Positions 1 to 64,000 of a DNA stretch of 64,000 bases are shown one piece after another (position 1 is the first letter of the stretch; the number at the start of each line of letters is the position of its first letter). The DNA lies in contig NZ_CP077089.1 of the NCBI RefSeq assembly GCF_014268445.2, positions 4,395,501 through 4,459,500 of the forward strand, read 5' to 3'. The notes beneath the pieces are model-generated. The model was not told where the DNA came from and ran no database searches. It saw nothing but the letters and a program-made list of their open reading frames with translations. The stretch comes from Pseudomonas tensinigenes. Its GTDB lineage: Bacteria > Pseudomonadota > Gammaproteobacteria > Pseudomonadales > Pseudomonadaceae. A program made the position numbers and the translations under genes.

Positions 1-169
<169 letters not shown>

Positions 170-366
170 AGGATCCTTGACTTACATGTGCGCGGCCGCA
201 GAGGGGGCCAGACAAAACAAAGCCGCTATCATAGCCGATGCTGTCAAGGGGCTGACAGAGCACGGCCTATAAAGGAGCGCATTTAATCGCAGGGATTTGG
301 AAAAACAGCCTCGAAATTCGCGCCTGTCACGCTAAACTGCGCACCTTGGCCGAAGCAGGCTGAACC

Positions 367-393
367 GGTTTCGGGACTTTGTGTCCGGAAACC
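367..393 (+). other. Hairpin in the ppiB leader
   Basis: GGTTTCGGGAC (367-377) and GTCCGGAAACC (383-393) pair with one mismatch around a 5-nt loop, 27 bp before the ppiB start. No T-run follows, so it is not an obvious terminator. It could stabilise the ppiB mRNA or be an operator. The rest of the glnS-ppiB gap (170-420) holds no gene that I can see. Confidence 0.4.
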
Positions 394-420
394 ACGAATT
401 CCTTATAAAGAGTAGCGATC

Positions 421-927
421 ATGACTCAAGTTAAATTGACCACCAATCATGGCGACATCGTCATCGAACTGAACGCTGAAAAGGCGCCGATCACCGTCGC
501 CAACTTCATCGAGTACGTCAACGCCGGTCACTACGAAAACACCGTTTTCCACCGTGTCATCGGTAACTTCATGATCCAGGGCGGCGGTTTCGAGCCAGGC
601 ATGAAAGAAAAGAAAGACAAGCGTCCAAGCATCCAGAACGAAGCTGACAACGGTCTTTCCAACGACAAATACACCGTTGCCATGGCCCGCACCATGGAGC
701 CGCATTCGGCTTCCGCGCAGTTCTTCATCAACGTTGCCGACAACACCTTCCTCAACCACAGCGGCAAGAACGTGCAAGGCTGGGGCTACGCAGTATTCGG
801 TAAAGTGACCGCTGGCACCGACGTTGTCGACAAGATCAAAGGTGTTTCGACCACCTCCAAGTCCGGCCACCAGGACGTACCAGCAGACGACGTGATCATC
901 GAGAAAGCCGAGATCATCGAAGCGTGA
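421..927 (+). CDS. ppiB: Peptidyl-prolyl cis-trans isomerase B (cyclophilin)
   Basis: This 168-residue protein is a single-domain cyclophilin that catalyses proline isomerisation during protein folding. Family motifs are visible: [18 protein letters not shown] near residues 42-60, with the catalytic Arg in FHRVI, then [20 protein letters not shown] near 80-100 and WGYAVFGKV near 118. There is no signal peptide, so this is the cytoplasmic form. The ATG follows AAAGAG at a suitable distance. Its TGA overlaps the GTG start of lpxH (GTGA), so the two are co-translated, the usual ppiB-lpxH pairing in gammaproteobacteria. Confidence 0.97.
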
Positions 928-1670
928 TATTGCTGATTTCAGACTTGCATCTGGAAGAGGAGCGCCCGGACATTACCCGGGCGTTTCTGGATTTGCTCGC
1001 CGGACGCGCCCGCTCGGCGAGTGCGTTGTACATTCTCGGCGACTTCTTCGAAGCGTGGATTGGCGACGACGCCATGACACCTTTCCAGCGTTCCATCTGC
1101 CAGGCCCTGCGCGAATTGAGCGACAGCGGCACGGCGATTTTTCTAATGCACGGCAATCGCGACTTCATGCTCGGCAAGGCCTTCTGCAAGCAGGCCGGCT
1201 GTACGTTGTTGAAGGACCCGAGTGTCGTGCAGTTTTACGGCGAGCCCGTGCTGTTGATGCATGGCGACAGCCTGTGCACCCGCGACGTCGGCTATATGAA
1301 GCTGCGGCGTTATCTGCGTAACCCGATCACCCTGTTTATCCTGCGTAACCTGCCCTTGAGCAGCCGCCACAAACTGGCGCGCAAACTGCGCAGCGAGAGC
1401 AAGGCGCAGACGCGGATGAAGGCTAATGACATTGTCGATGTCACGCCTGAGGAGATTCCGCGGATCATGCAGGAATACGGCGTGAAAACCCTGATTCATG
1501 GGCACACTCATCGCCCGGCGATCCACAAGTTGCAGCTCGGTGAGCAAGCGGCGAAGCGGATTGTGCTCGGGGATTGGGATCGGCAGGGTTGGGCGTTGCA
1601 GGTGGATGAGAGCGGGTATGCCTTGGCGCCGTTCGACTTCGCCCCGCCACTGGCTTTGCCGCACGGCTGA
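924..1670 (+). CDS. lpxH: UDP-2,3-diacylglucosamine diphosphatase LpxH
   Basis: This 248-residue calcineurin-like metallophosphoesterase converts UDP-2,3-diacylglucosamine to lipid X in lipid A synthesis at the inner membrane surface. The metal-binding motifs appear in order: [12 protein letters not shown] near residue 5 (D-x-H), [12 protein letters not shown] near 38 (GD), [10 protein letters not shown] near 75 (GNRD), LLMHGDSLC near 110 and LIHGHTHRP near 192. The GTG start overlaps the ppiB stop codon, which fixes the start through translational coupling. Length matches the family, about 240 residues. Confidence 0.96.
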
Positions 1671-1680
1671 AGATCGCCAC

Positions 1681-1881
1681 CCCCTCACCCCAGCCCTCTC
1701 CCCCAGGGGGGCGAGGGGGAAAGGGAGCCGACCGAGTGCAGTTCAAAACCCGCGATCGACTCACAATCTCAAATCATGCTTTCCCCAAACCGGAGTTCAA
1801 CTCGGTGGCTCAGGTCGGCGTACCTCGAAAGAAAACTTCGGTCAGTCCCCTCTCCCTCGGGGAGAGGGCTAGGGTGAGGGG
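1681..1881. repeat. REP-like inverted pair between convergent lpxH and efflux operon
   Basis: The arms are CCCCTCACCC.AGCCCTCTCCCC (from 1681) and GGGGAGAGGGCTAGGGTGAGGGG (1859-1881). They are inverted copies separated by about 140 bp, and each can also fold locally. This CCCTCACCC/GGGTGAGGG family is common in Pseudomonas intergenic DNA. It lies between two converging genes and may stop transcription from both sides. Confidence 0.7.
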
Positions 1882-1890
1882 CTTTTGACT

Positions 1891-3420
1891 TTAGTGCCCT
1901 GAAGCCGCAGGCCCCGCCTTGGCAGCAAACGGCGGTTTCGCCAGCCACACAATCAGAATCAACCCCATGAACCCCCAGCCCAGCAACGTGAAGTAATCCA
2001 CGGTGGAGAGCATGTACGCCTGACTGGTGAGGATCTGATCCATCTGCGCATAAGCCGATTGGCTCGCCCCGCCCAAGTGATTCAAGGTCTCGCGCGTCGC
2101 CGGCTCGAAGGTGCTGATGCTCTCACTCATATACGCATGATGCTGATCCGCGCGGCGAATCCAGATCCACGTGGTCAGCGACGCCGCAAAGCTACCGCCC
2201 AACGTCCGCAGGAAAGTCGCCAGACCGGCACCGTCGGCAATCTGACTCGGCGGCAGGTCCGACATCAGAATGCTCAAAGTCGGCATAAAGAACAGCGCCA
2301 CACCAATGCCCATGAACAACTGCACCAGCGCGATATGCTGGAAGTCGACCTCGTTGGTGAATCCGGCCCGCATGAAGCAACTCAGACCAATCGCCAGAAA
2401 CGCCAGCCCGGCCAGCAAACGCAGGTCGAACTTGTTCGCGTACTTGCCGACAAACGGCGACAGCAGCACCGGCAGAATGCCGATCGGCGCGACGGCCAGA
2501 CCGGCCCAGGTCGCGGTGTAGCCCATTTGCGTCTGCAACCACTGCGGCAGGATCAGGTTGATGCCGAAGAACCCGGCGTAACCCAGCACCAACACCAACG
2601 TGCCGATGCGGAAGTTACGGTGCGCAAACAATCGCAGGTTGACCACCGGATGCTGGTCGGTCATTTCCCAGATAACGAACACCGCCAGCGCGATCACCGA
2701 AATCGCCGCGCCGATGATGATGAAGTTCGACTCGAACCAATCCAGGTCATTGCCCTTGTCGAGGATCACCTGCAACGCGCCAACACCAATGATCAGCGTA
2801 ATCAGGCCGACGTAATCCATCGGCTGACGGCTGGTTTCCACCGGACGTTTGGCCAGTTGCGAACGCACCACCATCACCGCAAAGATGCCGATCGGCACGT
2901 TGATGAAGAAGATCCACGGCCAGCTGTAACTGTCAGTAATCCAGCCGCCAAGAATCGGCCCGGCAATCGGCGCGACCACCGTGACCATCGCCAGCAACGC
3001 CAGGGCCATACCTCGCTTCGCGGGCGGATACACCGCGATCAACAAAGTTTGCGTCATCGGATACAGCGGCCCGGCGACCAGACCTTGCAGCACGCGGAAG
3101 CCAATCAGTTCCGGCATCGACGTCGAGATACCGCAGAGAAACGAGGCCAGCACGAACAAAATGGTGGCCCACAAAAACAGCTTCACCTCGCCGAAACGGC
3201 GGCTGAGCCAACCGGTCAGCGGCAGCGCAATCGCGTTGCTCACGGCGAACGAAGTGATCACCCAGGTGCCCTGCTCCGAACTCACCCCCAGGTTGCCGGA
3301 AATCGTCGGCAGTGCCACGTTGGCGATGGTGGTGTCGAGCACTTGCATGAACGTCGCCAGCGACAGGCCGATGGTGCTGAGCAACAGGCTGGGCGGCGTG
3401 AAAGAGGCGTTATTGCTCAT
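1891..3420 (-). CDS. DHA2-family multidrug efflux permease (EmrB type)
   Basis: This 509-residue inner-membrane protein has about 14 hydrophobic segments. It opens with LSLATFMQVLDTTIANVALPTI, the DHA2 motif (LD.TIVNVALP) of drug:proton antiporters in the major facilitator superfamily. GWLSRRFGEVKLFL near residue 72 is the MFS motif A region, and GPILGGWITDSYSWPWIFFINVPIG near 155-180 is the typical motif C stretch. It is the third gene after the outer-membrane and periplasmic components, so it is the pump of a tripartite exporter. A REPIN separates it from the adaptor gene, which may give it a different expression level. The substrate cannot be read from sequence. Confidence 0.93.
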   Translation of the reverse strand: MSNNASFTPPSLLLSTIGLSLATFMQVLDTTIANVALPTISGNLGVSSEQGTWVITSFAVSNAIALPLTGWLSRRFGEVKLFLWATILFVLASFLCGISTSMPELIGFRVLQGLVAGPLYPMTQTLLIAVYPPAKRGMALALLAMVTVVAPIAGPILGGWITDSYSWPWIFFINVPIGIFAVMVVRSQLAKRPVETSRQPMDYVGLITLIIGVGALQVILDKGNDLDWFESNFIIIGAAISVIALAVFVIWEMTDQHPVVNLRLFAHRNFRIGTLVLVLGYAGFFGINLILPQWLQTQMGYTATWAGLAVAPIGILPVLLSPFVGKYANKFDLRLLAGLAFLAIGLSCFMRAGFTNEVDFQHIALVQLFMGIGVALFFMPTLSILMSDLPPSQIADGAGLATFLRTLGGSFAASLTTWIWIRRADQHHAYMSESISTFEPATRETLNHLGGASQSAYAQMDQILTSQAYMLSTVDYFTLLGWGFMGLILIVWLAKPPFAAKAGPAASGH

Positions 3421-3456
3421 TGTGAATCCTATGAAACCAGGTTGACGCCGCCCTCT

Positions 3457-3545
3457 TGTGGGAGCGAGCTTGCTCGCGAAGGCGGCCTGTCAGACAAAAC
3501 AATGCTGAATGACACACCGCTTTCGCGAGCAAGCTCGCTCCCACA
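3457..3545. repeat. REPIN (paired REP) inside the efflux operon
   Basis: Two REP copies, TGTGGGAGCGAGCTTGCTCG and its inverse, face each other over about 45 bp of unrelated sequence. Each arm folds on the GCGAGC/GCTCGC core. It lies in the gap of about 140 bp between the adaptor and permease genes, so it is transcribed within the operon. Confidence 0.9.
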
Positions 3546-3560
3546 GGGTCAGGTGTGATC

Positions 3561-4763
3561 TCAGCGTTGCGCGGTTTTGCTCACCGCGGCGCTGTTGTCG
3601 TGGATCAGCTGCGCAATCATCGCGTCGGCTTCGGCCAGTTGGCGGTCGTAGACGTTGGTGCTGAACGAGGCCTTTTGTGGAGGCTGCTGCGCCAATACCG
3701 GGCCGCTCTGGTCGTGCAGGTTCACTTCAACATTGGTCGACAGACCAACGCGCAGCGGATGCTTGGCCAGTTCTTCGGCGTTGATGTGAATGCGCACCGG
3801 CACACGCTGAACGATCTTGATCCAGTTACCGGTGGCGTTCTGCGCGGGCAGCAGGGCGAACGCGCTACCGGTGCCAGCGCCGAGGCTGTCGACGGTGCCG
3901 CTGTATTTCACGTCGCTGCCGTAGATGTCGGATTCGATATCGACCGGCTGACCGATGCGCATGTCACGCAACTGGGTTTCCTTGAAGTTGGCGTCGATCC
4001 ACAGTTGATCCAGCGGAATCACCGCCATCAACGCCGTGCCCGGCTGCACGCGCTGACCGAGTTGCACGGTGCGCTTGGCGACGTAACCGGTGACCGGCGC
4101 GATCAAGGTGCTGCGGGCATTGGTCAGATACGCCTGACGCAGATCGGCGGCGGCCGACATCACGTCAGGATGCGACGACACCACGGTGTCATCGACCAGC
4201 GCGCTGGTGGTTTTCAGTTGCTGCTTGGCGTTGGCCAGGGCGTTTTGCGCCGAGGTCAGGTCGTCGCGAGCGTGGGACAGTTCTTCCTGGGAAATCGCCC
4301 CGCCCTGCGCCAGGTTTTTCCGGCGGTTGTAGTTGTCCTGGGCTTTCTGCACTTCGGCCTGTTGCGCGTTGACCTGGGCTTTCATGCCATCAACGTTGCT
4401 GTACAGACCGCGCACCTGACGTACGGTGCGCGCCAGTTTTGCCTGCGCACTTTGCAGGCCGACTTCAGCGTCGTTCGGGTCGAAGTTGATCAGCACCTGA
4501 CCTTCGTGAACCAGATCACCATCGTCAGCACCGATGCTGACCACGGTGCCGGTCACCAGCGGGGTGATTTCGACGACGTTGCCGTTGACGTAGGCGTCGT
4601 CGGTGCTTTCGTTAAAGCGCCCGATGAATTCGTGATACGCCCAGACGCCGGCGCAGGCGAGTGCAACCACAACAGCCAGCACCAGCAGCATGACTTTGCG
4701 TTTGCGCGGGTTGCCGGTGTCCGGGGTGTTGCCTTGAGCTTGGGTGTTTTCGGCAGTGGCCAT
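3561..4763 (-). CDS. HlyD/EmrA-type membrane fusion protein
   Basis: This 400-residue periplasmic adaptor links the EmrB-type pump to an outer-membrane channel. Order of parts: a short cytoplasmic tail (KRK at 20-23), one membrane anchor (VMLLVLAVVVALACAGVWAY, about 24-43), the STDDAYVNGNVVEITPLVTG biotinyl-lipoyl half, a long Gln/Ala-rich alpha-helical hairpin (about 105-205), then the second lipoyl half and beta-barrel (GYVAKRTVQLGQRVQPG, LWIDANFKETQL). TDDAYV is typical of EmrA proteins. It starts 15 bp after the outer-membrane factor gene ends, in one operon. Confidence 0.95.
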   Translation of the reverse strand: MATAENTQAQGNTPDTGNPRKRKVMLLVLAVVVALACAGVWAYHEFIGRFNESTDDAYVNGNVVEITPLVTGTVVSIGADDGDLVHEGQVLINFDPNDAEVGLQSAQAKLARTVRQVRGLYSNVDGMKAQVNAQQAEVQKAQDNYNRRKNLAQGGAISQEELSHARDDLTSAQNALANAKQQLKTTSALVDDTVVSSHPDVMSAAADLRQAYLTNARSTLIAPVTGYVAKRTVQLGQRVQPGTALMAVIPLDQLWIDANFKETQLRDMRIGQPVDIESDIYGSDVKYSGTVDSLGAGTGSAFALLPAQNATGNWIKIVQRVPVRIHINAEELAKHPLRVGLSTNVEVNLHDQSGPVLAQQPPQKASFSTNVYDRQLAEADAMIAQLIHDNSAAVSKTAQR

Positions 4764-4778
4764 GACAATTACCTTGAA

Positions 4779-6248
4779 TTAGTTGTGCGGCGTGGCTGGG
4801 CTGGCGTTGGCTGCGGTCAGGGTGTCACCCTGGAAGCCGCCGCCCAGCGCTTGCATCAGTTGAATCGACAGGTCGATCTGCTCGGCATTGAGGTTGGCCA
4901 GTTGACGCTGGGCCTGGAGCAATTGCTGCTCGATGCTGAGCACGTCCAGGTAGTTGCCGATGCCGGAACCGTAACGCTGGACGACGGTGTTGTAAGAATC
5001 CTGAGCGATGTCGGTGGCGTGTTGCTGCGCACCGATTTGCCGGCCGATGTCACACAACTGGTTGATCGTGTCGCTGACATCGCCCAGTGCTTTCACCAGG
5101 CTTTTGTTGTACTGCGCCACCGCCAGATCGTAATCGGCGTCGCGAGCATCGAGGTTGGCGCGCAGGCGTCCGCCGTCGAAGATCGGCACCGAAATGGTCG
5201 GGGCAATGTTGAAGAAGCGACTGGCCGAACCGAACATCGCATCACCCAACAAGGACTCGGCACCGGCCGAGGCCGACAGGTTCAGGTTCGGATAGAACTG
5301 GGTTTTCGCCGAGTCGATATCCTTGCTCGCCGCTTCTACACGCCAGCGCGCAGCGACCAGATCCGGGCGCCGACCGAGCAGTTCCGCAGGCAATACCGAC
5401 GGCACAGCGACGGCGCTGGCTTGCAGCACTTTCGGCCGGGCAATTTCGTTGCCGCGATCCGGGCCTTTGCCGAGCAGCACGGCCAAGGCGATCTTGGCGC
5501 TGTTCAGGCGCTTTTCTGCGTCGATCAGGCTGGCTTCGGAACTGGCTTCCAGACTTTGCGTTTGCTGGAACTGGTACTGGCTGTCGATCCCGGAACTCAG
5601 GCGACGCTGGCTCAGGTCGAGCATCTGCTTGGTGCGTTTGAGGTCTTCGTTGGCCAGGTCATAAACGATGTGCGCCTGACCAAGATCGCTGTAGGCACGG
5701 GCGACATCGGCAGCCAGGGTCAACTCTGCAGCCTGACGGTCGACTTCAGCCGCGCGGGCCTGACCGAGTGCGGCTTCCCACGCGTCGCGCTGACCGCCCC
5801 ACAGATCGAAGTTGTAATTGAAACCGGCGCTGATATTGCGCACCGTCGAATAAGCCCCGCCCTGCCCCAGCGGATCCTGATCGCGAGCCAGACGCGAACG
5901 GCTGATGCCGGCGCTGGCGTCGAGGGTCGGATAACGTTCGGCATCGGCGGCATACGCGGCGGCGCTGGCCTGATGCGCGCGGGCTTCAGCGATCTGCATG
6001 TCCGGGCTGTCGTGCAGGGCTTCGCGGATCAAGCCGTCGAGTTGCGGATCGCCGAGGCTGGTCCACCAGTCGCTTTTCGGCCATGCGGCTGGCGACAGGG
6101 TCACGCCGTTGAGGGATTGGCCGACTTTCAGGCTTTTCGCATCAAGGCTTTTGCCTTGAGTGTCGAGGCCACTGTAGTTGGCGCAACCGGCGAGGATCAT
6201 CGCCGACAGCACCAGCGTCAGGCTGCTGCGCAAGGTTTTACCGCTCAT
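4779..6248 (-). CDS. Outer-membrane efflux lipoprotein (NodT/OprM family)
   Basis: This is a TolC-like outer-membrane factor of 489 residues. The N-terminus has a lipoprotein signal with lipobox ILAGC, so it is acylated on Cys and anchored. Two repeated OMF halves follow, seen in AAELTLAADVARAYSDLGQA, RRPDLVAARWRVEAASKDI and NQLCDIGRQIGAQQHATDI. I chose the ATG at 6248 over a GTG at 6257 because AGGTG lies 6 nt before it. The start overlaps the end of marR by 11 bp, so the genes are translationally coupled in the order marR, OMF, adaptor, permease. Confidence 0.93.
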   Translation of the reverse strand: MSGKTLRSSLTLVLSAMILAGCANYSGLDTQGKSLDAKSLKVGQSLNGVTLSPAAWPKSDWWTSLGDPQLDGLIREALHDSPDMQIAEARAHQASAAAYAADAERYPTLDASAGISRSRLARDQDPLGQGGAYSTVRNISAGFNYNFDLWGGQRDAWEAALGQARAAEVDRQAAELTLAADVARAYSDLGQAHIVYDLANEDLKRTKQMLDLSQRRLSSGIDSQYQFQQTQSLEASSEASLIDAEKRLNSAKIALAVLLGKGPDRGNEIARPKVLQASAVAVPSVLPAELLGRRPDLVAARWRVEAASKDIDSAKTQFYPNLNLSASAGAESLLGDAMFGSASRFFNIAPTISVPIFDGGRLRANLDARDADYDLAVAQYNKSLVKALGDVSDTINQLCDIGRQIGAQQHATDIAQDSYNTVVQRYGSGIGNYLDVLSIEQQLLQAQRQLANLNAEQIDLSIQLMQALGGGFQGDTLTAANASPATPHN

Positions 6249-6720
6249 TGTGTTCACCTAAGCGCTGGATGGTGATCGGGTCACCGGCTGCCAGCAGGAT
6301 TTTCTTGAGGATGTATTCCAGGGTCTTCAACTCGTCCGGAGTGACGGCGCCGGCGAGTTCATTCATCGCATCGGCGCCGATGTGCGGCAGGCGATCGGCC
6401 AGTTGCTGGCCTTGTTCGGTCAGCTTGAGTTGCACCTGACGGCGATCGCCTTCGCTGCGCTGGCGAGCGAGGAAGCCTTTCTGCTCCAGACGATCAAGCA
6501 TGCGCGTCATCGAACCGCTGTCCAGCGACAGATGCCGGCACAGCTCGGCCGGGGTATCGACGCCGAACTGAGCCATGATGATCAACACCTTAAACTGCGC
6601 GGCGGTGATGCCGTGGGGTTCCATGTGAGTGTCGATGATCCGGTCCTTGAGCAGCGCAGCACGGCCAAGCAACAGGCCGAGATGGCAATGTTTGAATTCG
6701 TCCGGGGTGAAATGCTTCAT
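6238..6720 (-). CDS. MarR-family repressor of the efflux operon
   Basis: This 160-residue winged-helix regulator is the first gene of the efflux operon. The recognition region is HGITAAQFKVLIIMAQFGVDTPAELCRHLSLDSGSMTRMLDRLEQKGF (about residues 37-84), and the wing is RQRSEGDRRQVQLKLTEQG, with the DRR typical of MarR wings. Family members bind palindromes as dimers and release DNA when they bind phenolic or hydrophobic ligands. Two exact palindromes lie just upstream, so autorepression of the whole operon is likely. The inducing ligand is unknown. Confidence 0.94.
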   Translation of the reverse strand: MKHFTPDEFKHCHLGLLLGRAALLKDRIIDTHMEPHGITAAQFKVLIIMAQFGVDTPAELCRHLSLDSGSMTRMLDRLEQKGFLARQRSEGDRRQVQLKLTEQGQQLADRLPHIGADAMNELAGAVTPDELKTLEYILKKILLAAGDPITIQRLGEHNER

Positions 6721-6734
6721 TTGCTCACCTAATA

Positions 6735-6780
6735 ACTGCCTAGGCAGTGAATGTATGTCGAGATGTTACTGCCTAGGCAG
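6735..6780. promoter_or_regulatory. Twin MarR operators
   Basis: ACTGCCTAGGCAGT (6735-6748) and ACTGCCTAGGCAG (6768-6780) are two copies of one palindrome, each followed by YGAATGT. Their starts are 33 bp apart, about three helical turns, and they lie 15-60 bp before the marR start on the minus strand. This is the expected layout for an autoregulated MarR dimer pair. Confidence 0.8.
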
Positions 6781-6860
6781 CGAATGTCAATGGAATAGTT
6801 AGGAGGCTTGGTAATTAGTTGACCAGTGGAGTGGGTTTTTGTGTTGCATGGGCGACCGCA

Positions 6861-6880
6861 TTCTAGGAATCGCCTGATGT
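6861..6880 (+). promoter_or_regulatory. Fimbrial regulon box, copy 1 (adhesin)
   Basis: TTCTAGGAATCGCCTGATGT ends 61 bp before the likely adhesin ATG. It matches the copy at 15902-15921 at 17 of 20 positions and the copy at 7914-7933 at 15 of 20. The three sites sit only in front of genes of this island. The TAGGAAT..YCTGA layout recalls the RcsB-type box known from enterobacteria (TAAGAAT.TTCCTA), which fits the RcsB-like regulator encoded here. The binding protein is inferred. Confidence 0.65.
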
Positions 6881-6941
6881 CCAGGCTCGAGTGCCGTGGC
6901 TAACGTACGCCGCTCATCGGCCGACACGTAAAGCCCTACTA

Positions 6942-7910
6942 ATGAAGCGTTTCAAACTCCACCGCCCGCTCCTGCTCTCTATCGCAGTCACTCTGTTTGC
7001 CTGCGCTTCGAACGCGATGGCCGGCAGTTGTGTGGTAGTCGACTCAAAACTCGACACGCTCAACTTCGGCGCCAGCCTGGCCAGTTCAACCCTGACCATT
7101 CCTGCCGACACACCCAATGGCACCGTGGTTTATCAGGACACCGTGCAGTCGACCGCTCACATCTGGAGCTGCTCAAAGACGTCCATGTTCGGCATTCTGA
7201 TGAATCCGAAGTTAGGCACCGCCAGCGGTACGGAAACTCTTTTTCCGTTAGGCAAAAGCGGGCTTTCCTACCGGGTCTGGTTTGCCGCGCTACACCGCTA
7301 CCAATCAGCGCCGCAGGCCATCCCGCCCAACACCAGCTATGGCTTCGGTGCAAACTCGGTGCGCCTGGAAATCGTCAAGACCGGCGAGCTGGCGTCGAAA
7401 GTCAACATCGATGCGGGGTATCTGGGCAGCCTGCAGGACGATGATCTGATCCTGAAAAAACTCAACCTGATGAACCCCATCGTACTGAACGCCGCCTCCT
7501 GCGAGACACCTTCCGTCCCGGTGGCCATGGGCGACGATTATCAACTTCATGAATTTCGCGAAGCCGGCGCCAAGCCGCGCACGGTGCGCTTCGATATCGC
7601 CCTGAACCAATGCCAGACCGGCATCAAGAAAGTCACCTATTCGCTCAAGGCCAACACGCCAGTGATCGACGCGACCAAGGGCATCGTCGCACTGAATGCC
7701 GGGTCCACCGCCAAAGGCATCGGCCTGCAAGTGATGAATGAAGCGGGCCAGCCGATCGCTTTCGACACGACCTACCCGTTCGATGCTTTCAACACCACCG
7801 GGCTCAACTTCAAGATCCCGTTGTCAGCCGCTTATTACCGCCTGGGCAATGAAGAACTCAGCGCGGGCAGCGCCAATACCGAAGTGACTTTCATCGTCAA
7901 TTACTTGTGA
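6942..7910 (+). CDS. Two-domain fimbrial adhesin / tip subunit
   Basis: This is a secreted protein of 322 residues. It has a signal peptide (LLLSIAVTLFACASNAMA, cut before GSCVVV), an N-terminal domain of about 170 residues with two Cys (SCVVV, WSCSK), then a C-terminal half (NAASCETPSVPVAMGDDYQL ... QTGIKKVTYSLKA ... VTFIVNYL) that looks like a chaperone-usher pilin domain with a Cys pair and a terminal donor-strand groove motif. Two-domain subunits of this size usually cap the fimbria as adhesin. I place the start at the ATG at 6942, which opens the signal peptide; an upstream GTG at 6891 would add 17 uncharacteristic residues. It is separated from its presumed pilin, chaperone and usher by four regulatory genes. 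The receptor is unknown. Confidence 0.75.
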   Translation: MKRFKLHRPLLLSIAVTLFACASNAMAGSCVVVDSKLDTLNFGASLASSTLTIPADTPNGTVVYQDTVQSTAHIWSCSKTSMFGILMNPKLGTASGTETLFPLGKSGLSYRVWFAALHRYQSAPQAIPPNTSYGFGANSVRLEIVKTGELASKVNIDAGYLGSLQDDDLILKKLNLMNPIVLNAASCETPSVPVAMGDDYQLHEFREAGAKPRTVRFDIALNQCQTGIKKVTYSLKANTPVIDATKGIVALNAGSTAKGIGLQVMNEAGQPIAFDTTYPFDAFNTTGLNFKIPLSAAYYRLGNEELSAGSANTEVTFIVNYL

Positions 7911-7913
7911 AGT

Positions 7914-7933
7914 CTTTAAGAATCGTCTGATTT
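7914..7933 (+). promoter_or_regulatory. Fimbrial regulon box, copy 2 (first kinase)
   Basis: CTTTAAGAATCGTCTGATTT lies just after the adhesin stop codon, 32 bp before the first sensor kinase. It shares GAATCG.CTGAT.T with copy 1. If it is a binding site for the RcsB-like regulator, the phosphorelay genes are autoregulated. Confidence 0.55.
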
Positions 7934-7965
7934 TCGCCGCCCCCGGCCCCCCCTACTGTGCCGGC

Positions 7966-10779
7966 ATGCGATTGAAGAATTACCTCCACCAGATCAGCCC
8001 GGTCCTGTCCACGCCCCATGCTGCGCGACGTTTGTTGCGCATTTTTGCGTGGGTGTTGCTGGTGGGCATCCTCGGTGGCGTGTACAGCTTTCTGCTGTTC
8101 ACCTTCAACAATGAGATCTCCCAGCGGCGCAGCTACATGAGCAGCGCCATTGCCGAGGCGCATACGTTTTTCACTACGCGCGAGGCGCTGCTGGAAAGCC
8201 TGAGTTTGTCGGCGACTCGGCAGACTGCGTTAAGCGCGCCGCTGTCCGAAGAGGAAATTCGACTGTTGCTCGGACAACCCCCGGGCAAGCAATGGAGCAT
8301 CTGGCTGACCCAGCGCATGCGCGACTACCTGCAGGCGCGCAAACTGAACCTGCTCTACGTCAGCAGCGGCGCCAAGGTGCAGGTCTGGCGTCTGTACAAC
8401 ACGACGCCCATGGCAGGCGATTTTCCGCGTGCGATGCTTGATCGCCTGGAAACCCTCAAGCGTGACAACACCAGCGCCCTCAAAGAAATCTGGCTGACCC
8501 ACAATTCGCAAGGGCACTCGCAGCTGTACATTTTTATTCGTCTGGATGATCGCGACCTCGATTCCGGCTGGCTCGGTCTGGAAATGGACGACCGCGAAGT
8601 CTCCAGCGCATTGAGCGACCATAGCGCCGGCGAGTTCACCATGTTCAACTCGCAAGGCATGCCACTCTTCAGCAACAGCCACAAGCCGCCGCCCGGGCAG
8701 GATCTGCCGCTGTTGCGCCAACAGGATTTCTTCGGCTTCGTCGGAGACGGCTGGCTGCCCGAGCAATTGGTGTTGCGCAAACAGCTGAAATCGTCGGACT
8801 GGCAGTTGACCTATTCCATCGACTTGCTCGCAGTGTTGTGGGCGTTGTGGCCACAGATGCTTGGCGCGCTGGCCTTCTGCGTGGCCAGTATCAGCTTGGT
8901 CTGGCTGCTGATCCGGCGTCTGGAACATCGCTTCATCATGCCGACCCTGCAACGCATTCAAGCGTTGGTCGAAAGTGAGCTGTTCAGCCGCGACGTGATC
9001 CAGACCGCGCCAGTGGCGCTCTGCGTATTACGCCGCAGCGATGCTCAAGTGGTGCTGGAAAATACCCTCGCGCAGCAATGGCTGGGCGCCTGCAGCGAAC
9101 AACTCGGCCCCGGCTGGATCCGGGCTGCATTCGCGGAAAACGCGCCATGCCTGACCGACTACTTCGAGACCGCCGACGGTCGCCACCTGTACCTGAGCTG
9201 CGCGCCGACCCGCTACAAGGGCGAAGACGTGTTGCTTTGCGCCTTCAGCGACATCAGCGCACGCCGACAGATCGAAGCGGCGCTGGAGCAGGCGCGCCAG
9301 TCGGCCGATGCCGCCAACGAAGCGAAAACCCTGTTTCTGGCGACCATGAGCCACGAAATCCGCACGCCGCTGTATGGCGTGCTCGGCACTCTGGAGTTGC
9401 TCGCTCGGACCCGGCTCGACGCTCAGCAGAAAGGTTACTTGCGAGCGATCGAAGGATCGTCGGCGACCCTGCTGCAATTGATCTGCGACGTGCTCGATGT
9501 GTCGAAAATCGAGGCCGGGCAATTGGCGCTGGAACTGAGTGATTTTTCCGTCGTGGCGCTCGCCCAAGAAGCCGTTCAAGGATACGCGGCGGCGGCACAG
9601 AGCAAAGGCTTGCAGCTGTACGCCTGCTTTGACCCGCAATTGCCCGACAGCTTGATCGGCGATGTCAGTCGCTTACGGCAGATCCTCAATAATCTGTTGA
9701 GTAACGCGGTCAAATTCACCGATTCCGGGCGCGTGGTGTTGCGGGTCAAAGTGCTGACCCGCGAAGGCGAACGCGTTTGCGTGCAATGGCAGGTCTCGGA
9801 CACCGGGCGCGGGATTGCCCACGCGGATCAGGCCTTCATCTTCGAACCGTTCTACCAGACCCAAGGCAACAGCCATGAGGTTGCCGGTACCGGGCTGGGC
9901 CTGCCGATTTGCCTGCGCCTGACCCATCTGATGGATGGCACCCTGCGCATGGTCAGCGAGCCGGGGCTGGGCAGCAGTTTTTCCCTGACCTTGCCGCTGG
10001 AGCAGCGCTCGGGTAATGCGCAGCCTGAGGGCAAGGCGAAGCTCGCGGCCGATACCGTTTACGTGGTGTCGCCAGTGCGCGAGCTGGCCGAAAGCCTCGC
10101 TGGCTGGTTGCGCCGCTGGGGCGCTCTGCCGCATATCGGCGCACCGGCCAGCCACGACGGTGCCGACGATGGCGTGTTGCTTGAGTTGTGGCCTGCGCCG
10201 ATGGAACAGCGCCGAGAACTGCGCTGGGCAGGGCCACGTATTCTGGCGAGCGGCGATGGCGCGTGGGAGTCGCTGAGCAAAGGCGACGGCTGGCTCGTCA
10301 ACCTGAACGATCTGGCCGCGATCCGCCAGGCGGTGTGCCAAGCGCAGGGCGGTCCCGTCATCGAGCATCAACACCCCGCTCAAACCCAGGTGCTGGCGGC
10401 GTTACACCTGCACATCCTCGTCGCCGAAGACAATGCGATCAACCAACTGATCCTGCGTGACCAATTGCAGGAACTGGGCTGCACGGTGACGTTGGCCAGC
10501 GATGGCGAAGAAGCCTTGTCACTCTGGCAGGACGACAGCTTCGATGTCGTCCTGACTGACGTGAACATGCCACATCTCAACGGCTACGAACTGGCCAAGG
10601 CCCTGCGACACCTGGGCTGCACCACGCCGATCATCGGCGCCACCGCCAACGCCCTGCGCGGTGAAGAGGCGTTGTGCCTGGCCGCCGGCATGAATCACTG
10701 CCTGATCAAACCTTTCACGTTGCGAGCCTTGTCGACCGCACTGGCTCCCTACCAACGAGTCGCCGATGAAGTCCTCTAG
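7966..10779 (+). CDS. Hybrid sensor histidine kinase without Hpt (PvrS/RcsC-like)
   Basis: This inner-membrane sensor has 937 residues. Parts in order: TM1 (about 23-46, FAWVLLVGILGGVYSFLLF), a periplasmic domain to about 285, TM2 (about 288-317), a PAS-like stretch (DVIQTAPVALCVLRR), HisKA with TMSHEIRTPLYG (His463), HATPase_c with NNLLSNAVKFTDSG, DTGRGI and GTGLGLPI, then a degenerate alpha/beta segment like the RcsC ABL domain (about 690-800). The receiver follows, with LTDVNMPHLNG (Asp865), and the protein ends there. There is no Hpt domain, so phosphate must reach a DNA-binding regulator through another protein, most simply the Hpt of the second kinase downstream. It overlaps the EAL regulator gene by 14 bp. 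The stimulus is unknown. Confidence 0.9.
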   Translation: MRLKNYLHQISPVLSTPHAARRLLRIFAWVLLVGILGGVYSFLLFTFNNEISQRRSYMSSAIAEAHTFFTTREALLESLSLSATRQTALSAPLSEEEIRLLLGQPPGKQWSIWLTQRMRDYLQARKLNLLYVSSGAKVQVWRLYNTTPMAGDFPRAMLDRLETLKRDNTSALKEIWLTHNSQGHSQLYIFIRLDDRDLDSGWLGLEMDDREVSSALSDHSAGEFTMFNSQGMPLFSNSHKPPPGQDLPLLRQQDFFGFVGDGWLPEQLVLRKQLKSSDWQLTYSIDLLAVLWALWPQMLGALAFCVASISLVWLLIRRLEHRFIMPTLQRIQALVESELFSRDVIQTAPVALCVLRRSDAQVVLENTLAQQWLGACSEQLGPGWIRAAFAENAPCLTDYFETADGRHLYLSCAPTRYKGEDVLLCAFSDISARRQIEAALEQARQSADAANEAKTLFLATMSHEIRTPLYGVLGTLELLARTRLDAQQKGYLRAIEGSSATLLQLICDVLDVSKIEAGQLALELSDFSVVALAQEAVQGYAAAAQSKGLQLYACFDPQLPDSLIGDVSRLRQILNNLLSNAVKFTDSGRVVLRVKVLTREGERVCVQWQVSDTGRGIAHADQAFIFEPFYQTQGNSHEVAGTGLGLPICLRLTHLMDGTLRMVSEPGLGSSFSLTLPLEQRSGNAQPEGKAKLAADTVYVVSPVRELAESLAGWLRRWGALPHIGAPASHDGADDGVLLELWPAPMEQRRELRWAGPRILASGDGAWESLSKGDGWLVNLNDLAAIRQAVCQAQGGPVIEHQHPAQTQVLAALHLHILVAEDNAINQLILRDQLQELGCTVTLASDGEEALSLWQDDSFDVVLTDVNMPHLNGYELAKALRHLGCTTPIIGATANALRGEEALCLAAGMNHCLIKPFTLRALSTALAPYQRVADEVL

Positions 10780-11953
10780 CCTACTGATTGTCGAAGATCA
10801 CCCATTTCAGCATCTGTACTTGCAGAACCTGTTCAATGCGCTGGGCGTGTTCGATCTGGAATTTGCCCGGGACGGCGAAGAAGCCCTGCACCGCCTGCAA
10901 AATCGCGAGTTCGATCTGGTGCTTACCGATCTGTTGATGCCGGGCATGGACGGCGTGCAGTTCATTCAGGGCCTCGCGATGCAGAAATCGCGCCCGGCAC
11001 TGGCGATCATGAGCGCCGCCTCGCGGCGCATGCTGATGGGTGCGAGCCTGGTGGCGAGCAATCTGCAGGTGAAGGTCATCGGGCTGATTTCCAAACCGGT
11101 CAACAGCGCGGCATTGCACTGCCTGATCGAGCAGTTGCAGGCGTTGCGTCAGGACGCGCCTGTTGCCGCGCATACCGGTATTGATCGGCAGAGCATTTTG
11201 CGCGCGCTGGACAACGGTGAGCTGCAAGCCTGGTTTCAACCCAAGAAGGCGCTGGACAATGGCCGCATCGTCGCCGCCGAAGCACTGGTGCGCTGGGTGC
11301 ACCCCGAACATGGCATGTTGTTACCGGGGTTATTTCTGCCGGTGCTGATCGCCCACGACCTTGAAGAACATCTGCTCTGGCGCATGCTGGAACAGGCGAT
11401 TGCCGCCCAGGCAATATGGCGCCAGCAAGGCTATGACATTCCGGTGTCGATCAATCTGCCCACGCACTTGCTCAACAGCCACGACCTGCCCGATCGCATC
11501 CTCGCCTTTGTCCTGCAACACAACGGTCTGCCGGCGCGGATCTGTTTCGAGCTGATGGAATGCTCGGTGCCCGACGACATCAGCAATTTCTACGCCGGAG
11601 CCTGTCGCTTGCGGATCAAGGGTTTCGGCTTGTCTCAGGATGATTTCGGCAAAGGCTACAGCGCCTACATGAACCTGGTGTCGGCGCCGTTTACCGAGCT
11701 GAAAATCGACCGTGCACTGGTCCAGGGTTGCAACAGCAACGCCGAACTGGCGCAAGCGCTGACCAGCATCGTCACCCTGGGTCGGCAACTGGGCCTGACG
11801 GTGGTGGCCGAAGGCGTGGAAACCGCGCAAGAACTTGCTCTGTTGCGTAAGATCGACTGCACTCAGGTTCAGGGTTTCCTGATTTCCCACGCAGTGTCTT
11901 CGGAGCAGTTCCAGCAGTTGCTCAGCCACGACGGCCCGGCGAATGTCTGGTGA
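10766..11953 (+). CDS. Response regulator with EAL c-di-GMP phosphodiesterase domain (RocR/PvrR-like)
   Basis: This 395-residue protein has an N-terminal receiver (LLIVEDHPFQ, LTDLLMPGMDG with Asp55) followed by an EAL domain from about residue 140. The residues known to matter for hydrolysis are present: EALVRW (Glu172), SINLPTHLL (Asn), CFELMEC (Glu), DDFGKGYS (Asp-Asp), LKIDRAL (Lys), VAEGVET (Glu) and VQGFLIS (Gln). It is therefore probably an active phosphodiesterase that lowers c-di-GMP when phosphorylated. Loop 6 reads DDFGKG rather than the more usual DDFGTG. It sits between two sensor kinases, as in Pseudomonas Roc and Pvr/Rcs systems that control Cup fimbriae. Confidence 0.93.
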   Translation: MKSSSLLIVEDHPFQHLYLQNLFNALGVFDLEFARDGEEALHRLQNREFDLVLTDLLMPGMDGVQFIQGLAMQKSRPALAIMSAASRRMLMGASLVASNLQVKVIGLISKPVNSAALHCLIEQLQALRQDAPVAAHTGIDRQSILRALDNGELQAWFQPKKALDNGRIVAAEALVRWVHPEHGMLLPGLFLPVLIAHDLEEHLLWRMLEQAIAAQAIWRQQGYDIPVSINLPTHLLNSHDLPDRILAFVLQHNGLPARICFELMECSVPDDISNFYAGACRLRIKGFGLSQDDFGKGYSAYMNLVSAPFTELKIDRALVQGCNSNAELAQALTSIVTLGRQLGLTVVAEGVETAQELALLRKIDCTQVQGFLISHAVSSEQFQQLLSHDGPANVW

Positions 11954-12040
11954 CCGGCACAATGCAGTGGACAATCACCACTTGCCATCGAGGCCATCCA
12001 TGTTCACTCGCGTAATCACTTTCTTTGACCGGGCGTGTTG

Positions 12041-15000
12041 ATGCCGCATCCCAATGCCTTGCTGGAAAAACTCGCCAGCAGTTCACTGCGCCTGAACAAG
12101 GGCTTGCTGATCCTCGGCGCGCTGGTTTTGCTGTTGCTGGGCATCAGCTATCTCGGCGTGCAGCGCATGGTCGAAGAACAGCGCGATACCATGCAGTTCC
12201 ACTTCGCCCGGCTGATGGAAAACATTCGCGAGCAGGAAGCGTTTCTCGGCGATATCTCACGGGCCAGCGACAAGGGCGAGTACTTCCCGGAAACCGTGGC
12301 GCCGCCGGTGGTGCAAAAGCGTTTGCCCGAAGAAGGGCCGAACATTTATGAAGGCCGTGGGCTGCCGTTCTCGCTGCCATTCAGCGTCAAGATCGATCCC
12401 GAGCGAATCGCTCCCAGCCAACACCCCAAGGTGTTTGCCCTCGGCAGCTATCTGGCAGCGTATTACAGCGCCTTCTGGGCGGCCTCGCATTACCAGTCGC
12501 CGCAGGTGATCCTGCTCAACGGCCCGGACAATTTCGATATCGCCGTGCCCGCCGCCGGTCGTCTGCGAGGTGCGGGGCCAACGCAAATCAGCACCTTCGT
12601 CGAGATCATGACCCAGAAGAATCTGCAACGGCGCGCGCAGACTTCAGCGCAAGTGCAGTGGGCGCCCTACCCGTTCGCTGCGGACGACAACGTGACGCCG
12701 AGCCTGCTCGCTTATGTACGGATCAACCTGAGCAAACCGACGCTGACCATTGAAGGGGCGAATTCCTGGGTAGTGCTCGGCTCGCTGCTGAAGCTCTCGC
12801 AAGTCAACAATATCGAGCGTTTGATGAAATGGTCGATCTACGATGACTTCACCCTGATCACGCCCAGCGGCACAGTGTTGATCGGCGAACTCAAGCCTGA
12901 TCGGGTGCTCAATGAAGGCGCAAACCTGACCCGCGACGGTCTGGTGTTCAAGCTGAGCAGCCCCGGTGAACGGCACTGGACGGCGATCTATGTGATCAGC
13001 GTGCAGAGTTTTCTCGATTACGCATTATGGCCATTGCTGTGTCTGCTGGGCTTGGTGCTGGTAGTGCTCGGCAGTGGCCGAGCGCTGAATCGCTGGTACG
13101 CGCAACGGGTGATTTTGCCCGCACAAAGTGCCCACGCAAGCATCGCCGAAAGTGAAGCGTTCAGCCGTGCGGTCATCGATACCGCACCGACCGGCCTGTG
13201 CGTGATCAGCCGTCGTGATCATCAGGTCTTGCTGGAAAACCAGCGCGCCCAGCAATGGCACGACACCCAGGAATTGATCAGCCTGCTCGAACAACAAGGC
13301 GCGACCGGCCATGGCCACGCGGAGCTCGAGATCGACGGCCGGCATTTGCACGTGGCCTTCATCGCCACCCGTTATCAGGGCCAGGACGCGTGGCTGTGTG
13401 CGCTGCACGATGTCACCCGCCATGTCGAAGATGCAGCGGCACTGGAAGTCGCCCGTCAGGCGGCCGATTCGGCCAATCAGGCAAAAAGCCGTTTTCTGGC
13501 AACCATGAGCCATGAAATCCGCACGCCGCTGTATGGCGTGCTCGGCACCCTGGAACTGCTTGGCCTGACCGATCTCGCGCCGCGTCAGCAGGCCTATCTG
13601 GAAACCATTCAGCGCTCGTCCGCCAGCCTGTTCAAACTGATCAGCGACGTGCTGGATGTGTCGAAAATCGAGGCCGGGCAGATGAACCTTGAGCTTCAGC
13701 CGTTCTGCCCGCTGGAGCTGACCGAAGACGTGGTGCGCAGCTACGGCGCGTTTGCCCGAGGCAAAGGTCTGCAACTGTACGCCTGCATTGATGCGGCATT
13801 GCCGGATCAACTGCTCGGTGATGCGCAACGCATTCGCCAGATCCTCAACAACCTGCTGAGCAACGCGATCAAGTTCACCGATAACGGGCGCGTTGTGGTG
13901 CGCGTTGTGGTGCTGCAAAGCACTGGCGGCCGCACCGAGGTGCAGTGGCAGGTCAGCGATTCCGGCGTGGGTATTTCCCAGGCACAGCAAGAGCAATTGT
14001 TCGACCCTTTCTATCAAGTCAATGAAGCCGATAGTCATGCCGGTGCGGGTCTCGGTCTGGCCATTTGCAAATGGCTGTGCGAGTTGATGCATGGCGAGTT
14101 GAATGTGGTCAGCGAACCGGGCCTGGGCAGTCGCTTCAACCTGCAACTGGCGCTGGATTGCGCGCCGGGCAGGCTCGCCGATTGCCCGGCCTTCGAGGCC
14201 GGCAGCGCCGCCGTTTACGTGCGCGCACCGGTCGCCGAACTGGCGCAGCATCTGCTCGGCTGGCTGCACCGCTTTGGTCTGGATTGCCGTCTGGTGACGC
14301 ACGAGTTGCCGTCGTCTTCCGCGCTGCTGGTGGATCTTGCGCCGCTGACCCACGCCACGGTTTTCGATGGCCAGCGAATCGTCGCAATACCGGGCGGCCC
14401 CAACCCGGCACAGATCAGCGGCAGCGGCTGGCAGGTCGATGCCGACGATGTGCGCGCGATTGGCTGGGCGATCGCGCTGGCAAGGCACGACGCCCATCAG
14501 CGGCGCGTACCCTCGCAGCAGGAAAATACCCGAGCACTGAACCTGCGCGTGCTGGTGGCCGAGGATAATGTGATCAACGCAGCGGTCATCCAGGAACAAC
14601 TGGAGGCACTAGGCTGCTCGGTGGTTGTCACTACCAACGGCGAACAGGCGCTGGAGCGATGGGCGCCGGGGCGCTTCGATATGCTGCTGACCGACGTCAA
14701 CATGCCGATCATGAACGGCTATGAGCTGACCACAGCCTTGCGCGAACAGGATGCAACGCTGCCGATCATCGGTGTTACCGCCAACGCCTTGCGCGAAGAA
14801 GGCGAACGCTGCGCCGCTGTGGGTATGAACGCATGGATGGTCAAACCGCTGAACCTGGCGACGCTGCGCGCGCAACTGCAAAGCCACTGCCAGATTCCGA
14901 TCGCGCAGGTCGCTGACATCCCGCCAGCGCTATCGCCGAAGATGCGCGAGCTGTTTGTCTCGACACTGCACAAGGATATTCAGACCACCCTCAGCGCGCT

Positions 15001-15202
15001 GGATGCCGCCGACGCCAACAGCGTCGCGCAGCAACTGCACAGCATGGCCGGTGCGTTGGGTGCGGTGCAGGTCGAGGCGCTGGCCCAAGCTTTCGTTGCA
15101 CTGGAATGCCGCCTGACCGGCATGTCGGTGACTCCCGCGCTGGCCGTAGAGGTTCGTCAACAACTGGCGCGCCTGACTGACCTGCTCGACGCCCTTGAAT
15201 AA
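12041..15202 (+). CDS. Unorthodox hybrid sensor kinase with C-terminal Hpt (RcsC-like)
   Basis: This sensor has about 1053 residues: TM1 (about 20-42, GLLILGALVLLLLGISYLGV), a large periplasmic domain, TM2 (about 325-350), a PAS-like region, HisKA with TMSHEIRTPLYG (His at codon 13511), HATPase_c (NNLLSNAIKFTDNG, DSGVGI, GAGLGLAI), an ABL-like degenerate domain, a receiver (LTDVNMPIMNG, Asp codon at 14693) and Hpt (QQLHSMAGALG, His codon at 15038). The kinase core is clearly paralogous to the first sensor. Having Hpt, it can complete the relay to the RcsB-like regulator, and by analogy may also dephosphorylate it. GTG (12035) and TTG (12038) codons just before the ATG are alternative starts; no strong ribosome site separates them. 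It starts 87 bp after the EAL gene. Confidence 0.9.
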   Translation: MPHPNALLEKLASSSLRLNKGLLILGALVLLLLGISYLGVQRMVEEQRDTMQFHFARLMENIREQEAFLGDISRASDKGEYFPETVAPPVVQKRLPEEGPNIYEGRGLPFSLPFSVKIDPERIAPSQHPKVFALGSYLAAYYSAFWAASHYQSPQVILLNGPDNFDIAVPAAGRLRGAGPTQISTFVEIMTQKNLQRRAQTSAQVQWAPYPFAADDNVTPSLLAYVRINLSKPTLTIEGANSWVVLGSLLKLSQVNNIERLMKWSIYDDFTLITPSGTVLIGELKPDRVLNEGANLTRDGLVFKLSSPGERHWTAIYVISVQSFLDYALWPLLCLLGLVLVVLGSGRALNRWYAQRVILPAQSAHASIAESEAFSRAVIDTAPTGLCVISRRDHQVLLENQRAQQWHDTQELISLLEQQGATGHGHAELEIDGRHLHVAFIATRYQGQDAWLCALHDVTRHVEDAAALEVARQAADSANQAKSRFLATMSHEIRTPLYGVLGTLELLGLTDLAPRQQAYLETIQRSSASLFKLISDVLDVSKIEAGQMNLELQPFCPLELTEDVVRSYGAFARGKGLQLYACIDAALPDQLLGDAQRIRQILNNLLSNAIKFTDNGRVVVRVVVLQSTGGRTEVQWQVSDSGVGISQAQQEQLFDPFYQVNEADSHAGAGLGLAICKWLCELMHGELNVVSEPGLGSRFNLQLALDCAPGRLADCPAFEAGSAAVYVRAPVAELAQHLLGWLHRFGLDCRLVTHELPSSSALLVDLAPLTHATVFDGQRIVAIPGGPNPAQISGSGWQVDADDVRAIGWAIALARHDAHQRRVPSQQENTRALNLRVLVAEDNVINAAVIQEQLEALGCSVVVTTNGEQALERWAPGRFDMLLTDVNMPIMNGYELTTALREQDATLPIIGVTANALREEGERCAAVGMNAWMVKPLNLATLRAQLQSHCQIPIAQVADIPPALSPKMRELFVSTLHKDIQTTLSALDAADANSVAQQLHSMAGALGAVQVEALAQAFVALECRLTGMSVTPALAVEVRQQLARLTDLLDALE

Positions 15203-15224
15203 TTTCACTCTGGATAAAGCACTC

Positions 15225-15872
15225 ATGGAAACCTTCAACGTTGTCATCGCCGATGATCATCCCATCGTCCTGCTGGGGGTGCGGGAACTGGTCGAGCGCG
15301 ACCGGCGCTTCAGCGTAGTCGGCGAGGTAGTGTGTTCCGATGGTTTGATCAAGCTGCTGAGGTCACAACCGGTGGATCTGCTGATCACCGACTTCAACAT
15401 GCCCGGTGACTCGCCCTACGGTGATGGCCTGAAACTGGTGGAGTACGTGACCCGACACTTTCCCGCAGTGCGGGTGCTGGTGCTGACCATGATTTCCAAC
15501 CCGTTGATCCTGACCCGCCTGCAAGAACTCGGCGTACTTGCAGTCATTCAGAAAAGCCAGTTGCACGTTGAAATAGAAGTGGCGCTCAAAGCCATCGCCA
15601 AGGGCAAGCGCATAAGCGGCCATCGAACGACGCCGACTTCGGTGCTGGACGATGGCGCCGATCTCGATGAACGTTTCTCCCGTCTATCGCCCAAGGAACA
15701 TGAAATCCTGCGCTTGTTTGTTCAGGGGCAAGGCGTCAATGAAATCGCCCGAGGTCTGAATCGAAGTGCAAAGACAATCAGCACGCAGAAGATTTCGGCC
15801 ATGCGCAAACTGGATGTCAGCAGTGATCAGGAGCTGCTGACTTACTGCATCGAACGCAACTTGTTCAATTGA
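15225..15872 (+). CDS. RcsB/RocA-like LuxR-type response regulator
   Basis: This 215-residue protein has a receiver (NVVIADDHPIVLLGVRELVE) and a LuxR/NarL helix-turn-helix (RLSPKEHEILRLFVQGQGVNEIARGLNRSAKTISTQ). ITDFNMPGDSPYGDG gives Asp56, the same position and the same GD..YGDG context as enterobacterial RcsB, and RLSPKE.E.LRLF and LNRS.KTIS.QK also follow RcsB closely. The ATG at 15225, with GGATAAAG before it, is preferred over a TTG at 15195. It is the terminal receiver of the two-kinase relay and probably activates the pilin operon that starts 107 bp downstream. Confidence 0.93.
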   Translation: METFNVVIADDHPIVLLGVRELVERDRRFSVVGEVVCSDGLIKLLRSQPVDLLITDFNMPGDSPYGDGLKLVEYVTRHFPAVRVLVLTMISNPLILTRLQELGVLAVIQKSQLHVEIEVALKAIAKGKRISGHRTTPTSVLDDGADLDERFSRLSPKEHEILRLFVQGQGVNEIARGLNRSAKTISTQKISAMRKLDVSSDQELLTYCIERNLFN

Positions 15873-15901
15873 CAGACTGTTGCCCCTCGCAACTTGCTGG
15901 T

Positions 15902-15921
15902 TTCTAGGGATTGTCTGATGT
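15902..15921 (+). promoter_or_regulatory. Fimbrial regulon box, copy 3 (pilin operon)
   Basis: TTCTAGGGATTGTCTGATGT ends 57 bp before the pilin ATG, almost the same distance as the box before the adhesin (61 bp). The equal distance and 17/20 identity suggest the same activator works at both promoters. Confidence 0.65.
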
Positions 15922-15978
15922 TGCAGCGCCCAACCGGGTTTTATCGTGTTGTCTTTACCCCACCAATGGAAAAGCAAC

Positions 15979-16566
15979 ATGAAAAAGCTGTCTCGCACGC
16001 TTCTCGCCCTGTCGATCTTCGCTGCCGCTAATGTCCTGGCGGCCGATCCGGTTGTGCCTACCAAGGCTGGCAGCGGCACCATCAACTTCACCGGCACCAT
16101 CAACAACGATGCCTGCTCGGTCGAAGGCGCCGGCAAGGACAAGACCATTTCGGTGAACATGGGCGAAGTGTCGATCAAGGACATGGGCACCGCCACCGCG
16201 CCAAAAGGCAACGGCACGCTGAGCGTCGAGAACTTCGACATGAAGATCAACTGCAACGCTGGCACCAAAGTGGCAATGATCTTCGAACCAACCAAGGGCG
16301 CAGGCTCGGGTATCGAAACCGGCACCAAGGTCTTGAAACTGATCGACGGCCTGGGCTCGGCAAAAGGTATCGGTATCGCCTTGCTTGATGCCAACGGTGC
16401 AGTAATCGACCTGACTTCGCCGACTACCGCGCGCATCGAAAACACCCTGCAGGACAGCAACACCACGCTGAAATTCTCGGCCGCCTACGTGACCACCGTC
16501 GATCCGAAACTGGCCGTTGCCGGCCGTGGCGACGCGACCCTGCCGTTCACCCTGCAATACGAATAA
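15979..16566 (+). CDS. Major fimbrial subunit (chaperone-usher pilin)
   Basis: This pilin of 195 residues has a signal peptide (LSRTLLALSIFAAANVLA) and mature start ADPVVPTKAGSGTINFTGTI. It has the classic pilin Cys pair (NNDACSVEG and MKINCNAGT) and ends TLPFTLQYE with the penultimate Tyr used for chaperone binding and donor-strand exchange. GSGTINFTGTINNDAC is the standard N-terminal extension plus first strand of Cup/type 1 pilins. The ATG at 15979 follows GGAAAAG; an in-frame upstream start at 15946 is unlikely. It is the first gene of the pilin-chaperone-usher operon. Confidence 0.94.
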   Translation: MKKLSRTLLALSIFAAANVLAADPVVPTKAGSGTINFTGTINNDACSVEGAGKDKTISVNMGEVSIKDMGTATAPKGNGTLSVENFDMKINCNAGTKVAMIFEPTKGAGSGIETGTKVLKLIDGLGSAKGIGIALLDANGAVIDLTSPTTARIENTLQDSNTTLKFSAAYVTTVDPKLAVAGRGDATLPFTLQYE

Positions 16567-16588
16567 ATCGCGCGATTCATCGAGCACT

Positions 16589-16620
16589 GTGCGGGGCCGA
16601 ACGGTCCCGCACTTTCTTTC
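16589..16620 (+). terminator. Hairpin plus T-rich tail between pilin and chaperone
   Basis: GTGCGGGGCCG pairs with CGGTCCCGCAC (16589-16612, one G-U pair, 2-nt loop) and is followed by TTTCTTTC. It resembles a leaky intrinsic terminator or 3' stabiliser that would yield more pilin mRNA than chaperone and usher mRNA. Confidence 0.7.
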
Positions 16621-16640
16621 ACTCTGCGCGGTAATTCTTC

Positions 16641-17387
16641 ATGTTTTTACGTCCTTCCCTGTCCCTTTGCGTCGGCCTTCTGGGCCTGCTCGCCGTCAAT
16701 CAGGCCATGGCTGGCATTTCCCTGAGCAGCACTCGACTGATATTCGACGGCAAGCACAAAGAAGCCGGCATCACCGTGCGCAACAGCGGTGCAGACGTGT
16801 TGATTCAGTCCTGGGTCGATACCGACAGCGACGAAGCCTCTGTGCCCTTTGCCGTCACTCCACCGCTGGTGCGCGTCAGCGACGGAGAACAACAGATTCT
16901 GCGGGTCATCTACGAAGGCACCGGTATGCCCAAAGACCGCGAGTCGGTGGTGTGGTTGAACGTGCAGGAGATCCCGCAGTCGGCGAAAACCGCGAACACC
17001 CTGCAACTGGCGGTGCGCCAACGGATCAAGGTGTTCTTCCGCCCTGGCGGCCTGAACAACAACGCTTATCAGGCCCCGACCGAGCTGACCTGGCGACTGA
17101 CCGAGCGCGCCGGCAAGAGCGTACTGGTGGTGAGTAATCCCGGGGTTTATCACGTCTCGATTGCCGACATCACTGTGCAATCCGGCGCCACACGCGAGCA
17201 TCCGTTCGACTCGATGATGATCGCCCCTGGCGAAGAAAAAGAGTTTGTTCTCAAACAACTTCACACGGCAGGTTCCCCGCGCCTGTTGTTCAGCAGCATC
17301 AACGACTACGGCGCCAGAGACCGTTATGTCGCGCAACTTTCCGGCAGCGCCGCAGTAAGCGCCAGCCTGGATAAAGAATCGCCATGA
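16641..17387 (+). CDS. Periplasmic fimbrial chaperone (PapD family)
   Basis: This 248-residue protein has a signal peptide (SLCVGLLGLLAVNQAMA). It has PapD/FimC signatures: ISLSSTRLIFDGKHKEAGITVRNSG at the N-terminal edge strand, with the Arg that anchors pilin C-termini, VTPPLVRVSDGEQQILRVIYEG in the middle, ESVVWLNVQEIP, and LQLAVRQRIKVFFRP. It folds subunits in the periplasm and delivers them to the usher. The second Ig domain (about 140-248) ends in SINDYGARDRYVAQL. Confidence 0.95.
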   Translation: MFLRPSLSLCVGLLGLLAVNQAMAGISLSSTRLIFDGKHKEAGITVRNSGADVLIQSWVDTDSDEASVPFAVTPPLVRVSDGEQQILRVIYEGTGMPKDRESVVWLNVQEIPQSAKTANTLQLAVRQRIKVFFRPGGLNNNAYQAPTELTWRLTERAGKSVLVVSNPGVYHVSIADITVQSGATREHPFDSMMIAPGEEKEFVLKQLHTAGSPRLLFSSINDYGARDRYVAQLSGSAAVSASLDKESP

Positions 17388-17450
17388 CTCGCGTGCTGCT
17401 TTAACAGCCGCACTTTCACTGTATTTCTCTTCGCTCCGTTAGTTCGTATC

Positions 17451-17459
17451 GGAGGTGAT
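17451..17459 (+). promoter_or_regulatory. Strong but distant ribosome binding site of the usher gene
   Basis: GGAGGTGAT is a perfect nine-base complement to the 16S 3' end, yet it ends 13 nt before the ATG at 17473. An in-frame TAG at 17461 rules out a closer upstream start. The wide spacing may temper translation of this large outer-membrane protein. Confidence 0.6.
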
Positions 17460-17472
17460 ATAGGGTTCCTGC

Positions 17473-19965
17473 ATGTTTTTATTCAAGCGCGATGGCCTGG
17501 CACCGTTTTCGGTTGCTCTGGTCTTCAGCACAACCTGTCTGGCTGACGCCGAAGAGCAATTCAATACCTCGTTTCTGCAAGGCGCGACGTCTGCCATCGA
17601 CCTGCAATCGCTGCTCGCCGGCAGCCGCGTGCTCCCCGGCACTTACCGGGTCGATCTGTATGGCAACGATATGCTGGTGGGCCGCCGCGATATCGCCTTT
17701 CGGCGTCTCCCCGACAGTCACAAGGTCCAAGCCTGTCTGACTCTGGACATGCTCAAGCAACTGGGCGTGGATATTGGCAAGCTGCAAGCCAGCGGCAAAC
17801 TCGACGTCGCCGATGCGGATGCCTGCCTCGACCTGCCCGCGCTGATCGATCATGCCACCGTGCGCTATGACGTGCCGCGCCTGCGTTTGCTGGTCAGCGT
17901 GCCGCAAAGTGCCATGGAGCGTGGCCGCCGTGGTTATGTCGATCCGGCGCTGTGGGACGAAGGCGTACCCGCAGCGTTCATCAATTATCAGGTGAGCAGC
18001 AACCGCAACAGCACCGATGCCCAGACCACGATTGCCAATAACGTCGGCCTGCGCAACGGCATAAACCTTGGCGGCTGGCGCCTGCGTAACGAGTCGAACT
18101 TCAACAGCAGCACCGGCCAGCCAAGTACGTTCAAGAGCAACCGCAGCTACCTGCAACATGACGTCACCGCGCTGAAGGGCCAGTTCAGTGCCGGGGATAT
18201 TTTCTCCGACGCCGACCTGTTCGACAGCGTGCGTTATCGCGGCCTGAAACTGGCCTCCGACGACGGCATGCGCGCCGACAGTGAGCGCGGCTATGCGCCG
18301 GTGATTCGCGGCATTGCGCAATCCAGCGCCACGGTAGAGATTCGCCAGAACAATTACATTCTGTACACCGCCAACGTACCGCCCGGGCCGTTCGAGATCA
18401 GCGACATTTACCCCAGCGGCTCCAACGGCGATCTGGAAATCACCGTAATCGAAGCCGATGGCCGGCGCCGGGTCACGGTGCAGGCTTTTTCAAGCCTGCC
18501 GATCATGGTGCGCGAAGGCCAGTTGAAGTACAGCGTTTCGGCGGGCCGCTACAACAGCAACAGCGATGACCAGCAAACGCCGGAATTTATCAGCAGCACC
18601 GTGGCTTATGGCGTCAGCAGTAACCTGTCGGCGATTGTCGGCACTCAGGCCACCGAGGATTTTCAGGCACTGTCGATCGGCGCCGGTCGCAACACTGCCA
18701 TCGGGGCGATCTCGCTCGATCTGACCCACTCCAGCAGTCGCACCTTCGGCCAGACGCTCAAGGGCAACAGCCTGCGCGCGTTGTACGCCAAGACCTTTAC
18801 CGGTACTGACACCAACTTCACCCTCGCCGCTTATCGCTATTCGACCGAGGGCTATCGCACCTTGAGCGAACACGTCGAAGAGCTAAGCCGTGAGGGTGAG
18901 CAGCGTAGCGGCAACTCGAAAACCCGCACCGACCTCACTGTCAACCAGAGCCTGGGGCGCAATCAGCAGTTCGGCAGCATCTACCTCAACGCCAGTGATC
19001 AGCGCTATTGGGGCCGCGGCGGTTCGCAGAGCCTGTCGGCCGGTTACAGCAATTATTGGGCTGACGTCAGCTACAACCTCAGCGCGACTTACACCAAGGA
19101 TGTCGGCAACTACGGCCCGGCGAACAACGACACTTTGTTCAATCTCTCAGTGTCGTTTCCGCTGGGCTCAAAGCCCCGCGCGCCGCGAGCGTTCGTTTCG
19201 GCCAGCACGCAGAAAGATGACAGCAGCACCCAGGTCGGCATCAACGGTTACCTGTCCGAAGACAGCGACACCTATTACTCAGTGCAGGGAGGCAACAGTC
19301 GCACCGGCGGCAGTACGGGGTCGGCCAACCTCAGCACGCGAACCCCAGTGATGGACATCAGCGCCGGCTACAGTCAGGGCCGTGGCTACAACTCGCAGAG
19401 TCTCAACGTGGCCGGATCGATTGTCGGCCACGCGGGCGGGATCAACCTGGGGCAGACCGTCGGTGAGACTTTTGCGCTGGCGCAGGTCGACGGTGTCAAA
19501 GACGTGAAGATTGCCAGTTTCTCGGGCGCGAAAACCGCCGGTAATGGATTCGCTGTGGTGTCCAATGCGCAGCCGTATCGGGTCAACTGGATCAGCCTCG
19601 ACACCCGCGACCTGGGCGGCGACTTTGAAATTGAAAACGCCACCCAGCAAGTGGTACCGCGCCGTGGTGCCGTGGTGCTAGCGCGCTACGCGAGCAAAAC
19701 CGGACGCCGGGTGCAGTTTTCTCTGTTCGACGCGCACCACCAGCCGATCCCGTTTGGCGCCGCACTGGAGGACGCCGCCGGCAAACAACTGGCGATCTCC
19801 GACCCGAGCGGCAAGGCACTGGCGCTGGTCGCGGACGACGCCGGCACCCTGACCATCAATTGGCAAGGCCAGCGCTGCGAGGCGTCGTATGCACTGCCCG
19901 AGCGGGACAAGGCGTTGAACTACGAGCGGGCCTCCCTGGTGTGCCGCGCGCCAGTGGCTGACTGA
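17473..19965 (+). CDS. Outer-membrane fimbrial usher (PapC/FimD family)
   Basis: This 830-residue protein is the assembly platform and pore for the fimbria. The signal peptide is cut near CLADAEEQFN. FNTSFLQGATSAIDLQSLL and GTYRVDLYGNDMLVGRRDIAF form the N-terminal chaperone-subunit binding domain. GYAPVIRGIAQSSATVEIRQNNYILYTANVPPGPFEISDIYP is the highly conserved barrel/plug part. Gly/Ser/Asn-rich beta strands make up the 24-strand barrel, and the C-terminal domains (RRGAVVLARY, GRRVQFSLFDAHHQPIPFGAAL) contain the final Cys pair. It is the last gene of this operon; no tip gene follows it, which makes the separate gene at 6942 the likely partner. Confidence 0.96.
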   Translation: MFLFKRDGLAPFSVALVFSTTCLADAEEQFNTSFLQGATSAIDLQSLLAGSRVLPGTYRVDLYGNDMLVGRRDIAFRRLPDSHKVQACLTLDMLKQLGVDIGKLQASGKLDVADADACLDLPALIDHATVRYDVPRLRLLVSVPQSAMERGRRGYVDPALWDEGVPAAFINYQVSSNRNSTDAQTTIANNVGLRNGINLGGWRLRNESNFNSSTGQPSTFKSNRSYLQHDVTALKGQFSAGDIFSDADLFDSVRYRGLKLASDDGMRADSERGYAPVIRGIAQSSATVEIRQNNYILYTANVPPGPFEISDIYPSGSNGDLEITVIEADGRRRVTVQAFSSLPIMVREGQLKYSVSAGRYNSNSDDQQTPEFISSTVAYGVSSNLSAIVGTQATEDFQALSIGAGRNTAIGAISLDLTHSSSRTFGQTLKGNSLRALYAKTFTGTDTNFTLAAYRYSTEGYRTLSEHVEELSREGEQRSGNSKTRTDLTVNQSLGRNQQFGSIYLNASDQRYWGRGGSQSLSAGYSNYWADVSYNLSATYTKDVGNYGPANNDTLFNLSVSFPLGSKPRAPRAFVSASTQKDDSSTQVGINGYLSEDSDTYYSVQGGNSRTGGSTGSANLSTRTPVMDISAGYSQGRGYNSQSLNVAGSIVGHAGGINLGQTVGETFALAQVDGVKDVKIASFSGAKTAGNGFAVVSNAQPYRVNWISLDTRDLGGDFEIENATQQVVPRRGAVVLARYASKTGRRVQFSLFDAHHQPIPFGAALEDAAGKQLAISDPSGKALALVADDAGTLTINWQGQRCEASYALPERDKALNYERASLVCRAPVAD

Positions 19966-19974
19966 GAAGACGCC

Positions 19975-20064
19975 ATCGCTGGCAAGCCAGCTCCCACAAA
20001 GTCCTTGGCGCACACAACAATCATGTACGCCACAGAAGCTTGTGGGAGCTGGCTTGCCAGCGAT
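19975..20064. repeat. REPIN, GCTGGCAAGCCAGC type
   Basis: ATCGCTGGCAAGCCAGCTCC and its inverse face each other between the convergent usher and tamB genes. The core differs from the GCGAGC..GCTCGC type found elsewhere in the window, so this is a second REP family. Confidence 0.88.
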
Positions 20065-20095
20065 TGAAGCGACTCGGTTCAGGAGAAAGCGCGAT

Positions 20096-23000
20096 CTAGA
20101 AATCGCGCTTGTAGAAAATATCCAGCGAACTGGCCACGCCACTGGCCGCTTCGACGTAAACCTTCTTGCTCAGCTTATAGCGCAGCGCAATGGTGCTGGC
20201 CGGTTCAAACACGCCAACGCCATAACGCAAACTGAGCTTCTCAGTAATATTGCCGCTGGCCACAACACTGGTGGCATCGCCGCTGCCTGCCGTGTCGAGC
20301 TGGAAGTCCTGAATCCCCAGATCCTTGGCCAGGCTGCTGGTGACCCCGGAGCTGCCCATCAAGCCCAGACCCAACGCCGCTTGCGCGAGCATGTTGTTGT
20401 CTTCACCGTTGGTGCTCAGCGGTCGACCGAGGACCAGATAGGACAACGCCTGTTCCTGACTCATCGCCGGTTCCGAGAAGATCTGCGTGGTCGGCTGCTC
20501 GGCGCTGCCGCTCAGGCGAATACCGGCGATCACGTCGTCGGTCTGGCGAATCGCTTCGATGTCCAGATATGGCTGATCGAGGGGACCGGCGAACAACAGA
20601 CGCGCACGGCGCACTTGCAGGCGCTGGCCGTAGGCACTGTAGCGGCCGTCATTGAGCCACAGCTCGCCACGGGTATCCATGTTGTCGCCGATGTGCACAT
20701 GACCTTGCACGTTGGCGGTCAGACCAAAACCGGCGAAGGCCAGTTTGTCTTCACCGACCACCACGTCGATGTCCATTTTCATCGCCATCGGCGGTTTGCC
20801 CTCTTCGGTCTGCGCACCGACGATGATCGTGTCATCGGAGACTTTCACCGTTGACGGCGGCAGCTCACGCACGGTGATTTCACCTTTGGGCACCTGCACT
20901 TTGCCGGCGATTTTCAGCTCGTCGCCGGCCATGGAAATCTTCAGGTCCGGCGCCACTTCCAGCTTGGCATAAGGCTCGACGGTGACCGGCAATTGCGTGC
21001 CTTTCAACGCCAGATCAACCACCAGTGCCTGGCCCCAGGCAACGTTACCGTTGAGGCTGCCCTGCCCGCTCTTACCGCTTTTCCAGCCGCCGTCGAGGCG
21101 TACCGATTCACCGGCAATCAGGGCGGTGAGTTGCAGGTTCTGCAGCTCCATCGGCAACTCGGCGCCGGACACTTCGCCGTCACTGAGTTGCACGGTGCCG
21201 TTGACCAGCGGCGCCAGCAATCCGCCGGAAATGGTGCCGCTACCATTCAGGCGCCCGGTGAGTTTTTCGACCATCGGCACAAACGGCCGAGCCACCGACA
21301 GGTCCAGCCCGCTGAGGCGGAACGAGCCGCTCAACGGTTTGTTTTTTGGCAGCGGATTGAGTTGCGCCTGCACCATCAATTCGCCGAGTTTGCCGCCGAC
21401 GAAATTCAGTTCGGTGTCGACGCGTTTTGGCGTGAGTTTGCTGGTGAGTTTCAGGGTCTGGTACGGGAAGTCCAGCCACTGATCCTTGTCCTTCATGCGC
21501 AAGGTGCCGCCACTGGCGTCGATGCTGACCACACCGTTGGGGCCGCTGGCCGGCAGATCCAGTTGCAGATCGGCGTTGAGCTTACCCTTCCAGGCAAAGT
21601 CTTTCGGCAGCCATTGCGCGAGGCTTTCGATCGGGAATTGCTTGAGGTGGTAGCGCAGTTTCGGCTCCGGCATCAGGCGCTGATCTTCACCGCACAGGCT
21701 GGCATTGCCGGACATCCAGCAATGCGCGCCGAAGTTGATTTTGCCGTCAGCCAAGCGTTCGAGTTTTGCCGGATTCTGCAGTTTCCAGTCCTGGCCACCG
21801 GCCTGAATGTCACCGCTGGCCAGGCGACCGCGCCAGTTACCCTTGTCCAGATTGCCATCCAGACCGAGGGCCAGTTTCAGCTTCGGCCCAGTCAGGTCGA
21901 GGTTGAGTTTCTGGTTCTTGATGTCGCCTTGAGCGCTGGCGGTCAACACCCCGAGGTTGGTGTCGCCGGCCTGAATGCCGCTACCTTTCAGATCGATTCT
22001 CGCCCGCTGCGCACTGTCGAGGGTGGCGTCGAGGTTGAGGCTTTGCAGGCGATTGTCCTGAAACGCCAGTTGCGAACCTTGCAGGTCGAGCTTGCCCTGC
22101 GGCGCCTTCAACGTACCGGCCACATTGACCTGCCCGTTGACCTGCCCGCGCAGTTGCGGCCAGAGCTGAGCCAGACGCGACAGCTTGATATCGATCTGCC
22201 CGGTGAGTTTCTGTTGCAGGCTGCCCTTGCCGCTGATGCTGTTGTCGCCGAGACGGATTTGCAGAGCGTTGAGATTCCACTGTTCGCCAGCGCCGTCAGC
22301 CTTGGCCTGGAGAATCGCCGGTTGCCCGCGCAGTTTGCCTTTCAAATCGAGATCAGCGGTCAGGCTCAGGCGTTCGTTCTTCATTTCGCCTTGGCTTTTC
22401 AGCGGCCCGGCCAAGGTGCCCGGCAGCTCGGCAACCCAGTACGCCGGGTTGAGCGCAGACAGCTCCAGCGCTGTGTCCCAGGCGATACCGTCGGCAAACT
22501 GTACATTGACGTGCCCTTCAGCCTTGCCCTGCCCGGCTTGCATCTTCAGTTGCGGCAAAGCGATCTGTTTAAGGCTGCCGCTGAACGGACTGCTCAGGGT
22601 AAACGCGCCCGCCGGGCCATCCAGTGCGGCGTCGAAGTTACCGAGGTATTGCCCATCGGTGTAGGAGACTTCGCCACTGAAAGTACGCAGGGCGACTTGC
22701 GGCTCGTCGATTTCGTTATAGAGCCGGTGCCACGGGAAATCCTGCCAGTTGATATTGGCTTGGGCGCTGAGGCCTTTGCTCCAGTCAACGCTGCCAGTGA
22801 GTTTCAGGCTTTGTTTGTCGTTGGCCGTCAGGTCGAGGCCGGCAATCTGCGCGCCGCTGGCGTCGACTTTGCCTTTGAGCAACAGCGCCACCGGACCTTT
22901 ATCGGCGGGCAGCGTGGCGTTGCCGTTGAGCTGATAACCGTTTTTCAGGTCGCCTTCACCGGTCAACAGCAATTGATTGAGCTGAAGGGTGTCCGGCAGG

Positions 23001-23770
23001 TCAGCGCTCGGTTTGAACGCATCGCTGGTGATGCGCACCTTGGCCGGCAGGTTTTCCGCCAGCGGTTGCAGCTCGCCGCTTAACTGGCCGTCAAGGTAAC
23101 CCCGGCTGTCGGCGTGCAGGTTGAGGGTTTTCAACAGGTCGCCGTCGATCTTCAACGCCAGTGTCCACGGCCCAGTTCTCGGGGATGGCAGGGTCAGGTC
23201 ACCGGCGATGTTCAGCGGCCAGTTGCCGCTCGGTTCAAGTGTGCCGGACAGGTTCAGGCTGAGCTCGTCGCGCTGCAATTTCACGCTGTCGATCTGCATG
23301 CCCTTGGCAGTCCAGTGCGCCGCCAGTTGCAGGCCCTTGAGCTGTTCGCTGCCATTGAACAGCAGGCTGCCAACCTGCACGTCACCCAGCTCGATGGCCA
23401 CCGGCAATTGCAGATCCGGCAGTTTGATCGGGCCGCTTTCGGTGGTCTCTTCGCTCGGCGGGAATTGCAGAATGACCTGATCAGCCTTGAGCTGTTCGAT
23501 GCACAGGGTCATGCGGGTCAGGCACAGCGGTGACCAGGCGAAGATTGCCTTGTTCAGCTCGACGCGGCTGCTGTCCTGCTGCCACAGCAGATGATCGGCA
23601 CTCCATTGCCCGCCGAGGCGACCCTGGAAATTTTCCACGCTCAAGCCCGGCACGAGGCCCAGCACCCAGCGGCTGCCGGCCGCCGTGCCGAGTACGGCGG
23701 TGACGCTCAATACGATCAACAACAGCAGCGCCAACAACGCCAGCGCCGTAATTTTCAAACCACGCTTCAC
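20096..23770 (-). CDS. tamB: Translocation and assembly module inner-membrane component TamB
   Basis: This is a very long protein (1224 residues) with one N-terminal membrane anchor (ITALALLALLLLIVLSVTAVLG) followed by repetitive beta-rich AsmA/TamB-type sequence. It closes with the DUF490/TamB C-terminal domain (GELWLNDGRYSAYGQRLQVRRARLLFAGPLDQPYLDIEAIRQ ... LVLGRPLS ... KKVYVEAASGVASSLDIFYKRDF). TamB spans the periplasm as a groove-shaped protein, works with TamA in outer-membrane protein assembly, and belongs to the AsmA-like group linked to phospholipid transport. Its ATG overlaps the tamA stop codon. Confidence 0.95.
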   Translation of the reverse strand: MKRGLKITALALLALLLLIVLSVTAVLGTAAGSRWVLGLVPGLSVENFQGRLGGQWSADHLLWQQDSSRVELNKAIFAWSPLCLTRMTLCIEQLKADQVILQFPPSEETTESGPIKLPDLQLPVAIELGDVQVGSLLFNGSEQLKGLQLAAHWTAKGMQIDSVKLQRDELSLNLSGTLEPSGNWPLNIAGDLTLPSPRTGPWTLALKIDGDLLKTLNLHADSRGYLDGQLSGELQPLAENLPAKVRITSDAFKPSADLPDTLQLNQLLLTGEGDLKNGYQLNGNATLPADKGPVALLLKGKVDASGAQIAGLDLTANDKQSLKLTGSVDWSKGLSAQANINWQDFPWHRLYNEIDEPQVALRTFSGEVSYTDGQYLGNFDAALDGPAGAFTLSSPFSGSLKQIALPQLKMQAGQGKAEGHVNVQFADGIAWDTALELSALNPAYWVAELPGTLAGPLKSQGEMKNERLSLTADLDLKGKLRGQPAILQAKADGAGEQWNLNALQIRLGDNSISGKGSLQQKLTGQIDIKLSRLAQLWPQLRGQVNGQVNVAGTLKAPQGKLDLQGSQLAFQDNRLQSLNLDATLDSAQRARIDLKGSGIQAGDTNLGVLTASAQGDIKNQKLNLDLTGPKLKLALGLDGNLDKGNWRGRLASGDIQAGGQDWKLQNPAKLERLADGKINFGAHCWMSGNASLCGEDQRLMPEPKLRYHLKQFPIESLAQWLPKDFAWKGKLNADLQLDLPASGPNGVVSIDASGGTLRMKDKDQWLDFPYQTLKLTSKLTPKRVDTELNFVGGKLGELMVQAQLNPLPKNKPLSGSFRLSGLDLSVARPFVPMVEKLTGRLNGSGTISGGLLAPLVNGTVQLSDGEVSGAELPMELQNLQLTALIAGESVRLDGGWKSGKSGQGSLNGNVAWGQALVVDLALKGTQLPVTVEPYAKLEVAPDLKISMAGDELKIAGKVQVPKGEITVRELPPSTVKVSDDTIIVGAQTEEGKPPMAMKMDIDVVVGEDKLAFAGFGLTANVQGHVHIGDNMDTRGELWLNDGRYSAYGQRLQVRRARLLFAGPLDQPYLDIEAIRQTDDVIAGIRLSGSAEQPTTQIFSEPAMSQEQALSYLVLGRPLSTNGEDNNMLAQAALGLGLMGSSGVTSSLAKDLGIQDFQLDTAGSGDATSVVASGNITEKLSLRYGVGVFEPASTIALRYKLSKKVYVEAASGVASSLDIFYKRDF

Positions 23771-25494
23771 AGCTCAGGCCCCATGGAAAAGTGCAGCCGG
23801 ATGCCGCCATCGTCGTCGAGTGCGTGGGCCAGGTCGAGGCGGATCGGCCCCACCGGCGAGACCCAGCGCACACCAATACCGACCCCGGTCTTGAGGTTCG
23901 GCAGTTCGAGTTTGTTGAAAGAGTTGCCCTGATCGACGAAGGTCGCCACGCGCCATTTCTCGGCGATCGAGTATTGATACTCGACGCTGCCAGCGACCAT
24001 GTAACGCCCGCCGATCCGGTCACCGTCGGAGTTTTTCGGCGACAGGCTCTGATAGTCGTAACCGCGCACGCTCTGATCGCCACCGGCGAAGAAACGCAGC
24101 GACGGCGGCACCGAGTTGTAGCCGTTGGTGGCGCTGCCGCCGACCTGCACACGACCGAGCAAGCGGTGCTTGTCGAACACCGTGGTCAGGCCTTTGACCA
24201 GCGCGGTGCCATATAAAAGGTTGTTGTCCGAGCCGAGGCCTTCTTTCGCCACTTTACTTTCAAAGCTCAGGCGATAGCCGTTGTGCGGGTCGATGCGATT
24301 GTCGCTTTTCAGGTACGAGTAACTGATGCCGGGCATCAGCAAGGTGCTCAGACCGGAGTCATCGCCGAGTTCATATTCTTCACGCTGCCATTTCAACGAG
24401 ATCACCCGCTGCCAGCCGCTCGGCAACTTGCTGTGCCATTCCGGGCCGAAGGTCAGCAGTTTGCTCAGCGTATCGGAACCGTCGATGTCTTCGAATTGAT
24501 AGCCGCCGGCCCAACGCAGTTTGTCGGTCAGCGGCGGGTCGAGCGGGATGTCATAGAACAGCCCGACGTTTTGCCGTGGCGCCGAGAGTTCGGCTTCCCA
24601 ACCATAACTGTCGCCTTGCGGGTTGACCCAGTGGCGGGTCCAGTTGGCTTTGATGCGCGGGCCGACGTCGGTCGAATAACCGAGGCCCAGGCCCATGGTC
24701 CGTGGTTTGCGTGTGTCGAGTTTGACGTCCACCGGGATCACGTCATTTTTCGCCGTGGTCGGTGCGGCATCGACGCGTACGCCTTCGAAGTAACCGCTCG
24801 ATTGCAGATCGCGATTGAGCTCAGCGATCAGCTCGGAGTCGTACGGCTCGCCTTCCTTGAACGGCACCATGCGTTGCAGCAGGTCTTCGTCGAACGGCGT
24901 GTCGCCTTCGAATTTGACTTTGCCCAGCGCATAACGCGGGCCGCTTTCGTAGATCAGTTCGATGTCGGCGACCCCGGCGCGCGGGTCGACCATGAGTTTT
25001 TGACTAGTGAAATGGCCACTGAAAAAACCGAAGCGCGAGGCCTGATTCTGAATAAGTCTTTTGGCGTCTTCGTAACGCCCATGGTTGAGCACCGCACCGG
25101 ACTTGAGCGCGTCGCTTTTCGGTACACGAAAGGATTTGAGGGAGGCAGCCGGGCCGTCGACACGGAGGGTGACGTTGCGCAGGTGAATAGGCTCGCCGGG
25201 ATCGATGTTCAACACCAGGCGCGGCTTGTCGCCGCCCTTGACGTCACTTTCAATCTGCGGCTGGTAGTAGCCCAACGCCTGGGCCGCTTTGCGCGCCTGC
25301 TCTTCGGCACCGCGACTGAAGCGCTGCAGGGCTTCTTCGTCACGATCGCCGAGGCTGCCGATATAGCCTTCTATATTGGCCTTGAGTTCATCGTTGGACG
25401 GTTTGATCCGCACATCCAATTCACTTTGCGCCAGCGCCGTGCAGCTGGTTAACAGCATGAGCACGCCACTGGTAAATCTTCCTGGAAACTTCAT
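23767..25494 (-). CDS. tamA: Translocation and assembly module outer-membrane component TamA
   Basis: This 575-residue Omp85-family protein has a signal peptide (SGVLMLLTSCTALA), three POTRA domains (about 25-270, e.g. LDVRIKPSNDELKANIEGYIG, RLIQNQASRFGFFSGHF, PFKEGEPYDSELIAELNRDLQSSGYFEGVRVDA) and a C-terminal 16-strand barrel. FAGGDQSVRGYDYQSLSP contains the VRGY/F motif of the Omp85 lid-lock loop, and the protein ends GIRLHFSMGPEL. I took the ATG at 25494 that opens the signal peptide. It is translationally coupled to tamB. Confidence 0.96.
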   Translation of the reverse strand: MKFPGRFTSGVLMLLTSCTALAQSELDVRIKPSNDELKANIEGYIGSLGDRDEEALQRFSRGAEEQARKAAQALGYYQPQIESDVKGGDKPRLVLNIDPGEPIHLRNVTLRVDGPAASLKSFRVPKSDALKSGAVLNHGRYEDAKRLIQNQASRFGFFSGHFTSQKLMVDPRAGVADIELIYESGPRYALGKVKFEGDTPFDEDLLQRMVPFKEGEPYDSELIAELNRDLQSSGYFEGVRVDAAPTTAKNDVIPVDVKLDTRKPRTMGLGLGYSTDVGPRIKANWTRHWVNPQGDSYGWEAELSAPRQNVGLFYDIPLDPPLTDKLRWAGGYQFEDIDGSDTLSKLLTFGPEWHSKLPSGWQRVISLKWQREEYELGDDSGLSTLLMPGISYSYLKSDNRIDPHNGYRLSFESKVAKEGLGSDNNLLYGTALVKGLTTVFDKHRLLGRVQVGGSATNGYNSVPPSLRFFAGGDQSVRGYDYQSLSPKNSDGDRIGGRYMVAGSVEYQYSIAEKWRVATFVDQGNSFNKLELPNLKTGVGIGVRWVSPVGPIRLDLAHALDDDGGIRLHFSMGPEL

Positions 25495-25560
25495 AGGCGC
25501 GGATGCTATCACGGGCTTGGGAGCGTGATAGAACAGGAAATTTCCCAAGAAGTTCGATTG

Positions 25561-26211
25561 TCATGCTGTTGCAGTTTGTAACACCTGCGGATTGGCGTGG
25601 AAAAATACGTGTTCGCGCACCGGGCCGACGGCAACTTCGCCGATCTCTTGGTAACCCTGCCTTTTGTAGAATTCCAGATAGCGTGGGTTGCCGGTGTCGA
25701 GCACCACGCCTTGCGAGGTTTCGTCCACCGCGCACCAGTTGTGTACGGCGGTCAGCAGTTGCTCGCCAAAGTGCTTGCCCTGAAATTGTGGGTGGATGCC
25801 CAGCAGCGGCAGCATGTGTACCGAATCACTGGGCACACACGCGGCGACGGCGTCGTGGTAATCGAGATAGCGCCGGGTGCAGCGGAATCCGGTGCTGAGC
25901 ACCATGCGCAAACGCCACGCCCAGCTTTCGGTGATGCCCAAACGGCGTTGCGGCGGCGCGATCAGGGCGATGCCGATCAGGCGGTCGTTGACCAGCAGGC
26001 CAATGGCGGGCAGGTCCTGCAGAAAGTGTTGTTTGACCAGTTCGCGCACCGTCGCCCGCACGCGCTGTTCGTAGCCAGGGCGCTCGGCTTCGAACAGGTA
26101 AGCGAAGGTCGGCTCATGGCGATAAGCCTGATAGAGCAGCGATCGAGCTTCGCGGGAGTAGCCACGGTCGAGCATATGAATGTCGGCGATGGCGGTCTGG
26201 GTTTCAGGCAT
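25561..26211 (-). CDS. GNAT-family N-acetyltransferase
   Basis: This cytoplasmic protein has 216 residues. The GNAT acetyl-CoA binding motif A is visible as [28 protein letters not shown] (about 140-167, Q/R-x-x-G-x-G/A pattern given as QFQGKHFG), and motif B is [24 protein letters not shown]. The N-terminal part ([29 protein letters not shown]) resembles other Pseudomonas GNATs of this length. The ATG at 26211 is used; the open frame continues upstream only through REP sequence. The acceptor substrate is unknown. Confidence 0.88.
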
Positions 26212-26335
26212 GACGGTGATTCTCCCCGGGGCGCGTTCAAATGGCGGCGCTCTTGTTGGTACGAACCTTTTACGGGTGGCGTGGTTCCCCACAGGTATAG
26301 ACCAAGTCGGGATCTTCATCGACTGGGCGGACGCC

Positions 26336-26400
26336 TTCGCGAGCAAGCTCGCTCCCACATTTGGAACGCATTCCCCTGTGGGAGCGAGCTTGCTCGCGAA
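26336..26400. repeat. REPIN, GCGAGC type
   Basis: TTCGCGAGCAAGCTCGCTCC and its inverse are separated by only about 17 bp, between the divergent acetyltransferase and xthA genes. This is the shortest loop of the REPINs in the window. Confidence 0.88.
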
Positions 26401-26512
26401 GAGGCACTTACAGGCAACACAAATCCCACAGACAAAAGTGATTTCTCCCACCCCACACTGGCCCATCTCCCCCATGTCAGCTAGCATCGCCCTTTTGCCA
26501 GGACTGCCGACC

Positions 26513-27325
26513 ATGAAGATCGTTTCCTTCAACATCAACGGACTGCGCGCCCGTCCGCATCAGCTGGCAGCGCTGATCGAAAAACACCAGCCGGATGTTA
26601 TCGGCCTGCAGGAAACAAAGGTCCACGACGATCAGTTCCCGCTCGAAGAAGTCCGCGCCCTCGGCTATCACGTGTACTTCCACGGCCAGAAAGGCCATTA
26701 CGGCGTGGCGATGCTCTCGCGTCAGGAACCGATCGCCATCCACAAAGGTTTCGCCACTGACGAAGAAGACGCTCAGCGCCGCTTTATCTGGGGCACTTTC
26801 GCCGACGCCAATGGCGTGCCGGTGACGATCATGAACGGCTATTTCCCTCAGGGTGAAAGCCGCGACCACCCAACCAAATTCCCCGCCAAGCAGCGTTTCT
26901 ACAGTGATCTGCAAGCACTGCTGGAAAGCCAGTTCCACAACGAACAGCCCGTGGTGGTGATGGGCGATGTGAACATTTCCCCGGAAGACTGCGACATCGG
27001 CATCGGCCCGGACAACATGAAACGCTGGCTGAAAACCGGTAAATGCAGCTTCCTGCCGGAAGAACGCGAGTGGATGGCGCGCCTGAAGAATTGGGGTTTG
27101 ACCGACAGCTATCGCCACTTGAACCCGGACGTGACCGACATGTTCAGTTGGTTCGATTACCGCAGCCGTGGGTTTGAGGATGAACCGAAGCGTGGCCTGC
27201 GCATTGACGTGATTCTGGCATCCCATGGTTTGTTGCCGCGGGTGAAGGCTGCGGGCGTGGACTACGAACTGCGCGGGATGGAAAAACCGTCCGATCATGC
27301 GCCGATCTGGCTTGAACTCAGCTGA
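26513..27325 (+). CDS. xthA: Exodeoxyribonuclease III
   Basis: This 270-residue AP endonuclease/3'-5' exonuclease acts in base excision repair. Catalytic motifs of the EEP superfamily are visible: [14 protein letters not shown] (Asn7), [14 protein letters not shown] (Glu34), [13 protein letters not shown] (Tyr), [14 protein letters not shown] (Asp and Asn), [28 protein letters not shown] and [13 protein letters not shown] (Asp-His). The start is the ATG at 26513, directly before the conserved N-terminal strand. Length agrees with E. coli ExoIII, 268 residues. Confidence 0.97.
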
Positions 27326-27346
27326 TCCCAAGCCTTACGCAATACC

Positions 27347-27436
27347 TGTAGGAGTGAGCCTGCTCGCGATAGCGGTGAATCAGTCGACATAAATTTGACC
27401 GGTACACCGCTATCGCGAGCAGGCTCACTCCTACAT
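27347..27436. repeat. REPIN, GTAGGAGTGAGC variant
   Basis: CTGTAGGAGTGAGCCTGCTC and its inverse face each other between xthA and the following gene. GTAGGAGTGAGC replaces the GTGGGAGCGAGC found in most copies. The compensating change in the other arm (GCTCACTCCTAC) shows the pairing is conserved. Confidence 0.88.
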
Positions 27437-27512
27437 GGGTTAGTTGTCATCTTTTGGTCATGCGCCTGACTTAATCTCCCCGGCAATCCCCTTGGCTTGA
27501 TTCGGTGCCGGC

Positions 27513-28847
27513 ATGACCCTGCGTGTTCTGTGCGTTTTTCTCTTGAGTGCGTGGCTGACGGTTTCTGCCGCCGCCCTGCCCCTCCCTGAAAACGGCCCCG
27601 CGCTGCGCATTCAAGGCTCCAACACCATCGGTGCCGAACTTGGACCGGCTCTGGTCGAAGGTCTGCTGCAAGAACAGGGCTTGCTGAAAATCCACCGCGA
27701 AACCCCGGACACCGCCAACGAGTTGCGCATCATCGGCCAGACCGCTCAAGGCAAACTCGTGATCGTTGAAGTCGCCGCCCACGGTTCCAGCACCGGTTTC
27801 ACCGCGTTGAAAAATGCCAGCGCCGATCTTGCCGCGTCCTCCCGCGAAATCAAGGACAGTGAATTGCAGGCCCTGCAATCACTGGGCGACCTGAAAAGCC
27901 CCGCCGCCGAACAAGTCATCGCCATCGACGGCCTGGCGATCATCCTTCATCCCGATAATCCCCTCCAACAACTGGACACCGAGCAACTGGCGCGGATCTT
28001 CGCTGGCGATGTGAAAACCTGGGAAGACCTCGGCGGGCGTGGCGGTGCGATTCATTTATATGCGCGCGATGACCAGTCCGGCACCTACGACACGTTTAAG
28101 GAGTTAGTCCTGAGTCGTCGCGGGAAAAGTCTGAGCAACGCGGCGAAAAGGTTTGAGTCCAGCGAGCAATTGTCCGACGCGGTGAGCAGCGATCCGCAAG
28201 GCATCGGCTTCATCGGTTTGCCTTACGTGCGCCAAGCCAAAGCAGTATCGATTGCTGATGGCGCATCGCAGTCGATGCTGCCGCTGAACAGCCTGATTGC
28301 CACCGAAGACTATCCGCTGTCGCGGCGCTTGTTCTTCTATCTGCCGCCCGACAGCAACAATCCTTGGGCGCAGGCCTTGGTGACGTTTGCACAAAGTCGT
28401 CAGGGCCAGGCGATCGTGGCGGCCAACGGCTTCATCAGCCAGACCGTGCACGCCATGACGGTGGCACCGAATGCGCTGATGCCCGAGGGTTATCAATCCC
28501 TCAGCCGTCACGCCCAGCGTCTGACGGTGAATTTCCGTTTCGAGGAAGGCAGCGCGAATCTCGATAACAAGGCGCGTCAGGATCTGGCGCGGGTGTTCGA
28601 CTATATAAAGCGCCACGACAAGACCGAGCGCGCGGTGACATTGGTTGGGTTTGGTGATGCCAAGGATGACCCGGCGCGAGCCGATCTGCTGTCGAAGCTG
28701 CGGGCGATGGCGGTGCGGCGGGAATTGGTGAAGAACGGCGTGGTGTTGCGTGAGGTTCGTGGCTTTGGTGCGTTGATGCCGGTGGCGGCGAACAATGCGG
28801 ATGAGGGGCGGATCAAGAATCGGCGGGTTGAGGTTTGGGTGTATTGA
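27513..28847 (+). CDS. PstS-like phosphate-binding protein fused to an OmpA domain
   Basis: This exported protein has 444 residues. The signal peptide ([21 protein letters not shown]) is followed by a PBP-like PstS domain ([90 protein letters not shown]). S/T-rich loops of this kind hold phosphate in PstS. From about residue 325 an OmpA-like peptidoglycan-binding domain follows ([29 protein letters not shown] ... [42 protein letters not shown]), with the typical NRRVE end. It may tether a phosphate or other oxyanion sensor to the cell wall. No pst transporter genes lie nearby. Confidence 0.88.
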
Positions 28848-28855
28848 TATCACCG

Positions 28856-28959
28856 GATCGTTCCCACGCTCCGCGTGGTAACGCCGCCATGGACGCTCTG
28901 CGTCCACTGTGACGCAGAGCGTCACGGGATGCATTCCCACGCAGAGCGTGGGAACGATC
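28856..28959. repeat. Palindromic intergenic repeat, GTTCCCACGC family
   Basis: GATCGTTCCCACGC opens and GCGTGGGAACGATC closes a 104-bp element with internal inverted pieces (GACGCTCTGCGTC, GACGCAGAGCGTC). It is a third, distinct family of Pseudomonas extragenic palindrome. It sits between the convergent PstS-OmpA and acyl-CoA dehydrogenase genes, where it could also end transcription. Confidence 0.85.
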
Positions 28960-28977
28960 AGGTAACGCGGTGCCGGA

Positions 28978-30207
28978 TCAGCGTTCGCTACGCAGCATTT
29001 CCTTCGGCACATACTTGCCGATCTCGAACTTGCCGATCGCCGCGCGGTGCACTTCGTCCGGGCCGTCGGCCAGGCGCAGGGTACGTTGCATCGCATACAT
29101 GTAGGCCAGCGGGAAATCGTTCGATACCCCGGCCCCGCCATGCATCTGGATCGCCCGGTCGATCACCCGCAGCGCGACGTTCGGCGCAACCACTTTGATC
29201 TGCGCGATCTCGCTTTTCGCCACTTTATTGCCGACGGTGTCCATCATGTACGCCGCTTTCAGCGTCAGCAGACGTGCCATGTCGATTTCCATCCGCGAGT
29301 CGGCGATCTTGTCGACGTTACCGCCCAGCCGTGCCAGCGGTTTGCCGAACGCCGTGCGGCTCACCGCACGTTTGCACATCAACTCCAGTGCACGCTCGGC
29401 CATGCCGATCGAACGCATGCAGTGGTGAATCCGGCCTGGGCCAAGACGACCCTGAGCGATTTCGAAACCGCGACCTTCACCGAGCAGAACGTTTTCGTAC
29501 GGCACACGTACGTTGTCGAACAGCACTTCAGCGTGGCCGTGTGGCGCGTCGTCGTAACCGAATACCGGCAATGGGCGGACGATTTTCACCCCGGGGGTAT
29601 CGACCGGCACGAGGATCATCGAGTGCTGGGCGTGGCGTGGTGCATCGGGGTTGCTCAGACCCATGAAGATGAGGATCTTGCAACGCGGATCGCAGGCGCC
29701 GGAGGTCCACCATTTTTTGCCGTTGATCACCCACTCGTCGCCATCACGCACGGCGCGGGCGGCCATGTTGGTCGCGTCAGACGAAGCCACATCCGGTTCG
29801 GTCATGGCGAACGCCGAGCGGATCTCGCCTCGTAGCAACGGTTCGAGCCAGCGTTGTTTCTGTTCTTCGTTGGCGTAGCGCACCAGCACTTCCATGTTGC
29901 CGGTGTCTGGCGCCGAGCAGTTGAACGGTTCCGGCCCGAGCAGCGAACGGCCCATGATTTCCGCCAATGGTGCGTATTCGAGGTTGGTCAGACCGGCACC
30001 GAGTTCCGACTCCGGCAGAAACAGATTCCACAAGCCTTCAGCTTTGGCCTTGGCTTTGAGCTCTTCCATGATCGCCGTCGGCTGCCAGCGATCGCCTTCG
30101 GCAACCTGGCGTTCGAACACGGCTTCGGCCGGGTAAACGTAAGTGTCCATGAACGCGGTCACGCGCTCACGCAGTTCTTGCACCTTGGGCGAATAAGCGA
30201 AATCCAT
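28978..30207 (-). CDS. Acyl-CoA dehydrogenase
   Basis: This FAD-dependent enzyme has 409 residues of the ACAD fold. [46 protein letters not shown] is the FAD/substrate motif 1 region. [24 protein letters not shown] and [23 protein letters not shown] are middle-helix motifs, and [40 protein letters not shown] is the C-terminal FAD motif 2 region. It oxidises an acyl-CoA at the alpha-beta bond and passes electrons to ETF; chain specificity is not readable. The ATG at 30207 is preceded by AGAAGG. It is divergent from a LysR gene, its likely regulator. Confidence 0.93.
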
Positions 30208-30364
30208 GATCAATTACCTTCTTGGGCAGAGGTTGTTCAAGTCATGCAATCGATGCTAGAACAGCGCTGATAATTTACCTAGCCTATTCTCGGCGTGTAT
30301 AAACATTCATCACCGATATATGATCCAGTGATCGTCAGCCCTTAAAAACAAGAGAAGCCGCGTT

Positions 30365-31294
30365 ATGAATCTGAGCAAGGTCGACCTCAACCTTTTCATC
30401 GTCTTTGACGCGATCTATACCGAAGCCAACCTGACCCGCGCCGGGCAGATTGTCGGCATCACCCAGCCGGCGGTGTCCAACGCGCTGGCACGGTTGCGCG
30501 AGACCTTTAACGATCCGCTGTTCGTGCGCACGGCTCAGGGCATGGTGCCGACGCCAATGGCGCAGAACATCATCGGCCCGGTGCGCAATGCCCTGTCGCT
30601 GTTGCGCGTATCGGTTCAGGAAAGCCGCATTTTCAACCCGGCGCAAGCGGTCAAGACCTACCGCATCAGCATGACCGACCTCACCGAAGCGGTGATTCTG
30701 CCGCCGCTGTTCCAGCGCCTGCGCCGTCTGGCACCAACAGTGATCATCGAAAGTTTCCTGTCCAAACGCCGCGAGACCACCAAGGAACTGGCGGCCGGAC
30801 GCTTGGATTTTGCCGTGGATGCGCCGCTTAACACCGACCCGCAGGTGCGCCACGTCAAGCTGATGGAAGACCGTTACGTGTGTGCGATGCGCAAAGGGCA
30901 TCCGATGGCGGGCAAGGAAAAGCTCTCGCTGGATGATTATCTGTCGCTGACCCATATCCACATTTCCAGCCGCCGCAGTGGTTTGGGTTATGTCGATCTG
31001 GCACTGGGCAAAATGGGCATTCAGCGCAAGATTGCCCTGCGTTCGCAGCATTACTTGATGGCGTCGCAGGTGATGCAGCAGACGGATATGGTCATGACCG
31101 TGCCGGAACGCTTTGCCCGTCGGCATGAGCTGCAAGCGTTTAACCTGCCGGTGAATGATGTGCCGCCGGTGGAGACGCATCTGTACTGGCATGAAAGCAC
31201 CGATCAGGATCCGGCGAATCGCTGGATGCGCGAGCAGATGATCGAGTTGTGCCAGCAGGTGACGGCGCAGGAGAAGAAGCTCGATAAGGTGTAG
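30365..31294 (+). CDS. LysR-family transcriptional regulator
   Basis: This 309-residue protein has the LysR winged helix-turn-helix at the N-terminus (LNLFIVFDAIYTEANLTRAGQIVGITQPAVSNALARLRETFNDPLFVRTAQGMVPT) and a periplasmic-binding-protein-like effector domain from about residue 90. The FNDPLFVR...GM.PT wording is typical of the NodD/LeuO-like branch. The 157-bp gap to the divergent acyl-CoA dehydrogenase gene is the usual setting for control of that gene. The effector is unknown, perhaps an acyl-CoA or acid. Confidence 0.92.
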   Translation: MNLSKVDLNLFIVFDAIYTEANLTRAGQIVGITQPAVSNALARLRETFNDPLFVRTAQGMVPTPMAQNIIGPVRNALSLLRVSVQESRIFNPAQAVKTYRISMTDLTEAVILPPLFQRLRRLAPTVIIESFLSKRRETTKELAAGRLDFAVDAPLNTDPQVRHVKLMEDRYVCAMRKGHPMAGKEKLSLDDYLSLTHIHISSRRSGLGYVDLALGKMGIQRKIALRSQHYLMASQVMQQTDMVMTVPERFARRHELQAFNLPVNDVPPVETHLYWHESTDQDPANRWMREQMIELCQQVTAQEKKLDKV

Positions 31295-31317
31295 GGCTTT
31301 TTACCGCGTTATCGTTC

Positions 31318-31401
31318 TTCGCGAGCAGGCTCGCTCCCACATTCGACCGCGTTTCTCCAGCTGAAATGCGATTCAATGTGGGAGCGAGCCTGCTCGCGAA
31401 G
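31318..31401. repeat. REPIN, GCGAGC type
   Basis: TTCGCGAGCAGGCTCGCTCC and its inverse lie between the LysR gene and liuR. The 3' arm ends about 30 bp before the liuR operator. Confidence 0.9.
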
Positions 31402-31432
31402 GGGCCATCAAATACACCACAGATCATCCCGC

Positions 31433-31448
31433 TTGACGTAAACGTCAA
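31433..31448 (+). promoter_or_regulatory. LiuR operator at the liuR promoter
   Basis: TTGACGTAAACGTCAA is a perfect palindrome (7-bp arms, AA centre) 43 bp before the liuR ATG. Its left arm doubles as a -35 element (TTGACG), with a weak -10 near 31456-31462, the MerR-family arrangement. Related palindromes with an ACGTTAACGT core precede liuA. Confidence 0.8.
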
Positions 31449-31491
31449 CCTGCCATTAGCTTAGCGCCAAGACCTTTTTCCGAGCGCTTCC

Positions 31492-31893
31492 ATGAGCAGC
31501 CAGACTTACAGCATCTCCGACCTCGCCCGCGAGCTGGACATCACCACCCGGGCGATCCGCTTTTATGAAGAGCAAGGCCTGCTCAGCCCTGAGCGCCGTG
31601 GCCAGGAACGCATCTATTCGCCGCGCGACAAGGTCAGCCTGAAGCTGATCCTGCGCGGCAAGCGCATTGGCTTCTCCCTGGCCGAATGCCGCGAACTGAT
31701 CGAGCTTTATGACCCGTCCAGCGGTAACACCAAACAGCTCAACAGCATGCTGGCGAAAATCAGTGAACGCCGCGAGCAACTGGAGCAGCAGTTGCTGGAT
31801 ATCGAACAGATGAAGCTGGAACTCGATACCGCCGAGGAGCGCTGCGTGCAGGCGCTGGAGCAGACGCTGAAGAGCCAGCAGGCCATTCAGTAA
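31492..31893 (+). CDS. liuR: MerR-family regulator LiuR
   Basis: This 133-residue protein has a MerR helix-turn-helix and wing (YSISDLARELDITTRAIRFYEEQGLLSPERRGQERIYSPRDKVSLKLILRGKRIGFSLAE). A C-terminal coiled coil follows (LNSMLAKISERREQLEQQLLDIEQMKLELDTAEERC), and there is no Cys cluster for metals. This is the form of LiuR, regulator of leucine and isovalerate degradation. Neighbouring liuE and liuABCD, plus matching palindromes before liuR and liuA, support the assignment. The ligand is probably a CoA intermediate of the pathway, which is inferred from the family. Confidence 0.92.
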   Translation: MSSQTYSISDLARELDITTRAIRFYEEQGLLSPERRGQERIYSPRDKVSLKLILRGKRIGFSLAECRELIELYDPSSGNTKQLNSMLAKISERREQLEQQLLDIEQMKLELDTAEERCVQALEQTLKSQQAIQ

Positions 31894-31910
31894 CAACCAA
31901 CCCCATTCCC

Positions 31911-32000
31911 TGTGGGAGCGAGCCTGCTCGCGAATGCAATTTGTCATTCGACATCTATAGTGATTGACCCGGCGCATTCGCGAGCAGGCTCGCTCCCACA
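31911..32000. repeat. REPIN, GCGAGC type, between liuR and liuE
   Basis: TGTGGGAGCGAGCCTGCTCG and its inverse fill most of the 150-bp gap between liuR and liuE. If the two genes are co-transcribed, the repeat lies in the mRNA. Confidence 0.9.
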
Positions 32001-32045
32001 GGGGGATATCCGCAGACTTCAGATAACTACAACAGGTCAACCGCC

Positions 32046-32945
32046 ATGTCCCTCCCCTCCCAAGTACGCCTGATCGAAGTCGGCCCGCGCGATGGCCTGC
32101 AGAACGAAGCCCAACCGATCAGCGTCGCCGACAAGGTGCAACTGGTCGACGCTTTGAGCGCCGCCGGCCTTGGCTATATAGAAGTCGGCAGTTTCGTTTC
32201 GCCCAAATGGGTACCGCAGATGGCCGGTTCTGCCGAGGTGTTCGCGCAGATACAGCGCAAACCCGGCGTGACCTACGGTGCACTGGCGCCGAACCTGCGC
32301 GGCTTCGAAGACGCCATAGCCGCCGGGGTCAAGGAAGTCGCGGTGTTCGCCGCCGCGTCTGAGGCGTTCTCACAGCGCAACATCAACTGCTCGATCAGCG
32401 AAAGTCTGGCGCGCTTTGCGCCGATCATGGAAGCGGCGAAACAGCACGGCGTTACCGTGCGCGGTTACGTGTCCTGCGTGCTCGGCTGCCCGTACGAAGG
32501 CACGGTCGCGCCGGAGCAAGTGGCGATGGTCGCGCGCGAGTTGTATGCGATGGGCTGCTACGAAGTATCGCTGGGCGACACCATTGGCACCGGCACCGCT
32601 GGCGCGACTCGCCGCTTGTTTGAAGTGGTGTCGGCGCAAGTGCCACGGGAAAAACTCGCCGGGCATTTCCACGACACTTACGGTCAGGCCATGGCCAACA
32701 TTTATGCCAGCCTGCTCGAAGGCATTTCCGTATTCGACAGCTCTATCGCGGGCCTCGGCGGCTGCCCGTACGCCAAAGGCGCGAGCGGTAACGTTGCTAC
32801 CGAAGATGTGGTGTACCTGCTCAACGGCCTCGGCATCAAGACCGGAATCGACCTGGACGCCTTGATTGCTGCGGGTCAGCAGATCAGCGCGGTGCTCGGT
32901 CGCCCGAGCGGTTCGCGCGTGGCCAAGGCTCGCAGCGCACAGTGA
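32046..32945 (+). CDS. liuE: Hydroxymethylglutaryl-CoA lyase
   Basis: This 299-residue TIM-barrel enzyme splits HMG-CoA to acetoacetate and acetyl-CoA, the last step of leucine degradation. Motifs: VRLIEVGPRDGLQNE at the N-terminus (Arg-Asp of the active site), YIEVGSFVSPKWVPQM, VRGYVSCVLGCPYEG, VSLGDTIGTGTAG, HFHDTYGQAMANI (metal-binding His pair) and GLGGCPYAKGASGNVATED with the catalytic Cys. Also known as mvaB. It lies before the crcY sRNA, apart from liuABCD. Confidence 0.97.
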   Translation: MSLPSQVRLIEVGPRDGLQNEAQPISVADKVQLVDALSAAGLGYIEVGSFVSPKWVPQMAGSAEVFAQIQRKPGVTYGALAPNLRGFEDAIAAGVKEVAVFAAASEAFSQRNINCSISESLARFAPIMEAAKQHGVTVRGYVSCVLGCPYEGTVAPEQVAMVARELYAMGCYEVSLGDTIGTGTAGATRRLFEVVSAQVPREKLAGHFHDTYGQAMANIYASLLEGISVFDSSIAGLGGCPYAKGASGNVATEDVVYLLNGLGIKTGIDLDALIAAGQQISAVLGRPSGSRVAKARSAQ

Positions 32946-32954
32946 GGGGACAAG

Positions 32955-32997
32955 GTGTTACCGCTGTGTCCGGAATGTGGGTTCAAGCGAGTAACAC
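32955..32997 (+). promoter_or_regulatory. Candidate activator site (GTGTTAC/GTAACAC) upstream of crcY
   Basis: GTGTTAC (32955-32961) and GTAACAC (32991-32997) form an exact inverted pair about 80-120 bp before the sigma54 promoter of crcY. That is the distance expected for an enhancer-binding protein. TGTTAC/GTAACA half-sites are what I recall for CbrB, the known activator of Crc-antagonist sRNAs, so this is a candidate CbrB site. Confidence 0.6.
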
Positions 32998-33076
32998 GGA
33001 AACAAATTGTCTGGCTTCGCCGGAGTGAAAAAACGCCTAAATTTTCAAGCCATTGATTTATAAAGGATTTTAAAAG

Positions 33077-33093
33077 TTGGCACGGCTTCTGCT
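33077..33093 (+). promoter_or_regulatory. Sigma54 (RpoN) promoter of crcY
   Basis: TTGGCACGGCTTCTGCT carries the invariant GG (33079-33080) and GC (33091-33092) at the correct spacing, matching TGGCAC-N5-TTGCW with one change. Transcription would start near 33103. Confidence 0.88.
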
Positions 33094-33102
33094 ATCTCTA
33101 TG

Positions 33103-33475
33103 GCATAACAAGAATAAAAAGCAGCAAACCAATAAAAATAAGACGTACCGACTCTGACATAACAAAAACAACACGGCAGAGACGCAGCTAACAGATTTTT
33201 TTGGAGAAGGTGTGCTTTTCAGGGTGCTCTCAGGAGTGACCCGCAACCGGGCAGAGAACAATAAAACTACCTTCAGGTAGCTCCCGAATCGGTTGGATCG
33301 TTTAACGAGAAAGTAGATCAGCGCTCAAAAAAATACGTTTGCTCTTGACCCCGGATGGGGGTCGCCAAAAACAGCGGTAAAGGGCCACGGTTGCCAAAAA
33401 CAACAACAGACCGACCCTCAATAATAAAAAAGAGCACGCGACGACAAAATTAAAGGGGAGCCTCGGCTCCCCTTT
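33103..33475 (+). ncRNA. crcY: Crc/Hfq-sequestering small RNA CrcY (CrcZ family)
   Basis: This AT-rich, non-coding stretch of about 370 nt runs from a sigma54 promoter to an intrinsic terminator. It carries repeated A-rich CA motifs of the AAnAAnAA type: AATAAAAATA (33131), AACAAAAACA (33161), AACAATAAAA (33257), CCAAAAACAACAACA (33395) and CAATAATAAAAAAG (33419). Such motifs bind Hfq-Crc and titrate it away from target mRNAs, relieving catabolite repression. Length, promoter type and motif number match CrcZ/CrcY/CrcX. In P. putida crcY lies beside the HMG-CoA lyase gene, as here, hence the name crcY. Confidence 0.9.
33452..33475 (+). terminator. Terminator of crcY
   Basis: AAAGGGGAGCC pairs with GGCTCCCCTTT around a 2-nt gap, an 11-bp stem closed by A-T pairs whose 3' side supplies the T residues. 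It ends the A-rich sRNA region. Confidence 0.88.
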
Positions 33476-33512
33476 GTGCTTTCTGTGATTTGTGTTTTCA
33501 CTGCGTATCCCT

Positions 33513-33601
33513 TGTGGGAGCGAGCCTGCTCGCGAAAGCGGTGTATCAGACACATCTGCGCTGAATGACACACTGCATTCGCGAGCAGGCTCGCTCCCAC
33601 A
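33513..33601. repeat. REPIN, GCGAGC type
   Basis: TGTGGGAGCGAGCCTGCTCG and its inverse fill the space between the crcY terminator and the 3' end of the acyl-CoA synthetase gene. Confidence 0.9.
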
Positions 33602-33629
33602 TTAGATTGTCATCACATTAAGTTTTGTC

Positions 33630-35327
33630 TCAGGCCTGCTTTTCGCGTAGCTCTTCGATGCTGATCTCTCGCATTCTGAATTTCTGAATCTTGCCCGTAA
33701 CCGTCATCGGAAACTCTTCGACGAACTTGAAGTGCCGCGGCGTCTTGAAGTGCGCGATGCGCTCCTTGCACCAGGTTTGCAGTTCCAACTCCGAAGCGCT
33801 GTGGCCGGGATGAAATTTGATCCAGGCAACAATCTCCTCACCGTAGCGCGAGCACGGAATGCCGATCACCTGCACGTCCGCCACCGCCGGGTGGGTGAAG
33901 AAAAACTCTTCCAGCTCACGCGGATAAACGTTCTCGCCGCCACGGATGATCATGTCCTTGTTACGCCCGGCAATGTTGACGTAACCCTCCTCGTTCATGC
34001 TCGCCAGGTCGCCGGTGTGCATCCAGCCCGCCTCATCGATGGCTTCGGCGGTGGCCTGCGGATTGCTCCAGTAGCCGAGCATCACACTGTAACCACGAGT
34101 GCAGAGTTCGCCGATGGTGCCGCGCGGCACGAGGTTGCCGGCTTCGTCGATGATCTTGCTTTCCAGCTGTGGCTGGGTGCGGCCAACGGTGGTCACGCGT
34201 AATTCCAGTTCATCGTTTGGCCCGGTTTGCAGCGACACCGGGCTGGTTTCGGTCATGCCATACGCAATCTGCACTTCGCTCATGTGCATCTCGCTGATGA
34301 CCCGGCGCATCACTTCGATCGGGCACGTCGCGCCGGCCATGATCCCGGTGCGCAAGCTCGACAGATCGAATTCGCCGCGCTGTGGCTGGTCGAGCATGGC
34401 GATGAACATGGTCGGCACGCCGTAGAGGCCGGTGGCTTTTTCTTCGGCGACGGTTTGCAGGGTCAGCAATGGATCGAAGGCGTCATTGGGATAAATCATC
34501 GTGCTGCCGTGGGTGATGCAGCCGAGGTTGCCCATGACCATGCCGAAACAGTGATACAGCGGCACCGGGATCACCAGACGATCGCGCGGCGTCAGGCCGA
34601 TGCTTTCGCCGACCATATAACCGTTGTTGAGGATGTTGTAGTGACTGAGGGTCGCGCCCTTGGGGAAACCGGTGGTGCCGGAGGTGTATTGAATGTTCAC
34701 CGGTTGATCGAAATGCAGGCTGTCGCTGCGTTCGTTTAGTTGTTCTTTGGAGACACTGGCCGCCATGTCGGCCAATTGCAACCACGGTAGGAAACCTGAC
34801 GGTGGCTGCGCATCGAGGCTGATCACCCCGCGCAACTCGGGCAGACGTTCGCTGCGCAATTGGCCGATGGGTTGCTCGGCCAGTTCCGGCACCAGTCCCT
34901 GCAACATGCCGTGGTAGTTGGAGGACTTGAACGCCCCGGCGCAAACCAGCCATTGGCAGCCGGATTGCTTGAGCACGTATTCGAGTTCGGAGCTGCGGTA
35001 GGCCGGGTTGATGTTGACCAGGATCACGCCGATTTTTGCGGTGGCGACTTGCGTGATGCACCACTGCGCGCAGTTTGGCGCCCAGATGCCGAGCCGATCC
35101 CCCGCTTGCAAACCCAGAGCGAGCAGCGCTCTGGCATGCAGGTCCACCGCATCGGCCAGTTGTCGCCAGGAATAACGCAGTTGCTGATGGCGGACGACGA
35201 GCGCTTCGCCGTCGGGATACTGCGCGACGGTCTGGTCGAACTTCTGCCCGATGGTCATCGCCAGCAAGGCTTTGTCCTGAGAGCCACGGGTGTAGCTGCG
35301 CTGCGGGTTTGCACTGGATTGATCCAT
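33630..35327 (-). CDS. AMP-binding acyl-CoA synthetase
   Basis: This ANL-superfamily enzyme has 565 residues and activates a carboxylic acid through an acyl-AMP to the CoA thioester. The P-loop is [20 protein letters not shown] (about 190-210). Other core motifs are [10 protein letters not shown] (about 325), [52 protein letters not shown] (A7-A8) and the C-terminal lysine motif [12 protein letters not shown] (A10). The ATG at 35327 is used; upstream frame is REP. Placed between crcY and divergent liuABCD, it may activate a branched acid such as isovalerate or acetoacetate; specificity is inferred from context only. Confidence 0.93.
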
Positions 35328-35373
35328 GACGACCCCTATTGTCTTTATTAGTGGGTTTTGCCGGATTTGACCC

Positions 35374-35462
35374 TGTGGGAGCGAGCCTGCTCGCGAAGAG
35401 GCCAGCGAATTCAACATCAACGTTGCCTGATCTGACGCTTTCGCGAGCAGGCTCGCTCCCAC
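35374..35462. repeat. REPIN, GCGAGC type
   Basis: TGTGGGAGCGAGCCTGCTCG and its inverse lie in the divergent region between the acyl-CoA synthetase and liuA, on the synthetase side of the LiuR sites. Confidence 0.9.
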
Positions 35463-35509
35463 GAGGTCTGCTCCGTTTCAATCTTGAACTGTCCCTACTC
35501 TCGCTCAAG

Positions 35510-35567
35510 TTGACGTTAACGTAAAGGGTGATTGACAGCCATCCATCGCAGGCTTACGTTAACGTAA
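35510..35567 (+). promoter_or_regulatory. Two LiuR boxes before liuA
   Basis: TTGACGTTAACGTAAA (35510-35525) and TTACGTTAACGTAA (35554-35567) share the exact palindrome ACGTTAACGT. Their centres are 43 bp apart, about four helical turns, and the second ends 56 bp before the liuA ATG. They resemble the palindrome before liuR, so LiuR is the likely binder. Confidence 0.82.
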
Positions 35568-35623
35568 AGGTGAGAGCCGAGTGACCGCCCTCCCCACCCT
35601 ACAAAAAAGCCAAAAGGTGACCC

Positions 35624-36787
35624 ATGAGCTATCCATCCCTGAACTTCGCCCTCGGTGAAACCATCGACATGTTGCGCGATCAGGTGCAGTCCTTTGTCGC
35701 CAAGGAGATCGCCCCGCGCGCGGCGCAGATCGACAGCGACAACCTGTTCCCCGCCGACATGTGGCGCAAGTTCGGTGACATGGGCCTGCTCGGCATCACC
35801 GTCCCGGAAGAGTACGGCGGCGCGGGTCTGGGTTACCTCGCGCACGTGGTGGCGATGGAAGAAATCAGCCGCGGCTCGGCCTCGGTGGCGTTGTCCTACG
35901 GCGCGCACTCCAACCTCTGCGTCAACCAGATCAACCGCAACGGCAACCACGAACAGAAAACCAAGTATCTGCCCAAGTTGATCAGCGGCGAACACGTCGG
36001 CGCACTGGCGATGAGCGAGCCCAACGCCGGTTCCGACGTGGTCTCGATGAAGCTGCGCGCCGACAAGCGCGGTGACCGTTTCGTCCTAAACGGCAGCAAA
36101 ACCTGGATCACCAACGGCCCTGACGCCAACACTTACGTGATCTACGCCAAGACCGACCTGGAAAAAGGCGCGCACGGCATCACCGCATTCATCGTCGAGC
36201 GCGACTGGAAAGGCTTCAGCCGCAGCAACAAGTTCGACAAGCTCGGCATGCGCGGCTCCAACACCTGCGAGCTGTTTTTCGATGACGTCGAAGTGCCGGA
36301 AGAAAACATCCTCGGCGTGCTCAACGGTGGCGTCAAAGTGTTGATGAGCGGCCTCGATTACGAGCGCGTCGTACTGTCCGGCGGCCCGACCGGGATCATG
36401 CAGTCGTGCATGGACCTGATCGTGCCGTACATCCACGACCGCAAACAGTTCGGCCAAAGCATCGGCGAGTTCCAGCTGATCCAGGGCAAAGTCGCCGACA
36501 TGTACACCCAACTCAATGCCAGCCGCGCCTACCTCTATGCGGTAGCACAGGCTTGCGAGCGCGGCGAAACCACCCGTAAAGACGCCGCCGGGGTGATCCT
36601 CTACACCGCCGAGCGCGCCACACAAATGGCACTCGACGCGATCCAGATTCTCGGCGGCAACGGTTACATCAACGAATTCCCGGCTGGGCGCTTGCTGCGT
36701 GACGCCAAGCTGTACGAAATCGGCGCCGGCACCAGTGAGATCCGTCGCATGCTGATCGGTCGCGAACTGTTCAACGAAACCCGCTAA
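35624..36787 (+). CDS. liuA: Isovaleryl-CoA dehydrogenase
   Basis: This 387-residue acyl-CoA dehydrogenase oxidises isovaleryl-CoA to 3-methylcrotonyl-CoA in leucine degradation. [37 protein letters not shown] is the FAD motif. [16 protein letters not shown] carries the catalytic Glu at the position characteristic of isovaleryl-CoA dehydrogenases (ER.VL..GP.G.MQ). [45 protein letters not shown] is the C-terminal motif. First gene of liuABCD, 12 bp before liuB. Confidence 0.97.
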
Positions 36788-36799
36788 ACGGAGCTGGCC

Positions 36800-38407
36800 A
36801 TGGCTACCTTGCACACTCAGCTCAATCCTCGCTCGGCGGAGTTCGCCGCCAACAGCGCGGCGATGCTCAAACAGGTCGACGCCCTGCATACCCTGCTCGC
36901 CCAAGTGGCGCAGGGCGGCGGCGCGAAAGCCCAGGAACGCCATACCTCGCGCGGCAAACTGCTGCCGCGTGAGCGCATCAACCGTTTGCTCGATCCGGGC
37001 TCGCCGTTTCTGGAAATCAGCCAACTGGCCGCCCACGCGGTTTACGGCGAAGACGTGCCGGCGGCGGGTGTGATCGCCGGGATCGGCCGTGTCGAAGGTG
37101 TCGAGTGCATGATCGTCGCCAACGACGCAACGGTTAAGGGCGGTTCGTACTACCCGCTGACCGTGAAAAAACACCTGCGCGCGCAGACCATCGCGCAGCA
37201 GAATCGCCTGCCGTGCATCTATCTGGTGGACTCCGGTGGCGCCAACCTGCCGCGCCAGGATGAAGTGTTCCCGGACCGCGAGCACTTCGGGCGGATCTTC
37301 TTCAACCAGGCCAACATGAGCGCGATGGGCATTCCGCAGATCGCCGTGGTCATGGGCTCTTGCACTGCGGGTGGTGCTTACGTGCCGGCGATGGCGGATG
37401 AAGCGATCATGGTGCGCAATCAGGCGACGATTTTCCTTGCCGGCCCGCCGTTGGTGAAAGCTGCGACCGGTGAAGTGGTCAGTGCCGAGGATCTGGGCGG
37501 CGCCGATGTGCACTGCAAGATTTCCGGGGTCGCCGACCATTACGCCGAGAGCGACGAACACGCCCTCGCCCTCGCCCGCCGCAGCATCGCCAACCTTAAC
37601 TGGCGCAAGCTCGGCGAAGTGCAGCAACGCACGCCGATTGCGCCGTTGTACGCCAGCGATGAGTTGTACGGCGTGGTCTCGGCCGACGCCAAGCAACCGT
37701 TCGACGTGCGCGAAGTGATTGCGCGACTGGTCGACGGTTCGGTGTTCGATGAATTCAAGGCTTTGTTCGGCACCACGCTGGTGTGTGGCTTTGCGCACCT
37801 GCACGGCTACCCGATCGCGATCCTGGCGAACAACGGCATCCTCTTCGCCGAAGCCGCGCAGAAAGGCGCGCACTTCATCGAACTGGCTTGTCAGCGCGGT
37901 ATTCCGTTGCTGTTTTTGCAGAACATCACCGGTTTCATGGTCGGCCAGAAATACGAGGCCGGCGGCATCGCCAAGCACGGCGCGAAACTGGTAACGGCCG
38001 TGGCTTGCGCGAAAGTGCCGAAATTCACCGTGATCATCGGTGGCAGCTTCGGCGCCGGTAACTACGGCATGTGCGGCCGCGCATACGATCCGCGCTTCCT
38101 GTGGATGTGGCCGAACGCGCGCATTGGCGTGATGGGCGCCGAGCAGGCGGCGGGCGTGTTGGTGCAGGTCAAACGCGAGCAGGCGGAACGCAGCGGTCAG
38201 GCATTCAGTGCCGAGCAGGAAGCCGAGATCAAGCAACCGATCCTCGACCAATACGAAGAGCAGGGTCACCCCTACTATTCCAGCGCACGGCTGTGGGACG
38301 ACGGCGTCATCGACCCGGCGCAGACCCGCGATGTGCTGGCCCTGGCCTTGTCCGCGTCGCTGAACGCGCCAATCGAACCGAGCCGCTTCGGCGTGTTCCG
38401 GATGTGA
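36800..38407 (+). CDS. liuB: Methylcrotonyl-CoA carboxylase, carboxyltransferase subunit
   Basis: This 535-residue beta subunit transfers carboxyl from biotin to 3-methylcrotonyl-CoA. N-terminal crotonase-fold half: [47 protein letters not shown] and [19 protein letters not shown]-terminal half: [73 protein letters not shown], typical of MCC beta. It works with the biotinylated LiuD subunit. A REPIN follows it inside the operon. Confidence 0.97.
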
Positions 38408-38412
38408 TTTTT

Positions 38413-38502
38413 TGTGGGAGCGAGCCTACTCGCGAATACGGTTTGTCAGGTAGTGGAAATGTCGACTGATACAACGCTTTCGCGAGCAGGCTCGCTCCCA
38501 CA
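38413..38502. repeat. REPIN inside the liu operon between liuB and liuC
   Basis: TGTGGGAGCGAGCCTACTCG and its inverse fill the only sizeable gap of liuABCD (about 115 bp). The left arm has CTACTCG where others have CTGCTCG, weakening its local stem by one pair. Being transcribed, it may stabilise or split the mRNA. Confidence 0.9.
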
Positions 38503-38524
38503 GGAACCGTGGAGACGGATGAAT

Positions 38525-39340
38525 ATGAGTGACTTCAACACCCTCGAACTGCAAAGCGACCCACGCGGTTTCGCGACGCTGTGGCTCAACCGCGCGGAAA
38601 AGAACAACGCGTTCAACGCCGAGATGATCCGCGAGCTGATCCTCGCACTCGACAAGGTCGCCAGTGATGCCAGCCTGCGTTTCTTGCTGGTGCGTGGCCG
38701 TGGCAAGCATTTCAGCGCCGGCGCCGATCTGGCGTGGATGCAGCAATCGGCCGAGCTCGATTACCACACCAACCTCGACGACGCCCGCGAACTCGCGGAG
38801 CTGATGTACAACCTCGCCAAGCTGAAAATTCCCACAGTGGCCGTGGTGCAAGGTGCGGCGTTCGGTGGCGCGCTGGGGTTGATCAGTTGCTGTGACATGG
38901 CGATTGGCGCCGATGACGCGCAATTCTGCCTGTCGGAAGTGCGCATCGGCCTGGCGCCGGCGGTGATCAGTCCGTTCGTGGTGCAAGCCATTGGTGAGCG
39001 CGCGGCGCGTCGTTATGCGCTGAGCGCCGAACGTTTTGGCGGCCAACGCGCACGGGAAATCGGTTTGTTGTCCGAAAGCTATCCAGCCGCTGAACTTGAT
39101 CAGCAAGTTGAACAGTGGATCAACAACCTGTTACTCAACAGCCCCGCCGCGATGCGCGCCAGCAAAGACTTGTTGCGCGAGGTCGGCAACGGTTCGCTGA
39201 CCCCGGCGCTGCGCCGCTACACTGAAAATGCCATCGCCCGCATCCGCGTCAGCCCTGAAGGTCAGGAAGGCTTGCGCGCCTTTCTGCAAAAACGTCCGCC
39301 GAGCTGGCAAGCCGCAACCACCACCAAGGAGCCGCGTTGA
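38525..39340 (+). CDS. liuC: Methylglutaconyl-CoA hydratase
   Basis: This crotonase-family protein of 271 residues hydrates 3-methylglutaconyl-CoA to HMG-CoA. Motifs: ATLWLNRAEKNNAFNAEMIRELILALD, LLVRGRGKHFSAGADLAWMQ (oxyanion hole GADL), VAVVQGAAFGGALGLISCCDMAIGADDAQFCLSEVRIGLAPAVISPFVVQAIG with both catalytic loops. Two in-frame ATGs exist, 38519 and 38525; I prefer the second because GGAG (38511) is 10 nt before it rather than 4 nt. The TGA overlaps the liuD ATG (TGATG). Confidence 0.95.
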   Translation: MSDFNTLELQSDPRGFATLWLNRAEKNNAFNAEMIRELILALDKVASDASLRFLLVRGRGKHFSAGADLAWMQQSAELDYHTNLDDARELAELMYNLAKLKIPTVAVVQGAAFGGALGLISCCDMAIGADDAQFCLSEVRIGLAPAVISPFVVQAIGERAARRYALSAERFGGQRAREIGLLSESYPAAELDQQVEQWINNLLLNSPAAMRASKDLLREVGNGSLTPALRRYTENAIARIRVSPEGQEGLRAFLQKRPPSWQAATTTKEPR

Positions 39341-41289
39341 TGAGCGCACCTGTTCTCACCACCTTGCTGGTGGCCAACCGTGGCGAAATTGCTTGCCGTG
39401 TGATGCGTACCGCCAAAGCGTTGGGTCTGACCACCGTCGCCGTGCACAGCGCCACCGACCGCGAGGCGCGACACAGTCGTGAAGCGGATATTCGTGTCGA
39501 TCTGGGTGGCAGCAAAGCGGCCGACAGTTATCTGCAAATCGACAAACTGATCGCGGCGGCCAAAGCCAGCGGCGCGCAGGCGATTCATCCGGGTTATGGC
39601 TTTCTGTCCGAGAACGCCGGGTTTGCACGCGCGATTGAAGCGGCCGGCCTGATTTTCCTCGGCCCACCCGCTTCGGCCATTGACGCGATGGGCAGCAAGT
39701 CCGCTGCCAAAGCGTTGATGGAAACCGCCGGTGTGCCGCTGGTGCCGGGTTATCACGGCGAAGCACAGGATCTGGACACCTTCCGCGATGCCTGCGAACG
39801 CATCGGTTATCCGGTGCTGCTCAAAGCCACGGCTGGCGGTGGCGGCAAAGGCATGAAAGTGGTCGAGGACGTCAGCCAACTGGCCGAAGCTCTGGCCTCG
39901 GCCCAGCGCGAAGCACAATCATCGTTCGGTGATTCGCGGATGCTGGTGGAGAAATACCTGCTCAAGCCACGTCACGTGGAAATCCAGGTGTTCGCCGATC
40001 AGCATGGCAATTGCCTGTACCTCAACGAACGGGATTGCTCGATCCAGCGTCGCCACCAAAAAGTCGTTGAAGAAGCGCCGGCCCCGGGCTTGTCCCCGGA
40101 ACTGCGTCGCGCCATGGGCGAAGCAGCAGTGCGTTCGGCGCAGGCGATCGGTTATGTCGGCGCCGGTACGGTGGAGTTTCTGCTCGATGCGCGTGGCGAA
40201 TTCTTCTTTATGGAGATGAACACGCGGTTGCAAGTCGAACACCCGGTGACCGAGGCCATCACCGGTCTCGATCTGGTTGCCTGGCAGATCCGCGTGGCGC
40301 GTGGTGAGGCATTGCCGATCACTCAGGAGCAAGTGCCGTTGAACGGCCATGCGATTGAAGTGCGCTTGTACGCCGAGGATCCTGCGAATGACTTTCTTCC
40401 GGCGACCGGGAGTCTGGCGTTGTATCGCGAATCGGCTGAAGGGCCTGGGCGCAGGGTCGATAGCGGGGTCGAAGAAGGCGATGAAATTTCGCCGTTCTAC
40501 GACCCGATGCTCGGCAAGCTGATTGCCTGGGGTGAGGATCGTGAACAGGCGCGACTGCGTTTGCTGAGCATGCTCGACGAGTTTGCGATTGGCGGTTTGA
40601 AAACCAACATCAACTTTTTGCGGCGGATCATTGCGCACCCGGCGTTCGCAGCGGCGGAGCTGGATACCGGGTTTATTCCGCGTTATCAGGAGCAATTGCT
40701 ACCCGCCCCGGGCACGTTGAGCGATGCCTTCTGGAGCGCGGCGGCGCAAGCGGTGGCGCAGAGTCTGCCGAAATTGGCGCGTCAGGATGATCCTGCTTCG
40801 CCATGGTCTATCAACACCGGACTGCGTGCGGGTCTACCACGGGAAATCACTCTGCATTTGAGTTGCGAGGGACAGGATCGAGCGCTGACGCTGAGTACCG
40901 ATGATCACGCCAGACTGTCCGGCGAAGCACTCATCGTCGAGCATGACGGCGTACGTCGTACGTTGCGTGCGATCCGCCAAGGGGATTCGCTGTACCTGCA
41001 ATGGGACGGCGAGTTGCGGCGCATCGAAACGTACGACCCGATCAGCGCTGTCGAAGCCAGTCACAGCCATCAGGGCGGCCTGACGGCGCCCATGAACGGC
41101 AGCATTGTCCGTGTGCTGGTCGAGGCCGGGCAATCGGTCGAAGCCGGCGCGCAACTGGTGGTGCTGGAAGCGATGAAGATGGAGCACAGTATTCGCGCGC
41201 CGCACGCCGGGGTGATCAAAGCCCTGTATTGCCAGGAAGGTGAAATGGTCGGCGAAGGCAGCGCTTTGGTTGAACTTGAAGAAATGTGA
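39340..41289 (+). CDS. liuD: Methylcrotonyl-CoA carboxylase, biotin carboxylase/carrier subunit
   Basis: This 649-residue alpha subunit has a biotin carboxylase domain (LLVANRGEIACRVMRTAKALGL, HPGYGFLSENAGFA, ATP-grasp KATAGGGGKGMKVV, EKYLLKPRHVEIQVFAD, FMEMNTRLQVEHPVTE). A C-terminal biotinyl domain (TAPMNGSIVRVLVEAGQSVEAG, VVLEAMKMEHSIRAPHAGVI) biotinylates Lys613 in EAMKMEH. With LiuB it forms the ATP-dependent carboxylase. The ATG at 39340 overlaps the liuC stop by one base; a TTG at 39337 is less likely. Confidence 0.97.
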   Translation: MSAPVLTTLLVANRGEIACRVMRTAKALGLTTVAVHSATDREARHSREADIRVDLGGSKAADSYLQIDKLIAAAKASGAQAIHPGYGFLSENAGFARAIEAAGLIFLGPPASAIDAMGSKSAAKALMETAGVPLVPGYHGEAQDLDTFRDACERIGYPVLLKATAGGGGKGMKVVEDVSQLAEALASAQREAQSSFGDSRMLVEKYLLKPRHVEIQVFADQHGNCLYLNERDCSIQRRHQKVVEEAPAPGLSPELRRAMGEAAVRSAQAIGYVGAGTVEFLLDARGEFFFMEMNTRLQVEHPVTEAITGLDLVAWQIRVARGEALPITQEQVPLNGHAIEVRLYAEDPANDFLPATGSLALYRESAEGPGRRVDSGVEEGDEISPFYDPMLGKLIAWGEDREQARLRLLSMLDEFAIGGLKTNINFLRRIIAHPAFAAAELDTGFIPRYQEQLLPAPGTLSDAFWSAAAQAVAQSLPKLARQDDPASPWSINTGLRAGLPREITLHLSCEGQDRALTLSTDDHARLSGEALIVEHDGVRRTLRAIRQGDSLYLQWDGELRRIETYDPISAVEASHSHQGGLTAPMNGSIVRVLVEAGQSVEAGAQLVVLEAMKMEHSIRAPHAGVIKALYCQEGEMVGEGSALVELEEM

Positions 41290-41329
41290 ATGTGAGGATC
41301 GATCCTACGCCTGGCGAGGATCGATCTGA

Positions 41330-41989
41330 CTAGTAACGCGCCGTTGCCTGAACCACAACACCGATGATTCGACATTCATCGGTCAGCAGCGCCTTTGGCC
41401 ACGTCGGATTGAGCGGCACCAGGTAACGCTGGCCGCCCTCTTCGTCGAGTTTGCGAAAAATCGCTTCAGGGCTGTCGGGCCATTGGGCGATTACCAGTTT
41501 ACCGGGCACCGCCTCGGCCGCCGGATCAACCAGAATCAGCATGCCTTCGGCGATGCTCTGGCCACTGGGAGCGGTCATCGAATCCCCCGTCACCGTCAGC
41601 CAGAACGCCGGGCCACGCGCGTGGTAATCCGTCAGTTCGAAACGCTGTTTACCTGATGCCTTGGCGTAGGACGCCGCATCGCTCTCGCGCACCTCGCAGG
41701 TCGTCTGCCAATCGCTGACCGGGTAACGGAAGTAAGGGTTGTACTTCTGCGCCAGCGGCATGTCGTCGTCAGATGTTATTTGCGGTTCCCGGATCACCAG
41801 CACCACTTCCAGAAAATCCATGCCCAGCGCTTGCAGCACGCGATTCATTTCCGTGATGCCGGGTTCGCGACGCTTGTTCAGCCAATGGCCGATCCCGCCC
41901 TGGGACATGCCGACGCGCTCTCCGAGCTCTGTTTGAGTGATTTTGAGTTCACTCATCTTGGCCTTGACCAACTCAATCCATTTATCCAT
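41330..41989 (-). CDS. XRE/S24 (LexA-like, CI/PrtR-type) repressor
   Basis: This 219-residue regulator has a lambda-repressor-type HTH (WIELVKAKMSELKITQTELGERVGMSQGGIGHWLNKRREPGITEMNRVLQALGMD) and a C-terminal S24 peptidase domain (PAFWLTVTGDSMTAPSGQSIAEGMLILVDPAAEAVPGKLVIAQWPD). The expected Ser (GDSM) and Lys (PGKLV) of the self-cleavage dyad are present, so SOS/RecA-type inactivation is possible. YHARGPAF just before is the candidate cleavage region, without a clean Ala-Gly. The start is the ATG at 41989. It faces a DUF6124-like gene across an operator-like array. No prophage or pyocin genes adjoin it. Confidence 0.9.
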   Translation of the reverse strand: MDKWIELVKAKMSELKITQTELGERVGMSQGGIGHWLNKRREPGITEMNRVLQALGMDFLEVVLVIREPQITSDDDMPLAQKYNPYFRYPVSDWQTTCEVRESDAASYAKASGKQRFELTDYHARGPAFWLTVTGDSMTAPSGQSIAEGMLILVDPAAEAVPGKLVIAQWPDSPEAIFRKLDEEGGQRYLVPLNPTWPKALLTDECRIIGVVVQATARY

Positions 41990-42018
41990 GTGCGGCACCT
42001 TAGCGGACGCCCTGCGGG

Positions 42019-42064
42019 CTACAAAACACAAATTGTAGTATTTAAATTTTAGTAATGACTACAA
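42019..42064. promoter_or_regulatory. Three-half-site operator between the S24 repressor and DUF6124-like gene
   Basis: CTACAA (42019-42024), TTGTAG (42033-42038) and CTACAA (42059-42064) form CTACAA-N8-TTGTAG plus a further inverted copy with the extended arms TTGTAGT...ACTACAA. The array lies in the AT-rich divergent promoter region. The likely binder is the S24 repressor encoded 30 bp away. Confidence 0.7.
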
Positions 42065-42118
42065 CACGTACTATCCTGAGGCTCACGGATTTCCCCTCAA
42101 CAAGGAGTGCCCTTCATC

Positions 42119-42457
42119 ATGAATATCAGCAGCAAAGACTTGCCCGATCTGCAAATGGACACCACTTTCAGCTCGCCTCAGGGCAATGCGGCAGCCCAGC
42201 GAGCGCTGGACTATTACTTGAAACCAGCTGTGTCAGAACCCGAAGTCGACGAACGTTTTTTCGATGTCAGGCGCCATCTGAGCGGCGAAGAAGCCTTGGT
42301 GCACGCCTCGGATCTGTTGCGCTGTGCCGCAGCCACGGCGTTCAAGGCAGCGGAAAACCTGCAAGGCGCGAGCCGCGACCTGGCCTTTTCAGTGGTGCAC
42401 ATGGTGGATATGGCGCGGGCGATGGTCGACCATTCGCTCGATGGCGATGAAGCGTGA
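42119..42457 (+). CDS. DUF6124-like small protein
   Basis: This small alpha-helical protein of 112 residues has no signal peptide or membrane segment. RALDYYLKP followed by EEALVHASDLLRCAAATAFKAAENLQGASRDLAFSVVHMVDMARAMVDHSLD matches the layout I recall for DUF6124, a family restricted largely to Pseudomonas and often found in several copies per genome. AAGGAG at 42102-42107 supports the ATG at 42119 rather than an overlapping GTG. Its promoter shares the operator array with the S24 repressor gene, so it is probably repressed by it. Function is unknown. Confidence 0.8.
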   Translation: MNISSKDLPDLQMDTTFSSPQGNAAAQRALDYYLKPAVSEPEVDERFFDVRRHLSGEEALVHASDLLRCAAATAFKAAENLQGASRDLAFSVVHMVDMARAMVDHSLDGDEA

Positions 42458-42521
42458 GGAACGGAAATGCAGACGGACAGGAAAGAATTTTCCAATCGCG
42501 CAGATAAAAACATTTGACTTG

Positions 42522-42545
42522 CAAATGATAATGATTATTATTGCA
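42522..42545 (+). promoter_or_regulatory. Fur box over the prrF promoter
   Basis: AATGATAATGATTATTATT (42524-42542) matches the GATAAT-hexamer Fur consensus. It overlaps the spacer and -10 (TATTAT, 42536-42541) of a promoter whose -35 is TTGACT (42514-42519), so iron-loaded Fur would block it. Confidence 0.92.
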
Positions 42546-42549
42546 TGCA

Positions 42550-42660
42550 GCTGGTCGCGAGATCAGTCGATGGACCAGAGACCTTAGGTCGGTCTTCTGG
42601 ACTATCTCCTCATCAGGCTAATCACGGTTTTTGACCCGGCTTTTTGCCGGGTCTTTTTTT
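42550..42660 (+). ncRNA. prrF: Iron-responsive small RNA PrrF
   Basis: This sRNA of about 110 nt runs from the Fur-boxed promoter to a strong intrinsic terminator. The block TGGTCGCGAGATCAG near the 5' end and TATCTCCTCATCAGGCTAAT (42603-42622) followed by CACGGTTTTTGACCCGGC are hallmark PrrF sequences. CTCCTCATCAGGC is the Hfq-dependent pairing region. PrrF is made under iron starvation and represses mRNAs of iron-rich enzymes such as sodB and TCA-cycle genes. In P. aeruginosa two copies are in tandem; only one is seen here, so a second copy elsewhere is expected. Confidence 0.93.
42633..42660 (+). terminator. Terminator of prrF
   Basis: GACCCGGC (42633-42640) pairs with GCCGGGTC (42646-42653) around TTTTT and is followed by seven Ts. 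Confidence 0.95.
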
Positions 42661-42936
42661 GCCCGTTTTTCGGGCTTGTGGCTTCAGGCTAATGAAGTCT
42701 TCAGGTGTTGCAAATTCGATGGCGCGGATAATATCAAAAGAATATCGAATGACAAGCCAACCCCGGCCACATTGGGGCAAACTAATGACAATTAGCACTT
42801 GAGAATCAATCGCACACTCTCTAAGCTGCATCCGCGTCATGGAGGACGCCCCCCGCCACACCCCGCAATTCCCCTCGGTTTCAGCCCTGCCTGCGTGTAC
42901 AGTAACTGCCATAAAAATCATATTCAGGAATCGATT
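42661..42936. other. Intergenic stretch between prrF and the carboxypeptidase gene
   Basis: I see no gene here. It must hold the promoter of the carboxypeptidase gene, whose ribosome site is CAGGAA (42925-42930). No confident operator was recognised. Confidence 0.5.
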
Positions 42937-44088
42937 ATGACCGTGGCCAAATCTTCGTTCGACATCAGCGCCAACTTCGACAGCGGCAACATCCAAGTCA
43001 TCGACATCAGCAATCCGCTCAATCCGGTTCTGGCCATTCGCCCGGATACCCGCAGCGCCCATTTCCAGTGGTTTCACTTCAAGGCCAGCGGTCTGCATGT
43101 CGGCCAGGAACACTGGTTCCGCCTTAACAACGCCAGCCAGTCCACATACAGCAAAGGCTGGCCCGGTTATCAGGCCGTAGCGTCCTACGATCACGTCAAC
43201 TGGTTCCGCGTGCCGACCATTTTCGAAGGCGACTGTCTGCGTTTCTGCCTCGAAGCCACCCAGACCCATGCCTGGTTTGCCTATTTCGAACCCTACAGCC
43301 GTGACCGTCACGACTGGCTGATCGAGCAGGCGCTGAGCAAGGCCGGCACCGAACTATTGGCGACGGGTAAAAGTGTCGAAGGTCGTGACATTCAGTTGCT
43401 GCGCAAAGGCTCGGGCGCCGAAGGCCAGCGCAAAATCTGGATCATCGCTCAGCAACATCCCGGTGAGCACATGGCCGAATGGTTCATGGAAGGCGTGATC
43501 GAGCGCCTGGAAAGGCACGATGATCCGGTGCTGAACAAGCTGCTCACCAGTGCCGATCTGTACCTGGTGCCGAACATGAATCCGGACGGCGCGTTCCATG
43601 GCCATCTGCGCACCAACGCCATGGGCCAGGATTTGAACCGGGCCTGGCAGAACGCCAGCCAGGAGATCAGTCCCGAGGTGCTCTTCGTCCAGCAGCAAAT
43701 GGAAAAGTACGGCGTCGATCTGTTCCTGGACGCCCATGGCGATGAAACCATTCCTCACGTATTCACCGCCGGCTGCGAAGGCAATCCGGGTTACACGCCG
43801 CGCATCGAGAAGCTCGAAGAGCACTTCCGCAATCACCTGAAACACACCACCAAAGACTTCCAGACCAAGTACGGCTACACCCGCGACGAACCAGGCCAGG
43901 CCAACATGACGTTGGCGTGCAACAGCGTCGGCCAGAAATACGACTGCCTGTCGTTGACCCTGGAAATGCCGTTCAAGGATCACGACGACCATCCCGACAA
44001 GGAAACCGGCTGGTCGGGCAAGCGCTCCAAACAGCTGGGCAAAGACGTGCTGACAACCATCGCTGACATGGTTGATACCCTGCGCTGA
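42937..44088 (+). CDS. M14-family zinc carboxypeptidase
   Basis: This 383-residue protein has no signal peptide and is probably cytoplasmic. An N-terminal beta-rich domain (FDISANFDSGNIQVIDISNP, WFHFKASGLHVGQEHWFRLNNAS, about 1-120) is the one found in cytosolic-carboxypeptidase-like M14 proteins. The peptidase part has the zinc ligands in IAQQHPGEHMAEWF (H-x-x-E) and LFLDAHGDE (His), substrate Arg/Asn in NPDGAFHGHLRTNAMGQDLNRAW, and the catalytic Glu in LTLEMPF. This subgroup is related to eukaryotic tubulin deglutamylases; the bacterial substrate is not known. The ATG at 42937 follows CAGGAATCG. Confidence 0.92.
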   Translation: MTVAKSSFDISANFDSGNIQVIDISNPLNPVLAIRPDTRSAHFQWFHFKASGLHVGQEHWFRLNNASQSTYSKGWPGYQAVASYDHVNWFRVPTIFEGDCLRFCLEATQTHAWFAYFEPYSRDRHDWLIEQALSKAGTELLATGKSVEGRDIQLLRKGSGAEGQRKIWIIAQQHPGEHMAEWFMEGVIERLERHDDPVLNKLLTSADLYLVPNMNPDGAFHGHLRTNAMGQDLNRAWQNASQEISPEVLFVQQQMEKYGVDLFLDAHGDETIPHVFTAGCEGNPGYTPRIEKLEEHFRNHLKHTTKDFQTKYGYTRDEPGQANMTLACNSVGQKYDCLSLTLEMPFKDHDDHPDKETGWSGKRSKQLGKDVLTTIADMVDTLR

Positions 44089-44106
44089 TCCCCTCCTCCG
44101 TCCCTC

Positions 44107-44140
44107 AAGAGATCGCGGCTTGTCTGCGATCTTTTGCTTT
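44107..44140 (+). terminator. Terminator after the carboxypeptidase gene
   Basis: AGATCGC (44110-44116) pairs with GCGATCT (44126-44132) around a 9-nt loop, followed by a T-rich tail (TTTGCTTT). Confidence 0.8.
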
Positions 44141-44166
44141 CTGCCATTCGTACCTTCATGCAAACA

Positions 44167-44220
44167 GGTTGCAAAATAAAACCTGAATCAATACCGTGAT
44201 CAAGGTTTTATTTTGAAACC
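44167..44220. promoter_or_regulatory. Long inverted repeat before the MFS gene
   Basis: The 18-base arms (44167-44184, core CAAAATAAAACCT; 44203-44220, core AGGTTTTATTTTG) match at 17 of 18 positions across an 18-bp spacer. The second arm ends 16 bp before the MFS start. It could be a dimer operator or a hairpin that hides the ribosome site. No regulator gene is adjacent. Confidence 0.75.
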
Positions 44221-44236
44221 TAAAAGGATGCGGGAT

Positions 44237-45430
44237 ATGAAACCTCTCAAAAGCAGCGTCGTTTTGCTTTTCTCTGTGGCCTGTGGGCTGGCCGTGGGTA
44301 ACGTGTACTACGCCCAGCCGCTGCTGGACGCCATGGCTGAAGCGTTTGCCCTGTCGCCGGCGACCATCGGCATCGTCATCACCCTGACGCAAATCGGTTA
44401 CGGCATCGGTCTGGTGTTACTGGTGCCCCTCGGCGATCTGCTCAACCGGCGCCGATTGATCGTCACTCAAACCCTGCTGTCGGCAGCGGCGTTGTTGATG
44501 ATCGCGTTGGCGCCCAGCAGTGTCTGGTTGTTGCTCGGCATGACATTGACCGGGCTGCTCGCCGTAGTGACTCAGGTGCTGGTGGCTTACGCCGCAACAC
44601 TTGCTGTCCCGGCACAACGCGGTCGCGTGGTCGGAGTGGTCACCAGCGGCATCGTCGTCGGCATCTTGCTGGCGCGCACGGTCGCTGGCGGCATGGCCGA
44701 TTTGGCCGGGTGGCGAGCGATCTACTTCCTGTCTGCCGGGCTGACACTGTCGATGGCATTGCTGCTGTTTCGCGTTCTGCCCAAGCATGAATCCCCGCAG
44801 CCGGCGACTGGCTACATCGCACTGATCGCCTCGGTGTTCAGCCTGTTCAAAGAAGAACCAGTGTTGCGCCAACGCGCGACCCTCGCATTATTGACCTTTG
44901 CCAGCGCGATGGTGCTGTGGACGCCGATGGTATTGCCCTTAGCCGCCCCGCCACTGTCCTTATCGCACAGTGAAATCGGTCTGTTCGGACTGGCCGGCGC
45001 AGCGGGTGCGCTGGCCGCCGCACGGGCCGGGCATCTGGCTGATCGCGGCCTCGGCCAATGGGTCAGCGGACTTTCACTGTTGCTGATGCTTGCTTCGTGG
45101 CTGCCGATCGCCCTGACTCAATCTTCGCTGTGGGCATTGCTGCTCGGCGTAATCACCCTGGACCTGGGTCTGCAAGCCGTACACGTCACCAGCCAGAGCA
45201 TGATCTACAGTGTGCGCCCCGAAGCGCAAAGCCGCCTCACCGCCGGTTACATGTTGTTTTACTCGATCGGCAGCGCGCTCGGCTCCATCGGCTCGACCGC
45301 GATGTACGCGTGGGCCGGCTGGATTGGCGTGTGCCTGCTCGGCGCGGGCATCAACGCCGTGGCGCTCGCGTACTGGTGGCTGACCCTGAAAAGCGGCGCA
45401 CCGGCTCGATGCGCCACTCAAGCGGGTTAA
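44237..45430 (+). CDS. Major facilitator superfamily transporter (DHA1-like)
   Basis: This 397-residue inner-membrane protein has about 12 hydrophobic segments. It begins VVLLFSVACGLAVGNVYYAQPLLDAMAEAF, a start typical of a Pseudomonas MFS exporter group. TQIGYGIGLVLLVPLGDLLNRRRLIVTQTLL contains motif A (G.L.NRR), and VVTSGIVVGILLARTVAGGMADLAGWRAIYFLSAGLT is motif C. It is probably a drug or metabolite exporter. The ATG at 44237 has AAAAGG 9 nt upstream; an ATG at 44228 lies too close. An imposing inverted repeat lies just upstream. Confidence 0.9.
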   Translation: MKPLKSSVVLLFSVACGLAVGNVYYAQPLLDAMAEAFALSPATIGIVITLTQIGYGIGLVLLVPLGDLLNRRRLIVTQTLLSAAALLMIALAPSSVWLLLGMTLTGLLAVVTQVLVAYAATLAVPAQRGRVVGVVTSGIVVGILLARTVAGGMADLAGWRAIYFLSAGLTLSMALLLFRVLPKHESPQPATGYIALIASVFSLFKEEPVLRQRATLALLTFASAMVLWTPMVLPLAAPPLSLSHSEIGLFGLAGAAGALAAARAGHLADRGLGQWVSGLSLLLMLASWLPIALTQSSLWALLLGVITLDLGLQAVHVTSQSMIYSVRPEAQSRLTAGYMLFYSIGSALGSIGSTAMYAWAGWIGVCLLGAGINAVALAYWWLTLKSGAPARCATQAG

Positions 45431-45972
45431 CTGCGATCGCGACCGCGCAACATGCTGTCGAGCACCTCGTCGCGGCGGATCCAGCCATGAAACAGCGCCG
45501 CCGCCAGGTGCAACAACACCGTCAGGAACAACAAATAAGCCAGATACCCGTGAGCCTTGCGCAGAAACGCAAACAACTGTGCATCGGCCGGAACAATCGC
45601 TGGCAACTGCAGCGTTGTACTGAGCATGACCGGCTCACCCGAAGCGCTGATCATCGCCCAACCGAGCAACGGCAACACCAGCATCAACGCGTACAGCAAC
45701 AGATGCGAAGCCTTGGCCGCCAGCACTTGCCAACCCGGCAGATCCGCTGGCAGCGGTGGCTGGCGCGTAGTCAGTCGCACCAGCAAACGCACAATCACCA
45801 GCGCCAGAATCGCGATGCCCAAGGGTTTGTGCAAATGGATCAGCCATTCATGCCGCTCGGAAACCGAGGTGACCATGCCGGCGCCGATAAACAGCATGGC
45901 GATGATCATCAGCGCCATCAGCCAGTGCAGCAGTCGCGCCAACAGGGCGAAATGCGTCGGTTGAGTTCTCAT
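45427..45972 (-). CDS. Cytochrome b561 family protein
   Basis: This 181-residue protein has four membrane helices: LLARLLHWLMALMIIAMLFIGAGM, PLGIAILALVIVRLLVRL, ASHLLLYALMLVLPLLGWAMI and AHGYLAYLLFLTVLLHLAAALFHGWI. The His residues in LHWLMAL, LIHLHKPLG, ASHLLLY and LLHLAAALFHGW are the heme b ligands of this family, which moves electrons from the quinone pool. It starts 4 bp inside the end of the upstream catalase-like gene, so the pair is coupled: the b561 is the probable electron donor or partner of the peroxidase. Confidence 0.93.
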   Translation of the reverse strand: MRTQPTHFALLARLLHWLMALMIIAMLFIGAGMVTSVSERHEWLIHLHKPLGIAILALVIVRLLVRLTTRQPPLPADLPGWQVLAAKASHLLLYALMLVLPLLGWAMISASGEPVMLSTTLQLPAIVPADAQLFAFLRKAHGYLAYLLFLTVLLHLAAALFHGWIRRDEVLDSMLRGRDRS

Positions 45973-47075
45973 GGGCGAGCCTCCTGTTTGGCAGCGGGCA
46001 ACTGGCTGACTTCGCTGGTGCGACGCAGATAGGAATCGGCGTAACCGGCGGAACGCGCCGCGAGCAACGGGTCGTCGGAACCTTGAATCCCGGCCGGCAG
46101 CACCAGCGGGTCGTAGTTGATGTCACGGCATTCGCCGCTCAGTTGCGGCTGGGTCTTTTCCAGCACCAACGTGCCCGCATTCAACACCTTGCGCCCCTGG
46201 GGCCAGGTCTTGCTGGCGTCGTTCACCGGGTCCTCAGGATTGGCCAGAGTGATATTCAACTGAAAGCGCAGCGGCGCGGATGCCAAGCGTTGCACCAGAT
46301 CCTTCTCGAGAAAATCGCCACCCTCAGGCGCACTGGCGCCCGCAGCATCGCGCGCCAACGGTGTCATGCTCCAGCGCACGGCCTGCTTTTTACCGCTGGC
46401 GTCGACCAGATAAAACGCGTTGACGCTGTTGTAGGTTTCGGTGGCGTAACTGGCCGACGGCTTGGCGGTTTTCACCCAGGTCAGAAACGGCACGGCTTCC
46501 GGGTGCGAGGCAAAGAATGCAGGCACCTTGCTCGGATCCGGTTTACCGGTGGCCGGATCCGGCGATTGCGCCTGCTGCAATTGATAAAACGCCTCAGGCG
46601 TACCGACTGGGAACACCGGCATGCTGTTCATCCCGGTGCGCCACTGCTGTCCATTGGCCTGGGTGAAACGCAGTGCCAAACTGCGAATCGGCACGCTGCT
46701 GTCCGGTGCGTACGGATTGCCCGCTGGCAGCGCGAAACGCCCGACCACCGGGGTCTGCGGTTCGTTGAACACCTGCGCAGTGGAAAACACTCGCGCCTCA
46801 CCACTGCTTTCGAAATGCCCGATCACGCACACACCCTTAGCGTGATTACGCCGGAACCCCGGATGCACGCCGTTGTTCTTCTCCAGCACATCGACCAACG
46901 CTTTTGGCGTCAGGCGTTGTGGGTCAAAGTTGCCGTGAACGTAGGCAAACGCCCCGGCCACCGCGGCGACAACCACAGCAATGCCGCCCAGACGCAGAAT
47001 CAGGCTCGCCGCACTCAGTGGCGGGCGCTGCGGCCCGCCGGGCGGTGCAGCATCGGGTGATGAACGATCAACCAT
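45969..47075 (-). CDS. Membrane-anchored catalase-related peroxidase
   Basis: This 368-residue heme protein has a catalase core much shorter than classic catalases (about 480). An N-terminal membrane anchor (LRLGGIAVVVAAVAGAFAYVHG) places it in the periplasm. The distal His lies in FRRNHAKGVCVIGHFESSG, the equivalent of catalase VHAKG. The proximal Tyr region is IQGSDDPLLAARSAGYADSYLRR, the equivalent of DDPLLQARLF.Y...R. The small SrpA/YcaB-type enzymes act mainly as peroxidases using organic donors. The ATG at 47075 has CTGGAG at 6 nt. It is driven by an ECF-type promoter mirrored with that of the sigma gene. Confidence 0.9.
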   Translation of the reverse strand: MVDRSSPDAAPPGGPQRPPLSAASLILRLGGIAVVVAAVAGAFAYVHGNFDPQRLTPKALVDVLEKNNGVHPGFRRNHAKGVCVIGHFESSGEARVFSTAQVFNEPQTPVVGRFALPAGNPYAPDSSVPIRSLALRFTQANGQQWRTGMNSMPVFPVGTPEAFYQLQQAQSPDPATGKPDPSKVPAFFASHPEAVPFLTWVKTAKPSASYATETYNSVNAFYLVDASGKKQAVRWSMTPLARDAAGASAPEGGDFLEKDLVQRLASAPLRFQLNITLANPEDPVNDASKTWPQGRKVLNAGTLVLEKTQPQLSGECRDINYDPLVLPAGIQGSDDPLLAARSAGYADSYLRRTSEVSQLPAAKQEARP

Positions 47076-47119
47076 GAAAAACTCCAGGGCCATCGGCCAC
47101 AAGTAGGAAGAATCAGCAA

Positions 47120-47144
47120 GACGCACCTCGTCCGGGTTTATTCC
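47120..47144 (-). promoter_or_regulatory. ECF-type promoter of the catalase/b561 pair
   Basis: On the minus strand, GGAATAA (47144-47138), 14 bp, then CGTC (47123-47120). The -35 motif, spacer length and -10 motif are identical to the promoter on the other strand, so one ECF sigma probably reads both. Confidence 0.82.
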
Positions 47145-47172
47145 ACGCGACGGTATTTATTTTTCCGAACGT

Positions 47173-47197
47173 GGAATAACCTCCAGCGACGGGCGTC
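47173..47197 (+). promoter_or_regulatory. ECF-type autopromoter of the sigma/anti-sigma pair
   Basis: GGAATAA (47173-47179), 14 bp, CGTC (47194-47197), about 35 bp before the sigma gene start. Together with the opposing promoter the -35 regions make the perfect inverted repeat TTATTCCACG / CGTGGAATAA (47138-47147 and 47170-47179). Confidence 0.82.
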
Positions 47198-47232
47198 TCC
47201 CTAGTCCACAGCGTAGTGACTAGTAGAATTTC

Positions 47233-47739
47233 ATGAGCGAATTCGACGAACAGTTGAGAGAAATCATTCCCAGATTGCGCCGCTTTGCCGTGTCACTGAC
47301 ACGCAACAGCAGCAGCGCCGACGATCTGGTGCAGGCCAGCCTTGAGCGGGCGCTGTCGAGTTGGGGCGACAAACGCGCCGACGGCGATTTGCGTGCCTGG
47401 TTGTTTGCGATCCTGTATCGGCAGTTTCTCGACGCCCATCGCCGCTCCCGACGCTACGCGCGGATGCTCGAATTCTTCACCGGTCGCGACGATGCCGAAC
47501 CCTCGGCGGAGCGCACCGTCATTGCCCAGTCGACCCTGCAAGCCTTCGACCGTCTGCCCACCGAACAGCGCGCCTTGTTGCTGATGGTCTCGGTGGAAGG
47601 CCTTTCCTATAAAGAGGTCGCCGAGATTCTCGACGCCCCGATCGGCACCGTGATGTCGCGCCTGTCCCGCGCCCGCCAGGCCTTGCGCCAACTCAGCGAC
47701 GGCGAAATCAGCAGCCCTTCTTTGCGGATACTCAAATGA
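47233..47739 (+). CDS. ECF RNA polymerase sigma factor
   Basis: This 168-residue protein has region 2 (LRRFAVSLTRNSSSADDLVQASLERALSSWGDKRADGDLRAWLFAILYRQFLDAHRRSRR) and region 4 (AFDRLPTEQRALLLMVSVEGLSYKEVAEILDAPIGTVMSRLSRARQALRQL) and lacks region 3, as expected for ECF factors. Its stop overlaps the anti-sigma start (ATGA). Promoters of one type in both directions suggest it controls itself and the catalase/b561 pair. The ATG lacks a good Shine-Dalgarno sequence, which hints at weak basal translation. Confidence 0.95.
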   Translation: MSEFDEQLREIIPRLRRFAVSLTRNSSSADDLVQASLERALSSWGDKRADGDLRAWLFAILYRQFLDAHRRSRRYARMLEFFTGRDDAEPSAERTVIAQSTLQAFDRLPTEQRALLLMVSVEGLSYKEVAEILDAPIGTVMSRLSRARQALRQLSDGEISSPSLRILK

Positions 47740-48491
47740 TCAGCCTGCCTCCCAACGAGCGTGACCTGCACGCGTATGTCGACCACCAACTCAGCGACGC
47801 CGACCGGCGTGTGCTGGACACCTGGCTAGCCAGTCACCCGGACGAAGCGGCGCAGGTGCGCGCCTGGCAACAGGATGCCCAACAATTGCGCGCGGCACTC
47901 AGCGGCGCGTTGCAGCAACCGGCCAATCCGGCGCTTGATCCGGCGATGATTCGCCAGCGCCGTCAGCGTCAGTCACGTCGTCATCTGGCCAGCGCGGCGG
48001 TGTTGCTGATCGCGGTCAGCGTCGGCGGATTCAGTGGCTGGCAGGCGCGGGAAATAACCCTTGTGCGCCCGTCCATGTTGCCGATGACCGATGCGTTGCA
48101 GGCCTATCGCCTGATTGCCCAGCAAGGCATGCTGCCGGCTGATTACAAGGTGGAGAGTGACGGCGACATGCAGCGTTGGCTCGATCGTTATTTCAACCGG
48201 GCCAGTCGTTTACCGGATCTGAAGGCGGCCGGGTTTGAACCGGTCAGCGGACGCTTGCTCAGCACTGACGAAGGCCCGGCAGCGATGGTGATGTATGAGG
48301 ATGGCAGTGGGCACAAGGTGAGTTTCTATGTGCGCCCGCCGGGGCCGAAGAACACCTTTTTGCCGCGTGGAAGCCGCAGTGATGGCGACTTGCAGGCCGA
48401 GTACTGGTCGGGTGGCGGGTACAACTATGCGATGGTCAGCCCGGTCGATACACCGGCGGCGCAACAGCTCAAGCAATCGCTGCAATTCTGA
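47736..48491 (+). CDS. Transmembrane anti-sigma factor
   Basis: This 251-residue protein has a cytoplasmic N-terminal anti-sigma part (PPNERDLHAYVDHQLSDADRRVLDTWLASHPDEAAQVRAWQQDAQQL), one membrane helix (HLASAAVLLIAVSVGGFSGW, about 85-105) and a periplasmic domain (about 110-251, FEPVSGRLLSTDEGPAAMVMYEDGSG, YWSGGGYNYAMVSP). No Cys-based zinc motif (HxxxCxxC) is present, so redox sensing by ZAS-type release is unlikely. Signal reception is probably periplasmic. It is coupled to the sigma gene. Confidence 0.92.
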   Translation: MISLPPNERDLHAYVDHQLSDADRRVLDTWLASHPDEAAQVRAWQQDAQQLRAALSGALQQPANPALDPAMIRQRRQRQSRRHLASAAVLLIAVSVGGFSGWQAREITLVRPSMLPMTDALQAYRLIAQQGMLPADYKVESDGDMQRWLDRYFNRASRLPDLKAAGFEPVSGRLLSTDEGPAAMVMYEDGSGHKVSFYVRPPGPKNTFLPRGSRSDGDLQAEYWSGGGYNYAMVSPVDTPAAQQLKQSLQF

Positions 48492-48508
48492 GAGTTCCAC
48501 CTCTCCCC

Positions 48509-48598
48509 TGTGGGAGCGAGCCTGCTCGCGAAGGCGCCAGATCAGTCGCATCGTTGCTGGATGACACACCGCATTCGCGAGCAGGCTCGCTCCCACAA
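48509..48598. repeat. REPIN, GCGAGC type
   Basis: TGTGGGAGCGAGCCTGCTCG and its inverse lie between the convergent anti-sigma gene and the Csu-type fimbrial operon. Confidence 0.9.
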
Positions 48599-48614
48599 GG
48601 GATCAGCGTCAGGC

Positions 48615-49586
48615 TCAGAAACCTACGTCCAAAACCACATTGTCCAGATAAGTACCGGCCGGCGGCGTGCTCTGGTCGGTGTAGATCTTCGCGTTGTAGT
48701 TGAAGATCTGGCTGCCCGTGCCCAGCCCGTTTCCCGGATTGACCTCGGCATCGGTACTCGCCCGCCGCGCCGTGCCGACACTGCCCCAGCGCGTGGTGCC
48801 GGCACTTTTGAAAATGTCGTAGGCCAGATAATTGCTCCCGGAAATCATCCGTCGCCGGCCGCCGACACTCACCGCGTTCTGCCCGTCACTTAACCCCACC
48901 GTGTAAGCACTGCCCTTGGTGCAGGCCAGATTGATCGTCTGTCCGGTCACCGGGGTAAAAGCGCTGACCACCGGCGCGCTGCCGAAGGCGATGTTCGGCG
49001 CAGTAATCGTGCAGTCGTTGGACACCGTCAGGTTCACCGTCAACGACGTCGTGCCGCTGGCGATATCGCGCCCGAGACAGATGGCACCGATGCCGATCCC
49101 CGAGCAGTAATTCCAGTTCCAGAAAATACTCAGGGTCTCGGTGTACACCCCGGCGGCAACGTTGCTGCCAATGGTTGTGCCGAGATAGAGCGGCACGGTT
49201 TTCGGCGTCGTACCGTTGAGCAGGCCCAGGGCATCGATGATGCCGTTGCGCGCAAAGTCATAGGCCGTGCCGCGCGTCAGCGGGTAGCTGGTGCTGTTGT
49301 TGGCGTAGATCGTGTAACTGATGACATCGCCGGTCGGCCCGACCAAACCACCTTGAGTCGAAGAAACAGTGCCCCAGAAGTGGTCGTTGCTGGTCAACAA
49401 GGACAGCAATGAACCGGTGCAACTCAAACCCGCATTCAATGTGGAACTGGGCTGCGAAGTCGTGCGCACCACAATCGAACTGAGCATACCGAACGCTGCG
49501 GGCGTGGTGCTGACCACCGAACACGCGGCCTGCACCGCCCCGGGTATAAGCAGTGCCAGACATAACAGCCATCGCCGGAACATCAT
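48615..49586 (-). CDS. csuE: Csu-type fimbrial tip protein (two SCPU domains)
   Basis: This secreted protein has 323 residues: signal peptide LLCLALLIPGAVQA, then two spore-coat-U (SCPU) domains, ACSVVSTTPAAFGMLSSIVV... and NDCTITAPNIAFGSAPVVSAFTPVTGQTINLACTKGSAYTVGL. It ends PAGTYLDNVVLDVGF. Two-domain SCPU proteins at the operon end are the tip adhesins (CsuE) of archaic chaperone-usher fimbriae. The ATGATG start overlaps the usher stop codon. Many hydrophobic tip loops (GLLNGTTP, FWNWNYCSGIGIGAIC) fit a surface-binding tip. Confidence 0.88.
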   Translation of the reverse strand: MMFRRWLLCLALLIPGAVQAACSVVSTTPAAFGMLSSIVVRTTSQPSSTLNAGLSCTGSLLSLLTSNDHFWGTVSSTQGGLVGPTGDVISYTIYANNSTSYPLTRGTAYDFARNGIIDALGLLNGTTPKTVPLYLGTTIGSNVAAGVYTETLSIFWNWNYCSGIGIGAICLGRDIASGTTSLTVNLTVSNDCTITAPNIAFGSAPVVSAFTPVTGQTINLACTKGSAYTVGLSDGQNAVSVGGRRRMISGSNYLAYDIFKSAGTTRWGSVGTARRASTDAEVNPGNGLGTGSQIFNYNAKIYTDQSTPPAGTYLDNVVLDVGF

Positions 49587-51940
49587 TGGCACACCAACGG
49601 GCCAATCAACGGCACCTGATTTTGATTCAGATCGACGCTGAACTGCGCCTGACAGGTCTTGCCGTCGGCCAGCGTCACTTGCAACGAGTTCTGCGCCTGC
49701 AGGTTTTCCAGATACACCAGCCCATCCCAACCGACCACCGTCCGCGTGCCGCTCTGCTCATGCAGCACGCCCGCACCCAGCGGCAGTTCGCGCTGCTGCG
49801 GATCGACCAGCACGATGCTCGCGGCGATCACCCGAGACAGCGGAAACTCCAGCAAATAGCCGCTGCCACGCCGCACCGCGATGCGTTGTTCGACGTTGGG
49901 GCTGCGCACGTTGGCCGGCAGATTCAGTGGATCGATTTCATACTTGCCGCGGTAATAGGCACTGCTCCAAGGCACCAACAGGTGCCCATTCTTGTCAGTC
50001 TGACCGACCTGCTGGTTTTCGTAGCGCACCGGAATGTCGGCAAAACCATCGGTGCTGACCACCACAAACGCGTCGTCGATGCGGTTGGCAGCAAACACCT
50101 GACGGTCCATCCATACCAGCGAACCACTGGCATCGGCCCAACGGGTTTCGGCGTCGGAAGTGCCATAGACACCGGCCTGCAACTGCACCGATTGCAGACG
50201 CCAGGTGACGTCGGCCTGACGATAATCGGCGCCGTCACCCTTGGCGTAACCCAGATTGAAACCTACACCGCCCTCGGTCGGCACCGCGCGACTGTAGTTG
50301 ACCCGCTGCTGGCTCTGCCCGGTTTTACTGCGATCGCTGCTGATCGCCAGGCTGCCGCGCAGATCGAACGGAATCACCAATTGCGCCTGCACCGCCCAGT
50401 TGCTGTCGCCGATCTCGCGGTTGGCCGACAAGTAGAAGCTGCTGCTGCGCCACAACGGTTTGCTCCAGCTGAGGTTGAGCAGCCGCGTGCGCGAATCATC
50501 CGCCGCGCGCACATCGAAGTAACCGGCGCCGAGACTGCCCCAGCGGTCGAGGTTGAGACTCAGCGTCGCCTGTTCGCTGCGCCGGCTAAGGCTGATATAG
50601 GGGCTGTCGACCACAGTCAGGTCGGCATATCGATCGTGGCGTTGCAGGCGTTGGTAGGAAAAGCTGAAACGCTGGTTGCTGTACTGATAACCGAGGCTGA
50701 CCTGGTGACCGCCCTCGCCATCGAAACGGCTTTGGCTCAACGCACTGTTGAGCACACCAAAGTTACCGAGCTGCCAATTGCCACCGAGGCCGCCGAGTGT
50801 CAGCGAGTCGGCCGCTTCGGCATGGCTTTCCAGAGTGAAGCTATCGCTGACGCCATAGCGCAGGCTGCCGGAGGTGACACCCGGTCCGTAGTTGAAATCC
50901 TTCAAACCGTAGTCGCGACGCAACGTACCGGCGGCCACAGAAAAATCGCTCAAACCTTTTTGCAGCAAAGTGCTGGTGACATAGAACGGCACCGTGGTCG
51001 AAACTTGCCGACCGAGCGCATCAGTGGTCACTACGACGGCTTCGCCCGCACCGTTGATGAACGGAATATTGGTCAGCGTGTACGGCCCGGGCTGCAAATC
51101 TGCGCTGCTGGACTTGTAGCCATTGATGAACAGATCCACCGAGGACGGCACCGCCGCTTCACCGGCAAATTGCGGCAACGGATAAGTCACCAGATCCGGG
51201 CGCACCGCGAAATCCCGAGAGAACTGCACGCCGCCCAAACGCACCGAACTGCTCCACGGCAACGCACCGCTGATGACGTCACCGGCCTCGTAGGTGAGCA
51301 TCCGCTCGTCATCGGAGTAACGCCAGGTGGTGTCGTAACGCAGGTAGCCGTTGTCCAGTGTGTTGAGCGAATCACCGGACAAGGTTTGCCGGTATTGCCC
51401 GGTGTTGGACAACGTGCCCCAGCTGTCGAACAGCCGCACTTCGTTCCACGCCGCCAGGTAAGTGCCAGCATCGTCGGTGTCATTGAGGTACAGGTCATAG
51501 TTGAACAACGCGCCGAAACTGCTCAGCGCCGGCGTTCGCGGATAGCTCTGGCGATTACCGATGAACTGTTCCGGTAGCCAGTCCGGCGGCACGTCCAGCA
51601 GCAAGCGTTGACCAACACTGTCGTAATCACTGTGCAGCCCCGCCAGGCTGTCGAGATCGACCTCGGTGCCGAGGCTGTCGGGCAGTTTCATGCCGGTTTC
51701 ACTCAATGCCGTCGCCGGGACAAACAAGCGCCCGTCGCGCTGCTGCACCGCCACTACGCGCCCGGTATTCATCTGATTGAGCACCAATTCCAGAAACAAC
51801 TGTGCATCACTCACGGCCTCCATGCCGCTGGGTGGCGGCGGCAGGTCGCCGGCCCCGGATGGTTGAACGAACATCAGGCAACACGCGCCGGTGATGAGCC
51901 ACAACGGACGCTGAATACGACGAACCCGTCCTGGGCTCAT
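49583..51940 (-). CDS. csuD: Csu-type outer-membrane usher
   Basis: This 785-residue usher has a signal peptide (RPLWLITGACCLMFVQPSGAG), an N-terminal domain (LFLELVLNQMNTGRVVAVQQRDGRLFVPATALSETGMKL), a barrel with plug (YSLPQFAGEAAVPSSVDLFINGYKSSSADLQPGPYTLTNIPFINGAGEAVVVTTDALGRQ starting at YPLPQFAGE), and C-terminal FPLSRVIAASIVLVDPQQRELPLGAGVL. The sequence type is the archaic (sigma) usher group, distinct from the FimD-like usher at 17473. It follows the chaperone gene after an 80-bp gap. Confidence 0.93.
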   Translation of the reverse strand: MSPGRVRRIQRPLWLITGACCLMFVQPSGAGDLPPPPSGMEAVSDAQLFLELVLNQMNTGRVVAVQQRDGRLFVPATALSETGMKLPDSLGTEVDLDSLAGLHSDYDSVGQRLLLDVPPDWLPEQFIGNRQSYPRTPALSSFGALFNYDLYLNDTDDAGTYLAAWNEVRLFDSWGTLSNTGQYRQTLSGDSLNTLDNGYLRYDTTWRYSDDERMLTYEAGDVISGALPWSSSVRLGGVQFSRDFAVRPDLVTYPLPQFAGEAAVPSSVDLFINGYKSSSADLQPGPYTLTNIPFINGAGEAVVVTTDALGRQVSTTVPFYVTSTLLQKGLSDFSVAAGTLRRDYGLKDFNYGPGVTSGSLRYGVSDSFTLESHAEAADSLTLGGLGGNWQLGNFGVLNSALSQSRFDGEGGHQVSLGYQYSNQRFSFSYQRLQRHDRYADLTVVDSPYISLSRRSEQATLSLNLDRWGSLGAGYFDVRAADDSRTRLLNLSWSKPLWRSSSFYLSANREIGDSNWAVQAQLVIPFDLRGSLAISSDRSKTGQSQQRVNYSRAVPTEGGVGFNLGYAKGDGADYRQADVTWRLQSVQLQAGVYGTSDAETRWADASGSLVWMDRQVFAANRIDDAFVVVSTDGFADIPVRYENQQVGQTDKNGHLLVPWSSAYYRGKYEIDPLNLPANVRSPNVEQRIAVRRGSGYLLEFPLSRVIAASIVLVDPQQRELPLGAGVLHEQSGTRTVVGWDGLVYLENLQAQNSLQVTLADGKTCQAQFSVDLNQNQVPLIGPLVCQ

Positions 51941-52020
51941 ACACGTTTTACGTCCGTCAATGGACTGAATCCTCCCTGATACCGCTTTAGCCGACGCCAG
52001 ATGCCTGCGCTACGACTCAC

Positions 52021-52809
52021 TCACTTGGCAGGTGTAATGCTCTGCACCTGCGGCGCGCCGTTCACCCGCACCTGCAACGCCGAATCACCGGCCAACGGCC
52101 CCGGTGCCGGCCAGCGCATTACCGCCCCCGGCAGCACGTACCCCAGCAGCCCTTCGGCCAGCGGTCTGCTCTGCCCGGCCTGTTTGATTGCCACGTCGGT
52201 CAACCGCGCATGCACTGCGCCCTGATTGCGCACTTCCACATAAGGCTTGCCGTCCACCGCCACCGTGCGCCAGCTCAACTGCGGCAGGCCGACACCTTTG
52301 GGATCGCGCGCGCGGGTGCTGTCTTCTTTGCTCCACAGCCCGGCGCCATAGGCAAACAGCGGTACCGAGTAACGCATCTGGAAGCGAATCGCCGCAGCGG
52401 TTTTTCCGCCGTCAGCGGTGGCTGGTTGCGCGGAGGGAATTTCGTCGATGATGATCCGGTAGGCCAGCTCCTGCCCCGGCGGTACGTCCTTGGTTCGCGT
52501 CAGGCGCACCAGTTGTTTCTGCCCCGGCTCGATTTTCGCCACCGGCGGGCTGCCGATCACGTCGCGCTGGTTCTGGTATTGCTCGGCGAAACCACTCTGG
52601 CTCCAGCCGAATACGCGGATCTGCAGATTGGCGGTTTCGCTGCCACGGTTTTCCAGCCACAGCGCACTGGCCTGCTGATCAGCCTCCAACACCGGATCGA
52701 TCGGCCAGATCAGCACCGAACTCGCCGCTTGTGCCTGGCTTGCCCCAAGCATGACCATCGTCCACATCACACAGCGCACGAAAGAATGCCGTGACGTAAC
52801 TGACCCCAT
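52021..52809 (-). CDS. csuC: Csu-type periplasmic chaperone
   Basis: This 262-residue PapD-like chaperone has a signal peptide (CVMWTMVMLGASQAQA). Features: SSVLIWPIDPVLEADQQASALWLENRGSETANLQIRVFGW at the N-terminal strand, PPVAKIEPGQKQLVRLTRTKDVPPGQELAYRIIIDEIP, and the Arg-containing IRFQMRYSVPLFAYG strand. The WPI.P wording marks the archaic class. AAGGAG precedes the ATG at 52809. Confidence 0.93.
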   Translation of the reverse strand: MGSVTSRHSFVRCVMWTMVMLGASQAQAASSVLIWPIDPVLEADQQASALWLENRGSETANLQIRVFGWSQSGFAEQYQNQRDVIGSPPVAKIEPGQKQLVRLTRTKDVPPGQELAYRIIIDEIPSAQPATADGGKTAAAIRFQMRYSVPLFAYGAGLWSKEDSTRARDPKGVGLPQLSWRTVAVDGKPYVEVRNQGAVHARLTDVAIKQAGQSRPLAEGLLGYVLPGAVMRWPAPGPLAGDSALQVRVNGAPQVQSITPAK

Positions 52810-52842
52810 AAACCTGCTCCTTGTCGGCCATTCAACTTCGCC

Positions 52843-53343
52843 TTACCACGACAGTTGCACCTGCAACACGTCGCTGTACGTCCCCCCAGGCTGATTGCCC
52901 GGCAATTGCACCTGACCGTAAATCGGCAGGCTGATGTTGTTCGCATCGCTGTAGGCCACCGCCACGCTCTGGCCAATGCCCAGGCTCTGGCTGTACGCCG
53001 CATCGCGAAACAGCGCATACGCCACCCGCGCACTGCCGCTGTTGACCTGCATGTGCCGGCCACTGCTGTTGTACTGGCCGCCATCAACGCTCATGTTCAG
53101 CGTTACGCCCGGCGTGCATTGCAGTTGCACCCCGCCGGTCAGCGCGACCTGCACGGTGCCGGTGGCCAGCGCCGAACGTGAACCGAAGTTCAGCCCGCCA
53201 TAATTCGACACCCCGCCCACCACCAGACACCCGGCAGTGACCGTGGCACTGACCTGAAAGCTCTGGCTCGTCGCTGCGGTCAGCGGCAGCGGTGCACTGC
53301 CGGCACAGAGCAGGAGCAGCGCGGCACAGCCATGGCGGCGCAT
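52843..53343 (-). CDS. SCPU-domain fimbrial subunit (fourth in operon)
   Basis: This 166-residue secreted subunit has a short signal peptide (RRHGCAALLLLCAGSAPLPLTA). The SCPU domain reads VSATVTAGCLVVGGVSNYGGLNFGS...VQLQCTPGVTLNMSVDGGQYNSSGRHMQV and ends GTYSDVLQVQLSW. The Cys pair (AGC, LQC) is present. It starts 4 bp after the preceding subunit gene ends and is the subunit gene nearest the chaperone, the place of csuB in the Acinetobacter operon. Confidence 0.88.
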   Translation of the reverse strand: MRRHGCAALLLLCAGSAPLPLTAATSQSFQVSATVTAGCLVVGGVSNYGGLNFGSRSALATGTVQVALTGGVQLQCTPGVTLNMSVDGGQYNSSGRHMQVNSGSARVAYALFRDAAYSQSLGIGQSVAVAYSDANNISLPIYGQVQLPGNQPGGTYSDVLQVQLSW

Positions 53344-53347
53344 GGCA

Positions 53348-53884
53348 TCAGAACGTCAGTTCAACAGCGACGGTGTCGGTGTACGTCCCCGCCGGCAAAC
53401 CGGCCTTGCCCACCGCCTGACCGTAGATGTTCACCGTCTGCGCGACACCGGTGCTGGCGGCGAGATTGATCGTCCCGTCGATCGCCAGCAGTTGCGAGTG
53501 CCCGGCATCGGTGTACAAGTCGTACGGCACGTAATTGGCCACCCCGTCGTACAACGCTCGGGTGCCGCCCGGTGACATGCCGTCATGGGAACCGGCGCGC
53601 ACCTTGACCGTCGGCGTAGTGCCGCTGGAGCAGAGAATCGACAGCGCCCCGCCACCACCGCCCAACACTTGCCCGGTGGCCGTGGTGAACAGGCTGTTGG
53701 CGGTGCCGAAGTTCAACGCACCGAAGTTCAGCCCGGTGGAACCGCCAGCGCCGTTGACCTGACAACTGCTGATCAGTATCAGGCTGGAAGTGATCTGGCC
53801 GGTGACCGTGGTGGCGGCGTTGGCACTGGAAACCAGCGCCAGGCCAAGCAACGACAAACCTATCCTTGATGCAAACGTACGCAT
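53348..53884 (-). CDS. SCPU-domain fimbrial subunit, probable major pilin
   Basis: This 178-residue subunit has a clear signal peptide (RIGLSLLGLALVSSANA) and mature start ATTVTGQITSSLILISSCQVNGAGGSTGLNFGALNFGTANSLF, the pattern of CsuA/B major subunits, ending GTYTDTVAVELTF. It is rich in Gly/Ala/Thr. AGAGGA precedes the ATG. Third of four subunit genes. Confidence 0.88.
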   Translation of the reverse strand: MRTFASRIGLSLLGLALVSSANAATTVTGQITSSLILISSCQVNGAGGSTGLNFGALNFGTANSLFTTATGQVLGGGGGALSILCSSGTTPTVKVRAGSHDGMSPGGTRALYDGVANYVPYDLYTDAGHSQLLAIDGTINLAASTGVAQTVNIYGQAVGKAGLPAGTYTDTVAVELTF

Positions 53885-53904
53885 GGTGTCCGTCCTCTAC
53901 GGGG

Positions 53905-54438
53905 TTACCAGTCGAGCGTCACCGTCAGCGTGTCGGTATAGACACCTGCCGGTACCGCACGGGTATTCGCCACCACCGAGCCAAATACCGGAATGGGTAT
54001 CTGCGCAGCGCTGGTGACAGCGAAATTGTGTTGCTGGCCGATGCTGTAGCTCCGGGCGCCGGAGGGATCGACGAACAGCTGATAGGGAAGAGTCTGGCGG
54101 CCGTTGCTCAGGCGCCGGGTATTGCCGTCACCGTGGGTGCCGCCGTCGATGGTGACGGTGAACCCGGTGACCGAGGGGTTGCAGGCGACGTTGAGCTTGC
54201 CGCTGCTGTCACCGTCGAGACTGGCCTTGATCGGTGCGTTCCAGGTGGGCCCCTGAAGGCCGAAATCGAGGGTGCCGAGGGCACTGACCGGACTGTCGGG
54301 AGTACTGGTGTTGGTGACTTCGCAGCCGGCAATCAGGATCAGCCGCGCATTGATCTGCCCACTGACCGCCGCTTGCGCCTCGTCTGCGAGCAATGCCAGC
54401 GTACCTGCCGCCACCACCATCCAGTGTTTTCCTGTCAT
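53905..54438 (-). CDS. SCPU-domain fimbrial subunit (second in operon)
   Basis: This 177-residue subunit has signal peptide WMVVAAGTLALLADEAQA, then AVSGQINARLILIAGCEVTNTST...LNVACNPSVTGFTVTIDGGTHGDGNTRRL, ending AGVYTDTLTVTLDW. It resembles the third subunit closely (SGQI.ARLILI.GC versus TGQITSSLILISSC), suggesting duplication. The ATG at 54438 is preferred; an upstream TTG at 54471 would add 11 polar residues before the signal. Confidence 0.85.
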   Translation of the reverse strand: MTGKHWMVVAAGTLALLADEAQAAVSGQINARLILIAGCEVTNTSTPDSPVSALGTLDFGLQGPTWNAPIKASLDGDSSGKLNVACNPSVTGFTVTIDGGTHGDGNTRRLSNGRQTLPYQLFVDPSGARSYSIGQQHNFAVTSAAQIPIPVFGSVVANTRAVPAGVYTDTLTVTLDW

Positions 54439-54538
54439 CGCGACCGTCCCTGCTCCTTTACGCTGACTCAATCACCGCGCTCATCATTGAACGCCTTCCT
54501 TGTGCACCCGCGTCCACCGGTGCCTGTTGCCATCGCGA

Positions 54539-55060
54539 TCACCAGGTGACCGTTACCTTGACCAGATCCGAATAACGCCCGACTCGCGGCACTTCGGCCA
54601 ATCGCTCGATCCGCGCGTACAGTGGCAGCTCCACTGTGCCGCTGTCCGGCACCCGCCCGCTGACCGGCACATCCACCACCAGCGGCAGCCGTCGCGCCGC
54701 GTCCTGATACAAGCGGTACGGAATCGGTTTGCTGCCCGTCGAAGCGGCCATATAGCGGACTTCACCGACACCGCCATGCAAGCCACCGTCGACGCGCATC
54801 TGGTACGGCGTGTCCGGATTGCATTCCAGGCGTGGCAGGCGTTGATTGGTCAACGCGGCGGCCAATGGCCCGGCGGGGTCATCGAGGCGTGCGGTGCTGC
54901 CGAAGTCGAGCACACCCAGTTGCTCGATGCCGGCGTTACGCTGCTGGCCGACCAACTGGCAGCCGCGCTGCACATCGACGCGCACTTCAACCTGAAGATC
55001 TGCCGCATGAACAGGCGCAACGAGTGCCCCCAGCAGGCTCATGACCACATGTACATTCAC
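54539..55060 (-). CDS. SCPU-domain fimbrial subunit (first in operon)
   Basis: This 173-residue protein has signal peptide HVVMSLLGALVAPVHA, then LQVEVRVDVQRGCQLVGQQRNAGIEQLGVLDFGS...PRLECNPDTPYQMRVDGGLHGG and end GRYSDLVKVTVTW. The GTG at 55060 is used because AAGGAA stands 7 nt before it; an ATG at 55042 would cut the signal peptide. It is the most divergent of the four subunits and opens the seven-gene operon. Confidence 0.83.
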   Translation of the reverse strand: MNVHVVMSLLGALVAPVHAADLQVEVRVDVQRGCQLVGQQRNAGIEQLGVLDFGSTARLDDPAGPLAAALTNQRLPRLECNPDTPYQMRVDGGLHGGVGEVRYMAASTGSKPIPYRLYQDAARRLPLVVDVPVSGRVPDSGTVELPLYARIERLAEVPRVGRYSDLVKVTVTW

Positions 55061-55323
55061 TGCGCCGTTCCTTGTCAGTGATCACTTGCGACGTCGTTTC
55101 TGTGATTGAGGTTAGCAACGGTCGACGATTCCGCCAGTCGATTGGATCCAGGCATCGCCCGGGATATGTTTCGAAAGGTTGGCAACAGGTCGAGCCATGT
55201 CGCTGAAAATAGCTGTACGTGCCGCACAAATTTGTTCAATTACCGCCCACTGTCGATCCGCTGTGGTGGCTGGCCAACCCGGCGCCTGGTTACACTGTGT
55301 CGCCGCGCTCCCGGGAGCCGGTC

Positions 55324-56478
55324 TTGACGAACACGGAGACGCCCACAGTGCCTGTCCACCCGCCGAAACGATCGCGACTGATCCAGCGCTGGCCGGCGTT
55401 GCGCCGCTGGTTGGGCAAGGGTTTGCCGGCCGGTGCCGGACATGACGCCAGCGCCCAGTCGATCCGCGATTACTTCCGGCACAAGGCTGGTGCTCAGGGT
55501 TACACCCTCAGCCACAGCCAGCAGCGCGTCATTGATTGCATGGCGCAGCAGGCCAGTCTGCTGTTTGGCCCCAGCAACCGAACCGCGCCGAGTCTCTATC
55601 TGTTCGGCGCCGTCGGACGCGGCAAGAGCTGGTTGCTCGATGGCTTTTTTCAGGCCTTGCCGATCACCCAGAAACGGCGCCTGCATTTCCATCAGTTTTT
55701 CGCGCAATTGCATCAGGGCATGTTCAGCCATCGCGAGCAGGACGATGCCCTCGAAGTGACCCTCGACGAACTGCTGGAGGATTGTCGGGTGCTGTGTTTC
55801 GACGAGTTTCATGTGCATGACATCGGCGATGCCATGCTCATCACTCGGCTGTTCAAGGCACTGTTCAAACGGCGAATTCTGCTGTTGGTGACCTCCAACT
55901 ATGCGCCGGAAGGGCTGCTGCCCAATCCGCTCTATCACGCGCGCTTCAAACCGGTGATCGCACTGATCAATACGCGCATGCAGGTGATGGAAGTCGGTGG
56001 TCCGCACGATTACCGCAGTCAGGCGCGCCACTCTGCACATCAGATCTTCACTCAGGGGCATTACGTGTGGCCGGCCACGCCAGCGCAACGCATCGCTCTG
56101 GAGCTGCCGCCGGCCGATACGCCAGCCATTCGGTTATCCGTCGGCAGCCGGCAGTTTCAGGCTCGATTGTGTGAAGAGCGGCGGGTTGGTTTTACCTTCA
56201 GCGATCTGTGTGAACAGCCAACGGCGGTCATGGACTATCTGGAACTGTGCCGACGTTTCGATCGCTGGATCATTGATGATCTACCAGAGCTGGGGGAATG
56301 CTCGATCGCCGCGCAACAGCGCTTCATCAACCTGATCGACGTGCTGTACGACCAGGACAAGCATCTGACGCTGCTCGGCCGGCTACCCTTGCGTGAAAGC
56401 CTGGACGGCCACGCCATTGACCTGGCGCGCACCCGCAGCCGCTTGGGGCAATTGCAAGAGATGCACAACGACGACTGA
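55324..56478 (+). CDS. zapE: AFG1/ZapE-family ATPase
   Basis: This P-loop ATPase of about 384 residues has Walker A LFGAVGRGKSWLLD, Walker B CRVLCFDEFHVHDIGDAML and sensor region RRILLLVTSNYAPEGLLPNPLYHARFKPVIALI. VGGPHDYR and DLCEQPTAVMDYLELCRRFDRWIIDDLPEL are ZapE/AFG1 features. In E. coli ZapE stimulates cell division at the Z ring and is made under oxygen limitation or stress. A TTG at 55324 with GGGAG 6 nt upstream gives the family length (about 375); the frame stays open upstream to 55219, so the start is uncertain. The region 55061-55323 before it shows no recognisable site but must hold the divergent promoters. Confidence 0.88.
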   Translation: MTNTETPTVPVHPPKRSRLIQRWPALRRWLGKGLPAGAGHDASAQSIRDYFRHKAGAQGYTLSHSQQRVIDCMAQQASLLFGPSNRTAPSLYLFGAVGRGKSWLLDGFFQALPITQKRRLHFHQFFAQLHQGMFSHREQDDALEVTLDELLEDCRVLCFDEFHVHDIGDAMLITRLFKALFKRRILLLVTSNYAPEGLLPNPLYHARFKPVIALINTRMQVMEVGGPHDYRSQARHSAHQIFTQGHYVWPATPAQRIALELPPADTPAIRLSVGSRQFQARLCEERRVGFTFSDLCEQPTAVMDYLELCRRFDRWIIDDLPELGECSIAAQQRFINLIDVLYDQDKHLTLLGRLPLRESLDGHAIDLARTRSRLGQLQEMHNDD

Positions 56479-56490
56479 CCACACAGCTCA

Positions 56491-56575
56491 TGTGGGAGCC
56501 TGCTCGCGAAGGCGGGGTGTCAGTCAATACATAAGCGGACGACATTCCGCTTTCGCGAGCAAGCTCGCTCCCACA
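56491..56575. repeat. REPIN with a shortened left arm
   Basis: The left arm reads TGTGGGAGCCTGCTCGCG and lacks the GAGC present in other copies (TGTGGGAGCGAGCCTGCTCG). The right arm TTCGCGAGCAAGCTCGCTCC is complete. A 4-bp loss between short repeats is the likely cause. Confidence 0.88.
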
Positions 56576-56689
56576 AAAGGCATCTGAAGTTTCGCCACCT
56601 ATCCAATTTCAAATCCGGGTATTGCCGTTATCATGTCGCCCATCCTCAGCGCCCCAGCGGCGCGCCCCTGATCAATAGCGAACACCAAC

Positions 56690-58003
56690 ATGCACACCCT
56701 TGCTCAATTACGCGCCGGCGAGTTGTCGGGCATTACGCGACTGGATCTGTCCTGCGGACTGACCGAGTTCCCGCGCGAGATTTTCGATCTGGCCGATACC
56801 CTGGAAATCCTCAACCTCAGCGGCAACCAATTGAGTAGCCTGCCGGATGACTTGCACCGTCTGACACGCCTGCGCGTGCTGTTCTGCTCCGACAACCCGT
56901 TCACCGAACTGCCGGCCTGCCTCGGCCAGTGCGCTGCCCTGACGATGATCGGCTTCAAGGCCAACCGCATCGTCAACGTACCCGGCAACGCTCTGCCACC
57001 CGCGTTGCGCTGGCTGATCCTGACCGACAACTGCATCGAGAACCTGCCGATCGAACTGGGTGAGCGCCCTGCCCTGCAAAAACTCATGCTGTCCGGCAAC
57101 CGTCTGCAAACGCTGCCGCCCTCCCTGAGCAACTGCCATCGTCTGGAGCTGCTGCGCATCTCTGCCAACCGCCTGAGCGAACTGCCGCAGTGGCTGCTCA
57201 ACCTGCCGAGCCTGACCTGGCTGGCCTACGCCGGTAACCCGCTGGAGACCGAGGCGGACGCCGCCGCGCTGGAAGCGACACCACAAATCTCCTGGTCGGC
57301 GCTGCGTCTGGAACAGCGTTTGGGCGAAGGTGCCTCGGGGGTCATTTCCCGGGCGAGCTGGCAACGCGCCGATGGCTCAGTGACACCGGTCGCGGTGAAG
57401 CTGTACAAAGGTGAAATGACCAGCGACGGTTCGCCGCTGCACGAAATGAATGCCTGTATTAGCGCCGGCCTGCATCCCAATCTGATCCGGGTCGAAGGGC
57501 GCATCATTGGCCATCCCGACGGCCAGCAAGGCTTGGTGATGCAGTTGATCGATCCGTCGTTCGGCAACCTCGCCGGTCTGCCCAGCCTGGCGTCTTGCTC
57601 ACGAGATGTTTACGCCGATGATTGCCGGTTCACTGCCGAGGTCGCGCTGAACATTGCCAAAGGTATCGCTTCGGCAGCCGATCACTTGCACCAGCAAGGC
57701 ATCACCCACGGCGATCTCTACGGGCACAACATTCTGTTGAATGAGCGCGGCGATTGCCTGCTCGGAGATTTTGGCGGGGCATCGTTCCACGCCATTGCCG
57801 ATACAGCGGAAACTCGCGCGTTGCAACGCATCGAAGTGCGTGCGTTCGGGATTTTGCTGGGGGAATTGCTGGCGCGCATCGACTCGGGGTTGAGTGATGA
57901 GCGGCGTGCGGTGCTTGAAGAGCTGGAGCGGCGTTGCTGTCAGGCGGATGTGCTGGCGCGGCCGGGGTTCGGAGAGGTCATGAAGCAACTTGAAGATCTG
58001 TGA
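56690..58003 (+). CDS. Leucine-rich-repeat protein kinase
   Basis: This 437-residue soluble protein fuses about eight leucine-rich repeats (residues 15-205, e.g. LEILNLSGNQLSSLPDDL, LQKLMLSGNRLQTLPPSL, LELLRISANRLSELPQWL) to a eukaryote-like kinase domain (about 210-437). Kinase motifs: LGEGASGVISRA (glycine loop), VAVKLYKGE (ATP-binding Lys), HGDLYGHNILL (catalytic loop, HGD in place of HRD, Asn kept) and LLGDFGGAS (DFG). The catalytic residues are therefore present. Substrates are unknown. No phosphatase gene or signal peptide adjoins it. The kind is known in Pseudomonas but not functionally explained. Confidence 0.92.
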   Translation: MHTLAQLRAGELSGITRLDLSCGLTEFPREIFDLADTLEILNLSGNQLSSLPDDLHRLTRLRVLFCSDNPFTELPACLGQCAALTMIGFKANRIVNVPGNALPPALRWLILTDNCIENLPIELGERPALQKLMLSGNRLQTLPPSLSNCHRLELLRISANRLSELPQWLLNLPSLTWLAYAGNPLETEADAAALEATPQISWSALRLEQRLGEGASGVISRASWQRADGSVTPVAVKLYKGEMTSDGSPLHEMNACISAGLHPNLIRVEGRIIGHPDGQQGLVMQLIDPSFGNLAGLPSLASCSRDVYADDCRFTAEVALNIAKGIASAADHLHQQGITHGDLYGHNILLNERGDCLLGDFGGASFHAIADTAETRALQRIEVRAFGILLGELLARIDSGLSDERRAVLEELERRCCQADVLARPGFGEVMKQLEDL

Positions 58004-58017
58004 CCGCTGCGCGGTCA

Positions 58018-58092
58018 ATCGCTAGCAGGCTAGCTCCCACACTGGATCTGTGGCGTTCACAAATCCCCTGTGGGAGCTAGCCTGCCAGCGAT
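58018..58092. repeat. REPIN, GCTAGCAGGC type
   Basis: ATCGCTAGCAGGCTAGCTCC and TGTGGGAGCTAGCCTGCCAG face each other between the convergent kinase and YebC-family genes. The inner arm changed to GCCAGCGAT, so one pair is lost. It is closer to the copy at 19975 than to the GCGAGC group. Confidence 0.85.
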
Positions 58093-58115
58093 GAGGCCAT
58101 CACTGACGAAGTCGA

Positions 58116-58820
58116 TCAGCCCGCCAGGCCGACAAACATGTCCTGCACGTCATCATGGTTGTCGAGGCCTTCGAGGAACGCTTCAACCTCAGCCATCTGC
58201 TCGTCGCTCAAACCGCTGACCGGGTTCTTCGGCTGGTAGCCGAGTTTGGCCGACAGCACGGTGAAGCCTTGCTCTGGCAGCGCTTTCTGCACCGAGTCCA
58301 GATCAGTAGGATCGGTCAGGAACAGCGTCGCGCCCTCTTCGCCCGGCTCGAAATCCTGAGCACCGGCTTCGATCGCGGCCATTTCCGGATCGGCGTCCGG
58401 AGTGTCCGGCGAGGCTTCGATCATGCCGACGTGGTTGAAGTCCCAGGCCACCGAGCCGGAAGCGCCCAGTTGGCCCTTGCGGAAGGCCACGCGGATTTCC
58501 GCGACAGTACGGTTGATGTTGTCGGTCACGCACTCGACGATCAGCGGCACCTGGTGCGGGGCGAAGCCTTCGTAGGTCACGCGATGGTATTGCACGGTTT
58601 CACCCAGCAGACCGGCGCCTTTCTTGATCGCGCGATCCAGGGTTTCTTTTGGCATCGAGGCTTTCTTGGCCTGTTCGACCACCAGACGCAGGTGTGCGTT
58701 GGTGGTGGTATCGGCACCGTTGCGGGCAGCGATGGTGATTTCCTTCACCAGTTTGCCGAAGATCTTGCCCTTGGCGTTGGCTGCCGCTTCTTTGTGTTTA
58801 ACCTTCCACTGTGCGCCCAT
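58116..58820 (-). CDS. YebC/PmpR-family DNA-binding regulator (YeeN-like paralogue)
   Basis: This 234-residue protein has family stretches [102 protein letters not shown], and a C-terminal acidic end. The N-terminus [14 protein letters not shown] lacks the MAGHSKW of true YebC. It is not next to ruvC, so this is the second, YeeN-like paralogue. Family members act as transcription regulators, and TACO1/YebC proteins also aid translation of proline-rich stretches. Confidence 0.9.
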
Positions 58821-59039
58821 TACTCACTCTCTTGATCTGTGGCGCCGAGACATCTATTGGCCGACGCGTGCCGGCAAGTTTATACGGCCTAAAGTCGGCA
58901 ATCGACCAAAAAAACAATCTGGAATCGACATCTTCACCAGACCTTGTAGGGCGATTCTGAAAACACCCTTTGACATGACCTTTCGGCGCTGGGGTTTCGT
59001 ACCCTCTTAAACCCGTATTGCCTGACAGAGCCTGTTCGA

Positions 59040-60443
59040 ATGCTCAATGACAAGGAAAGTCCGTTTACCCTGACCCTGACCAATAGCGGTTTATGCCTGC
59101 CGGTGTTGCGCTTTCGCGGCGAGGAAGCGCTCAACCAGCCTTACCGGTTCGACATCGAACTTATCGGTCTGGCCCCCGCCGTGGCGCCGGGTACGCTGTT
59201 GCAGCAACCGGTATTCCTGCGCCTGGACGACCATCACGGGATTCACGGGATCATCCACAGCGCCAGTTGTGAACATTGCGGTACCCATCGCATCGGCTAT
59301 CGCCTGATGATAGTGCCGTCGCTGCAGCGGTTGGCACAGCCGAGCAGACGTCGGGTGTTCGTGCAACAGAGCGTGCCGGAGATTCTCCAGCAGTTGCTCG
59401 CGGAAAATGCTCTGCCCGCCGAAGGCTACCGGATTGAAATGACCGTGGGGTGCTATCCGGTGCGGCCGTTCTGCATCCAGTTCGAGGAAAGCGATCTGGC
59501 ACTGCTGCACAGGCTCTGCGAGGAAGAAGGTATCCACTATCACTTCGAACACCGCGCGGACGGTCACGTCGTGGTTTTCGCCGATGACAGCCTGAGTTTG
59601 CCGCAAGAACCGGCCCTGCTGCCGTTCATGGATGAACAGCAAGCGTGCTCACCCTGCGTCAGCGCGCTATTCCAGCATCACCACGCCGCCCCCATGACGA
59701 CACTGCCCACGGTACGCAATCGGGGGCAGCGGGCCATCGACGAGGACGCTGCCAATCAAAGCCGATCAATGGCCCGGCCGCCGGTGCTTTCTCTGGAACA
59801 ACGCCACAGCGAACAACGCAGTCGACGGCACTTGGAACGACAACGCTGCCACCTTCGTTCGGTCAATGGCCGCAGCGACTGTATCGGGTTGCTTAGCGGA
59901 CATTTGCTGCAAGTCAGCGAACATCCGATCAACAGCTTCAACGAACAATGGCGGATCACTGCCCTTAGCCATCAGGGTCAACACCCCTCGATTCTTGACC
60001 CGACGCCGACGGTACACCGCTATCACAACGATTTCACTGCCCAACCGTGGTCGACAGACTTTCGCCCGCCGCTTAAACAACAGCGCCCGAGCATCGCCGG
60101 GTATCACTTGGCGAACGTACTTGGTGTCGAGGGGCAACCGGCAAGACTCGACGACCAGGGGCGCGTCGCCGTCAGGTTGTGGCCAGCGGATTCAGCACCC
60201 GATGCCGATGCCAATGCCGATGCGATATGGCTGCCCATCGCCATGACCAGGGCCAACGGGCGAATCGTCCCTGAGGAGTTACCCTGTGTCGGCAGCGAAG
60301 TGTGGGTGAGCTTTCTCGACAGCGATCCGGATCGGCCCATTCTATGCCTGGGCAACTCACGCAAGCCCCCGCCTCGCGAGTCACCGCGCGCCCGCGACAG
60401 CAGCTTATTGCTCGACTGGCTGCTCAATAGCGACGCCCATTAG
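59040..60443 (+). CDS. VgrG-like type VI secretion spike protein, short form
   Basis: This 467-residue protein has the gp27-like part (FTLTLTNSGLCLPVLRFRGEEALNQPYRFDIELIG, FVQQSVPEILQQLLAENAL, CIQFEESDLALLHRLCEEEGIHYHFEHRADGH) and the gp5 OB fold (DDQGRVAVRLWPADSAPDADANADAIWLPIAM, EELPCVGSEVWVSFLDSDPDRPILCLG). It stops just after the OB fold, so the long beta-helix needle found in most VgrGs (600 or more residues) is missing. No hcp, effector, adaptor or other T6SS gene is nearby. It may be a short spike that docks a separate effector, or a decaying remnant; the frame is intact. Confidence 0.87.
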   Translation: MLNDKESPFTLTLTNSGLCLPVLRFRGEEALNQPYRFDIELIGLAPAVAPGTLLQQPVFLRLDDHHGIHGIIHSASCEHCGTHRIGYRLMIVPSLQRLAQPSRRRVFVQQSVPEILQQLLAENALPAEGYRIEMTVGCYPVRPFCIQFEESDLALLHRLCEEEGIHYHFEHRADGHVVVFADDSLSLPQEPALLPFMDEQQACSPCVSALFQHHHAAPMTTLPTVRNRGQRAIDEDAANQSRSMARPPVLSLEQRHSEQRSRRHLERQRCHLRSVNGRSDCIGLLSGHLLQVSEHPINSFNEQWRITALSHQGQHPSILDPTPTVHRYHNDFTAQPWSTDFRPPLKQQRPSIAGYHLANVLGVEGQPARLDDQGRVAVRLWPADSAPDADANADAIWLPIAMTRANGRIVPEELPCVGSEVWVSFLDSDPDRPILCLGNSRKPPPRESPRARDSSLLLDWLLNSDAH

Positions 60444-60451
60444 CCCCAATC

Positions 60452-60476
60452 GGCAGGAGCTGCCGCAGTTCCTGCC
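60452..60476. terminator. Hairpin between convergent vgrG and FAD oxidoreductase
   Basis: GGCAGGA (60452-60458) pairs with TCCTGCC (60470-60476) around an 11-nt loop in the 47-bp gap. No T-run is present, so it is a weak terminator candidate at best. Confidence 0.4.
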
Positions 60477-60490
60477 TGTGCAGCAGTGCA

Positions 60491-61882
60491 TTAACCTTTG
60501 TCAGCCTTGCCGGCCGCTGCGGCGAATTTCGCCAGGCGCACGTCGAGATGCCGAGGGCGCCGCCCGCGATCTTCGGCGCGCTCCTTGCGGCGGATGGCGT
60601 TGCGCACCATCAACGAGCCGAGGTAACGGATCGGCTCCGGCGGGAAATAGCCCAGTGGCCCGTTGACCAGCGGCGAGCGGGTCCACGGGTTGTCCAGGCC
60701 TTGCACCAGTGACGCGAGAATCTGCCCGCCCATATGGCACGGGCCGACGCCGCTGCCCGAATAGCCGAAACCGTAGAACACGTTGCCCGCGCCGCTCATC
60801 TGGCCAAAGAACGGCAAACCGGTGACCGAGCGATCCGACGGGCCGTTCCAGGTGGCATCTACTTTTACATCGGCAAACGCCGGGAAGAAGTCGGCGAGGC
60901 TATTTTTCAGCAGGCCGGCATACGGCGATGGCTGATCGAACACCGGCAGCATTCGCCCGCCAAAGGCGAAGGTGTTGCCGCCCTTGCCGAGCATGATCCG
61001 GCCGTCCGGGGTGTTGTGGTAGTAGTGCACGAAAATCCGCGAATCAAGCACCGTCACGCCGCTGGTCAAACCGATCTCCTGCAACAGATCCGGGCGCGGT
61101 TCGGTGATCAACATATCGCTGGAAACAATCGCCACGCTGCGCTCGAATTGCGGGAAAGCACGGGCCATCCACGCATTCATCGCCAGCACCACGCGATCGG
61201 CAACGATACTGCCGTTCGGCGTTTGCAGGCGTGCGGGACGCCCTTCTTCCAGTCCGGTCATCGCGGTGCTTTCGTGGATTTTCACGCCCAGTTGCAACGC
61301 CACCCGACGCAAGCCGCGCACCAGTTTGCCCGGCTGCACACTGGCCGCTGCCGGCGAGAACCAGCCTTCCAGATGCTTGCTCGAACCGGCCATGCGCTGC
61401 ACATCGGCGAGCGGACGCTGGGAGAACGAGTTGATGCCATTACGTTCCAGTGCGGCAATCACCGCATCGGTCGAGCCGACCTGCGCGCGGTTGGTCGCGG
61501 TGTACAGCGTGCCGTCGAGACGGTAATCGGCATCGACGCCGTACTGCTCACAGAACTCGCCGATCGCATGAATGCTGCGTTCCGACTCCTTGACCAAGCG
61601 CACCGCTTCTTCGACGCCAAACAAGCGCTCAAGGGTGAAATATTTTGCCGACCACGACAGCGCACAACCGCCGTTGCGCCCGCTCGCGCCAGCGCCGCAG
61701 ATGTCCGCTTCGATCAGCAACACATCGAGCTCGGGGTTCTGTTGCTTGAGCATGATTGCCGTCCACAACCCGGTGTAGCCGCCGCCAACGATGCACACAT
61801 CAGTGCGGACTTCACCCTGCAACGGCGGGCAGATTTCAGAGGTGTCGGCCTGCAAGGCTTGCTCCAGCCAAAACGGTCTCAT
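60491..61882 (-). CDS. FAD-dependent amine oxidoreductase (DAO family; possibly aminophosphonate-type)
   Basis: This 463-residue flavoprotein has the dinucleotide-binding motif VCIVGGGYTGLWTAIMLKQQNPELDVLLIEAD (about 28-60) and GASGRNGGCALSWSAKY. A C-terminal FAD segment is FFGQMSGAGNVFYGFGYSGSGVGPCHMGGQILASLV. The GRNGG...S.K pattern fits PuuB-like amine oxidases and the putative aminophosphonate oxidoreductases. The next gene upstream is a GlpT-type organophosphate permease and a LysR gene is divergent, which favours an aminophosphonate or similar phosphorylated amine as substrate. This remains inference. Confidence 0.82.
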   Translation of the reverse strand: MRPFWLEQALQADTSEICPPLQGEVRTDVCIVGGGYTGLWTAIMLKQQNPELDVLLIEADICGAGASGRNGGCALSWSAKYFTLERLFGVEEAVRLVKESERSIHAIGEFCEQYGVDADYRLDGTLYTATNRAQVGSTDAVIAALERNGINSFSQRPLADVQRMAGSSKHLEGWFSPAAASVQPGKLVRGLRRVALQLGVKIHESTAMTGLEEGRPARLQTPNGSIVADRVVLAMNAWMARAFPQFERSVAIVSSDMLITEPRPDLLQEIGLTSGVTVLDSRIFVHYYHNTPDGRIMLGKGGNTFAFGGRMLPVFDQPSPYAGLLKNSLADFFPAFADVKVDATWNGPSDRSVTGLPFFGQMSGAGNVFYGFGYSGSGVGPCHMGGQILASLVQGLDNPWTRSPLVNGPLGYFPPEPIRYLGSLMVRNAIRRKERAEDRGRRPRHLDVRLAKFAAAAGKADKG

Positions 61883-61953
61883 GTTTTTCTCCAGTCAGTT
61901 GGCCGCGCCACAGCCTGCCGCGAGCGCCGCAGCAGGCCGCGAGGCAAAGGGTT

Positions 61954-63279
61954 TCAGGAACGCAGGGGTTTGATCGTCAGCGGGCAATTGGGGATCGAGG
62001 CACGCGGTTCCATGACACCAACCGGACGGCTGTTCCAGTGCGGAATCAGCACCAGCGCCGAGAACAGCGCGCAACCGGCGAAGACGATGAACACCGTCAC
62101 CGAATCGAAGTAACCCGGCAGCAAACCACCGAGTACCGCCCCCACCGAGCCGCAGCCGTTGACGAAACCGGCAGCGGTGGCGCCGGCCTTGGCTTTGCCG
62201 AAATCGATCGCAGCGGCACCGCTGATCATTGAATCCGGGCCATACAGGGTCAGGCCCATGACGAACAGCAGCGCAACCACCAGCAAGACACTGCCGGTGT
62301 GCAACGCAGCCATGAACAGCGCCAGCGTCACAGTGAGCAAGAGCAGACTGATCACGCACGCTGGCATGCGCCGGGCACCGAACAGTTTGTCCGAGGCCAG
62401 CCCGATCAGAATCGGCCCGAGCAATCCGGCCAGCTCGAACGAAGTGGGAATGATCGCCGCGCCGACCTTGCCGACACTGGGCATCTGTTCAAAGACAATC
62501 ACCGGGCCCCACAACAGAATCGCGTAACGCGCCGGTTTCAACATGAAATACGCCAGGCCCAGCACCAGCACCGTGCGGTTACGCAGGATTTCTTTCAGAG
62601 GCTCCCAAACGCTGAGTTTGCTGTTAGCTTCGGTTTCTTCCGCCGTCAATACAGGTTCCGGCTCAACCGCCGGCAAACCGACGTCTTCCGGTTTGTTGCG
62701 CTGGAAGATAAAGAACAACACCGCCACCACGGCGACCACCACCGCGCTGGAAATGAACGCCGCGTGCCAGGTGCCCATCAAGGTGTACGCCCACCAGCCG
62801 GCAAATGGCGACGCCACCAGACCACCAAAGGCGTAGCAGGAACTCCATAACCCGAGCACTCGCCCGCGTTGTTGGGAGGGGAAAAAACTACCGAGGTTTT
62901 TGCACAATCCCGACCATCCGGTGGACTGCGCCAAGCCCTGAATCAACATGCAGGTGGCGAAGATCGGCAACGTGGCGTAACTGCCCATCACCAGCGCCGC
63001 TGCCGCGGAAATCAGCAGACCACCAAGCACCACGACCCGAGGACCAAAGCGGTCGGCGAGCATGCCCCAGGTGAACTGGCCGAGGGCATAAGCCGCCAGA
63101 TAAATCGCATCGAGGTTGGCCATGGCCATCTTGTCGAGCATGAAGGTCGGGTCTTCGGCGATGCCGAGTTTGGCCACCGAAAACGCTTTGCGGGTGAAGT
63201 AGAAAGCGGCGTAAGCAAGCCAGGTAATCGCGAAAATCTGCACGCGCCAACGCGCAATGGTGCCGATGTGCTTGTTCAT
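61954..63279 (-). CDS. GlpT/UhpT-family organophosphate-type MFS permease
   Basis: This 441-residue inner-membrane transporter has about 12 helices. WLAYAAFYFTRKAFSVAKLGI near the N-terminus (Y..R...S..K), AAYALGQFTWGMLADRFGPRVVVLGGLLISA (motif A) and GLAQSTGWSGLCKNLGSFFPSQQRGRVLGLWSSCYAFGG match the organophosphate:phosphate antiporter family (GlpT, UhpT, PgtP). The ATG at 63279 starts MNKHIGTIARWRVQ. It is 72 bp before the oxidoreductase gene in the same direction, so it likely imports that enzyme's substrate. Confidence 0.9.
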   Translation of the reverse strand: MNKHIGTIARWRVQIFAITWLAYAAFYFTRKAFSVAKLGIAEDPTFMLDKMAMANLDAIYLAAYALGQFTWGMLADRFGPRVVVLGGLLISAAAALVMGSYATLPIFATCMLIQGLAQSTGWSGLCKNLGSFFPSQQRGRVLGLWSSCYAFGGLVASPFAGWWAYTLMGTWHAAFISSAVVVAVVAVLFFIFQRNKPEDVGLPAVEPEPVLTAEETEANSKLSVWEPLKEILRNRTVLVLGLAYFMLKPARYAILLWGPVIVFEQMPSVGKVGAAIIPTSFELAGLLGPILIGLASDKLFGARRMPACVISLLLLTVTLALFMAALHTGSVLLVVALLFVMGLTLYGPDSMISGAAAIDFGKAKAGATAAGFVNGCGSVGAVLGGLLPGYFDSVTVFIVFAGCALFSALVLIPHWNSRPVGVMEPRASIPNCPLTIKPLRS

Positions 63280-63560
63280 GGTGGTTCTGACCTCAGGGTG
63301 TGAGTGTGCCGGCAGAATCGTTAAGCAAAACGCCTGTGTTTTTATTGTTGAGCACTGCGATATCACCCCGTCCCTACGGCGATATCGGTCAGATGAGTCC
63401 TGCTGTTGCACGCACAGGCTCATGGCCAACGTGCTGCCCGAGCGGACACTCAGCGATGGCGTGAGCCGATCAAAGCAATTACTGTTTAATAAATAAAATC
63501 GATTTATCGTATTTCACACATAAGCTCAGCTTGTTACTGACTAAACGATCAGGTGACTTC
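63280..63560. promoter_or_regulatory. Divergent regulatory region between permease and LysR gene
   Basis: The part next to the LysR gene (63484-63530) is AT-rich and contains the palindrome AAATCGATTT (63496-63505), a possible core LysR site. No other element was recognised. Confidence 0.45.
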
Positions 63561-64000
63561 ATGTCGGTGTCTCACGCCCAACTCAAAGCCTTCCACGCCG
63601 TGGCCGTGCATGGAAGCTTCACCAAAGCCGCCGGGCGCCTTTTTCTCACGCAACCGGCGATATCCGACCAAGTGCGCAAACTCGAAGAGCGTTTCGGCGT
63701 TTTGCTGTTCCACCGCAATAAACGTTCCGTGCGCCTGACCGACTTGGGCGAGCGCTTGCTGGCGATCACCCAGCGCCTGTTTGTGATTGAAGCCGAAGCA
63801 CAGGAACTGTTGCAGGAATCCCAGGCGTTGCAGACCGGCAGCCTGATTCTCGCAGTGGATGCGCCGGTGCACGTGCTGCCGCAGATTGCGCGGTTCTGCG
63901 AACGCTATCCGGGGATCAGCGTGAAGATCGAGACTGGCAACACCGATGAATCGCTGTTTCGCCTGTTCAACTATCAGGCCGATCTGGCGTTGCTCGGGCG
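63561..64000 (+). CDS. LysR-family regulator, N-terminal part (window-edge partial)
   Basis: The first 146 codons are present. The HTH reads LKAFHAVAVHGSFTKAAGRLFLTQPAISDQVRKLEERFGVLLFHRNKRSVRLTDLGERLL, followed by the start of the effector domain (GSLILAVDAPVHVLPQIARFCERYPGISVKIETG). AGGTGA precedes the ATG at 63561. It is divergent from the permease and FAD oxidoreductase genes and is their likely regulator. The C-terminal part lies outside the window. Confidence 0.93.
   Translation, partial: MSVSHAQLKAFHAVAVHGSFTKAAGRLFLTQPAISDQVRKLEERFGVLLFHRNKRSVRLTDLGERLLAITQRLFVIEAEAQELLQESQALQTGSLILAVDAPVHVLPQIARFCERYPGISVKIETGNTDESLFRLFNYQADLALLG

Follow-up and report, generated by a model that had tools for sequence, protein, structure and literature searches.

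Layout of the island and its signalling proteins

The locus considered here lies within a 64,000-nucleotide stretch of the Pseudomonas tensinigenes chromosome (the window), in which an island of ~13 kb (6942-19965) stands between the genes for a MarR-type regulator and TamB. All eight of its genes are intact ORFs on the plus strand, and the order given in a preliminary description, comprising an adhesin, two kinases, an EAL regulator and an RcsB-like regulator followed by a pilin-chaperone-usher run, is borne out by both ORFs and domains:

6238..6720, minus: MarR-type regulator, beside efflux genes; left flank, outside the island
6815..20200, no strand: tract exchanged as one unit (alignment with locus L075)
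6863..6878, plus: predicted RcsB box of the adhesin, CTAGGAATCGCCTGAT
6901..6906, plus: predicted -10 element TAACGT, 22 bases past the adhesin box
6942..7910, plus: predicted two-domain tip adhesin (receptor-binding-like and pilin domains), 322 aa; C-terminal Fimbrial domain
7916..7931, plus: predicted RcsB box of pvrS, TTAAGAATCGTCTGAT
7954..7959, plus: predicted -10 element TACTGT, 22 bases past the pvrS box, 6 before the pvrS ATG
7966..10779, plus: PvrS-like hybrid sensor kinase, 937 aa; HisKA-HATPase-receiver, no Hpt
10766..11953, plus: PvrR, receiver-EAL phosphodiesterase, 395 aa
12035..15202, plus: RcsC-like hybrid sensor, 1055 aa from GTG (ATG at 12041); HisKA-HATPase-receiver-Hpt
15225..15872, plus: RcsB-like response regulator, 215 aa, Asp56; receiver and LuxR-type HTH
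15904..15919, plus: predicted RcsB box of the pilin operon, CTAGGGATTGTCTGAT
15942..15947, plus: predicted -10 element TATCGT, 22 bases past the pilin box
15979..16566, plus: major pilin, 195 aa
16641..17387, plus: PapD-type chaperone, 248 aa
17473..19965, plus: outer membrane usher, 830 aa
20096..23770, minus: TamB; right flank, outside the island

The regulators stand in the order of the PvrSR/RcsCB set, namely a kinase without Hpt, a receiver-EAL protein, a kinase with Hpt and an RcsB-like regulator, and their phosphorelay residues are present: His463 and Asp865 in PvrS, receiver Asp55 in PvrR, and His493, Thr497, Asp887 and Hpt His1002 in RcsC. Asp56 of the RcsB-like regulator had been described in an RcsB-type context and sits in TDFNMPGDSPYGDG; the start of this protein is most likely the ATG at 15225, since the resulting length of 215 aa is shared with most of the 120 relatives listed. 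PvrR aligns with the solved RocR structure over almost its full length and belongs to NCBIfam family NF052596 (700.9 bits against a cut-off of 580, residues 1-394). The E. coli proteins RcsC and RcsB have the same domain types as those of the window, yet the latter score under the cut-offs of the corresponding NCBIfam equivalogs (NF008098 for RcsB, 181 against 235 bits; NF008099 for RcsC, 470.7 bits for PvrS and 422.4 for RcsC against 920).

On its predicted structure (mean pLDDT 85.2, a second model from an alignment of 28 rows), the adhesin resembles known structures in two parts, ~29-186 and 186-322, as in a chaperone-usher tip adhesin with an N-terminal receptor-binding and a C-terminal pilin domain. 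An earlier model built on 11 rows was set aside for its low quality (pLDDT 59). FimH, CupB6 and Abp1D/Abp2D are likewise two-domain tip adhesins, whereas the window adhesin is a lone gene with its own predicted promoter.

Using PvrR, we gathered 179 loci including the window, 144 of them distinct by PvrR; 80 of the listed PvrR matches among genus genomes were fetched for this comparison. Most of the 179 have this regulator set, and the four-regulator arrangement is therefore not a matter of chance. Within the genus, PvrR exceeds its curated cut-off in 96 of 398 sampled genomes, about one quarter.

A promoter-like site common to adhesin, kinase and pilin

The adhesin, pvrS and pilin genes are each preceded by an RcsB-box-like 16-mer, followed by 22 bases and then TANNNT. 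The box is of the TAAGAAT..TCTTA type, which is also the consensus of the E. coli RcsB/RcsAB box. Its pattern was derived from the three sites of the window itself, then widened by one letter after relatives had been inspected; it has three exact matches in the window, where a mean of 0.32 would be expected at up to two mismatches, and exactly three in the 6.62-Mb genome, all within the island. Four other genomic sites lie at one mismatch, none of them with TANNNT at +22, an element itself noted post hoc. The spacers in the window are unrelated (6-7 of 22 bases alike), yet equal in length. The system had been called self-contained, a view which this confinement of the exact site to the island supports. 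Similarly, the adhesin had been described as split from its assembly genes; it does stand apart from the pilus operon, and to this must be added that it has its own copy of the common site. The pvrS mRNA is predicted to be leaderless.

Conservation of the site was scored over the 144 distinct loci, which are interrelated such that the counts are not independent, in a span reaching 300 bases upstream of each ORF and 60 bases into it, with at most two mismatches; the tally covers matches of at least 60 bits and PvrS and RcsC proteins of at least 700 aa. The box is present at 128/139 pvrS, 72/82 pilin, 32/36 adhesin and 29/174 chaperone genes; the reversed pattern, as a control, occurs at one of 139 pvrS and one of 82 pilin genes and nowhere else. 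TANNNT follows at exactly 22 bases in 69/72 pilin, 27/32 adhesin, 27/29 chaperone and 93/128 pvrS cases and, with like spacers clustered, in 31/33, 16/20, 12/14 and 47/59 respectively. At pvrS, 34 or 35 bases separate the box from the ATG in 123 of the 128 cases. No box was found at 11/139 pvrS, 10/82 pilin and 4/36 adhesin genes, in part owing to an over-long choice of start, L198, L237 and L244 having the site further in; none was seen at pvrS of L108, L109, L110, L111, L114, L115, L117 and L203. Usher genes have it in 2 of 130 cases, and marR (0/28), tamB (0/27) and another type of adhesin, adh2, usually located behind a chaperone (0/37), in none.

The box is also absent from pvrR (0/144), rcsC (0/136) and rcsB (0/153), which fits a single operon behind the pvrS box. 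This bears on an alternative reading in which there are two separate pairs, RcsC-RcsB activating the pilus and PvrS-PvrR independently repressing it, the shared locus being a convenience of linkage. Each kinase does precede a response regulator in gene order, and this was the earlier model for strain PA14 (PMC2696094, PMC3842833). Against it, besides the absent boxes, PvrS of PA14 activates and needs RcsC, neither kinase working via PvrR (PMC2696094, PMC3842833), and PvrS of the window likewise lacks an Hpt domain. We regard two independent pairs as unlikely and favour one connected relay.

A further question is whether a different LuxR-type regulator, such as one of Roc type, could bind the 16-mer in place of the island RcsB. 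The HTH helices are alike, the genome holds ten further matches to the RcsB-like regulator, and the pilin gene of its own Roc-like locus has a box relative at two mismatches, TTTGAGAATTGTCTCAT. The exact box nevertheless tracks the Pvr/Rcs genes, occurring in 28 of 28 genomes chosen from the 96 regulator-positive ones (50 sites) as against one of 28 (one site) chosen from the other 302 of the genus, both sets being mostly single-contig. Moreover, cupD1 expression driven by RcsB in PA14 depends on the corresponding GAA: the triplet at -78 to -76 is crucial for promoter function, that at -158 is inert, and the functional site resembles an RcsAB box (PMC3842833). In the cluster L244, which we take as CupD, the box upstream of cupD1, TTAAGAATCGTCTTA, has GAA at -77 to -75, and the inert GAA at -158 is matched as well. 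On the other side, the window pilin box reads GGGATT where the PA14 site reads GAATC. Recognition by another regulator appears quite improbable, and the island RcsB remains the preferred candidate.

The site mostly accompanies adhesins that head a unit. In a tally of adhesin-like frames of at least 270 aa, such adhesins, recognised by the lack of a detected fimbrial gene immediately upstream, have their own box in 30 of 34 cases and none in the other four; among adhesins behind a chaperone, 6 of 32 lack a box on that chaperone. Of 14 exact boxes found outside the clusters, seven head adhesin units elsewhere. Among these seven are all four extra exact boxes of eight genomes picked for having no recognisable adhesin to the left of pvrS; one of the eight, G089 (L046), has an adhesin-like gene on the opposite strand, to the right of the usher. 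Two boxes, that of L336 inside a very long ORF and that of L331 inside another ORF, were scored as misses. As a separate observation, RcsB-like response-regulator genes adjoin exact boxes in five genomes (L326, L327, L328, L332 and L333), which look like one kinship group and show no TANNNT at +22 on the box strand.

Kinship, recombination and exchange

Placement relative to the Pvr and Roc systems was by tree for PvrR and by identity for PvrS, RcsC and RcsB. The reference L244, from a P. aeruginosa-group genome found by family search, was assigned to CupD on the sizes, order and identity of its genes; its PvrR shares 99% identity with a protein of 399 aa from the 'Pseudomonas aeruginosa group', PA14 proteins being absent among the 120 matches listed in each of the first two protein searches. 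The PAPI-1 system of PA14 (PvrSR/RcsCB with CupD) has the same four regulators as the window, in the same order and with the same domains; identities to those of L244 are 44-55%, and the HTH part of RcsB is 65% identical to that of L244 and 44% to the Roc-type regulator. As in the window, L244 has a box upstream of its major pilin; a second box precedes pvrS by 50 bases, with the same geometry. The pili differ. CupD comprises five genes convergent to the regulators, with the adhesin and a second chaperone inside (PMC2696094, PMC3842833), whereas in the window only pilin, chaperone and usher form the run, in the direction of the regulators, the adhesin forms its own unit to the left of pvrS, and identity to L244 is 35% for the usher and 33% for the chaperone; the window pilus is thus not of the CupD kind.

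The Roc systems with CupB/CupC (RocS1-RocR-RocA1) similarly place a kinase, a receiver-EAL protein and a LuxR-type regulator beside fimbrial genes. The locus L246 of the window's own genome, taken as Roc on the order and size of its genes, has the nearer pilus, with identities of 63% for the usher, 61% for the chaperone and 55% for the pilin, and the more distant regulators (31-34%, the kinase over 37% of its length). In a PvrR tree made by a quick method, 51 Pvr-type and intermediate rows, with the window among them, stand apart from 7 Roc-type rows with support 100; together with the family score of PvrR this upholds the earlier assignment of the regulators to Pvr/Rcs rather than Roc. Since the regulators are nearer to CupD and the usher is nearer to the Roc-like locus, these comparisons indicate that regulators and pili have been recombined.

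The preliminary description also entertained the window island as a chromosomal ancestor of the PAPI-1 CupD system, for which the four shared regulators in the same order might speak. The PvrR tree parts the two: the window falls in a 21-row clade (support 100) containing an Achromobacter copy, and L244 groups with loci of further genera in the family (support 73; with L237 at 99). The ushers are of different lineages, a single clade of 43 Pvr-linked ushers without 5 Roc-linked ones being rejected (p-AU 1.7e-7). Ancestry is accordingly hardly credible, and the phylogenies identify the window as a relative.

That the island is chromosomal stands, with the addition that it has itself been horizontally exchanged. 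Compared with L075, the 13.4-kb tract has 16 substitutions (gaps not counted) and lies inside flanks that are 92-97% identical (~3-14% different per 250 bases), with breakpoints between 6814 and 7293 on the left and near 20201 on the right; from this near-identity inside divergent flanks it follows that the island was exchanged whole. Empty marR-tamB sites, with the near-identical tract, point to recombination in the flanks; the whole unit, from box to usher, moves between strains, probably through recombination in the marR and tamB regions on either side. Arrival on an integrating element was considered and set aside in favour of flank recombination: the window holds no tRNA, and the island ends (6601-6990 against 19901-20200) share no word of at least 9 bases, unlike the PAPI-1 CupD region with its two flanking direct repeats. 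The 20 plasmid matches listed are all less than 36% identical to PvrR.

Adhesin units have often been moved, inverted or duplicated along with the box (L042, L147, L151, L193), and the 16-mer might on this account be a mark of recombination or duplication aiding adhesin movement. Such a role would not predict the equal length and retained TANNNT of otherwise unrelated spacers, nor the near-constant distance to the pvrS start, and no direct repeat of at least 9 bases joins the two island ends. We consider it very improbable that the 16-mer is anything of this sort, and treat it as a regulatory site.

A model of joint control and its implications

Built on the observed genes, sites, spacing, conservation and exchanged tract, the model we think likely is that phosphorylated RcsB switches on the adhesin, pvrS and pilin units jointly at the box and TANNNT. 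We infer RcsB binding, phosphotransfer, activation and the effect on c-di-GMP from work on P. aeruginosa. PvrS would act as a kinase, as in PA14, and the receiver and Hpt of RcsC would hand phosphate to Asp56 of RcsB, RcsC removing phosphate too. Phosphorylated RcsB would then bind the box, which at its end reaches the -35 position, and would recruit RNA polymerase. One output would be the pilus plus the adhesin, whose joint assembly we likewise infer; the other would be the pvrS-pvrR-rcsC-rcsB operon itself, a positive loop also yielding PvrR, by which c-di-GMP would be reduced and the adhesive state brought to an end. In PA14, PvrR lowered cupD only ~2-fold, its Asp was dispensable for activity, and mutation of the PvrS receiver Asp was without effect (PMC2696094, PMC3842833).

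Linkage within an operon would here be replaced by the adhesin's own promoter copy, so that adhesin genes could be located, exchanged or newly acquired at other places without losing their joint production with the pilus. We give an even chance to the wider proposal that the RcsB box, 22 bases and TANNNT form a portable tag for plug-in tip adhesins serving one shared pilus, even from hundreds of kb away; strains would swap, add or lose tagged adhesins to alter what they stick to, and this tag, when carried by a leaderless pvrS message, would drive the kinase loop together with its own c-di-GMP off-switch.

What is new, as judged from the sequence, is the RcsB-box-like site common to adhesin, pvrS and pilin. 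In the PA14 literature consulted (PMC2696094, PMC3842833) and in the literature listings examined, no report was seen of a box at pvrS or at adhesins, or of the island outside P. aeruginosa. RcsB overproduction in PA14 induces pvrS, pvrR, rcsC, rcsB and cupD (PMC2696094, PMC3842833), and for the rise of the four regulators the box offers an explanation at the level of the site. Three ideas thereby become directly testable in harmless Pseudomonas: remote adhesins feeding a shared pilus, recombination between regulators and pili, and a kinase message that is leaderless. What had been described on a single pathogenicity island becomes a mobile module in about one quarter of the sampled genomes of the genus, and its targets may be readable from DNA alone, through a 44-base promoter signature that would predict which fimbriae and adhesins a strain deploys together.

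The predicted RcsB box and its -10 hexamer

Three promoters of the island carry the predicted RcsB box, a 16-mer:

6863, CTAGGAATCGCCTGAT, adhesin box, precedes the adhesin
7916, TTAAGAATCGTCTGAT, pvrS box, precedes pvrS
15904, CTAGGGATTGTCTGAT, pilin box, precedes the pilin

A search of the window with the three-site pattern, allowing up to two mismatches (mean of 0.32 sites expected), returned no fourth box, and a slightly widened pattern applied to the whole genome found three exact boxes, all inside the island. Exactly 22 bases past the window boxes stand the hexamers TAACGT (adhesin), TACTGT (pvrS) and TATCGT (pilin), which conform to the predicted -10 pattern TANNNT, a word that starts, on the + strand, at 0.25% of all positions in the window; the intervening spacers have merely 6-7 of their 22 bases alike. 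Four one-mismatch boxes occur elsewhere in the genome, and behind none of them is there a TANNNT at +22. With 17 bases taken as the distance between -35 and -10, the final base of the box would be the first of the -35 position, an overlap that would match the geometry of an activator contacting polymerase at -35.

Among 144 distinct related loci the box precedes pvrS in 128/139, the pilin in 72/82, the adhesin in 32/36, the chaperone in 29/174 and the usher in 2/130 cases, and it is absent before pvrR (0/144), rcsC (0/136), rcsB (0/153), tamB (0/27), marR (0/28) and a second type of adhesin (0/37). On the same loci the reversed pattern gave 1/139 at pvrS and 1/82 at the pilin, and elsewhere 0. 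TANNNT stands at +22 in 69/72 boxed pilin, 27/32 adhesin, 27/29 chaperone and 93/128 pvrS promoters, a further 10 pvrS promoters having it at +23; with alike spacers counted once, the figures at +22 are 31/33, 16/20, 12/14 and 47/59, respectively. An inverted fimbrial operon retains its box in several loci (L100, L104-L107). Exact boxes were present in 28/28 chosen genomes with the regulators vs 1/28 chosen genomes without (Fisher p 8e-15, the genomes tested being related to each other), and 45 of the 50 exact sites in the regulator-positive set lie in the clusters. In L108, L110, L111, L114, L115 and L117 pvrS has no box, and rcsC aligns over just two thirds of its length; the regulator of this group may read a different site.

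Likeness to CupD and the pvrS message

The preliminary description had placed four signalling genes between an adhesin and a pilin-chaperone-usher operon, an observation which holds, and had likened their control of the fimbriae to that of CupD, a reading for which homology argues, with its functional steps as predictions. In L244, taken as the CupD cluster of a P. aeruginosa-group genome by gene sizes, order and identity, cupD1 is preceded by a box whose GAA lies at -77 to -75. For PA14, PMC3842833 describes a GAA at -78 to -76 as crucial and another at -158, present in L244 too, as not crucial; the one-base offset may reflect an indel, since L244 is not necessarily PA14. The same paper reports that pvrS, pvrR, rcsC and rcsB are all raised by RcsB, and upstream of L244 pvrS we find ATAAGAAACGTCTGAT followed by 22 bases, CAGTCT, 6 bases and ATG. 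A second box-like site of L244 (18219-18234, - strand), TTAGGAAACATCTGAT, with TAGAGT 22 bases further on, stands upstream of a 150-aa frame (17702-18154) adjoining the CupD cluster.

The distance from box to ATG at pvrS is 34 bases in 98/128 loci and 35 in 25/128, the ATG thus falling 6-7 bases past the +22 hexamer. No Shine-Dalgarno-like word occurs within 14 bases 5' of the ATG (0/98), and the PvrS N-terminus, M-[RK]-L-K, is conserved in most. We predict a leaderless pvrS mRNA, whose transcription would start with the A of the ATG or close to it.

Adhesins within and beyond the clusters

Of 69 adhesin-like genes scored, 34 have no chaperone, pilin, usher or rcsB immediately 5' (one of these comes after another adhesin), and 30 of the 34 bear their own box. 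Another 32 come after a chaperone, which bears the box in 26 cases, and adhesins directly behind an usher have none (0/3). Boxed adhesins are also found doubled (L151), paired and inverted (L042, L193) or to the right of rcsB (L147). Adhesins carrying their own box would be plug-in parts.

Fourteen exact boxes beyond the clusters were examined. Seven lead adhesin units (L329, L330, L335, L337, L353, L354, L355), that of L353 consisting of a chaperone and then an adhesin cut off by the locus end; a Fimbrial domain was found in all five remote adhesins checked by Pfam, and no usher was recognised within 11.5-12 kb (L329, L330, L335) or 3 kb (the others). TANNNT follows at +22 in L330, L335, L337, L354 and L355 and at +23 in L329, L353 having CAGAAT in its place; L330 also has the same leader as the adhesin in the window. 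One outside box (L334) lies 5' of the pilin-chaperone-usher genes of a second cluster and one (L336) within a long frame. The remaining five adjoin an RcsB-like regulator gene, an arrangement seen in L326, L327, L328, L332 and L333, in whose genomes the four regulators are present with no pilus beside them; it is reminiscent of the RcsB-induced orphan regulators of PA14.

A partly blind test looked for exact boxes in eight genomes chosen because no adhesin had been recognised to the left of pvrS: four gave one extra box each, all heading an adhesin unit, and the other four gave none. The remote adhesin lies some 207 kb (G090), 237 kb (G351), 442 kb (G110) or 467 kb (G300) from the island, on single or shared contigs. 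In the literature searched we found no report of the promoter signature, of its privacy to the island or of its place on split or remote adhesins.

Ancestry, exchange and spread of the island

Compared with L244, identities are 47% for pvrS, 55% for pvrR, 44% for rcsC, 50% for rcsB, 35% for the usher and 33% for the chaperone. The window's own genome holds a second fimbrial locus:

L246, 3460000-3476000, fimbrial genes beside Roc-like regulators (Roc status inferred from gene order and size)

Its regulators are 31% (pvrR), 32% (rcsB) and 34% (rcsC, over 37% of its length) identical to those of the window, whereas its fimbrial genes show higher values (usher 63%, chaperone 61%, pilin 55%). The L246 pilus is a close relative of the window pilus, and its pilin has a two-mismatch relative of the box, TTTGAGAATTGTCTCAT. 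In a quick-method PvrR tree (58 rows) the Roc set stands apart (support 100), the window group comprises 21 rows (support 100) with Achromobacter insolitus inside, and L244 pairs with L237, a member of a different genus in the family. The window lineage of a quick-method usher tree (48 rows) includes the usher of the genome's own Roc locus, and the hypothesis that all 43 Pvr-linked ushers form one clade is rejected (p-AU 1.7e-7; some rows sit on long branches); the regulator set has therefore been coupled to several usher lineages. The earlier suggestion that the island is ancestral to the pathogenicity-island system is not supported.

Other arrangements were also seen. Deeper relatives of the four-gene set (L255-L259; PvrR 369-444 bits with a profile built in this analysis) are intermediate between Pvr and Roc in the tree of PvrR, and L104-L107, L100, L200, L201 and L203 have two consecutive rcsB-like genes and an rcsC-like gene past a convergent CupD-like fimbrial operon.

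In 10 of 29 marR loci of relatives marR leads directly into tamB, and these ten are empty sites. An exchange of the whole island shows in the comparison with L075, from which the window tract 6815-20200 differs at 16 positions (gaps not counted), the flanks differing by about 3-14% per 250 bases. L041, L043 and L060 show the opposite pattern, with island genes at 75-86%, the adhesin N-terminal part at 65-72% and flanks at 87-96%, and are older replacements. In L057 the other island genes have 84-92% DNA identity, with the adhesin protein merely 33% identical. Two island-less near relatives have the marR-tamB interval filled by another open frame:

L293, 4655-6049, open frame of 464 aa, DUF308-like
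L294, 4593-5915, open frame of 440 aa

This stretch between marR and tamB seems to accept several insertions.

The PvrR cut-off was passed by 96/398 genomes of the genus, by 33/248 of a family sample that includes the window's genus and by 1/369 of a class sample, this one being the window's own. A scan of named genomes gave 154 loci, and the best 80 of them include one Achromobacter. L195, of Achromobacter insolitus LMG 6003, is a copy of the regulators and the pilus in an organism that does not belong to the Pseudomonas family; its PvrR is 61% and its usher 66% identical, and both pvrS and the pilin have exact boxes. It nests within Pseudomonas in both the PvrR and usher trees, a transfer between distant lineages.
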